Source: an uncultured Oscillospiraceae bacterium
Lineage (GTDB): Bacteria; Bacillota; Clostridia; Oscillospirales; Oscillospiraceae
Direction: 5' to 3'
Assembly: GCA_947629955.1 (NCBI GenBank)
Contig: CANRFT010000021.1
Location: forward strand, 1-35,722
Length of the DNA: 35,722 bases
Shown here: piece by piece, positions 1-35,722 of the stretch
Position numbering within the stretch: position 1 is the first letter of the stretch
Layout of the letters: each line of letters starts with the position of its first letter
Made by a program: the position numbers and the translations under genes
Notes under the pieces: generated by a model
Told to the model about the DNA's origin: nothing
The model's database searches: none
What the model saw: only the letters and a program-made list of their open reading frames with translations

Positions 1-121
1 CCGCTACTCCAGCCTGACCCGCTCCTTCCCCGAGCGCGCCGAGAAGCTGTTCAAGGAGAACGAGCAGGCCGCCATGGCCCGCTGGGAGCACCTCCAGAAG
101 CTCATCCAGCTCTACGCCTGA
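1..121 (+). CDS. nifJ: Pyruvate:ferredoxin oxidoreductase, C-terminal end (partial)
   Basis: Only the last 39 codons are in the window, read from base 2 to a TGA at 119-121. The peptide RYSSLTRSFPERAEKLF followed by a charged helix and ARWEHLQKL is the typical extreme C-terminus of pyruvate:ferredoxin (flavodoxin) oxidoreductase, the enzyme that decarboxylates pyruvate to acetyl-CoA and reduces ferredoxin in anaerobes. No catalytic or Fe-S motif is visible because the gene is cut by the window edge, so the call rests on resemblance of this tail alone. A hairpin terminator follows at 205-242. Confidence 0.72.
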   Translation, partial: RYSSLTRSFPERAEKLFKENEQAAMARWEHLQKLIQLYA

Positions 122-164
122 GCTTCCGATCCGTAAAACGTTCAACAGAAAGAGTCCGGCCCGT

Positions 165-188
165 GGGCCAATGTCATTTAGTTGAGGA
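165..188 (+). repeat. Short intergenic repeat, copy 1
   Basis: GCCAATGTCATTTAGTTGAG lies between the PFOR end and its terminator. A close copy occurs on the minus strand at 18061-18081 and a shorter one on the plus strand at 17178-17192. In copy 1 and in the 18-kb copy the motif is followed after 20-23 bases by a hairpin whose arm contains (C/T)ACCCAC, so motif and hairpin appear to form one recurrent unit. Identity unknown. Confidence 0.6.
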
Positions 189-204
189 CTTTAAGAAAAA
201 TTTT

Positions 205-242
205 GAAAGCACCCACCCTTATTCTAAGGGGTGGGTGCTTTC
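205..242 (+). terminator. Intrinsic terminator after the PFOR gene
   Basis: Arms GAAAGCACCCACCCTT (205-220) and AAGGGGTGGGTGCTTTC (226-242) pair over nearly their whole length, with one extra G, around the loop ATTCT. The A-rich left side and T-rich right side allow use from either direction. Confidence 0.8.
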
Positions 243-292
243 CCTTATACCGCCTAAATTTCTAGGAACACAAAAAGATAATGGAAAAGAAC

Positions 293-321
293 TTCCCTTT
301 TCCGTTCTTCTGTGGTATAGT
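293..321 (+). promoter_or_regulatory. Likely promoter of proBA
   Basis: A -10-like TATAGT (316-321) lies 17 bases after a weak -35-like TTCCCT (293-298), about 35 bases ahead of the proB start. The -10 is good and the -35 poor. A short inverted repeat AAGAAC/GTTCTT overlaps this region. No T-box leader is evident. Confidence 0.45.
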
Positions 322-356
322 AGTACACACTTTAGCGGAACAGAGAGGGAAAGACC

Positions 357-1142
357 ATGAAGATCGTCGTGAAGGTGGGCACCTCCACCCTGGCCCATGC
401 CACCGGGCGGCTGAACATCCGGCGGGTGGAGGAGCTGGTGAAGGCGCTGGCCGATCTGAAAAACGCGGGGCATCAGATCATCCTGGTATCCTCCGGAGCC
501 ATCGGCATGGGGGTGGGCCGGCTGAATCTGCCGGGGCGGCCCGCCGACATGCCCACCAAGCAGGCGGCTGCCGCCGTGGGCCAGTGTGAGCTGATGTACA
601 CCTATGACCGGCTGTTCGGGCAGTACGGCCACACGGTGGCCCAGATCCTGCTCACCGCGGAAGACGTGGAGTACCCCCAGCGGCGGCACAACTTTGAGAA
701 CGTGATGGGCCGCCTGCTGGAGCTGGGGGCCCTGCCCGTCATCAACGAGAACGACGCCGTGGCCACCGACGAGGTGGGGGTGTCCACCACCATCGGCGAG
801 AACGACACCCTGTCCGCCATCGTGGCCGGGTGCGTGGGGGCCGATCTGCTGGTGATTTTGAGCGACATCGACGGGCTGTACACCGCCGACCCCAGGAAGG
901 ATGCGGGGGCGAAGCTCATCCCGGAGGTCACGGCCATCACCCCGGAGGTGGAGGCCCTGGCCGGGGGGACCGGCTCCGCTCTGGGCTCCGGCGGCATGGC
1001 CACGAAACTGAAGGCCGCCCGGCTGGTGATGGAGCGGGGGTGCGACATGGTCATCGCCAACGGCCAGCACCCGGAAGTTTTGTACGACATCGCGGCGGGC
1101 AGGCCCGTGGGCACCCGCTTTGTGGGGAGGAAGGACGCATGA
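357..1142 (+). CDS. proB: Glutamate 5-kinase, catalytic domain only
   Basis: Phosphorylates L-glutamate to glutamyl-5-phosphate, the first step of proline synthesis in the cytoplasm. The 261-residue product has the amino-acid-kinase fold throughout: KVGTSTL near residue 6 (phosphate binding), SSGAIGMG, the glutamate-binding NENDAV stretch, [23 protein letters not shown] and a C-terminal [12 protein letters not shown]. It stops after the kinase domain and lacks the roughly 100-residue PUA domain of the E. coli-type enzyme, which is common in Clostridia. The ATG at 357 follows a purine-rich GAGAGGGAAAG ribosome site. Its stop codon overlaps the proA start (ATGA), so the two are translationally coupled. 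Certain by motif and context. Confidence 0.95.
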
Positions 1143-2395
1143 CTACGTTAGAGTTATTGCAGCAGGCCAGGGCCGCCAAATCGGCTATGGCTTTGGCTGA
1201 TACCAATACGAAAAACGCCGCCCTGCTGGCCATGGCGGACGCCCTGGAGGCCCGCGCCGGGGCCATCCTGGCGGCCAACGAACTGGACCTGGAGGCGGCG
1301 AAGGGCGCCGTGTCCGACGTGATGCTGGACCGGCTGGCCCTGTCCGAGACGCGCATCCAGGGCATGGCCGCCGGCGTCCGGGAGGTGGCCGCCCTGCCCG
1401 ACCCGGCGGGGGAGGTGCTGTCCCGGGTGGAGCGGCCCAACGGGTTGGTCATCGAAAAGACCGCCGTGCCCATGGGGGTCATCACCATCATCTATGAGAG
1501 CCGGCCCAATGTCACCTCCGACGCGGCGGCCCTGGCCCTGAAGGCGGGCTCCGCCTGTGTGCTGCGGTGCGGCAAGGAGGCCCACCGCTCCGCCGCCGCC
1601 ATCGTGGAGGCGCTGAAGGAGGGCCTGACCTCCGCCGGACTGCCCGCCGGCGCCCTGGGGCTGGTGGAGGACACCTCCCGTGCCTCCGCTAATGAGCTGA
1701 TGACCGCCTCCGGCTATGTGGACCTGCTCATCCCCAGAGGGGGCGCGGGGCTCATCCGAGCCTGCGTGGAGAACGCCACCGTCCCCGTCATCGAGACGGG
1801 CACCGGCATCTGCCACATCTACGTGGACAAGGACGCCGATCAGGATATGGCCCTGGACATCCTGGAGAACGCCAAGTGCTCCCGGCCCTCCGTCTGCAAC
1901 GCCGCCGAGGTCTGTCTGGTCCACCGGGACATCGCGGCGGAGTTCCTGCCCAAATTCAGAAAGCGCATGGTAGACGATCGGGCCGCCGCCGGCAAGCCCC
2001 CGGTGGAGCTGCGGCTGGACGCTGCGGCCGCCAAGATCGTCGACGGCACGCCGGCGGGGGAGGAGGACTTCGACACCGAGTTTTTGGACTATATCATGGC
2101 TGTCAAAGTGGTGGACAGCGCGGAGGGGGCCGTGGCCCACATCGCCGCCCACTCCACCGGCCACTCGGAGAGCATCGTCACCGCCAATGTGGAGACCGCC
2201 CGGAAATTCCTCCGGGGGGTGGACTCCGCCGCCGTGTACTGGAACGCCTCCACCCGCTTCACCGACGGGGGGGAGTTCGGTCTGGGCTGCGAGATGGGCA
2301 TCTCCACCCAGCGGCTCCACGCCAGGGGGCCCATGGGGCTGCGGGAGCTGTGCTCCTACAAATATGTGATCACCGGGGCGGGGCAGATCCGATAA
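1139..2395 (+). CDS. proA: Glutamate-5-semialdehyde dehydrogenase (gamma-glutamyl phosphate reductase)
   Basis: Reduces glutamyl-5-phosphate with NADPH to glutamate semialdehyde, the second step of proline synthesis. The 418-residue length matches the family. The catalytic cysteine is Cys253 in RPSVCNAAE. Other hallmarks are the cofactor-region [41 protein letters not shown] and the C-terminal [25 protein letters not shown] region. The reading frame is open upstream to 830, but that extension runs through proB in another frame. The ATG at 1139, overlapping the proB stop, gives the normal N-terminus [14 protein letters not shown]. No proC is seen nearby. An MBL-fold gene follows after 5 bases. 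Confidence 0.96.
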
Positions 2396-2400
2396 GCAAT

Positions 2401-3165
2401 ATGAGCGAATGGTTTACAGTCGATAGGATCGACCGGGATACCTTTGTGATCAGTGAATATAAGCATTGGGAGGAGACGCACTGCTACCTGCTGTGCGGAA
2501 CGGAAAGGGCGGTCCTGATCGATACGGGCCTGGGTGTCGGCAGTATCAGAGATGTTGTGGACAGCCTGACCGACCTCCCAGTGACGGTGGCAACCACTCA
2601 CGCCCACTGGGACCATATCGGCGGGCACAGATACTTTGAGCGCATTGCCGTCCATGAGGCTGAGGTGGGGTGGCTGACCGGGAAGTTTCCGCTCCCGCCG
2701 GAGGCGGTGAAACGCAATTTGACCTGCCGCCCGTGTGATTTCCCGGCGGATTTTTCTCCTGACGATTACCATATCTTCCAGGGGACGCCGCAAATCGTTC
2801 TGCGGGACGGCGACTGTCTGTCATTGGGCGATCGCACGCTGAACGTGATCCACACCCCCGGCCATTCTCCCGGACACTGCTGCTTCTATGAGCCTGAACG
2901 CAATTATCTGTATTCCGGCGACCTGATCTATCAGGGCTGCCTCGACGCCTTTTATCCCTCCACCGACCCTTGGCTGTTCTGGCGGTCGGTCAGGAGGCTC
3001 CTGCCGTTGAAAATAAGCCGGGTCCTGCCGGGGCACCACCGATTATCCGTCCCGGTCGATCTGATCGGTCGCGTCGAACGGGCCTTTCAGGACCTGGCGC
3101 GGGAGGGGAACCTGAAACACGGCGGCGGCGTGTTCCAATATGAGGATTTCCAGATCCACATCTGA
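2401..3165 (+). CDS. Metallo-beta-lactamase-fold hydrolase
   Basis: A 254-residue MBL-superfamily hydrolase without a signal peptide. The dinuclear metal site is visible: His67-x-His69-x-Asp71-His72 in THAHWDHIGGH, a histidine in TPGHSPGH, the bridging aspartate in SGDLIY and a final histidine in LPGHH. It resembles the glyoxalase II/thioesterase-like branch, but the substrate cannot be read from the sequence. The ATG at 2401 is only 5 bases after the proA stop, so co-transcription with proBA is likely, although the ribosome site is weak (GATCCGATAAGC). Its base composition is slightly less GC-biased than proBA, which suggests a later addition to the operon. A terminator follows directly. Confidence 0.85.
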   Translation: MSEWFTVDRIDRDTFVISEYKHWEETHCYLLCGTERAVLIDTGLGVGSIRDVVDSLTDLPVTVATTHAHWDHIGGHRYFERIAVHEAEVGWLTGKFPLPPEAVKRNLTCRPCDFPADFSPDDYHIFQGTPQIVLRDGDCLSLGDRTLNVIHTPGHSPGHCCFYEPERNYLYSGDLIYQGCLDAFYPSTDPWLFWRSVRRLLPLKISRVLPGHHRLSVPVDLIGRVERAFQDLAREGNLKHGGGVFQYEDFQIHI

Positions 3166-3173
3166 ACTGTTTA

Positions 3174-3205
3174 CGAGAGGTCAAGGGGCAGCCCTTGGCC
3201 TCTCG
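3174..3205 (+). terminator. Intrinsic terminator ending the proBA-MBL operon
   Basis: CGAGAGGTCAAGGG (3174-3187) pairs with CCCTTGGCCTCTCG (3192-3205) around a GCAG loop. The stem is strong but the following T tract is weak (TCATGTCT). Confidence 0.65.
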
Positions 3206-3261
3206 TCATGTCTGCCACAAAAGGCCCCGCCAAATTTTTGCGCATATTTCCAAATTCCCTG

Positions 3262-3310
3262 TTGACAGGCGGGCCATCCTGTGCTAACATATGAGCAGAT
3301 GTTCAAATAT
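3262..3310 (+). promoter_or_regulatory. Promoter and ArsR/SmtB-type operator of the metal operon
   Basis: A consensus -35 TTGACA (3262-3267), a 17-base spacer and a -10 TAACAT (3285-3290) are directly followed by the imperfect palindrome TGAGCA-GA-TGTTCA (3292-3305), set in AT-rich flanks. This matches the TGAA..TTCA operator class bound by CadC/CzrA/SmtB sensors. It overlaps the predicted start of transcription, so repressor binding should block the polymerase. Autoregulation by the following gene is the natural inference. Confidence 0.8.
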
Positions 3311-3332
3311 TTGTCCGAAAGGAGCGGGACCC

Positions 3333-3695
3333 ATGGAGGAGAACCTGGAGATCGAGCGGTGCGGCTTTCTCTGCGTCCATGAGGACACGGTGGCCCAGGT
3401 GATCTCGGAGATGCCCGATGACGAGACTCTGTACGATCTGGCGGAGCTGTTCAAGGTGTTTGGGGACTCCACCCGGATCAAGATCCTCTACGCCCTGTTC
3501 GAGGCGGAGTTGTGCGTGTGCGACATCGCCCAGCTGCTGGGGCTGACCCAGTCCGCCGTGTCCCACCAGCTGCGGGTGCTGAAGGGCTCCCGGCTGGTGA
3601 AGCCCCGGAAGGACGGCAAGACCGTGTTCTACTCCCTGGCCGACGACCACGTCCGCAAGATCATCGCCCAGGGCATGGACCACATTCAGGAGTAG
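3333..3695 (+). CDS. ArsR/SmtB-family metal-sensing repressor (CadC-like)
   Basis: A winged-helix repressor that should leave its operator when Cd, Pb or Zn binds. With the ATG at 3333 (ribosome site AAAGGAGCGGG) the protein has 120 residues; an ATG at 3291 lies inside the operator and is rejected. The recognition helix is TQSAVSHQLRVLK (72-84). Two complete metal sites are visible: a cysteine site with Cys10 and Cys14 in the N-terminal arm plus Cys61-Val-Cys63 (ELCVCD), as in CadC; and the alpha-5 zinc site Asp104-x-His106-x10-His117-x2-Glu120, as in SmtB. It heads an operon with an HMA protein and a P1B-ATPase. The family is certain; the exact metal is inferred. Confidence 0.92.
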   Translation: MEENLEIERCGFLCVHEDTVAQVISEMPDDETLYDLAELFKVFGDSTRIKILYALFEAELCVCDIAQLLGLTQSAVSHQLRVLKGSRLVKPRKDGKTVFYSLADDHVRKIIAQGMDHIQE

Positions 3696-3705
3696 GGGCC
3701 GGCCC

Positions 3706-3772
3706 ATGTGCCGGCCCGCCAAATCAAATGTGCCGGCCCGCCAACCAAACATGCAAACCCGCCAAATCAAAC
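3706..3772 (+). repeat. Three degenerate 22-23-base tandem repeats
   Basis: Units at 3706-3727, 3728-3750 and 3751-3772 share the pattern ATG(TGC/CAA)..CCCGCCAA(AT/C)CAA. They fill the gap between the repressor gene and the HMA gene and end just before its ribosome site. The first two units are nearly identical; the third has diverged in its GC-rich part. Function unknown. Confidence 0.7.
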
Positions 3773-3790
3773 ATAGAAGGAGTGCTTCCC

Positions 3791-4003
3791 ATGAAAAAGA
3801 CCTACAAGCTCATCGACCTGGACTGCGCCAACTGCGCCCGTAAGATGCAGGACGCCATCCTCAAACTGGACGGGGTGGAGGACTGCACCGTCAACTTCCT
3901 CACCCAGAAGCTGACCATCACCGCCGCCGACGTGGAGGCCCTCATGCCCGCCGTGGTCAAGTGCGTCAAAAAGGTGGAGCCCGACTGCGAGATTGTGATG
4001 TAA
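3791..4003 (+). CDS. Free-standing heavy-metal-associated (HMA) domain protein
   Basis: A 70-residue ferredoxin-like HMA domain with the metal-binding loop DLDCANC (Cys12, Cys15). The aspartate-rich variant of the GMTCxxC loop is typical of Zn/Cd/Pb-handling HMA domains rather than copper ones. It probably delivers metal to, or senses metal for, the P1B-ATPase encoded next, whose own N-terminus lacks such a domain; the domain has in effect been split off as its own gene. The ATG at 3791 follows GAAGGAG with ideal spacing. The frame is open upstream to 3512, but that part is the repressor gene in another frame. Confidence 0.9.
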   Translation: MKKTYKLIDLDCANCARKMQDAILKLDGVEDCTVNFLTQKLTITAADVEALMPAVVKCVKKVEPDCEIVM

Positions 4004-4013
4004 TGACCCCTTT

Positions 4014-4058
4014 GACCGCCCGGTTCCGTGCCTCCGCAAGGGACACGGGCGGTTTTTT
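4014..4058 (+). terminator. Intrinsic terminator inside the metal operon
   Basis: ACCGCCCG (4015-4022) pairs with CGGGCGGT (4046-4053), followed by TTTTTT. It sits between the HMA gene and the ATPase gene, so it should let only part of the transcripts reach the pump gene, unless it is controlled. No separate promoter for the ATPase is evident in the short gap. Confidence 0.75.
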
Positions 4059-4089
4059 GCGCCCTTTTTAAGACAAGGAGGGAACTCCC

Positions 4090-5937
4090 ATGACGAAAAA
4101 ACAGAAGAAAATGCTGGCCCGCATCCTCATCGCGGGGGCGCTGCTCATCGCGGCGCACTTCGTCCCGCTGGAGGGGCTGTGGCGGCTGCCGCTGTACCTG
4201 ATCCCCTACTTCATCATCGGCTGGGACGTGCTGTGGAAGGCCATTCGCAACATCGCCCACGGCCAGGTGTTCGACGAGAACTTCCTCATGTCCCTGGCCA
4301 CCGTGGGGGCTCTGGTGCTGGGCGAGTATGCCGAGGCGGTGGGGGTCATGCTGTTCTACCAGGTGGGTGAGCTGTTCCAGAGCTACGCCGTGGGCAAGTC
4401 CCGGCAGTCCATCGCCCAGCTTATGGACATCCGGCCCGACACGGCCAACGTGGAGCGGGACGGGGAGATCGAGGAGGTGGACCCGGAGGAGGTGGAGATC
4501 GGCGAGACCATCGTCATCCGCCCCGGCGAGAAGGTCCCCCTGGACGGGGTGGTGCTGGAGGGCTCCTCCGCCATCGACACCGCTGCCCTCACCGGCGAGT
4601 CGGCGCCCCGGGATGTGGCTGTCGGCGGTGAGCTGCTGTCCGGCTGCGTGAACCTCACCGGCCTGCTGAAAGTCCGGGTCACCAAGGAGTTCGGTCAGTC
4701 CACTGTGGCCAAGATTTTGGATCTGGTGGAGAACGCCTCATCCAAAAAGGCAAAGGCGGAGAACTTCATCACCAAGTTCGCCCGGTATTACACCCCCGCC
4801 GTGGTGTTCGGGGCGCTGGCCCTGGCCATCATCCCCTCCCTGGTGGACGGCCGCTGGCAGATGTGGGTCGGCCGGGCCCTGACCTTCCTGGTCATCTCCT
4901 GCCCCTGCGCCCTGGTCATCTCCATCCCCCTGTCCTTCTTCGGGGGGATCGGCGGGGCTTCCCGGAAGGGCATCCTGGTGAAGGGCGGCAACTACTTAGA
5001 GCTGTTAGCTGACGCCGGCATCGTGGTGTTCGATAAGACGGGCACCCTCACCAAGGGGACCTTCGCCGTCAGCGAGGTCCACCCCGTGGGGGTCAGCGAG
5101 GGTGAGCTGCTGGAGCTGGCCGCCCTGGCGGAACAGCACTCCAGCCACCCCATCGCCCAGTCCCTCCGGGCGGCTTGGGGGAAGGAGTGCGACCCCGAGC
5201 GGGTGGCCGATGTGACTGAGGTGGCTGGCCAGGGGGTCAAAGCCCTGGTGGACGGCCGGGAGGTGCTGGCCGGCAACGCCAAGCTGATGGCCTCCCTCCC
5301 CGGCTGGACGAACGGGGCCGCCGCCGCTGCGGTGGGCACCGTGGTCCACGTGGCAGCGGAGGGAAAGTATATCGGATATGTGACGGTGGCCGACCAGATC
5401 AAGGAGACCACCCCCAAAGCGCTGGCCGATCTGAAGGCCGCCGGGGTGCGAAAGACCGTCATGCTCACCGGCGACAGCGAGGCCGTGGGCCGGGCAGTGG
5501 GCGCGAAGCTGGGAATCGACGAGGTCCACGCGGGGCTGCTGCCCGGCGATAAGGTTGATCAGGTGGAGAAGCTGCTGGCCTCCAAGGGGCCCCGGGAGCA
5601 GCTGGTCTTTGTGGGAGACGGCATCAACGACGCGCCGGTGCTGTCCCGGGCCGACGTGGGGGTGGCCATGGGGGCCCTGGGCTCCGACGCCGCCATCGAG
5701 GCCGCCGACGTGGTCCTCATGGACGACGACCTGTCCAAGCTGGCGGCGGCGGTGTCCATCGCCCGGAAGTGCCTCCGCATCGTGCGGGAGAACATCGTGT
5801 TCGCCCTGGCGGTCAAGGGGCTGTTCCTGGTCCTGGGCGCCATCGGCAGGAGCACCATGTGGATGGCCGTCTTCGCCGACGTGGGAGTAGCGGTCATCGC
5901 CATCCTCAACGCCATGCGGGCGCTGAACGTCAAATGA
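4090..5937 (+). CDS. cadA: Zn/Cd/Pb-exporting P1B-type ATPase
   Basis: Exports divalent soft metals across the cytoplasmic membrane using ATP. The 615-residue protein shows the full set of motifs: TGES (168-171, phosphatase loop), Cys271-Pro-Cys273 in SCPCALVISIPLSFFG (the membrane site of Zn/Cd/Pb pumps), the phosphorylated Asp315 in DKTGT, an SSHP nucleotide-binding motif, GDGIND (509-514), and Asp597 in the last helix (FADVGVAVIAILNAMRAL), the conserved acidic ligand of ZntA-like pumps. No N-terminal HMA domain is present; the gene upstream supplies one. The start follows AAGGAGGG. Specificity (Zn/Cd/Pb rather than Cu) is inferred from the membrane motifs and the repressor. Confidence 0.93.
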   Translation: MTKKQKKMLARILIAGALLIAAHFVPLEGLWRLPLYLIPYFIIGWDVLWKAIRNIAHGQVFDENFLMSLATVGALVLGEYAEAVGVMLFYQVGELFQSYAVGKSRQSIAQLMDIRPDTANVERDGEIEEVDPEEVEIGETIVIRPGEKVPLDGVVLEGSSAIDTAALTGESAPRDVAVGGELLSGCVNLTGLLKVRVTKEFGQSTVAKILDLVENASSKKAKAENFITKFARYYTPAVVFGALALAIIPSLVDGRWQMWVGRALTFLVISCPCALVISIPLSFFGGIGGASRKGILVKGGNYLELLADAGIVVFDKTGTLTKGTFAVSEVHPVGVSEGELLELAALAEQHSSHPIAQSLRAAWGKECDPERVADVTEVAGQGVKALVDGREVLAGNAKLMASLPGWTNGAAAAAVGTVVHVAAEGKYIGYVTVADQIKETTPKALADLKAAGVRKTVMLTGDSEAVGRAVGAKLGIDEVHAGLLPGDKVDQVEKLLASKGPREQLVFVGDGINDAPVLSRADVGVAMGALGSDAAIEAADVVLMDDDLSKLAAAVSIARKCLRIVRENIVFALAVKGLFLVLGAIGRSTMWMAVFADVGVAVIAILNAMRALNVK

Positions 5938-5971
5938 AAGTTCAAGAATAGACTGTTGCGTTTCTGTACAG

Positions 5972-6017
5972 AAGTTCTCAGGAAATGCCCGGATTTTTGG
6001 GCATTTCCTGAGAACTT
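5972..6017 (+). terminator. Strong intrinsic terminator after the ATPase gene
   Basis: A perfect 19-bp stem (5972-5990 with 5999-6017) surrounds the loop GGATTTTT and is followed by TTA. The AA/TT ends of the stem make it usable on both strands. Confidence 0.88.
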
Positions 6018-6050
6018 TTAACGTTATGCACGAAATCCCGTGATTTCCGC

Positions 6051-6079
6051 TTGCAAAGGGCGGGGGAGAGGCATATAAT
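6051..6079 (+). promoter_or_regulatory. Promoter of the glycine-riboswitch transcript
   Basis: TTGCAA (6051-6056), a 17-base spacer and a perfect TATAAT (6074-6079) start a leader of about 325 bases ahead of the symporter gene. Confidence 0.8.
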
Positions 6080-6130
6080 GCGTGGCAAGGATGCGGAAGC
6101 GTCCGGAAAACTGCACAGGCGATCGGAAGT

Positions 6131-6300
6131 CAGCAGGAGAATCGCGGCAAACGGGCCGCGTGCCGACGGAATGACACTCTCAGGCGTCCCCACGGGGGCA
6201 GGACTGCTGATGGATCGCACTCTGGAGAAGCCCGGAGCCGCCGGGTGCCGAAGGGGCAAGCGCCGCAAGGCGTCAATCTCTCAGGCAAAAGGACAGAGCG
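6131..6300 (+). promoter_or_regulatory. Tandem glycine riboswitch
   Basis: Two glycine aptamers in series. Aptamer 1 (6131-6209) is closed by CAGCAG/CTGCTG and contains GTGCCGACGGAATGACACTCTCAGGCG. Aptamer 2 (6220-6300) has the near-consensus core GGAGAAG, GTGCCGAAGGGGCAAG and CTCTCAGGCAAAAGGACAGAG. A linker of about 10 bases joins them, as in the classical cooperative arrangement. The first aptamer deviates more from consensus than the second. The expression platform is the hairpin pair just downstream. Whether glycine turns the gene on or off cannot be decided by eye; OFF control would be logical for an importer. Confidence 0.93.
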
Positions 6301-6338
6301 GAACACTGACGGGGGGGATTTTGTTTTCCCCGTCATGG

Positions 6339-6371
6339 AGCGAAGCCTGTCGGGCTTCGCTTTTCTGTTTT
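6339..6371 (+). terminator. Riboswitch expression-platform terminator
   Basis: AGCGAAGCC (6339-6347) pairs with GGCTTCGCT (6353-6361), followed by TTTCTGTTTT. A second stem just upstream, GACGGGG/CCCCGTC (6308-6334), lies between aptamer 2 and this terminator and could take part in the switch. Confidence 0.8.
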
Positions 6372-6410
6372 CCGGCTGCCCCGTGATATGAAAAGAAAGA
6401 GGGGAGCGCA

Positions 6411-7967
6411 ATGCTCGCAAATCTGCCCGTTCTCGCCCTGGAGGCGGCGGAGCCCACCGGCCTGCTGAAAGTGATCACCGATGTCAACAACTTCATCAAC
6501 AGCAACATCGTCTGGGGCTGGCCCGCCATCATCCTGCTGACTTTCGTGGGCATCCTGATGACCTGCCTGACCAAATGCTTCCAGGTCAGCCACTTCGGCC
6601 ACTGGATGAAGCAGACCATCGGCAGCATCTTCAAAAAGGACGTGTCCGGCCACACCCAGGACAAGTCCATCTCCCAGTTCCAGTCCCTGTGCACCGCCCT
6701 GGCGGCCACGGTGGGCACCGGCAACATCGTGGGCGTGGCAGGGGCCATCATCACCGGCGGCCCCGGCGCGGTGTTCTGGATGTGGATCATCGCCTTCTTC
6801 GGGATGATGACCAACTACTCCGAGAATGTGCTGGGCATCTTCTACCGCCGCAAGAGCGAGAGCGGCGAGTGGCACGGCGGCGCCATGTACTACCTGCGGG
6901 ACGGCCTGGGCGCCAAGAAGGGCTGCAAGGTCATCGGCGCGGTGCTGGCGGTGCTGTTCTCCATCTTCTGCTTCCTGGCCTCCTTCGGCATCGGCAACAT
7001 GACCCAGGTGAACTCCATCTCCGGCAATATGCAGGCCGTGTTCGGCGTGCCCAAGTGGATCACCGGCGTGGTGATCCTGGTCCTGGTGGCCCTGGTCATC
7101 CTGGGCGGGCTGAAACGCATCGCCTCCGTCACCGAGAAGATCGTGCCCTTCATGGTCATCCTGTACATCGTGGGCACCCTGGTGATCCTGTTCACCAACC
7201 TGCACCAGATCCCCGCCGTGTTCGGCGCCATCTTCAAGGGCGCCTTCGGCATGAAGGCCGCCGCCGGCGGCATCGTGGGCTCCGGCATCAAGCTGGCCAT
7301 CGAGCAGGGGGCCAAGCGGGGCGTGTTCTCCAATGAGGCCGGCCTGGGCTCCTCCGTCATGGTCCACTCCAGCTCCAACGTGAAGGAGCCGGTGCGCCAG
7401 GGCATGTGGGGCATTTTCGAGGTGTTCGCCGACACCATCATCGTCTGCACCCTCACCGCCTTCTCCATCCTGTCCTCCGATTTGGTGGACCTGTCCACCG
7501 GCGCGGTGGTCACCGAGTGGCAGGGCACCGCCATCAATAACTCCAACCTGATGAGCACCATCTTCGGCGAGCAGTTCGGCTTTGCCGGCTCTGCCTTTGT
7601 GGCCGTGGCCGTCATGCTCTTTGCCTTCTCCACTGTGCTGGGCTGGTCCCACTACGGCTCCACCGCCTGCGGCTTCCTGTTCTCCGAAAAGGCGGTGCTG
7701 GCCTACCGGATCATCTTTGTCATCGCCATCTTCGGCGGTGCGGTGATGGGCGAGAACCTGGCCTGGGACATCGCCGACACCCTCAACGGCATGATGATGA
7801 TCCCCAACCTGATCGGCGTGCTGGTGCTGTGCCCGGTGGTCTATAAGATCACCAAGAACTACGTGGACCGCCATATGCGGCACCAGGACATCGAGCCCAT
7901 GCTGTCCAACTTCAAGGACATCCAGGACGAGACCGCACCTCTGGTCCGCTCCGGCGAGGCGGAGTAA
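6411..7967 (+). CDS. Sodium:alanine/glycine symporter (AGCS family)
   Basis: Imports alanine or glycine with Na+ across the cytoplasmic membrane. The 518-residue polytopic protein is hydrophobic throughout, with the family signature around ATVGTGNIVGVAGAIITGGPGAVFWMW, then GGAMYYLRDGLG and KRGVFSNEAGLGS, all hallmarks of the AlsT/DagA group. The ATG at 6411 follows GAGGGGAGCGCA. The tandem glycine riboswitch in its leader supports glycine as substrate or signal. It is a single-gene unit: a terminator follows the stop and the next gene has its own promoter. Confidence 0.95.
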   Translation: MLANLPVLALEAAEPTGLLKVITDVNNFINSNIVWGWPAIILLTFVGILMTCLTKCFQVSHFGHWMKQTIGSIFKKDVSGHTQDKSISQFQSLCTALAATVGTGNIVGVAGAIITGGPGAVFWMWIIAFFGMMTNYSENVLGIFYRRKSESGEWHGGAMYYLRDGLGAKKGCKVIGAVLAVLFSIFCFLASFGIGNMTQVNSISGNMQAVFGVPKWITGVVILVLVALVILGGLKRIASVTEKIVPFMVILYIVGTLVILFTNLHQIPAVFGAIFKGAFGMKAAAGGIVGSGIKLAIEQGAKRGVFSNEAGLGSSVMVHSSSNVKEPVRQGMWGIFEVFADTIIVCTLTAFSILSSDLVDLSTGAVVTEWQGTAINNSNLMSTIFGEQFGFAGSAFVAVAVMLFAFSTVLGWSHYGSTACGFLFSEKAVLAYRIIFVIAIFGGAVMGENLAWDIADTLNGMMMIPNLIGVLVLCPVVYKITKNYVDRHMRHQDIEPMLSNFKDIQDETAPLVRSGEAE

Positions 7968-7981
7968 AACCATCCATCACG

Positions 7982-8012
7982 AAAGGGCGTCCGCGAACGC
8001 GGACGCCCTTTT
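7982..8012 (+). terminator. Intrinsic terminator after the symporter gene
   Basis: AAAGGGCGTCCGC pairs with GCGGACGCCCTTTT around a GAAC loop, and ends in TTTTC. Confidence 0.88.
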
Positions 8013-8032
8013 CGCGCGGCCGAATCCCACCG

Positions 8033-8061
8033 TTGAAGATTTCGGCGGGATGGGCTATACT
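8033..8061 (+). promoter_or_regulatory. Promoter of the helicase gene
   Basis: TTGAAG (8033-8038), 17 bases, TATACT (8056-8061). Transcription would start near 8068. This rules out an ATG at 8050 as the start codon and supports the GTG at 8101. Confidence 0.75.
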
Positions 8062-8100
8062 ATAAGAAAAACTTGCATGAGGCGGAGAGGAGGGAGCGCC

Positions 8101-10122
8101 GTGACCAGAAAAAGGCGGGGCGGAGGCTGGCAGTCGGCGCGGTGGAAGAAGACCGGGAACCTTCTGGCCGACGTCTGGAGCAAGACGAAGCGGGACGGCT
8201 CCGCCGCCTGGCGGCTGGCGGGGTATTATCACCTTGCCATCCGAAAACGGGTGTCCGGCGGAATCAGGGGCCGGCCCACCGCCGCCCAGGGCAGCGCGTG
8301 GTTGGGGGAGTTCTTTGCCATAGAGCGCCGGTGCAGCCCCAAACAGCTCCCCGAGCTGCTGCGGCACTTTATGCGGGCGGCCCCCATGATGACGGGCGAC
8401 CAGCCCGAGCTGCGGGACGACCAGGCCTTTGCGCGCTACCCCCACGTCCTCCACAACGCCGCCCGGCGGGTGCTGGAGGACTTCACCGCCGCCCACCCGG
8501 AGGCGGATGTGGACGCCCTGCTGAAAGCCAGGGGCTTCCCCGAGGGGATGCTGCTGACCGACGGACTGGATGCCGTCTGGTCGGTGTGGTATGTGCCCCA
8601 GGCCATCCGCACCAGCCTGTCCCTGCTGGTGGCGCTGAATCCCAAGGACGAGTACCCGGAGGCCCGGGCCATGCGGCGGAGGTTCGTCCTCCACATCGGC
8701 GGCACCAACACCGGCAAGACCTACGAGGGCTTCCAGCATTTGAAGCTGGCCCGCACCGGGGTGTATCTGGCCCCGCTGCGGCTGCTGGCCCTGGAGGGCC
8801 AGGAGACATTACTGGACGCGGGGGTGAAATGCAGCCTGTCCACCGGCGAGGAGGAGGACGTGCGGGAGGGGGATACCCATGTGGCCGCCACCGCCGAGAA
8901 GCTGGACCTGAAGCGCCGGTGGGACGTGGCCGTCATCGACGAGTGCCAGATGATCGCCGACCCCCAGCGGGGCTACGCCTGGACTCGGGCCATCTTAGGG
9001 GTGCTGGCCCCGGAGGTCCACCTGTGTGCCGCGCCGGAGGCCAGGGGATTGCTGATCCGCCTCATCGAGAGCTGCGGCGACAGCTGGGAGGCGGTGGAGC
9101 ATGAGCGCACCACGCCGCTTATCTGCATGAACCGCACCGTGGACTATGAGCGGGTCATGCCGGGGGACGCCCTCATCACCTTCTCCAAGGTGGGGGTGCT
9201 GTCGGTGGCGGAGGACCTGCGGCAGAGCGGCAAGGAGCCCGCCATCATCTACGGGGCGCTGCCCTATTCCACCCGGCGGAAGCAGATAGAGGGCTTTTTG
9301 GCCGGGGAGATGGAGTACGTGGTGTCCACCGACGCCATCGGCATGGGGCTGAACCTGCCCATCCGGCGCATCATCTTCATGGAGACGGAGAAGTTCGACG
9401 GGGTGGAGCGCCGGGAGCTGAAGCCGGAGGAGATCAAGCAGATCGCCGGCCGGGCCGGGCGCTTCGGCATGTATAACAAGGGCTTCGTGGGGGCCACCCA
9501 GAACCTGCCGGCCATCCGGGCGGGGCTGGAGGCGGTGGTGCCGCCGCTGCAGTACGCCGTGGCCGGCTTCTCCGACCTGGTGCTCCGGGTGGACTTCGAC
9601 CTGTTGGAGGTGCTCACCGAGTGGAGCAAAATGCCCAGCCCGGAGCCCTACCGCAAGCTGGACGTGAGCCGCTATATCTCTCTCATCTCCAAAATGCGGG
9701 AGATGGGCTTCACCCTCACCAAGGAGCAGGAGCTGCGGGCGGCCAACATCCCCTTTGACGAGACGGAGGACGCCCTCCGGGATCTGTTCTTCCAGTTCCT
9801 CCGCCGCTGGCAGCAGGGGGAGGCCATTGAGCAGCCGGGGCTGTCGGAGGGAGAGCCCACCCTGCCGGAGCTGGAGCAGCACTACCGCAAGCTGGACCTG
9901 TACTTTTCTTTCGCCAAAGCCTTCGACTGCCCGGTGGACGAGGACCGGCTGTACGACAGCCGGGAGGAGGTGGCGGAGGAGATCAACGAGATCCTGCTCC
10001 ACCGACTGAGAAATAATATCCGCTTCTGCGACCGGTGCGGCAAGGCCCTGCCCCTCCGGCACAAGGGCCGTCTGTGCGATGCCTGCTACCGGGCCACCCG
10101 GCCCCGGTCCTTCCACAGGTAG
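8101..10122 (+). CDS. SUV3-like superfamily 2 RNA helicase with C-terminal zinc ribbon
   Basis: An ATP-dependent helicase related to mitochondrial SUV3, which unwinds RNA for degradation. With the GTG at 8101 (ribosome site AGGAGGGAG) it has 673 residues. Walker A is GGTNTGKT (Lys206), motif II is Asp280-Glu-Cys-Gln283 (a DExQ box like the DEIQ of SUV3), motif V is STDAIGMGLNLPI, and motif VI is QIAGRAGRFG (447-456). The first 190 residues are a basic, helical extension without a recognised domain. The C-terminus ends in a zinc ribbon, Cys643-x2-Cys646-x12-Cys659-x2-Cys662. It is transcribed from its own promoter as a single gene. The helicase class is sure; the RNA substrate and any nuclease partner are unknown. 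Confidence 0.88.
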   Translation: MTRKRRGGGWQSARWKKTGNLLADVWSKTKRDGSAAWRLAGYYHLAIRKRVSGGIRGRPTAAQGSAWLGEFFAIERRCSPKQLPELLRHFMRAAPMMTGDQPELRDDQAFARYPHVLHNAARRVLEDFTAAHPEADVDALLKARGFPEGMLLTDGLDAVWSVWYVPQAIRTSLSLLVALNPKDEYPEARAMRRRFVLHIGGTNTGKTYEGFQHLKLARTGVYLAPLRLLALEGQETLLDAGVKCSLSTGEEEDVREGDTHVAATAEKLDLKRRWDVAVIDECQMIADPQRGYAWTRAILGVLAPEVHLCAAPEARGLLIRLIESCGDSWEAVEHERTTPLICMNRTVDYERVMPGDALITFSKVGVLSVAEDLRQSGKEPAIIYGALPYSTRRKQIEGFLAGEMEYVVSTDAIGMGLNLPIRRIIFMETEKFDGVERRELKPEEIKQIAGRAGRFGMYNKGFVGATQNLPAIRAGLEAVVPPLQYAVAGFSDLVLRVDFDLLEVLTEWSKMPSPEPYRKLDVSRYISLISKMREMGFTLTKEQELRAANIPFDETEDALRDLFFQFLRRWQQGEAIEQPGLSEGEPTLPELEQHYRKLDLYFSFAKAFDCPVDEDRLYDSREEVAEEINEILLHRLRNNIRFCDRCGKALPLRHKGRLCDACYRATRPRSFHR

Positions 10123-10180
10123 CGGAGGGAGAGCCTGCCGCGGACCGGTCTGCCGGACACGGCGGCCCGTCCGAAATCTC

Positions 10181-10209
10181 TTGCGGTGATGGCCGCTGTG
10201 TGCTATGAT
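10181..10209 (+). promoter_or_regulatory. Promoter of the CorA-type transporter gene
   Basis: TTGCGG (10181-10186), 17 bases, TATGAT (10204-10209). It gives a leader of roughly 100 bases. Confidence 0.65.
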
Positions 10210-10240
10210 AGGGGACAGAAAGCATCATCCGGATCGGCAG

Positions 10241-10275
10241 CCCGCTAGCGGAGCGGGAGGATATCCCGCTGGCGG
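10241..10275 (+). promoter_or_regulatory. Leader with two competing hairpins
   Basis: CCCGCTAGCGG (10241-10251) is nearly repeated as CCCGCTGGCGG (10265-10275). The AGCGGG at 10252-10257 between them can pair with CCCGCT on either side, so the two hairpins exclude each other. It does not match the M-box as I know it. Regulation of the downstream transporter is a guess. Confidence 0.35.
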
Positions 10276-10316
10276 AACGCCGGCATGGTGAGGGATCAAA
10301 GGGGAGGAGGGGGCCC

Positions 10317-11234
10317 ATGTATCAGTATGAGATCGGCTCTGTGCTGACGTCTGCCGGGGAGACGCTGCCGGTGGGAAGCGCCGTTCTGGTCCTGCTGACC
10401 TCAGAGGAGCTGGCTCAGGGGATATCCGTATCCGCGCTCCAGGATATCCTGGAGCACACGCCCTCGGCGCGGGACGCCCGCATCTGCAAGGTGGAGACCC
10501 GCCACGGCTGCCTGTGCGGCTCCATCGTCACCCCTCGGAGCGCCAAGGACGACGTGCCTATCGCGTTTGGGTACCTGGTGTCAAACGGTCGGGTCGTCCT
10601 GTGCGACGATACCGGGACCGCCCATGCCATGATCCAGCACCTGATCAGGGAGGACACCCAGACGGGCGGCAATGCCGGCGGTTTCCTCTATGCCTTCCTG
10701 GAGCTGCTGCTGGCCAAGGACCTGCATCACCTCCAGACGCTGGAGGAGCATCTCACGGACATTGAGGACCAGATCCTGGACGGGACGATCGAGGGCCTGG
10801 ACTCCGAGATGTCAGGGGTGCGCAAGGAGGCCATCCGGTGGCTCAGGTATTACACCCAGCTGGGGGATATGGTATGCACCCTCCAGGAGAACGAGCTGGG
10901 GCTGTTTCAGGACAGCGAGCTGCGGCAGTTCCGCATGGTGGAGAAGCGGGTGGGCCGGCTGGAGAACGAGGCGCAGACCCTGCGGGAGTACGGCGTCCAG
11001 GTGCGGGAGCTGTTCCAGGCGGAGATCGACATCCGCCAGAACCGCATCATGAAGATCCTCACCATCGTCACCACCATCTTCCTGCCCCTGTCCCTGGTGG
11101 CGGGATGGTACGGGATGAACTTCACCGGTATGCCGGAGCTGACCTGGAAGTACGGCTACCCGGTGGTCATCGGCGTCAGTGTGTTGATCGTGCTGTTCTG
11201 CCTGTGGATCATGAAAAAGAAAAAATTCTGGTAA
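10317..11234 (+). CDS. corA: CorA-family magnesium/divalent cation transporter
   Basis: A pentameric inner-membrane channel for Mg2+ or related cations. The 305-residue protein has a long cytoplasmic domain with helical segments rich in Glu/Gln (about residues 120-245), and then two C-terminal membrane helices. The signature Gly266-Met267-Asn268 in WYGMNFTGMPEL closes the first helix, and the protein ends in a basic MKKKKFW tail, as in CorA. The N-terminal about 100 residues are divergent, so transport of a different divalent ion is possible. The ATG at 10317 follows GGGGAGGAGGGG. The next membrane-protein gene starts 21 bases downstream, probably in the same transcript. Confidence 0.9.
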   Translation: MYQYEIGSVLTSAGETLPVGSAVLVLLTSEELAQGISVSALQDILEHTPSARDARICKVETRHGCLCGSIVTPRSAKDDVPIAFGYLVSNGRVVLCDDTGTAHAMIQHLIREDTQTGGNAGGFLYAFLELLLAKDLHHLQTLEEHLTDIEDQILDGTIEGLDSEMSGVRKEAIRWLRYYTQLGDMVCTLQENELGLFQDSELRQFRMVEKRVGRLENEAQTLREYGVQVRELFQAEIDIRQNRIMKILTIVTTIFLPLSLVAGWYGMNFTGMPELTWKYGYPVVIGVSVLIVLFCLWIMKKKKFW

Positions 11235-11255
11235 CAGACAAGGAGCTGAGCTGAG

Positions 11256-12536
11256 TTGACCTTCAATTCCGAGCAACAGACGCTGTTTCTATTGATCTAT
11301 GGCTTCATGGCCTGGGCGGCCGAGGTCATCTTCTTCGCTGTCAAGGAAAAAACCTTTATCAACCGCGGCCTGATCACGCTGCCCATCGACTTTGAGATCG
11401 GCCTGGTCTTTTCCAGCATTTCCGTCGCCCTGCCCCCGCTGGGACGGAATTACGGAGCCATGTATTTCATCACGCTCGCCAGCCTGGTGTTCACACGGGC
11501 GGTATTGGGCTTTTTCGGCGGTCGGCTGACCAGGAACGCCAAATGGATGGAGGCCGCCCCCAGCGGCACCTGGCGGAACCTCTTGCTCAACTTGCTGTCG
11601 GCTGCGGGCATCCTGGTGATCTACCTTCTGTTCCAGCCGATGCTGATAGTGCTGGTGACCATGATCCCCACGACTGTGCTGGCCGTGATCCAGATCGTGG
11701 CGTGGGTGTTGATCCTGGTGGACTTTGCCGCGGTGGTCTTCGCCATGCGGAAGGGAAAGGACAGCTTTGAGGCGCAGATGGAAAAGGGCCAGACCGACGA
11801 GCTCTCCGCCAGGATCGGCAAGGCCGTCTGGACCCGTCTGGAGAAGGCCTACCCCGGCATCCAGGACGAGCACAGGCGGAGCGAGATCGTCTTTGCCAAG
11901 GGGATGAGCCTGGACAAGCTGATCTGGGTCTTTCTCATCTCCGCCATGCTGGGGGATGTGATCGAGACCTTCTACTGCCGCCTGGTGGGCGGCACCTGGA
12001 TGAGCCGCTCCAGCGTGATCTTCGGCCCTTTCAGTTTTGTGTGGGGAATCGGCGCCGTGCTGCTCACCGTGAGCCTGAACCGGCTCAAGGACAAGGAGGA
12101 CCGCTGGATCCTGCTGGCGGGCGGCCTGCTGGGCGGCGCTTTTGAATATATGTGCAGCGTGTTCACCGAGCTGGTCTTCGGCAAGGTGTTCTGGGACTAC
12201 AGCTATATGCCGCTGAACATCGGCGGGCGGACCAACGTGCTGTTCATGTTCTTCTGGGGCGTGCTGGGGCTGGTCTGGGTGAAGATCGCCTATCCGCCGC
12301 TGGAGAAGTTCATCGAGAGATTCCCTCCGCTGGCGGCCAAGATCGCCACCTGGCTCATCATCGTGCTCATGACGATGAACGGCCTGTTCACCATGGCGGT
12401 CATGCTCCGCTACAATGAGCGGCAGGCCGATCAGCCCCCCTCCAACATTCTGGAGGAGTTCATCGACCACGCCTATGACGACGATTTTGTGGAGAACCGC
12501 TGGCAGAACATGGTCAGCGCGGACAGTGATGAATAG
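11256..12536 (+). CDS. Duplicated PF06541-type membrane protein (putative ABC-transporter type IV)
   Basis: A 426-residue polytopic membrane protein starting at TTG 11256 with AAGGAG upstream. The C-terminal half contains the pattern typical of the 'ABC_trans_CmpB' family: FSFVWGIGAVLL, GAFEYMCSVFTELVFGKVFWDYS, then LNIGGRTNVLFMFFWGVLGLVWVKI. The N-terminal half resembles a degenerate membrane unit without these motifs (LPPLGRNYGAMYFI). A charged cytoplasmic linker (about residues 165-215) joins them. Despite the family name no ATPase or substrate-binding gene is nearby, so transport by ABC logic is unsupported. It is co-directional with corA (21-base gap) and with the GH2 gene 30 bases downstream. 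Function unknown. Confidence 0.75.
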   Translation: MTFNSEQQTLFLLIYGFMAWAAEVIFFAVKEKTFINRGLITLPIDFEIGLVFSSISVALPPLGRNYGAMYFITLASLVFTRAVLGFFGGRLTRNAKWMEAAPSGTWRNLLLNLLSAAGILVIYLLFQPMLIVLVTMIPTTVLAVIQIVAWVLILVDFAAVVFAMRKGKDSFEAQMEKGQTDELSARIGKAVWTRLEKAYPGIQDEHRRSEIVFAKGMSLDKLIWVFLISAMLGDVIETFYCRLVGGTWMSRSSVIFGPFSFVWGIGAVLLTVSLNRLKDKEDRWILLAGGLLGGAFEYMCSVFTELVFGKVFWDYSYMPLNIGGRTNVLFMFFWGVLGLVWVKIAYPPLEKFIERFPPLAAKIATWLIIVLMTMNGLFTMAVMLRYNERQADQPPSNILEEFIDHAYDDDFVENRWQNMVSADSDE

Positions 12537-12566
12537 GCGCATTTCGGGACGGAAGAGGATGATACC

Positions 12567-15512
12567 ATGAAATATACGCTGAACCAGAGCAACTATCACG
12601 ATTTCAACGTCTTTGAGGTGAACAGGCTCCCCGCCCGGAGCTACTTCATCCCCTACCCGGACCGGGCGTCGGCGGATGCCGTCAGCCTCAAGGAGAAGCG
12701 GTACAAGTCCTCCAAGGTGGTCTGCCTCAACGGCAAATGGGACTTCAAATTCTATCCCCGCCCGGCGGAGCTGCCCGCGGAGTTCGACACCGCCGCCGTC
12801 CCCTTTGACCGGATCGACGTACCCGCCTGCTGGCAGTTCCGGGGGTATGATAAGCCCTTTTACGTGAATATCCGCTATCAGTTTCCCTACAGGCCCCCGG
12901 TCATCCCCACCACCAAAAAGGTGGGGCGGGTGTTCTCCTGGCTGGGGATGGATCAGAAGGTCGGCCCCCGGTGGAAAGCGCCCGACGGCCAGTATAACTT
13001 TGTGGGGGTCTACCGCACCTTCTTCCATGTGGACGACCCCGCCAGGCGGCATGTCATCTCCTTTATGGGGGTGGCAAGCTGTCTGGATCTGTACCTGAAC
13101 GGGGCGTTCGTCGGCTACTCCGAGGGGGCCCACAACACTGCCGAGTTCGACCTGTCCGGCAAACTGATCCAGGGGGACAACGAACTGCTGGCGGTGGTCC
13201 ACCGCTGGTGCACCGGCACCTACCTGGAGGATCAGGACATGTTCCGGAACAACGGCATCTTTCGGGACGTGCTGCTCCGCGTGGACGAGCCCACGGACCT
13301 TTGGGACATCGATGCGAAAACCGTCAAGACCGGCGATACGTATTCCCTGACACTGAAAGCGTGGACGCTCAGCGACACCGACGTGACCTTCACCCTGAAG
13401 GGCCACGGCGTGGAAAAGACCGCTACGGTCAAATCGGAGAACAGGGCCGCCCAGGTCACCTTTACCAATCTGGCTGTGGCGGAGTGGACCGCCGAGGACC
13501 CCGTCCTGTATGATATCTACTTCGAGACTCCCGCCGGCTGCGTAAAGGAACACATCGGCTTCCGCGCCGTGGAGATCAGGGGCGACGTGTTCCTGCTCAA
13601 CGGTAAAAAACTCAAGTTCAAGGGCGTGAATCACCACGACACCTCCCCCACCAACGGCTACACCATGACCCCGGACGAGATCGAGCGGGACGTGCTGACC
13701 TGCAAGGCGTTCAACATCGACACCATCCGCACCTCCCACTACCCGCCGGACCCCCTGCTGCTGGAGCTGGCGGATGAGCTGGGGGTGTACATCGTGGACG
13801 AGAACGATCTGGAGACCCACGGCACTTTCGCCCACCAGCTGCCGCCTACCTACAACTCCATCAGCCACGACCCCAAATGGCGGCCCCGGTATCTGGACCG
13901 CATTACCCATCTCTACCAGCGGGATAAAATTCACGGGAACACCGCCATCGTCATGTGGAGCCTGGGCAACGAGGCGGGCGGCTTCCGCAACACCGACGCC
14001 ATGTACGACTACCTGAAGGCGCACTCTGATCTCCCCGTCCATTACGAGAGCGCCGTCCACTGCAAGCGGGTGGCCTACGACGTGGGCAGCGAGATGTACC
14101 CCTCCGTTCAGATGGTCCACGATGTGGGAGAGAAACAGCGCAAGCAGGTCCGGCTCAACGACCGGCCCTACTTTATGTGCGAGTACGCCCACGCCATGGG
14201 GGTGGGCCCCGGCAACACCGAGGCCTACTGGGAGCAGATCTACCATTACGACAGCCTCATGGGCGGCTGCGTGTGGGAGATGGTGGACCACGCCGTCCTC
14301 CACCCCGACGGCAGCTACACCTACGGCGGCGACCACGGCGAGTGGGAGCATGACGGGAATTTCTGTGTGGACGGCCTGTTCTATCCGGACCGGACCCCCT
14401 CCGCCGGGGCGAAGATCATGAAGTTCATCTACCGGCCCATCCGGGTGCGGCACCTGGACGGCGATCGGTTCGAGGTGTTCAACACCACCGCTTTCTCCGA
14501 GGGCAGCCGCTATGAGCTGGCCTTCCGGTGGAACGACGGCTCCGAGACCGTCATCAAAGCCGACGCCGCCCCCCTGTCCAAAGTCACGATTAACGTGCCC
14601 CTGGGCAAGCCGGTGGACGGGGTGCAGATGGTCACCGTAGTCACCACCGACACCAGGACCGGCAGGGCGGTGGCCGAGGAGCAGATGGTGCTGGCCAGGC
14701 AGGTCCAGGCCGCCCCCGTCCTCCGGAAGCTGCCCGAGGGCGCCGCTGTGAGCGGCGGAAAGCTGCTGTATCAGCGGGACGGCCGGGCCGTCCTGGCCGG
14801 GGCGGAAGAGGGGACCCTCCTGTACCGCGCCGGGACAGATAACGATACCGATAACCTCTTCAACAGGACCATGGCCCCCTACGCCGCCCAGACCGAGGAG
14901 GTCGTCTCCACCGAAAAGCTGCCCAACGGCGTCAGGGTGGTGACGGAAGTCTCCAACAAGAAGCAGAAGTTCACTGTCACCGACACTTACGAGGGAGTGG
15001 ACGGCGGCGTGCTGGTGACCAGCACCCTCCACTGCACCTCCGGCGGGGGCATCGTGCCCCGGTTCGGCAAGTCCTTCCGGCTGGACGAGGCCTTTGACGC
15101 AGTGAACTACACGGGCCGCTGCGGAGAGAGCTACTGCGACATGAAGGACCAGTTCCCCATCCGGGACGTGACCTGCAAAGTCGCCGACATGACCGAGCCC
15201 AATATCCGGCCCCAGGAGAGCGGTAACCGCATGGACTGTACCCTGGCCTCTGTGTCCGACGGGAAGGTGAAGGTCACCTTCGAGGCGGTCGACAAGCCCT
15301 TTGAGCTGGCTGTCAAGCCCTACACCGACCGGGCTCTGCTGACTATGAAACACCGGGAGGACGAGGTCCGCACCGGCACCTACGTGACCATCCAGGCGTT
15401 CCAGCAGGGCATCGGCACCGGGGCCTGCGGCCCGGGGGTCATGCCCGAGTTCCAGTACAGCGCCAAACAGGACTATACGCTGCGGTTCCTGGTCCGGGTG
15501 GAGGCTGTCTGA
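12567..15512 (+). CDS. GH2 beta-galactosidase-type glycoside hydrolase
   Basis: A retaining beta-glycosidase, most likely beta-galactosidase (LacZ-like), of 981 residues without a signal peptide, so cytoplasmic. Order: sugar-binding jelly roll (about 50-230, with LNGKWDFKFYPRP and LYLNGAFVGYSEG), an Ig-like domain (240-335), a TIM barrel (340-620) beginning VFLLNGKKLKFKGVNHHDT, and C-terminal beta domains including a 'small chain' region (about 720-980). The acid/base is Glu469 in WSLGNEAGG and the nucleophile Glu539 in FMCEYAHAMGVG, positions close to those of LacZ. It may share a transcript with the genes upstream and the GH78-like gene 71 bases downstream. Exact substrate (galactoside, or another beta-sugar attached to rhamnogalacturonan) is open. 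Confidence 0.92.
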   Translation: MKYTLNQSNYHDFNVFEVNRLPARSYFIPYPDRASADAVSLKEKRYKSSKVVCLNGKWDFKFYPRPAELPAEFDTAAVPFDRIDVPACWQFRGYDKPFYVNIRYQFPYRPPVIPTTKKVGRVFSWLGMDQKVGPRWKAPDGQYNFVGVYRTFFHVDDPARRHVISFMGVASCLDLYLNGAFVGYSEGAHNTAEFDLSGKLIQGDNELLAVVHRWCTGTYLEDQDMFRNNGIFRDVLLRVDEPTDLWDIDAKTVKTGDTYSLTLKAWTLSDTDVTFTLKGHGVEKTATVKSENRAAQVTFTNLAVAEWTAEDPVLYDIYFETPAGCVKEHIGFRAVEIRGDVFLLNGKKLKFKGVNHHDTSPTNGYTMTPDEIERDVLTCKAFNIDTIRTSHYPPDPLLLELADELGVYIVDENDLETHGTFAHQLPPTYNSISHDPKWRPRYLDRITHLYQRDKIHGNTAIVMWSLGNEAGGFRNTDAMYDYLKAHSDLPVHYESAVHCKRVAYDVGSEMYPSVQMVHDVGEKQRKQVRLNDRPYFMCEYAHAMGVGPGNTEAYWEQIYHYDSLMGGCVWEMVDHAVLHPDGSYTYGGDHGEWEHDGNFCVDGLFYPDRTPSAGAKIMKFIYRPIRVRHLDGDRFEVFNTTAFSEGSRYELAFRWNDGSETVIKADAAPLSKVTINVPLGKPVDGVQMVTVVTTDTRTGRAVAEEQMVLARQVQAAPVLRKLPEGAAVSGGKLLYQRDGRAVLAGAEEGTLLYRAGTDNDTDNLFNRTMAPYAAQTEEVVSTEKLPNGVRVVTEVSNKKQKFTVTDTYEGVDGGVLVTSTLHCTSGGGIVPRFGKSFRLDEAFDAVNYTGRCGESYCDMKDQFPIRDVTCKVADMTEPNIRPQESGNRMDCTLASVSDGKVKVTFEAVDKPFELAVKPYTDRALLTMKHREDEVRTGTYVTIQAFQQGIGTGACGPGVMPEFQYSAKQDYTLRFLVRVEAV

Positions 15513-15533
15513 CAGGGGAATGCAAATAAGGCT

Positions 15534-15550
15534 CCGGCCCATGTGCCGGG
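15534..15550 (+). repeat. GC-rich palindrome shared with the metal operon
   Basis: CCGGCCCATGTGCCGG lies between the GH2 and GH78-like genes. The identical 16 bases occur at 3699-3714, just after the ArsR-type gene. The arms CCGGC/GCCGG could form a small hairpin. Two copies only; meaning unknown. Confidence 0.5.
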
Positions 15551-15583
15551 ACGACCCTTTGCGATGCCGAGGAGAGATCAGAA

Positions 15584-17149
15584 ATGGCGATCACCAACGC
15601 GATCGAGAACTTTCATATGACCGTCAATGAGGCGTTTTTGGCCAAAGCCCAGGCACTTGCCCCCGCATTGATCGAGACGGAGGTGCGGCCCGTCCGCACA
15701 GTGGAGATCGTCCCCAGGGGGGAGGACTACATTGCCGTGGAGGCGGCCCCGGCCTTTGTCCACTCTGTTCCCATGGGCCGGGACGACAGGCTGTGCCTGG
15801 ACTTTGGAGACCACCAGGTGGGGTATGTGTCCTTTACCCTGACGCCGGTGGGCAGCCCCGCCGACGCGCCCGCCTGCCTTCGGTTGAGATTTGGCGAGAT
15901 CCCCTATGAGATCGCCGCGGATCCGGCGGAATACCACGGGGAGATCAGCCGCTCCTGGATCCAGGAGGAGGTCATCCACGTGGATGTGCTGCCGGCGGCG
16001 GTGTCCCTTCCCCGGCGGTATGCCTTCCGCTATCTGGAGCTGACGGTGCTGGACACCTCCGCCAAGTACAAGGTGGTCGTGAGCGGCGTAACGTGCAGGT
16101 CCGTCTCCTCCGCCGACCCCTCCGCCGTTCCGCCGCTGGATGTGTCAGATCCCGAGCTGGCCCGGCTGGACCGGGTCTCGCTGAAGACCATGCAGGACTG
16201 CATGCAGTCGGTCTTTGAGGACGGCCCTAAGCGGGATCGCCGCCTGTGGCTGGCCGATCTGCGGCTCCAGGCGCTGACCAACTATGCCACCTTTCAAAAC
16301 AACGATTTGGTGAAGCGTTGCCTGTATCTGTTTGCCGGCCTGACCCAGAACGAGGGCCGGGTGGGCGCCTGCCTGTTCCTGGAGCCGAGGCCCCAGGTAG
16401 ACGACACGGCCTTGTTTGACTACTCGCTGTTCTTTGTCTCCTGCCTCCACGACTACTATGAGGCCACCGGCGACAGGGAGACGCTGGCGGAGCTTTTCCC
16501 CACCGCTGACCGGCAGATCGAGCTGTCCCTGCGCGAACTGGACGAACGGGACATCGTCACTGACAAAGATACCTGGTGGTGCTTCCTGGACTGGGGCGAG
16601 GGGCTGAACAAGCAGGCCGGAGCCCAGGCCATTCTGATCTACGCGCTGAAGCAGGTTGCCGTCATGGCCGGGTGGCTGGACGATCCCGCCGCGGCGGAGC
16701 GGTATAGGGCCGCCGCCGACAGGCTCACCAAAGCGGCCCTGAACTGCCTGTGGGATGAGGAACAGGGCTTTTTCGTCAGCGGGGCGGAGCGGCAGGTGTC
16801 CTGGGCCTCCCAGGTGTGGTTCGTACTGGCCGGCGTATTCGATCGGGAGAAAAACGTTCGCCTGCTGGAGCGTCTGATCGAGGCTGACCCCGGCGTCCCG
16901 ATGGTGACCCCGTACATGTATCACTATTTCATCGACGCCTTGCTCCAAAACGGTATGGCAGAGCTTGCGCTGAGGCAGATGAAAGCGTACTGGGGCGAGA
17001 TGATCAGAGACGGGGCGGACACCTTCTGGGAGCTGTACGACCCCAAGGACCGGTATGCCTCCCCCTACGGTTCCCGCCTGGTGAACAGCTTCTGCCACGC
17101 ATGGAGCGGCACACCGGCGTACTTTATCCGGACATACTTCTCAAAATGA
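15584..17149 (+). CDS. GH78-like (alpha-L-rhamnosidase-related) protein
   Basis: A 521-residue cytoplasmic protein with an N-terminal beta-sandwich (about 1-180) and an alpha/alpha six-hairpin barrel (about 185-521) resembling the GH78 catalytic domain. The segment EDGPKRDRRLWLADL aligns with DCPQRDERMGWTGD of true rhamnosidases, but the catalytic acid glutamate after RD is Arg here. The second catalytic region, FWELYD with Glu483, is kept. The protein is shorter than the 850-residue GH78 at 26636-29197. It may be a different glycosidase using the same fold, or a non-canonical rhamnosidase. It follows the GH2 gene by 71 bases on the same strand, with GAGGAGAGATC before the ATG at 15584. Confidence 0.75.
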   Translation: MAITNAIENFHMTVNEAFLAKAQALAPALIETEVRPVRTVEIVPRGEDYIAVEAAPAFVHSVPMGRDDRLCLDFGDHQVGYVSFTLTPVGSPADAPACLRLRFGEIPYEIAADPAEYHGEISRSWIQEEVIHVDVLPAAVSLPRRYAFRYLELTVLDTSAKYKVVVSGVTCRSVSSADPSAVPPLDVSDPELARLDRVSLKTMQDCMQSVFEDGPKRDRRLWLADLRLQALTNYATFQNNDLVKRCLYLFAGLTQNEGRVGACLFLEPRPQVDDTALFDYSLFFVSCLHDYYEATGDRETLAELFPTADRQIELSLRELDERDIVTDKDTWWCFLDWGEGLNKQAGAQAILIYALKQVAVMAGWLDDPAAAERYRAAADRLTKAALNCLWDEEQGFFVSGAERQVSWASQVWFVLAGVFDREKNVRLLERLIEADPGVPMVTPYMYHYFIDALLQNGMAELALRQMKAYWGEMIRDGADTFWELYDPKDRYASPYGSRLVNSFCHAWSGTPAYFIRTYFSK

Positions 17150-17177
17150 CCCGTTCACGGAAGAAGCCCGTGCTTAC

Positions 17178-17192
17178 GGCCAATGTCATTAA
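17178..17192 (+). repeat. Short intergenic repeat, copy 2 (shortened)
   Basis: GGCCAATGTCATTAA matches the start of the repeat at 165-188 and, inverted, that at 18061-18081, but diverges after the TTAA. With the inverted copy downstream it brackets the AT-rich methyltransferase gene. Confidence 0.55.
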
Positions 17193-17294
17193 ATTTGTGA
17201 CTGCCAGTAGATTTTTCCATGGTTTTATGATATAGCATTTACGTTGACAGCAGGCCGACAGATCGGGTTTGTGCATAGGAATAAGAATGCAGAT

Positions 17295-17933
17295 ATGGAT
17301 AAAGCATTTTGGGATAGAACGTGGGAAACAATTGCCCCTGAGCGCATATCATCATATGCCGCGAGTTTTGATACGGCTGAAGATGCTATTATCACTTTCC
17401 TACAGAAGAGAAAAGCAAAATATGTCTGTGATGCTGGATGTGGATGCGGCATCTATTCGCTTAAGCTGGCGCGATTTGGTTTCGCTGTCTCCGGTTTTGA
17501 TATCGCAGAAGATGCTGTCCTGTTGACTAAAAAACTACTCTCAGAGAATGGATATTCGGCAAAGGACTTCAAGCAGGCAAATGTTCTGTCAACGGGGTAT
17601 CTGTCCAAATGCTTTGATGCCGTTGTAGCCAGAGATGTAATTGATCATATGCCAATTAAGCAAGGCATTGATGCAGTTAAGGAATTATTGCGTATCGTTA
17701 AGCCAGGCGGCTGTGTGCTGTTGACTTTGGATGCAACAGACAGCGAATACGAATCAGAGCCGCATGAAATAAACAAAGATGGAGACTATTTGTTCATTCG
17801 CGGCAAATGGAATGGTATGGCGTTCCATCCGTATTCTGCTCTGGAAATCAAAAGAGTGACAGATGGAATTAAATACAATATGCTGCCCTCAAATGAAAAT
17901 GGTTTCATTGTAGCTCTTGACGTGAGTGAATAG
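17295..17933 (+). CDS. Class I SAM-dependent methyltransferase
   Basis: A 212-residue Rossmann-fold methyltransferase. Motif I is VCDAGCGCGIYSLKLA, motif II includes FDIAEDAV, the post-II region has FDAVVARDVIDHMP, and motif III is LRIVKPGGCVLLTLD. It belongs to the UbiE/small-molecule methyltransferase group (methyltransf_11/25), but its substrate is not recognisable. Start chosen at ATG 17295 (MDKAFWD), since an upstream TTG at 17244 lacks a ribosome site. The gene is strikingly AT-rich in codon choice compared with all neighbours and is flanked by inverted repeats, pointing to recent transfer. No functional link to the glycan genes is visible. Confidence 0.88.
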   Translation: MDKAFWDRTWETIAPERISSYAASFDTAEDAIITFLQKRKAKYVCDAGCGCGIYSLKLARFGFAVSGFDIAEDAVLLTKKLLSENGYSAKDFKQANVLSTGYLSKCFDAVVARDVIDHMPIKQGIDAVKELLRIVKPGGCVLLTLDATDSEYESEPHEINKDGDYLFIRGKWNGMAFHPYSALEIKRVTDGIKYNMLPSNENGFIVALDVSE

Positions 17934-18007
17934 ACAGCTTCCCGTTTGTGGGGCAAACGGAAAACAAGCGGACGATTATTGATGTAGAGCGACCTCTCTC
18001 CCACACC

Positions 18008-18047
18008 AAAAAGTACCCACCCTGGAAAACAGAGTGGGTACTTTTTT
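18008..18047. terminator. Bidirectional terminator between convergent genes
   Basis: AAAAAGTACCCAC (18008-18020) pairs with GTGGGTACTTTTTT (18034-18047). It serves the methyltransferase gene on plus and, with its poly-T on the other side, the glycan operon on minus. It is also the hairpin part of the recurring repeat unit. Confidence 0.88.
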
Positions 18048-18060
18048 ACATGTCGATTTG

Positions 18061-18081
18061 CTCAACTTAATGACATTTGGC
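18061..18081 (-). repeat. Short intergenic repeat, copy 3 (inverted)
   Basis: Read on the minus strand it is GCCAAATGTCATTAAGTTGA, one base longer than and otherwise nearly identical to copy 1, and it is followed by the hairpin with the TACCCAC arm at 18008-18047. It lies between the GH43 stop and the terminator. Confidence 0.6.
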
Positions 18082-18114
18082 TTGGGCCGCGGGCTTCCTG
18101 ATTCTCACAGTCGA

Positions 18115-19584
18115 TTATTTCAGCTCGAAGGACACAAAATCAAAGGTGCCGCCCTTGCCCTCCACGGAGAAGTACAGGGCCTCCTTTTCGCCCAGGCCCT
18201 CCGGCAGCTTGCCGGTGAAGCCCTTTTGCTGCTTGCAGGTGGACACGGGGATACGGCAGATCACGTCGCCGTGCTCCTGGGTGCGCACCGTCACCGCGCA
18301 GCCGTCGCCGTAACCCTGGAGGTTCACGGTGATCTCCTTCGTCTCCCGCAGGTCGAAGTATTTGAAGCCCACGGTGCAGTCGGTGCAGAAGTTGGACACG
18401 TACTGGTCGCTGGATCCGCTGTCCCGGTCTCCGCCCTTCTGGGTGAGGAAGGGGCACATGCCCCGGGGATATTTCAACATGGACAGGAACCGGGTGCCGT
18501 TTCTGCCGTAGACGTTGCAGGCGATGTAGCCGGGATAGCGGCCCTTGCCCGCCAGCGGGCCGCCGTTCAGGCCGCAGGAGGTCATCTCCGCCTGGTAGAA
18601 CCTGCCGTCCTCGAACCGGATCTCGTCGGCGCAGGCCTGCCGGGAAGACTGCTTCCGATTGGAGTGGCGGTGGTAGAAGATATAGTACTTCCCGTTCAGC
18701 TCGATGAGGGAGCCGTGGGTGTTGCCGGTGTCCATGTGGGCGTGCTTCACGTCGGGCACGCCGGGCAGGCCGATGTCGCCGCAGCTGACCAGCACGCCGC
18801 CGTAGGTGAAGCCGCCGGTGGGCTTGTCGCTGACGGCATAGCACAGGTTGTGGCTGTTCAGGGAGCTGTAGATGAAGTAGTACTTGCCGTTGAACTTCCG
18901 CATGGAGCTGGCCTCGCCGAAGGGCTGTTCCTCGTAGGGGGTGCCCTTGGCCTTCTCGCCGGTGAGCACGTCCAGGTAGTTCAGTTCGTCCCCGGAGAGG
19001 ACGGTGAGCATGTCGCTGGTGTCCAGCTCGAACCACATGGGACCCTCCGAGGTGGGCTTGGAGCCGTCCAGCAGGATGGGGTTGCCGCCGAAGGCGAAGC
19101 CGGTGTAGAGGTAGAGCCGGCCGTCGTCGTCCTTCAGGCAGCCGGGATCGAACTGGAAGGGCTCGCCCCGCTTGCCGATGGGGGTGCCGTCCTTGTACTT
19201 CACATAGCCGTAGAACTCGTACTTGCCGGCGGGCTCATCGCACACGGCCACCGAGATCATCTTGGTGCCGCCCATGAAGTAATAGAGGTAGAAGCGGCCA
19301 TCGGGGCCCTGGACCATGTCAGGGGCGGCCAGACCGTTGGTGACCCGGATCTTGGGGGCGGCGGGGTCCTGCTCCCGCTTGTAGATGCAGCCGTGGTAGG
19401 TCCAGTTGCCCAGGTCATCCACCGGGGCGGACCAGCATACGTAGTCGCCCAAGCAGAAGTTGATGCCGTTGAACAGGTCGTGGGAGCCGTAGACGTACAC
19501 GCGGCCGTCCACCACATGGGGCTCGGCATCGGGCACGTACTCCCAACTGGGCATATAGGGATTGAAGGCCTGTCTGGTTTTCAT
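18115..19584 (-). CDS. GH43-type glycoside hydrolase
   Basis: A 489-residue five-bladed beta-propeller hydrolase, probably acting on alpha-L-arabinosyl or beta-xylosyl side chains. The family's three acids can be traced: Asp19 in VPDAEPHV (base), an aspartate in GLAAPDMVQGPDG, and the glutamate of PFGEASSMRKFNGKYYF (acid). Propeller strands such as FYLYYF, LYLYTGF, YYFIYSS and YYIFYHRHS repeat regularly, and a C-terminal beta-sandwich begins near residue 385. No signal peptide, so probably cytoplasmic. GAGGAGG precedes the ATG at 19584. It is the last gene of the minus-strand glycan operon, 51 bases after the lipoprotein gene. Confidence 0.88.
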   Translation of the reverse strand: MKTRQAFNPYMPSWEYVPDAEPHVVDGRVYVYGSHDLFNGINFCLGDYVCWSAPVDDLGNWTYHGCIYKREQDPAAPKIRVTNGLAAPDMVQGPDGRFYLYYFMGGTKMISVAVCDEPAGKYEFYGYVKYKDGTPIGKRGEPFQFDPGCLKDDDGRLYLYTGFAFGGNPILLDGSKPTSEGPMWFELDTSDMLTVLSGDELNYLDVLTGEKAKGTPYEEQPFGEASSMRKFNGKYYFIYSSLNSHNLCYAVSDKPTGGFTYGGVLVSCGDIGLPGVPDVKHAHMDTGNTHGSLIELNGKYYIFYHRHSNRKQSSRQACADEIRFEDGRFYQAEMTSCGLNGGPLAGKGRYPGYIACNVYGRNGTRFLSMLKYPRGMCPFLTQKGGDRDSGSSDQYVSNFCTDCTVGFKYFDLRETKEITVNLQGYGDGCAVTVRTQEHGDVICRIPVSTCKQQKGFTGKLPEGLGEKEALYFSVEGKGGTFDFVSFELK

Positions 19585-19635
19585 ATCATTTCCTCCTCAG
19601 TGTTGTTTCCGCGCGGGGCGGTTTGACAGACGATG

Positions 19636-21423
19636 TCATTGGGCGGGCCGGGCCGCCGCGCGCGGGGCGCCCTCCCGCTCCATTTGAGCGTTCAGTTCGC
19701 CGATGATCTGTCCGGTGCGGATGGCGACCCCCTCGGTGGACAGATGGTTGTCGGTGCCGGAGAGATACCTCCCGCTCCAAAGGGACGCCTCGATGTCTGA
19801 GATCACCGGTACGCACAGGTTTTCCCGCAGATAGGCGTCCAGCGCGGCGCGGGCCTCGGGGGTGCTGTCCTCAGAGAGGGCCAGCCGGTTCCGGGGGGCG
19901 TAAGTAAAATAGACGCGGATGCCCCGGTCCAGGAACCGCCGGTACATGGCGTTCAGCGGGTCCAGGAACTGTGCTTTGGGAAAGGAGCGCACAGTGTAGT
20001 CCACGGGGAGCCCGTAGACGGGCTGATCGTCCTCCGCGTTGGGCCGGTACAGGCAGTAGTCGCCGTATTCATTATAGCTGGGCTCCGGGACCGGATTTCC
20101 GTCCTCGTCAAAGCCGGCGGGGGACAGGCTGTACGCCTTCGCCTCCATGCCCGCCCGGGCGGAGAGATAGCCCGTCAGCCCGGTAAAGGCCGAGGCGCAC
20201 TCCCGCAGATCCAGCAGGGAGACCATATCGTAGTTGGCCTCCATCATACGGAAAAAGTTATCTTCCAGGTCGCTCCTGGTGCAGAACTGCCGCTGGGCGG
20301 CGTCGAACTCCGGGGAGTGGAGCAGGATGTCCCCCTCCCCCATGCGGTCCAGGATCAGCAGGAGCTGCGGAGTGGCGCTGGTGTAGGCGAAGACGCCCAT
20401 GTTGACGACCTCATAATCCGGGAACGCTTCATCCAGCGCGGCGCTGTCATAGCCGAAGCGGGTGGACGAGCCGGAAAACAGCACGATCTTCCGCCGGCCG
20501 GCCAGGGAACACAGCCGGTCGAATTTGTCCGCGAAGGAGGCGAAATAGCTCCCGCTGTACACCGGGGCTCCCACCGCGTTGATGTGGAGCGTCCGCAGAT
20601 CGGCGCAGCCGGTGAAGGCGTAGTCGGTGACGGACTCGATGTCGTCGGACAGCCAGACCGCCCGGACAGCGGAGTTTGCGAAGGCCCCGGTCTCCACACG
20701 GCGCAGGCCGGGCGGCAGGATGAGCGCGGTGTATCCTCCTCCGGCGCAGGCGTCCTGCCCGACGGTGTAGACCGGCAGGCCGCCCAGCTCGCCGGGGATG
20801 ACCAGCGTATCCGCCTTCCCCGTGTAGCCGGTAACGCGCACGCCGCTTCCCTCGCGCTCCCAGGCGAAGTCATCCGCCGGGGTCCACGGGGCCCACTGGG
20901 CGTAGAGGGTCAACCCCTCGGTCCAACTGACCCGGCTGCCCAAGCCCACGGCGGTCCCGCTGCCGTCGGGCATGGTGTTCCAGCCTGTGAGGGTATAGCC
21001 GTCCCGCCGAAACAGGTCGGTCCCGATGGAGGTGTTGAGGCGCAGGTGGGTCTTTGCCGTGGGCACCTCCACCGGTTGTTCCGGATCCCCGCCATCCAGG
21101 CGGGTCCCGCCGTTAGCGTGGTAGAACAGGGAGACTCCCTTTTCCACCCGCAGGGAGACCACGGTGCTGTAGCGGGCATTGGGGACAGTCAGCTCGCTTC
21201 CGGAGAACACCGCCTCCGCCCGGTCCGCCCCGGCGACGGTATAGCCGGGCTCCAGCGTGAGATCGAACACGGCGTCGGCCCCGCAGGGCACGGCGCGGAC
21301 GTACTCCTCCGCCGTGAAGCCCTCGCCCCGCTCCAGAACGATCTGGACCTGGCCGGGAGGCTCCGGCTCCGCCGCGCAGGCGCAAAGAAGGAGCAGCAGT
21401 ATGACCGGCAGTGCCCGTCTCAT
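19636..21423 (-). CDS. Surface lipoprotein with InlB-like, BspA-like and SGNH-like domains
   Basis: A 595-residue lipoprotein: a signal peptide with lipobox LCAC (lipidated Cys16), then FYHANGGT..GYTLTGWNTMPDGSG..LTLYAQW (about 100-180), the Listeria-Bacteroides (InlB B/Flg_new) repeat. Next is a short leucine-rich BspA-like stretch (about 190-285: TLVIPGELGGLPV, ALILPPGLRRVETGAF). A C-terminal part (about 310-590) looks SGNH/GDSL-like, with FSGSSTRFG (Ser319 as candidate nucleophile) and SGTDNHLSTEG (Asp558, His560). It may be a cell-surface esterase that removes acyl groups from pectic glycans, with the front domains serving adhesion or spacing. The esterase role is inferred; the DxH spacing is not canonical. 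Start at ATG 21423 after GGGAGGGAG. Confidence 0.75.
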   Translation of the reverse strand: MRRALPVILLLLLCACAAEPEPPGQVQIVLERGEGFTAEEYVRAVPCGADAVFDLTLEPGYTVAGADRAEAVFSGSELTVPNARYSTVVSLRVEKGVSLFYHANGGTRLDGGDPEQPVEVPTAKTHLRLNTSIGTDLFRRDGYTLTGWNTMPDGSGTAVGLGSRVSWTEGLTLYAQWAPWTPADDFAWEREGSGVRVTGYTGKADTLVIPGELGGLPVYTVGQDACAGGGYTALILPPGLRRVETGAFANSAVRAVWLSDDIESVTDYAFTGCADLRTLHINAVGAPVYSGSYFASFADKFDRLCSLAGRRKIVLFSGSSTRFGYDSAALDEAFPDYEVVNMGVFAYTSATPQLLLILDRMGEGDILLHSPEFDAAQRQFCTRSDLEDNFFRMMEANYDMVSLLDLRECASAFTGLTGYLSARAGMEAKAYSLSPAGFDEDGNPVPEPSYNEYGDYCLYRPNAEDDQPVYGLPVDYTVRSFPKAQFLDPLNAMYRRFLDRGIRVYFTYAPRNRLALSEDSTPEARAALDAYLRENLCVPVISDIEASLWSGRYLSGTDNHLSTEGVAIRTGQIIGELNAQMEREGAPRAAARPAQ

Positions 21424-21506
21424 ATCCGCTCCCTCCCCGTTTGTTCAAGATGTGTACGCAAGCCCGCCGCATACAGAGATGCGGCGGGCTGCGCGGGTAC
21501 GGATCG

Positions 21507-21935
21507 TTACGCGGCCTCCTTGGTGATGTCGAAGAAGGAGGCGATGATGCTGATCAGCATGGCCACCACGCAGGCGGCGATGGCCACGATGCAGCTGGTG
21601 GTGTCGGCCATGTTGGCGGCGCTGTTCTCGAAGGTGAACACGGCGGCCAGGTTGGCGACGCGGGCGTTCAGCAGCATCACGGCGCCGGCCGTCAGCGCGA
21701 CGGCGCCCACCACGGGCAGGATGTCCCCGACGATGGAGGTCCCTTTGATGCCCAGGATGATGGTGAGCAGCTCGGCGACCACGCCGACGCACAGCAGGAC
21801 CATAACGGAGACGTCAACGCCCATCTTGGCGTAGTAATTGGTGCCGGTGTTGACGAGATAAGCGGCTACGCCCACCACGGCCGCGATGGCGGCCAGACAG
21901 GTGATGAACAGGCCGGCGGAAATCTTTCTTTTCAT
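21507..21935 (-). CDS. Small four-helix membrane protein
   Basis: A 142-residue protein made almost wholly of four hydrophobic helices (about 7-29, 40-63, 68-90, 112-135) with short polar loops and a basic start, MKRK. No known family motif is recognised. It lies between the lipoprotein and GH3 genes, 22 bases after the GH3 stop and preceded by GGGAGG. The close linkage to the membrane-tethered GH3 suggests it assists that enzyme or the lipoprotein at the membrane, but this rests on position alone. Confidence 0.8.
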   Translation of the reverse strand: MKRKISAGLFITCLAAIAAVVGVAAYLVNTGTNYYAKMGVDVSVMVLLCVGVVAELLTIILGIKGTSIVGDILPVVGAVALTAGAVMLLNARVANLAAVFTFENSAANMADTTSCIVAIAACVVAMLISIIASFFDITKEAA

Positions 21936-21957
21936 AATAGATACCTCCCTACCTTTC

Positions 21958-24900
21958 TCATGCGCTCTTCTTGCTGCGGGAGCGGAAGTACATGACAGCG
22001 GACAGCACCGTCAGCACCGCGAAGACGACCTCCACGGCGGTGAGGGCATTGTCGTACCAGGTGCGCACGCTCTCCACGCGGGTGTTGGAGGAGTAGCCGT
22101 CCATGGCGTTGGAGTTGGCCAGCGCATAGGCCTGCCACTTCATGGCCTGCTTCAAGGCGGCGGTCAGCTCGGGATCGTCCTGCACGTTGGCGACGGTCCA
22201 GTAGCTGTAGTAGCCGGAGACGGCGTCAATGGAGTTGTCGCCGGTGTTGCAGCTCATGGTCACGCCGTTCAGGACGGCCTCCTTCAGGGTCACGTAGCTG
22301 GGATCCATGATGAAGTCCTCGCTCATGAGGCCCTGGAAGCCCCACTCGCCGCGGACGATGTTCTTCAGCAGGGTGGGATGGGCGTTGTCGGTGTAGACGC
22401 CGACGCGGTTGTAGGCGGTCATGGCGCCCAGTGCCTTCGCGTCCTCGATGGAGGCCTGCATGGCGCGCAGCTCGCCCTCACGGGCCTTCTGCTCGGTCAT
22501 GAAGGTGGCCACGCCGGTGCGGTTGACCTCAGAGTCGTTGAAAGCGATGTGCTTGGGAGCGGCGATGACGCCGTACGCCTGCGCGCCCTTGATGGTGGCC
22601 GCGCCCTGGAAGGCGGAGAGGACGGCGTCCTCGGAGTAATACTCGTGGTTGCGGGCGTTATAAGGCACGCGGTGCAGGTTCACGCCGATGCCCCACCAGA
22701 TGGTCAGGTTGGACCACAGGGAGTAGTTGCCCATGACCTTGCCGTACTCCTCGGCCAGCCCCTTGTTGAAGGTCTGGGCCACGATGGTCTCGTTGCCCAT
22801 GACGCCGGCCATATACCCCGCATTGGGGTCATTGGAGTCGATGGCGCAGGGGTCGCCGGAGGACTTGTCGGTGTTGGCGTACTGGCTGAGAGGATAGGAG
22901 TAGATGCCGTTGGGGCCATCGTTCTGGATGGTCTCGGGGGACATGATGGACGGGATGGCCTTGGTGGAGGTGCCGCCGAAGCCGGTGCGGATCATGCACT
23001 CCTCCAGGGTGATCTGATCCATCAGCAGATCCCACGCGGGATCGCTCAGGTCAGAGATGCCCTTCAGGGAGGCCAGCGTCAGATCGTTCTCCGCGCCGAA
23101 CGTCACGTCGGAGCCGGTGGACTGCATCTGATAGTTGTCGTTCTTCATGACCGTGACCATCTCGTCGGTGGCGGTCAGGTTGGAATAGGTCTTGGGGAAG
23201 GTGCCCTCCCAGTCGGCGCGGGACAGATAAGTGACGGTGCCGGGCATCCAGTGGTTCAGGTCCATATCGGCCAGCTGGTTCTCCACGTTGGTGCCGTTCT
23301 TGGTGGCGGCGAAGGTGGAGGAATCCAGATCGGCCAGCTCCCAGGTCTGGACGTTGGCGGCGCTGCCGTCGGCGGTCATGCCGTTGGCGGTGGTGTAGCC
23401 CTGAGCGGCCAGGACGTTGTTGAGCGCCTCATGGGAGTTGCCCACGGAGAAGTAATAGGTGCCGGCGTCCAGAATGTAGTTGCCGGTGGTGCCCGCCGCA
23501 TTGGAGGCGGTGGAGTCCCAGGAGGCCATGTAGGTCAGGTCGGCGGTGATCTCCACGGTCTCGGAGGCGCCGGGGGCGATCTCGCCGGTCTTGGCGTAGT
23601 CCAGGAGCTGGATGCCGGCCTTCTCCACGCCGTGCTGCTTGTCATAATCGGTGTAGGGGACGGAGACATAGAGCTGGACCGCGTCCTTGCCGGCCACGCT
23701 GCCGGTGTTCTTCACGGTGACCTTGGCGGTGGCGGTCTTGGCGGCCAGGTCCACGGTCACGCTGTCCAGGGTCTGCTCGAAGGTGGTGTAGCTCAGGCCG
23801 TAGCCGAAGGGATAGGTCACCTCGTTGGCATAGGCCCAGGCGCCGCCGGTGCTGCCGGTGGCGGAGTTGGCGTTGCCCTGGCCCATGACGGTGTCGGCAT
23901 AGCGGGTCTCATAGTACTTGTAGCCGGTGTAGATGCCTTCGGCCTCCACGATGGCGCTGTTGATGTTGAGCTCAGGCTGGGCGTTGGCCCACATGAGGAA
24001 GCCGTAGTTCTGGGCGGCGGGGCTCAGCTCGTTGTCCACGGCGTAAGTGTCGCTGAGGCGGCCGGAGGGGTTCACGGTGCCATCCAGGATGTCGCACACG
24101 CCGTAGAAGCCGTAGCCGCCGGGCAGGCCGATCTGAAGCATGGCGTCGATGCCGTCGTTGTCGGCCAGCTCCTGGATCTCCATGGCGCTGGCGTTGTTCA
24201 GCAGCACGATGACCTTGCCGCCGTTGGAGGCCTTGGCGTCGATGGCGGCCTGGATCAGATCCCGCTCGTCATCGCTGAGACCCAGAGGATCGGTTTGGTT
24301 CAGATTCTGGGCGGGATCCACGCCGGCGGTGCCGGGGGTGTAGTTGGCGTTTTCGGAACCGGCCCGGGCGATGGTGACGATCATGACGTTGTAGTCGTTC
24401 ATGGAGTCCTTCCAGCCGGCGGAGGCGCCGTCCAGAGCGGACTGAGAGGGCTCCTTGCTGGTGAAGAAGCTGCCGTCGGAGTTGGCGGGGGCGGTGATGG
24501 TGTTATAGGTAATGGTGCCGCCCCAGCTGGCGACCTCGGTCACATAGGAGGACTCCAGGGAGGCGTACATGCTCTCCAGGGTGCTGTTGTAGCTGAAGCC
24601 CCGGGCCTTCAGCGCGCCCACGAAGTCCACCGTGTCGGCGTCAGTGCCGGAGTTGGGGGTCAGGCTGGAGCCCATGATACCGCCCATGACGGGGTGGTAG
24701 CTGGAGAAGCCCAGCAGGGAGATCTTGCCCTTCTCGTCGGCGCTCAGGGGCAGGGCGCCGTTATTCTTGAGCAGGACGGTGCCCTCCTCGCTCATGCGCT
24801 CGGCCACATCGGCGATGGCGTGGACCAGATCGGTGGTGCTGGTGTAGTCGGACGCGTAGGTATAGATCTCGCTGGGGTCCGCGTCCTCAGTAATGACCTT

Positions 24901-25047
24901 GGTGCTGGAGGTGCCGAGGAATTTGTCGATGTCAGTGCGGAATCCGTTGACGATGTTTGTGCCCACCAGAGCAAACGCGGTGACGCAGGCGCACAGGGTC
25001 GTCAGGCCGCGCCAAATTCTCTGGGAAGCACGGTTATTGCCTTTCAT
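21958..25047 (-). CDS. Circularly permuted GH3 glycoside hydrolase, membrane-tethered at both ends
   Basis: A 1029-residue beta-glycosidase whose GH3 domains are in swapped order. The GH3 C-terminal domain comes first (about 85-360: EEGTVLLKNNGALPL, LLGFSS, GLPGGYGFYGVCDILDGTVNPSGRLSDTY), then a fibronectin-III-like domain (about 430-545), then the (beta/alpha)8 domain (about 600-960) with KHIAFNDSEVNRTG and the nucleophile Asp911 in GLMSEDFIM. A hydrophobic helix at about 14-35 anchors the N-terminus, and another near the end (VEVVFAVLTVLSAVMYF, then RSRSKK) anchors the C-terminus, so the enzyme faces outside. Beta-glucosidase or beta-xylosidase activity is likely. GAGGAGGAAT precedes the start. 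Confidence 0.92.
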   Translation of the reverse strand: MKGNNRASQRIWRGLTTLCACVTAFALVGTNIVNGFRTDIDKFLGTSSTKVITEDADPSEIYTYASDYTSTTDLVHAIADVAERMSEEGTVLLKNNGALPLSADEKGKISLLGFSSYHPVMGGIMGSSLTPNSGTDADTVDFVGALKARGFSYNSTLESMYASLESSYVTEVASWGGTITYNTITAPANSDGSFFTSKEPSQSALDGASAGWKDSMNDYNVMIVTIARAGSENANYTPGTAGVDPAQNLNQTDPLGLSDDERDLIQAAIDAKASNGGKVIVLLNNASAMEIQELADNDGIDAMLQIGLPGGYGFYGVCDILDGTVNPSGRLSDTYAVDNELSPAAQNYGFLMWANAQPELNINSAIVEAEGIYTGYKYYETRYADTVMGQGNANSATGSTGGAWAYANEVTYPFGYGLSYTTFEQTLDSVTVDLAAKTATAKVTVKNTGSVAGKDAVQLYVSVPYTDYDKQHGVEKAGIQLLDYAKTGEIAPGASETVEITADLTYMASWDSTASNAAGTTGNYILDAGTYYFSVGNSHEALNNVLAAQGYTTANGMTADGSAANVQTWELADLDSSTFAATKNGTNVENQLADMDLNHWMPGTVTYLSRADWEGTFPKTYSNLTATDEMVTVMKNDNYQMQSTGSDVTFGAENDLTLASLKGISDLSDPAWDLLMDQITLEECMIRTGFGGTSTKAIPSIMSPETIQNDGPNGIYSYPLSQYANTDKSSGDPCAIDSNDPNAGYMAGVMGNETIVAQTFNKGLAEEYGKVMGNYSLWSNLTIWWGIGVNLHRVPYNARNHEYYSEDAVLSAFQGAATIKGAQAYGVIAAPKHIAFNDSEVNRTGVATFMTEQKAREGELRAMQASIEDAKALGAMTAYNRVGVYTDNAHPTLLKNIVRGEWGFQGLMSEDFIMDPSYVTLKEAVLNGVTMSCNTGDNSIDAVSGYYSYWTVANVQDDPELTAALKQAMKWQAYALANSNAMDGYSSNTRVESVRTWYDNALTAVEVVFAVLTVLSAVMYFRSRSKKSA

Positions 25048-25112
25048 AATATTCCTCCTCTTTCATTTATCGATCCGGAGCCGGCAGGGAGACCGGCTCA
25101 TGAATCACAAGG

Positions 25113-26573
25113 TTATTTTTTGCGCTCGGCAATGGCCTTCTGCTCGTCCTTCAGGTTCTTTTCCACCGTCCACAGGAGCATCAGAACGGCGCAGACGGCG
25201 TAGGCGACGGTCTCGATCCAGATGTAGCTGATGCCGATGGCCACCTGGGTGTTCACGTTCTGGACCATGCCGGCGGCGGCAGCGGCGTCCTCAGGGGGAG
25301 CCACATAGCCGGAGCCGTTCAGCAGGGCCATGAACACGGCGTTCATGATGGGAGTCGCCGCCACCATGACGGAGCTGTAGATAGACATGGTCAGGCCGTC
25401 AGTGCGGATGTTGTGCTTGTACTCGATGTGGTCGATGACGTCGGCCAGCATGGCCAGAATCAGATAGGCGGCCGGGGAGGAGCCCAGGCACTTCAGCGCT
25501 ACGCCGATGGCGGTGGGGACGATGGCGCCGTTGCCCAGGCCGGCGATCACGCCGCCGATGACGCCCAGGACCATGCCGGCGAAGACCACCATCCGCTTGC
25601 CGAACTTATTGGACAGCGGCACCACGAACACGGCGGCCACCGCCATGGGGATGGCGCCCAGCACGGCCAGGATGGTCTGCACGGTGCCCCAGCCGCCGGC
25701 GATGCCGGTGGAGTCCACCACCCACTGGCAGAAATAGCTCATGGAGCCGTTCTTGATGGCGCCGGAGCACTGGAAGAACAGGTAGAACAGGATCACGATC
25801 CACCACCACTTCTCGGTGGTGACGGCCTTCAGCTGGTCGCCGATGGAGGGGGCGCCGGGCTGCTGAACGTCGGCGGCGCTGTTCATGCTCTCCTCGGTGA
25901 CGCGCTCACGGGTGAACTGGAACTGGAGGAAGATGGTCAGGGCGGTGAAGATGGCTACGCCCACCATCACCAGGGTCCACATGGTCTGGCTGTTGCCCAG
26001 CACGTTGGCCACCAGGATGGGGAAGATCATGGAGCCCACGCCCATGACGCCCAGGCCGGCGATGTTGGTGAAGGAGGCCAGAGAGGCCCGCTGCCCGCTG
26101 TCCCGGGTGGAGACGGGGACCAGGGTGGAGTTGGCGGTGTTGTAGATGGGGTAGGCGATGGAATAGTACAGGTTGTAGGCGATGGCCACCCACACCATCT
26201 TCGCCACGCCCTCAAAGGGGACGATGAACATCAGCAGGCTGGCCACGGACAGGGTCAGGGCGGACAGCAGCACCCAGGGGCGGGCCTTGCCGGCCATGGT
26301 GCGGGTGCGCTCGATGAGCTGGCCCACGATCAGGTTGGCGGCCACGATGAAGACGGTGGACACCAGCTGCAGGCCGGACAGGAACGCGGTGTCCAGCTGC
26401 AGCACGTCGGTAAAATACTTGTTCAGGAAGCTGGTGAAGATGCCGGAGGACAGCAGTGCGCCGAAGGGGCCGATCAGGTAGCCGATCAGCATTTCCGGCA
26501 TGTGCACGTCCTGGGACTTGATCTTGGAGCTGAGCAGCGGATTGCCCCAGATCCCTTGCTTTTCTTTGCTCAT
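25113..26573 (-). CDS. GPH-family glycoside/sugar cation symporter
   Basis: A 486-residue transporter of the glycoside-pentoside-hexuronide family (MFS fold, about 12 helices). Family marks are FLNKYFTDVLQLDTAFLSGLQLV near the start, GQLIERTRTMAGKARPWVLLSA in the loop between helices 2 and 3, and LADVIDHIEYKHNIRTDGLTMSIYSS near the end. It probably imports a rhamnose- or glucose-containing oligosaccharide or glycoside with H+ or Na+ for the cytoplasmic GH78. It lies 62 bases after the rhamnosidase stop and 65 before the GH3 gene, all one strand, so one transcript is likely. Substrate is inferred from context only. Confidence 0.9.
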   Translation of the reverse strand: MSKEKQGIWGNPLLSSKIKSQDVHMPEMLIGYLIGPFGALLSSGIFTSFLNKYFTDVLQLDTAFLSGLQLVSTVFIVAANLIVGQLIERTRTMAGKARPWVLLSALTLSVASLLMFIVPFEGVAKMVWVAIAYNLYYSIAYPIYNTANSTLVPVSTRDSGQRASLASFTNIAGLGVMGVGSMIFPILVANVLGNSQTMWTLVMVGVAIFTALTIFLQFQFTRERVTEESMNSAADVQQPGAPSIGDQLKAVTTEKWWWIVILFYLFFQCSGAIKNGSMSYFCQWVVDSTGIAGGWGTVQTILAVLGAIPMAVAAVFVVPLSNKFGKRMVVFAGMVLGVIGGVIAGLGNGAIVPTAIGVALKCLGSSPAAYLILAMLADVIDHIEYKHNIRTDGLTMSIYSSVMVAATPIMNAVFMALLNGSGYVAPPEDAAAAAGMVQNVNTQVAIGISYIWIETVAYAVCAVLMLLWTVEKNLKDEQKAIAERKK

Positions 26574-26635
26574 GGGGATTCATCCTTTCTTGCGTTATTT
26601 TGATTCCCGAACCTCTCTCGAGAAAATCAACAAAA

Positions 26636-29197
26636 TCAAAGGGCGCAGGAGGCGGTGTGGACGCCGCTGGCCAGGTCCTGTTCAGAGCCGTCGGGCAGGG
26701 TCAGCCGGCAGCGGGTCCCCACGGGCACCCGGACGGTGACGGTGAAGGTCCCGCCCTCCGCTTTCCAGCCGGAGGACACCCGGCCGTAGGGGGTGTCCAC
26801 ATGGGCCTTGGCCCAGGTGAGACCGCCGCCCACCAGGGGCTTCACGGCAAAGGACTTATATCCGGGCTCCACGGCCTCGATGCCCGCCACCCGGCGGTAG
26901 AGGAAGTCGCCCACCGCGCCGCTGGCGTAGTGGTTGTAGGAGATCATCATGTCGGTGCCGTCGTCCCCGATGGGGCACACCCCGTTCTCGTCCAGGCCGT
27001 CCCAACGCTCCCAGATGGTGGTGGCCCCCACTTTGACCTCATACAGCCAGGAGGGGCATTCGGTGTTCAGCAGCATCCTGAACGCCGTGTCGGCGTGGCC
27101 ATTGTCGGCAAGGGCGAACAGGATGAAGGGGGTGCCGGGGAAGCCGGTGCCGATGCGGTACTCATTCTTCTCCACCAGCGCCGCCAGATTGTCCGCCGCC
27201 CTGGCCTTGACCTCCGGCGTGGGGAACATGTCCAGGTACAGGGGCAGCACATAGGCGGTCTGGAACTCGTCGCCCAGGAGTTTGCCGTTCCCGTCGGTGA
27301 GGACGGAGCAGTAGGCGTCGGCCACCTTTTCGCTCAGATCTTTGTAATGGGCGGCGTCGGCGGTCTCGCCCAGGATCTCCGCGATCCTGGCCACCAGGCC
27401 GCTGGTGTTTTTCAGACTGGCGGTGGCCGTCCATTTGGACCGGGCCTGCCACTGGCCCATCTGAGGCACATCGGGGGCCACCCAGTCGCCGAAGTGGAAC
27501 ACCGCCGGGGTGTGCCAGATGTACCTGTTCTTGCCGAAGCTCAGCAGCCCCGCCCAGAAGGTACACGCCTTCACGTACTTCTTCATCACGGGGTAGTTCC
27601 GGCGGAGGATCTCCACATCCCCTCTCGCCCGGTACTCCGCCCAGGGCACCAGGATACAGGCGTCGTCCCACCAGTCCACCGCCATGTCCGGCATGGTGGC
27701 GGGGAAGCCGTAGCTCTGCCGGGGCACCGTGTTGGGGATGCCGCCGCCGGGGAACTGCTCCGCCTTCACGTCCAGCAGCCACTTGTCCAGAAAGCGGCTC
27801 ATATCGAAGTTGAAGCAGGCGGTGGGGGAGAACACGGCGATATCGCCGGTCCAGCCCATGCGCTCGTCCCGCTGGGGGCAGTCGGTGGGGATGTCCATAA
27901 AGTTGGACTTGGCTCCCCAGACGATGTTGCTCTGGAGCCGGTTGAGCATCTCATTGGAACAGGCGAAATCGCCGATGCGCTCCATATCGGAGTACAGGGC
28001 CACGCCGGTGACCGACACGTTCTCTTTGGCGATCCCCTCCACGCTGATGTAGCGGAAGCCCATGTAGGTGAGCCGGGGGGCGTAGGTCTGTTCTCCGTCC
28101 GCACAGATATAGGTGGCTGTGGCCTTGGCGGTGCGGAGGAACAAGGTGTTCAGGGTGCCGTCGGGGTTCAGGATCTCCGCGTGCCTGACCACAACGGTCT
28201 GGCCCTTTTTCCCCTTCAGCTTCAGTTCCACCACGCCGGCAAAGTTTTGGCCAAAGTCATAGATTAGCGAGCCGTCGGGCCGTTCTGTGCAGGACACCGG
28301 CTCCAGCCGCTCGTGAGCCTTGACGGGGGCGCTGTAATCGGCCATGATCCTGGGATCGATCTTCAGCTTTTCGGGGGCGGCCGCGCCCCAGGAGGCGCTG
28401 CCGTAGCCTGCCTCCGTGGCGTCGTAGGTCTCGCCGTCGTAGAGGTCGGCCATCCTGTAGGGGCCGCCCTGGGTGACGGACCAGCTCTCGTCGGTGCCGA
28501 TGACCTCCTCCGTTCCGTCGGTGTAGGTGATGCGCAGCTCCAGCAGCAGGGCCTGCCGGTCGGCGGTGATGCGGTTGGCCCGGGTGAACACGAAGGAGCC
28601 CACCGCCCAGCCGCCGGCTACCACCACGTCGATGGTGTCGTCCCCGGTGAGCAGATCGGTGACATCGTAGGTCTGGTACTGTAGGTTGGCCTTATAGGAG
28701 GTGAAACCGGGGGCAAAATACCGGTCCCCTACCTTTTTTCCGTTGAGATCCAGCTCATAGATGCCCATGGCGGTGGCATAGACGCGGGCTTTTGCCACCG
28801 GCTTTTGCGTCTTGACGCTCCGGCGGAAGGTCATGGGCACGGGGCTGACCTTTTTCTCGGTGAACTGATAGCGGGGGTCGCTGATCCACTGCCCCGCCCA
28901 GGGGGTGTCCAGCCGCCCGGTCTCGAAGGAGACCTCCGCCTCCGCAGTCTCCCCGGCGTCGTCCTCCGCGGTGAGACGGGCGGTGTAGAACGTGAAGGGC
29001 TCCAGCGCCGGGCCGCCGTAGGGCACGGCGATCTGGGAGCCGGTCTCTGTCTGCCAGTTCCCCACCCGGAGCACGGCCTTTTTCAGCGTGACGTTCTCCC
29101 GGTCGCTGTCCACGGTGAAGGAAAAGCGGGGACGCTCCACATCGGTGACGCAGCCGGCCGACAGGTTTTCCACGGTGAATCGCGTGATCTTCAGCAT
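26636..29197 (-). CDS. Alpha-L-rhamnosidase (GH78)
   Basis: Cuts terminal alpha-L-rhamnose from glycosides. The 853-residue protein has N-terminal beta-sandwich domains (KITRFTVENLSAGCVTDVERPRFSF, a Fn3-like start typical of GH78), a middle beta domain with MGIYELDLNGKKVGD, and an (alpha/alpha)6 barrel with TDCPQRDERMGWTGD (catalytic acid Glu445) and IWERWDGLD (Glu730, candidate base). No signal peptide, so it acts in the cytoplasm on imported sugar. The frame is open to 29314, but the promoter -10 lies at 29253-29258, so the ATG at 29197, with GGAGGGGA upstream, is the true start. It leads the six-gene operon. Confidence 0.93.
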   Translation of the reverse strand: MLKITRFTVENLSAGCVTDVERPRFSFTVDSDRENVTLKKAVLRVGNWQTETGSQIAVPYGGPALEPFTFYTARLTAEDDAGETAEAEVSFETGRLDTPWAGQWISDPRYQFTEKKVSPVPMTFRRSVKTQKPVAKARVYATAMGIYELDLNGKKVGDRYFAPGFTSYKANLQYQTYDVTDLLTGDDTIDVVVAGGWAVGSFVFTRANRITADRQALLLELRITYTDGTEEVIGTDESWSVTQGGPYRMADLYDGETYDATEAGYGSASWGAAAPEKLKIDPRIMADYSAPVKAHERLEPVSCTERPDGSLIYDFGQNFAGVVELKLKGKKGQTVVVRHAEILNPDGTLNTLFLRTAKATATYICADGEQTYAPRLTYMGFRYISVEGIAKENVSVTGVALYSDMERIGDFACSNEMLNRLQSNIVWGAKSNFMDIPTDCPQRDERMGWTGDIAVFSPTACFNFDMSRFLDKWLLDVKAEQFPGGGIPNTVPRQSYGFPATMPDMAVDWWDDACILVPWAEYRARGDVEILRRNYPVMKKYVKACTFWAGLLSFGKNRYIWHTPAVFHFGDWVAPDVPQMGQWQARSKWTATASLKNTSGLVARIAEILGETADAAHYKDLSEKVADAYCSVLTDGNGKLLGDEFQTAYVLPLYLDMFPTPEVKARAADNLAALVEKNEYRIGTGFPGTPFILFALADNGHADTAFRMLLNTECPSWLYEVKVGATTIWERWDGLDENGVCPIGDDGTDMMISYNHYASGAVGDFLYRRVAGIEAVEPGYKSFAVKPLVGGGLTWAKAHVDTPYGRVSSGWKAEGGTFTVTVRVPVGTRCRLTLPDGSEQDLASGVHTASCAL

Positions 29198-29252
29198 GAC
29201 AATTCCCCTCCGTGTCCATAATTGTATGATTTCGAGGATGCAATTTGTGCAC

Positions 29253-29281
29253 ATTATAACAAGCCCGTTTTTGATTGTGAA
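29253..29281 (-). promoter_or_regulatory. Promoter of the GH78 operon
   Basis: Read on minus: TTCACA (29281-29276), 17 bases, TATAAT (29258-29253), preceded by TG for an extended -10. The start of transcription is expected near 29246, giving a leader of about 50 bases. Confidence 0.8.
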
Positions 29282-29295
29282 GATTCTCTGCGCAA

Positions 29296-29325
29296 TCCGT
29301 TGATTTTTCCGCACAATCCGTTAGG
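29296..29325 (-). promoter_or_regulatory. LytTR response-regulator double binding site
   Basis: TCCGTTGAT (29296-29304) and TCCGTTAGG (29317-29325) on the plus strand both fit the LytTR consensus [TA][AC][CA]GTTN[AG][TG]. They are separated by exactly 12 bases (21-base period, two helical turns). The pair is centred about 64 bases upstream of the predicted start of the GH78 operon, where AgrA/LytR-type activators bind. The likely binder is the LytTR regulator encoded 1.4 kb away. Confidence 0.78.
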
Positions 29326-29346
29326 GAAACTGTAAACTTTCCACAA

Positions 29347-29390
29347 GAAAAGCGCCCCGGAATTTGGCATTTTGCCAAACCGGGGCGCTG
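29347..29390 (-). terminator. Terminator of the kinase/regulator operon
   Basis: AGCGCCCCGG (29351-29360) pairs with CCGGGGCGCT (29380-29389), with an inner GGC/GCC pair; on minus it is followed by TTTCTT. It separates the sensor kinase gene from the GH78 promoter region. Confidence 0.85.
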
Positions 29391-29403
29391 GAACGGATTT
29401 GAT

Positions 29404-30723
29404 TTACCGGGCGGCGGGGCGGGGGATGAGCACTCCCAGCACAAACCAGCCGTTTTCCGCCTTGAGGGTCATGGAGCCGCCGTATTTCTCCGCGGTGGCC
29501 CGGATGGACTTGAGGCCGTAGCCATGCCGGCCCTTATCCTTCTTGGTGGTCCGGGGCAGCTCGTTGTCCACCGTCAGGCCGTCCACGCAGCGGTTTTCCA
29601 CCCGGATGCGCAGGAAGCCCTTCTGCTGGCTCACCGAAAGGTGGATCAGCCGCTGATCCGGGTCCGGCAGGCAGCTCACGCCCTCGATGGCGTTGTCCAG
29701 CAGATTCCCGAACAGGGCGCTCAGGTCCACCGCGCTCATAAAGCCCAGGGCGGAGCCGTCCGCCACACTGGTCAGGGTGATGCCGTGATCCAGACACCAG
29801 GCGCTCTTTTGGGTCAGGATGGCGTCCAGCACCTTGTTCCCCGTCTGGTTCTGCGCCTCGTAGGTCCGGATGCCCTGTTCGATCTGATCCAGGCTGTCCA
29901 GCTTCTGCTCCGTGCCGATCTCCGCCCGGAGCATGGCGATCTGGTGCTTCAGGTCGTGATAGGTCCGGTTCACCCGGTCGATGGAGTCCTGGCTCTGCTG
30001 GTAGTTGGCGTACTGCATATCCAACACGTTCTGCAGGGCGCTCACCTCGTGGAGGGCATAGGAATCACACAGCTGAAGATGGTAGGCGAACAGGATGGCC
30101 ACCCCTCCCAGATAGACGATGGTGCGGATGTTGAAGGCCTCCGCCTCGATGTTGGTGGTGAAGGGGGACTCCAGAGAGGAGTAGCTGAGGCTGCTGAGGA
30201 TGTAGATGATGAGGGCGATGAGCACCGCCCCCAGGCAGGAGGGCCGGGAGGGGGCCAGCTCCTGCATTTCCCGGCGGTGGACCCGCTCCAGGAGGTACAT
30301 CCCCAGGTACACCGCCCCGCCCAACAGAAGGAGGAAGGCCGCCTCCGCCCACAGCGGCCTGAGCCAGTCAAGGCGCTGGCTGTAGTAGCTGTACAGCTGC
30401 CAGGCCAGCGACACCGTGAAGCCGCCCAGTATGAAAGCGCGGGCGCAGTAATACACGTGATGGGATATGTCCCCTTTGCAGAGGAGCAGGAAGGGCAGCA
30501 GGGTCAGCGCCGCGAATCCCGTCATGCCCAGGTTGAACGGGGCGCCGTCCAGCGGTGCGATGAGGGACATATAGGGGATCATCACCGCCAGCAGGACCGC
30601 GCCCGCGATCCCGCACTGCCACAGGGGCCTTCGCCGGGGCAGCAGGGTCAGATACACCAGGCAGGCCAGCCAATGGAATACCGCCGTCCACAGGGCGGGA
30701 ACATTCTGCAGTTCGCTGCTCAT
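29404..30723 (-). CDS. Sensor histidine kinase, AgrC-like (GHKL ATPase)
   Basis: A 439-residue kinase of the HPK10/AgrC type. The N-terminal half (about 1-220) holds six or more membrane helices and no extracellular domain. A dimerisation/phosphorylation segment has His256 in NRTYHDLKHQ. The C-terminal GHKL ATPase shows the N box NLLDNAIEG and the G box GHGYGLKSI. Its ATG at 30723 overlaps the regulator's TGA (ATGA), so the pair is coupled. No agrB/agrD peptide genes are nearby, so the ligand is unknown; a peptide, a sugar or an envelope cue are all possible. A longer frame to 30744 is rejected because of the overlap and lack of a ribosome site. Confidence 0.9.
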   Translation of the reverse strand: MSSELQNVPALWTAVFHWLACLVYLTLLPRRRPLWQCGIAGAVLLAVMIPYMSLIAPLDGAPFNLGMTGFAALTLLPFLLLCKGDISHHVYYCARAFILGGFTVSLAWQLYSYYSQRLDWLRPLWAEAAFLLLLGGAVYLGMYLLERVHRREMQELAPSRPSCLGAVLIALIIYILSSLSYSSLESPFTTNIEAEAFNIRTIVYLGGVAILFAYHLQLCDSYALHEVSALQNVLDMQYANYQQSQDSIDRVNRTYHDLKHQIAMLRAEIGTEQKLDSLDQIEQGIRTYEAQNQTGNKVLDAILTQKSAWCLDHGITLTSVADGSALGFMSAVDLSALFGNLLDNAIEGVSCLPDPDQRLIHLSVSQQKGFLRIRVENRCVDGLTVDNELPRTTKKDKGRHGYGLKSIRATAEKYGGSMTLKAENGWFVLGVLIPRPAAR

Positions 30724-31430
30724 TGGCCGACCTCGTTGACGCACCGGTTCAGGGCGTTCAGAAACGCCTTTTTCTTGGACCGGCTCACCTGGACCCGCGT
30801 GCCGTGGACGACGGCGTCCTCTCCGGAAAAGCCGTCCACATGCTCCAGATTCACCAGGTAGCCCTTGTTGCAGCGGAAGAAGGGCATGCCCGCCAGGCTC
30901 TCCTCCACGTCCCGCATGCTGCCGGCGGCGGACAGGTCGCCGTCCGCCGTGTGGTAGATCAGGTTGTGCCCGTCGATCTCGATATAGTAGATGCGGGAGC
31001 AGTCCACCTTGCTGGTGCCGTTTTTGTGGTTGACGACCAGATAGCGGCGGCGGTGCCGCTCCAGCCGCTCCAGCGCCCGGCGGAGGCTCTGGGAGAACGC
31101 AAAATAGGACACCGGCTTCAGGATGTAGTCCAGCGCGTCCACCGCGTAGCCCCGGATGGCGTAGGAGGCCAGGTTGGTGATGAACAGGATGACCACGCCG
31201 GCGTCCACCTTCCGGATCTCCTCGGCGGCGGTCATGCCGTCCACATATTTCATCTGGATATCCATGAGGATCACGTCGAACTCAGGCCGGTAGTCGCGGA
31301 CGATGTCCTCTCCGTCCTTAAAGACCCGGACGGAAAACTCATGGCCGGTTTCCCTGGAATACTGGTCCAGATACTCTCTCAGCTGCCCGCGGCAGATGGC
31401 ATCATCCTCCACCAAAGCGATGCGTGTCAT
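30720..31430 (-). CDS. LytTR-family response regulator
   Basis: A 236-residue regulator with a receiver domain (about 1-120; acidic pocket VEDD near residue 8, phospho-acceptor Asp57 in VILMDIQM) and a C-terminal LytTR DNA-binding domain (about 135-235; KNGTSKVDCSRIYYIEIDGHNLIYHT, FFRCNKGYLVNLEHV). It is first in a two-gene operon with the kinase. The double LytTR site at 29296-29325 ahead of the GH78 gene is its most probable target. GGGAGGGAAAGGCCT precedes the ATG at 31430. No LytTR site is seen in its own upstream region, so autoregulation through this motif is not supported. Confidence 0.93.
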   Translation of the reverse strand: MTRIALVEDDAICRGQLREYLDQYSRETGHEFSVRVFKDGEDIVRDYRPEFDVILMDIQMKYVDGMTAAEEIRKVDAGVVILFITNLASYAIRGYAVDALDYILKPVSYFAFSQSLRRALERLERHRRRYLVVNHKNGTSKVDCSRIYYIEIDGHNLIYHTADGDLSAAGSMRDVEESLAGMPFFRCNKGYLVNLEHVDGFSGEDAVVHGTRVQVSRSKKKAFLNALNRCVNEVGQ

Positions 31431-31570
31431 AGGCCTTTCCCTCCCGAACGCGATCTCAAAACCAGATCAGAACTGTACCCCACGGCGATGGAACTTCATA
31501 AAAAGCTGTACCCTGCCAAGAATAATACACATCTATCTATTATCATTTTACAGTTTTGCCCCGCAAATAC

Positions 31571-31589
31571 AACAACAAAATTTGTTGTT
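31571..31589. promoter_or_regulatory. Perfect 19-base palindrome in the divergent intergenic region
   Basis: AACAACAAA-A-TTTGTTGTT: two 9-base arms with perfect symmetry around a single base, in AT-rich DNA between the divergent regulator and AraC genes. It overlaps the likely -35 area of the minus-strand operon. An operator for an unidentified dimeric repressor is plausible. Confidence 0.5.
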
Positions 31590-31591
31590 TT

Positions 31592-31607
31592 ATATATCCG
31601 ATTTTGT
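31592..31607 (-). promoter_or_regulatory. Putative AraC-regulator box, copy upstream of the kinase/regulator operon
   Basis: On minus it reads ACAAAATCGGATATAT, identical over 16 bases to 32679-32694 ahead of rhaB. It points toward the response-regulator gene. See the finding on the shared box. Confidence 0.6.
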
Positions 31608-31615
31608 GATTTTTC

Positions 31616-31645
31616 TTGACAGACCGGCCCCCTTTGCGATAGCAT
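31616..31645 (+). promoter_or_regulatory. Possible promoter of the AraC-family gene
   Basis: TTGACA (31616-31621), 18 bases, TAGCAT (31640-31645). The implied start of transcription falls at the ribosome site GGAGG (31651-31655), leaving almost no leader, so the assignment is only moderate. Confidence 0.45.
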
Positions 31646-31663
31646 GGAGCGGAGGTGTTCTCT

Positions 31664-32632
31664 GTGCGGGAAAACATTGTCCGGCGGCTTGCCGAAGTCA
31701 CGGAGGAGGAACAGCGCATCCTGCGGGGCGAACCCATAGATATGTCCTATTACAACCGGACCGGGGACGCGGTGATGGACCCCTCTCGCATCCTGCCGGG
31801 GAGCAGACTGTTCGGCATCCGCACCCATACCCGCTTTGCCGACTTTCCCCGCCACAGCCACAGCTATGTGGAGATGATCTACCAGGTCCGGGGCTCCACC
31901 TCCCACGTCATTGACGGGAAAGAGCCCCTCACCTTGAGGGCGGGCAGCCTGCTGCTGCTGGGCCGGAGCACGGAGCATGAGATCAGGGCCGCCGGGCGGG
32001 ACGATATCGCCGTCAACTTCATCCTGGTGCCCGCCTTTTTCGACAACGCCGCCATCAGCATCGGCGGCAGCAGCGCCCTGTCCGTCTTTTTGCAGAACAA
32101 CCTGCGCCGGGAGGCCCCCGTGCGCTCCCATCTGGTTTATGACGTGTCCGGCGAGACCGCGCTGGAGAACCTGCTGGAAAACCTGGTGCTGCTGGAGCTG
32201 GAGGGCGCCCCGCTCCAGCGGCAGGATCTTCAGCAGAGGACCCTGGAGCTGCTGTTCCACCATCTGTCCGGCCAGTCCGCCAAGCTGGTGGTCCGGGGGA
32301 AGCGGGAGCGGGAGCAGGCCGTGGTGCTCTCCGCCTTGTCCCGCATCGAGTCCGATGTGCAGTGTACCCTCTCCGCCCTGGCGGAGGAAAACGGCATGGA
32401 GATTTCCTCCCTCAGCCGCCTGATCCGCCGGCATACGGGCTGCACCTTTACCGAACTGCTCCACACGGCCCGGTTCAACCGGGCGGTGGCCCTGCTGGCG
32501 GACACGGACCTGAGCGTGGCCGATATCGCCATCGCCGTGGGGTATGAGAATACCGCCTTTTTCTATCGTAATTTCGCCAGACGCTTTGGCTGTACCCCGG
32601 CGGAATACCGCGCCGCCCACCGCCGCGCATGA
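31664..32632 (+). CDS. AraC-family transcriptional regulator
   Basis: A 322-residue activator with an N-terminal cupin-like sugar-binding domain (about 45-150: RHSHSYVEMIYQVRGSTSHVIDGKEPLTLRAGSLLLLG) and a C-terminal pair of helix-turn-helix motifs (about 220-320), with the family signature LSVADIAIAVGYENTAFFYRNFARRFGCTPAEYR. The GTG at 31664 sits 8 bases after GGAGG; GTG 31655 overlaps this site and is less likely. Given the position next to rhaB and the isomerase gene, it probably senses L-rhamnose or a related sugar, like RhaS/RhaR. A 16-base box repeated before rhaB and before the LytTR operon is its likely target. A terminator follows. Confidence 0.92.
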   Translation: MRENIVRRLAEVTEEEQRILRGEPIDMSYYNRTGDAVMDPSRILPGSRLFGIRTHTRFADFPRHSHSYVEMIYQVRGSTSHVIDGKEPLTLRAGSLLLLGRSTEHEIRAAGRDDIAVNFILVPAFFDNAAISIGGSSALSVFLQNNLRREAPVRSHLVYDVSGETALENLLENLVLLELEGAPLQRQDLQQRTLELLFHHLSGQSAKLVVRGKREREQAVVLSALSRIESDVQCTLSALAEENGMEISSLSRLIRRHTGCTFTELLHTARFNRAVALLADTDLSVADIAIAVGYENTAFFYRNFARRFGCTPAEYRAAHRRA

Positions 32633-32636
32633 GCGC

Positions 32637-32670
32637 CGCCCCAGCCTTCGGGCCGGGGCGTTTTGCTTTT
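32637..32670 (+). terminator. Intrinsic terminator after the AraC gene
   Basis: CGCCCCAGCC (32637-32646) pairs with GGCCGGGGCG (32651-32660) around a stable TTCG tetraloop, with one A-C mismatch, followed by TTTTGCTTTT. Confidence 0.88.
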
Positions 32671-32678
32671 CTGAGAAT

Positions 32679-32694
32679 ACAAAATCGGATATAT
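32679..32694 (+). promoter_or_regulatory. Putative AraC-regulator box upstream of rhaB
   Basis: ACAAAATCGGATATAT, 18 bases before the rhaB -35. The same 16 bases occur inverted at 31592-31607. Place and spacing fit an AraC-type activator touching polymerase at the -35. Confidence 0.62.
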
Positions 32695-32712
32695 CAAAAG
32701 CAAGGTCCGTCC

Positions 32713-32740
32713 TTGTTTTTTCCATTCGGGGGCGTACAAT
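32713..32740 (+). promoter_or_regulatory. Promoter of rhaB and the isomerase gene
   Basis: A weak -35 TTGTTT (32713-32718), 16 bases, and TACAAT (32735-32740). The poor -35 is consistent with activator dependence. An ATG at 32739 falls inside the -10, so it is not the start codon. Confidence 0.6.
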
Positions 32741-32777
32741 GAAATTATCGGAAGAAATCACCAGAGGAGGGAAACCC

Positions 32778-34226
32778 GTGAAGTATTATCTCGCCGTCGA
32801 CATCGGCGCGTCCTCCGGCAGGCACATCCTGGGCCATGTGGAGGACGGGAAGATCGTACTGGAGGAGGTCCACCGGTTCGACAACAAGCAGGTCCATGTG
32901 AACGGCCACGACTGCTGGGACATGGACAACCTGTGGACCGGCATCGTGGACGGTTTGCGCGCCTGCAAGGCCATGAGAAAGATCCCCGACACCGTGGGCA
33001 TCGACACCTGGGCGGTGGACTATGTGCTGCTGGATGGAGACGGCAGGCAGATCGGCGACGCGGTGGCCTATCGGGACGGTCGCACCGCCGGCATGGACGC
33101 CGTGGTGGACGCCATCGTGCCCCGGAGCGAGCTGTACGCCAAGACCGGCATCCAGTACCAGACCTTCAACACAATCTATCAGCTCATGGCCCTGAAGCGG
33201 GAGCATCCTGAGCAGTTAGAGGCGGCTTCGTCCCTGCTGATGATCCCGGACTACTTCAACTACCGGCTCACCGGGGTGAAAAAGCAGGAGTACACCAACG
33301 CCACCTCCACCAGCCTGGTGAACGCGGCGGACAAGTCCTGGGACATGGACCTGATCCGGCGGCTGAGCCTGCCGGAAAAGCTGTTCGGCGAGCTGTCCAT
33401 GCCGGGGACGGTGGTCGGGAAGCTGACCCCAGAGATGCAGGCGGAGGTGGGCTTCAACGCCACGGTGATCCTCCCCGCCACCCACGACACCGGCTCCGCC
33501 TTCCTGGCCGTCCCCGCCCGGGACGACAAGGCGGTTTTCCTCTCCAGCGGCACATGGAGCCTCCTGGGGGTGGAGAACGAGGCCCCCATCACCACCGAGG
33601 AGAGCCGGGAGGAAAACTTCACCAACGAGGGCGGGGCGTGGTCCCGCTACCGCTACCTCAAGAACATCATGGGGCTTTGGATGATCCAGTCCATCCGCCG
33701 GGAGCTGAACGGCGTGGCCTATGTGGAGGGAAAGACCAGCAAGTACGCCTCCGGCCGCACCTATTCCTTCCCCGACCTCATCGCCGAGGCCAAGGGTGCG
33801 GCGGACTTCCCCTCCATGGTGGACGCCAACGACGACTGCTTCCTGGCCCCGGACAGCATGATCGACGCCATCAAGGACTTCTGCGCCAAGTCCGGCCGGC
33901 CGGTGCCCCAGACGGTGGGGGAGATCATGCAGACGGTCTATTCCTCCCTTGCCATGGCCTACGAGAACGGAATCGCCGCCCTGGAGGACATGACCGGGAA
34001 GCATTACACCAGTTTGAACATCGTGGGCGGCGGGTGCCAGGATATGTACCTGAACCAGATGACCGCCAATGCCACCGGCCTGCCCGTGTTCGCCGGCCCG
34101 GTGGAGGGCACCGCCATCGGCAACCTGATCGTCCAGATGATCGCCGGGGGCGAGTTCGACAGTCTGCAATCGGCCAGAGACGCCGTGAAAAACAGCTTTG
34201 ACATCAAGGAGGTAACGCCATGTTAG
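32778..34226 (+). CDS. rhaB: L-rhamnulose kinase
   Basis: Phosphorylates L-rhamnulose at O-1 in rhamnose breakdown. It is a FGGY-family sugar kinase of 482 residues from the GTG at 32778 (ribosome site GAGGAGGGA). Motifs: YLAVDIGASSGRHILG (phosphate 1), GIDTWAVDYVLLD, AYRDGRT, LLMIPDYFNYRLTG, THDTGSAFLAVP, FLSSGTWSLLG (adenosine region), and NIVGGGCQDMYLNQMTANATGLPVFAGPVEGTAIGN near the C-terminus, which is diagnostic for RhaB. The frame is open upstream to 32544, but the promoter lies inside that stretch. It overlaps the isomerase gene by 7 bases. The third pathway enzyme, an aldolase, is not in the window and may follow downstream. Confidence 0.95.
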   Translation: MKYYLAVDIGASSGRHILGHVEDGKIVLEEVHRFDNKQVHVNGHDCWDMDNLWTGIVDGLRACKAMRKIPDTVGIDTWAVDYVLLDGDGRQIGDAVAYRDGRTAGMDAVVDAIVPRSELYAKTGIQYQTFNTIYQLMALKREHPEQLEAASSLLMIPDYFNYRLTGVKKQEYTNATSTSLVNAADKSWDMDLIRRLSLPEKLFGELSMPGTVVGKLTPEMQAEVGFNATVILPATHDTGSAFLAVPARDDKAVFLSSGTWSLLGVENEAPITTEESREENFTNEGGAWSRYRYLKNIMGLWMIQSIRRELNGVAYVEGKTSKYASGRTYSFPDLIAEAKGAADFPSMVDANDDCFLAPDSMIDAIKDFCAKSGRPVPQTVGEIMQTVYSSLAMAYENGIAALEDMTGKHYTSLNIVGGGCQDMYLNQMTANATGLPVFAGPVEGTAIGNLIVQMIAGGEFDSLQSARDAVKNSFDIKEVTPC

Positions 34227-35641
34227 TGGAAACCAAAGCCCGTGTGGGCGTGTTCGCCATCGCTCTGGGGGCCTATCTGCCCCAGTTCCCCTCCCTGGTC
34301 CCCGAGTTCGAGGGCCAGTACGCCGATTTCAAGAAACGCATCCCCAACACGGTGGAGCTCATCGACGGCGGCATCGTCACCACCAAGGAGCTGGCCCAGG
34401 CCGCCGGAGACAAGTTCCGCTCCGCCGACGTGGACCTGGTCATCCTCCAGCTGCTGACCTACGCCACCTCCTACAATATGCTCCCCGCCGTCCGGGACCT
34501 GGACGTGCCGGTGGTGCTGGTGAACCTCCAGAAGAAAAAGGCACCCGACTACGAGCACACCGACACGGCGACCTGGCTGGGCGAGCTGTACGCCTGCGGC
34601 GCCGTGGGCGAGATGGTGGCCGACCTGGAGCGGGCCGGCAAGCGCCACGCGGTCATCACCGGCGTCGTCGAGGGGGGCGACCCCCACGCCCAGGCGGAGA
34701 TCGAGGACTGGTGCCGGGCCGCCCAGGTCCGCCGCCGCTTCCGCGACACCAACCTGGCCCAGATCGGCCGGCCCTACCCCGGCATGATGGACCTGTACAT
34801 CGACGAGACCAACCTCTACCACCGGATGTGGCTCTACACCAAGCAGTTCGACTGGGAGAAGATGTGGGCCATCGCCGACGACATCACCGACGAGGACGCC
34901 ATCCGGGCCAAGGCCCAGGACATCCTGGACACCTTCGATATCGAGGGCGGCGGCACCGTCGAGAAGGTCTGGGATATGGCAAAATACGTCGTGGCCTTCG
35001 AGCGGTGGGTGAGGGAGGAGAAGCTGGGCTTCGTGGCCTCCCACTACGACGGCTTCGCCCAGGGGGTGGCCGGCAAGCTGGATAGTATGCTCATCCCCGC
35101 CTTCTCCATGCTCATCAAGCAGGGCACCGCCTGCGCCGTGGAGGGGGACATCAAGGTGGCCATGGCCATGAGCATCCTCAAGACCATCTCCGGCACCGGC
35201 CAGCTCTCCGAGATGTACTCCATCGACTTTGAGAAGGACATCTGCATCATCGGCCACAGCGGCTCCGGCGACGCGGACATCTCCCAGGCGAAGAAGCCCA
35301 CCATGAAGATCGTCCCCGTGTTCCACGGCAAGACCGGCGGCGGGTATCTGACCCAGTTCTATCCCCCGGTGGGCCCCGTCACCTATCTGGGCATCACCCA
35401 GGACCGGGACGGTCACTTCAAGTTCGTGGTGGCCGAGGGCGTGAATGAGGAGGGGCCCATCTTCACCTTCGGGGACACCAATATGCGCACCCGGTTCACC
35501 TGCGGGGCCCGGGAGTTCTGCGACAGGTGGAGCGAGGCCGGCCCCACCCACCACATGGCCGCCGCCGCGGGCCGCCACATCGACACCATCCTGAAAGTGG
35601 CAAAGATATTCAACGTACCTGTGGACATCATTACCCGATAA
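34220..35641 (+). CDS. L-fucose/L-arabinose isomerase-fold protein, candidate rhamnose isomerase
   Basis: A 473-residue ketol isomerase-like protein of the AraA/FucI superfamily. The N-terminal domain is a Rossmann-like fold (VGVFAIALGAYLPQFPSL, DLVILQLLTYATSYNMLP). Candidate metal ligands line up with those of AraA (E306, E333, H350, H450): Glu308 in AVEGDIKVAM, Glu338 in SIDFEKD, His346 in IIGHSGSG and His444/His445 in THHMAAAAGRH. AAGGAGGTAACGCC precedes the ATG at 34220, which lies inside the end of rhaB, so the two are coupled. No classical RhaA or RhaI is present, so this protein may convert L-rhamnose to L-rhamnulose. The family is clear; the sugar is inferred from context. Confidence 0.85.
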   Translation: MLVETKARVGVFAIALGAYLPQFPSLVPEFEGQYADFKKRIPNTVELIDGGIVTTKELAQAAGDKFRSADVDLVILQLLTYATSYNMLPAVRDLDVPVVLVNLQKKKAPDYEHTDTATWLGELYACGAVGEMVADLERAGKRHAVITGVVEGGDPHAQAEIEDWCRAAQVRRRFRDTNLAQIGRPYPGMMDLYIDETNLYHRMWLYTKQFDWEKMWAIADDITDEDAIRAKAQDILDTFDIEGGGTVEKVWDMAKYVVAFERWVREEKLGFVASHYDGFAQGVAGKLDSMLIPAFSMLIKQGTACAVEGDIKVAMAMSILKTISGTGQLSEMYSIDFEKDICIIGHSGSGDADISQAKKPTMKIVPVFHGKTGGGYLTQFYPPVGPVTYLGITQDRDGHFKFVVAEGVNEEGPIFTFGDTNMRTRFTCGAREFCDRWSEAGPTHHMAAAAGRHIDTILKVAKIFNVPVDIITR

Positions 35642-35722
35642 TGATAGAGAGATGAGCAAAACACTGTGCAAAAGATGAAGCCGCAGGAAGGCGCAAGATG
35701 TCGAATGCCAGGAGGCGCAGGA
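35642..35722 (+). other. Window end, no gene recognised
   Basis: 81 bases after the isomerase stop. They contain a partly repeated GCAGGA(A)GGCGCA pattern and end in a purine-rich CAGGAGGCGCAGGA, which could be the ribosome site of a further gene just outside the window. An open frame from ATG 35675 has no ribosome site and too little sequence to call. Confidence 0.4.

What the first reader, a model, noticed from the sequence alone, without database searches (positions are those of the whole stretch)
29246..32740. Two-layer control of a rhamnoside system: AraC box shared by rhaB and a LytTR two-component operon
The 16-base ACAAAATCGGATATAT is found twice, at 32679-32694 (18 bases before the rhaB -35) and inverted at 31592-31607, facing the LytTR regulator/kinase operon at a similar distance from its likely promoter. 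An AraC-family gene lies between the two boxes. The LytTR pair in turn has a matching site at the GH78 operon. This predicts a cascade: a sugar-sensing AraC protein switches on both catabolism and a membrane signalling pair, which then switches on import and glycan cleavage. I know of no described rhamnose circuit with this layout.
Basis: partly seen in the sequence, partly recalled or inferred. Interest (0 to 1): 0.75.

Follow-up and report, generated by a model that had tools for sequence, protein, structure and literature searches.

The report
Sugar regulator feeding a two-component system
In a bacterium related to gut Oscillospiraceae, a protein that probably senses the plant sugar rhamnose has DNA docking sites both at its sugar-breakdown genes and at a membrane signalling pair whose own likely docking site lies at the genes that cut and import rhamnose-containing compounds, a two-step layout also seen in three related species.

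Summary
In detail: the exact 16-mer occurs twice in the window and nowhere else in the 2.2 Mb genome. It is the first half of a two-half AraC-type operator, found without mismatch (RCAAAATCGGATAYA) in all 15 examined genomes whose AraC is 60% or more identical. The cascade is supported in part of the group. The LytTR/GHKL pair heads a GH78/MFS block; 11 of 11 genomes with the block or a variant carry a 21-bp-period direct repeat, the form LytTR regulators bind, before the next gene. An AraC-type operator sits at the LytTR promoter in the window and in three other species of the genus, where araC is not beside LytTR (22.5, 28.2, 30.3 bits with a rhaB-promoter profile; 26 other LytTR promoters at most 13.6). 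Seven of the 11 lack it, two of them despite an AraC-type site at rhaB, so this layer is not universal. A roughly 16-kb inversion relative to sister genome G401 ends in the araC-LytTR intergenic. Parts are known kinds; I did not find the wiring described. Binding, sign and ligand are inferred.

The parts
31592..31607 (-). AraC box A: half-site 1 of the operator facing the LytTR/GHKL operon; also 8 bp from a candidate araC -35
   Evidence: exact 16-mer; 27.1 bits, second of 71,354 window positions; TGTCAA flank as in all 13 divergent araC-kinase rows (11 distinct loci)
31545..31591 (-). LytTR promoter: weak half-site 2 (22 bp period), TTGTAT -35 (31567-31572), TAAAAT -10 (31545-31550)
   Evidence: sequence; half-site 2 only 5.6 bits; core promoter aligns with G285
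32679..32694 (+). AraC box B: half-site 1 of the rhaB operator
   Evidence: 33.8 bits, best of 71,354 positions; conserved in relatives
32695..32740 (+). half-site 2 (GCAAGGTCCGTCCTTG, 21 bp period) and rhaB promoter TTGTTT-16-TACAAT
   Evidence: sequence; operator rows
31664..32632 (+). AraC-family regulator (cupin + HTH_18); start GTG 31664 chosen by comparison with G401
   Evidence: relatives 60-92%
30720..31430 (-). LytTR response regulator
   Evidence: PF00072 + PF04397
29404..30726 (-). GHKL sensor kinase with six TM-like N-terminal segments; range is the frame searched, start near 30723
   Evidence: PF14501; hydropathy
29290..29322 (-). candidate LytTR site: direct repeat AACGGATTG-N12-AACGGATTG, 11 bp before the GH78 -35 (29276-29281; -10 29253-29258)
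   Evidence: only copy in the genome at up to 3 mismatches; repeat in 11 of 11 genomes with the block or a variant
26636..29197 (-). GH78 alpha-L-rhamnosidase
   Evidence: PF17389, PF05592
25113..26573 (-). GPH/MFS symporter, end of the four-gene block
   Evidence: PF13347; synteny
32778..34226 (+). rhaB, L-rhamnulokinase
   Evidence: TIGR02627 557.8 bits, cut-off 527.95
34220..35641 (+). fucose/arabinose-isomerase-like protein; candidate rhamnose isomerase
   Evidence: PF02952 and PF11762, both below their cut-offs; neighbours of rhaB 78-98% identical in many loci
15522..15531 (+). GCAAATAAGG, family AraC half-site 1 at the other end of the inverted block; possible relic
   Evidence: 13.3 bits for half 1, only copy in the window on either strand; not among the top two-half hits

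Best explanation
A two-layer circuit for rhamnoside use. (1) An AraC/XylS-family regulator, probably responding to rhamnose or an early catabolite in the cytoplasm (inferred), binds a two-half direct-repeat operator (21-22 bp period) whose second half abuts the -35, and activates the rhaB-isomerase operon (operator shown by conservation; activation inferred from position). (2) In part of this genus the same kind of protein binds an equivalent operator at the LytTR/GHKL operon and raises the amount of that pair (operator shown by comparison in four species; effect inferred). (3) The GHKL kinase, with about six membrane segments, phosphorylates the LytTR regulator on an unknown cue (inferred). 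The regulator binds AACGGATTG-N12-AACGGATTG just upstream of the GH78 -35 and switches on the alpha-rhamnosidase and symporter genes (site shown by conservation; binding inferred). Net effect: cytosolic sugar licenses a membrane sensor, which then controls cleavage and import.
For: RCAAAATCGGATAYA without mismatch in 15 of 15 distinct genomes examined with AraC at 60% or more (21 handles, 4 of them duplicates; the other two, G285 and G140 with AraC at 38% and 43%, have none). Profile from 14 operators of other genomes: window rhaB 33.8 and LytTR 27.1, next 5.9; G401's 33-kb contig rhaB 39.0 and LytTR 18.2, next 11.1; simulated background reaches 27.1 in 0 and 18.2 in 7 of 19.8 million positions. 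Second profile from 52 rhaB promoters beside AraC homologs of 34-41% (two of the 52 are G442's own rhaB promoters, none is a LytTR promoter): LytTR promoters G442 30.3, G441 28.2, G401 22.5; 26 other LytTR promoters at most 13.6; background 1 in 19.9 million at 22.5 or more; each is the best site of the stretch scanned. Block: LytTR-GHKL-GH78-MFS in 8 genomes, without GH78 in 2, and with extra DNA and a 35% MFS in G033; direct repeat in 11 of 11, at 0-6 mismatches. At up to 3 mismatches it occurs once in each of 4 of the 5 genomes searched whole, and not in G400, which lacks an ortholog of the pair; reversed-pattern controls 0. A related pair outside any block (G377:C62) has no repeat at up to 7 mismatches.
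Against: No expression or binding data. AraC operator at LytTR in only 4 of 11 block genomes, all in the window's genus (4 of 7 there); G285, G435, G377, G399, G313, G240 and G033 lack it. G033 has a 61% AraC and an exact box at rhaB, and G240 a 36% AraC with a weak rhaB site (16.0), yet their LytTR promoters score -5.4 and 6.8. In the window the second half-site at LytTR is weak (5.6 bits), the family profile gives it only 5.4, and that profile's best window hit is a site of 14.5 inside the LytTR ORF, above rhaB at 10.7. Under the first profile G442 scores 4.2, below one control at 9.0. G401's 18.2 is below a 20.2 site elsewhere in the window's genome that overlaps an ORF start (L004). Box A shares its intergenic with araC and may serve araC. 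The closest AraC relative, G400 (92%), has no ortholog of the pair (best kinase 46%).
Confidence: 0.66

Rival explanations
1. Box A is only the araC autoregulatory or ancestral araC-rhaB operator; the LytTR pair sits there by an inversion and is not controlled by AraC.
For: Box A keeps the TGTCAA flank of ortholog loci, i.e. araC's candidate -35. The LytTR core promoter aligns with G285's, which lacks the box. The araC-LytTR junction is an inversion end. Seven of 11 block genomes have no AraC operator at LytTR.
Against: LytTR promoters away from araC in G401, G441 and G442 carry their own two-half operators. Box A is identical to box B over 16 bases, including an A at position 1 not seen in the operators of relatives at 60% or more. 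Orientation and -35 spacing suit LytTR.
Confidence: 0.21
2. The two layers are parallel, not serial: AraC and the LytTR pair are independent regulators of neighbouring rhamnose genes with different cues.
For: The LytTR block exists without the AraC operator in seven genomes, so it can work alone.
Against: AraC-type operators at LytTR in four species of the genus.
Confidence: 0.1
3. AraC represses LytTR, so the pair is made mainly when rhamnose is absent or low.
For: Not excluded by sequence; in G313 and G240 a lone half-site-like stretch lies near the likely transcription start of LytTR.
Against: In the four genomes with a full operator it lies just upstream of the likely -35, as at rhaB, an activator position.
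Confidence: 0.03

Closest known systems
E. coli RhaR to RhaS rhamnose cascade (PMC3870299, passages read)
   Same: Two regulatory layers for L-rhamnose with AraC-family activators
   Different: The second layer in E. coli is another AraC protein; here it is a membrane kinase with a LytTR regulator aimed at GH78 and a symporter
AraC-family rhamnose regulators of Bacillales, Bacteroides and Enterococcus with direct-repeat motifs (PMC3870299, section 14 read)
   Different: Those motifs are called unique and the section names no two-component target; the logos were not available to me for comparison
AgrC/AgrA-type GHKL-LytTR pairs and LytTR regulatory systems (PMC4227749, PMC6193735, passages read)
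   Same: Direct repeats, mostly 12 bp apart in the LytTR regulatory systems, just upstream of a promoter; a LytTR-domain regulator
   Different: Linked to a rhamnosidase and symporter, not quorum sensing or bacteriocins; no copy of the site found at its own operon; in four species placed under an AraC-type operator

Membership tests
RhaS/RhaR (E. coli-type) regulators | NCBIfam equivalog score above cut-off | tested here: not met
   RhaS model 57.1 bits against cut-off 288; three RhaR models 38-52 against 363-525
AraC-family rhamnose regulators (broad) | AraC HTH plus cupin-like ligand domain | tested here: met
   PF12833, PF00165, PF02311
AraC-family rhamnose regulators (broad) | neighbour of rhaB with a direct-repeat operator of about 21-bp period | tested here: met
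   ortholog and family operators; periodicity as in PMC3870299
AraC-family rhamnose regulators (broad) | responds to L-rhamnose | not testable with these tools
   ligand inferred from neighbours
GHKL/LytTR two-component pair (AgrC/AgrA-like) | receiver + LytTR regulator beside a GHKL kinase with polytopic N-terminus | tested here: met
   PF00072, PF04397, PF14501; six TM-like segments
GHKL/LytTR two-component pair (AgrC/AgrA-like) | target site of direct repeats with 12-bp gap just upstream of the -35 | tested here: met
   AACGGATTG-N12-AACGGATTG, 11 bp before the GH78 -35; repeat in 11 of 11 block genomes; form as in PMC6193735
GHKL/LytTR two-component pair (AgrC/AgrA-like) | cognate signal peptide gene | not tested
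   no search for small peptide genes was made

The most novel reading that the evidence does not exclude
AraC operators marked both ends of the rhamnoside block, and a roughly 16-kb inversion with its ends in or beside them rejoined araC's half-site to the LytTR promoter's half-site, leaving a stray GCAAATAAGG half-site at the other end. Regulation would have been kept while gene order flipped. If such inversions recur, the operator pair acts as a promoter-swap device that decides which operon faces the sugar sensor.
Probability: 0.25. Interest if true: 0.65.

Novelty: new variant of a known kind. Interest (0 to 1): 0.5.

Why it matters
LytTR regulators of this kind are common in the family (43 of 400 genomes have a match at E 1e-40 or better, many with several); from memory, few have an assigned cue or target. 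This case gives one a candidate target site, target genes and, in part of the genus, an upstream regulator, so its signal becomes testable. It would also be a case of a cytosolic sugar regulator setting the level of a membrane sensing system, a possible AND gate for rhamnosides.

Tried and rejected
A third AraC target in the genome: the 2-mismatch site on contig C12 lies inside an ORF without a second half-site, and L004 (20.2 bits) overlaps an ORF start; both taken as chance. Loci were held for only 8 of the 15 genome hits, two of them the boxes; the other 7 were not examined. Autoregulation by the LytTR regulator: no repeat copy among the best hits at its promoter; the window's second hit (24915, 21.6 bits) is inside the GH3-like ORF 21958-25047. 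That profile includes the window's own site, so its score there is not independent. G406's extra exact box lies inside a recombinase-like ORF (the label is my reading of the translation). That LytTR relatives in general carry the box: of 29 non-own LytTR loci scanned over at most 300 bp upstream, G285 included, none had fewer than 4 mismatches to the 16-mer. For the profile test 26 of these served as comparison (G285 and G399 were test genomes, L135 had too little upstream); three of the 26 (G313, G240, G033) proved to be block members when I fetched their neighbourhoods while checking this report; the neighbourhoods of most of the rest were not examined. A 1-bp longer half-site spacing at LytTR looked odd at first, but 22 is the commonest spacing in the family operators (44 of 52). 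A structure prediction was not run because domain hits were clear.
Full report
Observation. The 16-mer is present exactly twice, inverted, at the stated places, and shuffles do not reproduce that. In the whole 2.2 Mb genome (98.5% complete) there are no other exact copies. The window is the whole contig C21. Gene identities were confirmed with Pfam and NCBIfam: AraC with a cupin domain, LytTR response regulator, GHKL kinase, rhamnulokinase, GH78 and a GPH symporter. The gene after rhaB is a fucose/arabinose-isomerase-like protein; no rhamnose isomerase model was among its hits.

What the box is. AraC homologs were collected by the genome search (22 of 300 family genomes at E 1e-40 or better) and from GTDB contigs (best 80 of 157 relatives kept). 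In relatives at 60% or more the box reads GCAAAATCGGATAYA and lies between araC and an FGGY kinase gene similar to rhaB, or in front of rhaB. All 15 distinct genomes examined with such an AraC have a copy without mismatch; in two of them (G408 = G033, G410 = G186) it is before rhaB on a contig other than araC's. The rows show a second half about 21 bp on, ending in a TTG that starts the likely -35. More distant AraC homologs (34-41%) beside rhaB share a related operator, GCAAATAAGGACAC followed by a second half 21-22 bp on (52 promoters scoring 12.3 to 39.8, a few with a weak half such as L019 and L021). PMC3870299 (section 14 read) reports direct repeats with 21-bp periodicity for AraC-type rhamnose regulators of other groups, so this is a known kind of operator.

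Box A and LytTR. A profile from 14 operators, excluding the window's genome and G401, puts rhaB (33.8) and the LytTR promoter (27.1) far above the rest of the window (5.9). Box A also lies next to a candidate araC -35, and its flank is that of the ortholog operators, so from the window alone it could be an araC element. In G401, the genome of L034 (AraC 84%), LytTR is about 15 kb from araC, yet its promoter carries an operator (18.2; next best in 33 kb 11.1). A second profile, trained on the 52 distant rhaB promoters (two of them G442's), scores the LytTR promoters of G442 (30.3), G441 (28.2) and G401 (22.5), against at most 13.6 in 26 other LytTR promoters, 0.6 in G285, and negative values in G399, G435 and G377. 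Simulated background reaches 22.5 once in 19.9 million positions. The window scores only 5.4 under this second profile, whose best window hit (14.5) is inside the LytTR ORF; its first half is derived. Under the first profile the best of the 26 is 9.0, G441 11.4 and G442 4.2.

How general it is. Eleven genomes carry the block or a variant: LytTR-GHKL-GH78-MFS in the window, G285, G401, G399, G442, G441, G313 and G240; LytTR-GHKL-MFS in G435 and G377 (contig C64); and in G033 the pair, about 2.6 kb of other DNA, GH78 and a 35% MFS. The AraC operator is at LytTR in four: the window, G401, G441 and G442, all of the window's genus. Those four also have an AraC operator at rhaB. The other seven lack it at LytTR. 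Of these, G399, G435 and G377 have no AraC homolog at E 1e-30 or better (G399's best is 3.0e-30) and G285 has a 38% one while its rhaB promoter keeps only the second half. G240 (AraC 36%, rhaB site 16.0) and G033 (AraC 61%, exact box at rhaB) are real exceptions; G313 was not tested for AraC. Within the genus, AraC relatives of 80% or more are in 3 of 42 genomes (the window's, G400 = G436, G401 = G438); two of these three have the pair and both have the operator. So layer two looks like a feature of part of this genus.

LytTR to GH78. All 11 have a direct repeat of 21-bp period after the kinase gene and before the next gene of the block (in G033, before the extra DNA): 0 mismatches in the window, 1 in G285, 3 in G401, G399, G377, G313 and G240, 4 in G442 and G435, 6 in G441 and G033, of 24 set bases. 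At up to 3 mismatches it is found exactly once in each of four genomes searched whole (G000, G285, G399, G401), not in G400, and never with the reversed control pattern. At up to 7 the reversed pattern gives 0 in the seven fetched block stretches, while the forward pattern gives one extra hit in G240, overlapping the site, and one in G033. The G377:C62 pair, which has no GH78 or MFS match in the 20 kb fetched around it, has none at up to 7. Repeats mostly 12 bp apart just upstream of a -35 are the reported form of LytTR sites (PMC6193735, passages). No such repeat is among the best hits at the LytTR promoter itself.

Rearrangement. The window's 15584-31445 is inverted relative to G401 11523-26446. 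In G401 araC's divergent neighbour is the second GH78-like gene, with a lone half-site facing it (22.3 bits, no second half); another lone half-site (18.1) lies behind the kinase gene. In G285 the gene matching window 11256-12536 lies near LytTR, which suggests that the window is the inverted one. At the other end of the block the window carries GCAAATAAGG, a family half-site, 52 bp before the second GH78-like gene. That the ends coincide with AraC operators is suggestive only.

Literature. Searches combining rhamnose, AraC, two-component, LytTR, rhamnosidase and related words (one search listed 15 of 28) listed no paper whose title or abstract start describes such a circuit. Only open PMC papers are held, and I read passages or a section of PMC3870299, PMC4227749, PMC6193735 and PMC6222199 only. 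The E. coli RhaR-RhaS cascade is the nearest precedent (PMC3870299, passages).

Verdict. The lower layer (LytTR to GH78/symporter) is well supported across 11 genomes; the upper layer (AraC to LytTR) is supported by comparison in four species and absent in seven. Parts are of known kinds, wired in a way I did not find described. Binding, sign of regulation, ligand and kinase cue remain inferred.

Noticed in passing
window 15584-31445: About 16-kb block inverted relative to sister genome G401:C15; one end lies in the araC-LytTR intergenic.
   Followed up: partly
window 34220-35641: Isomerase-like protein beside rhaB, 78-98% identical in the rhaB-linked copies seen (L105 has a further 29% copy), no PDB sequence match at E 0.01 and only sub-threshold family hits; it may be an uncharacterised type of L-rhamnose isomerase.
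   Followed up: partly
L034 5100-5660: In G401 a 5' rhaB fragment and a small ORF that looks like L-rhamnose mutarotase (label from memory, not searched) lie between the AraC operator and intact rhaB.
   Followed up: no
52 loci, e.g. L018, L076, L228: A widespread clostridial AraC-rhaB pairing with operator GCAAATAAGGACAC plus a second half 21-22 bp on, usable for regulon prediction.
   Followed up: partly
L237, L238: Related LytTR pairs (G435, G377) with AACGGATTCCG repeats before the MFS gene and no GH78 between: a possible change of target or sugar.
   Followed up: no
L116, L117 upstream of LytTR: In G313 and G240 a half-site-like AAAATAGGACAYAT with no second half lies just after the likely -10 of the LytTR promoter, where a repressor might sit.
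   Followed up: no
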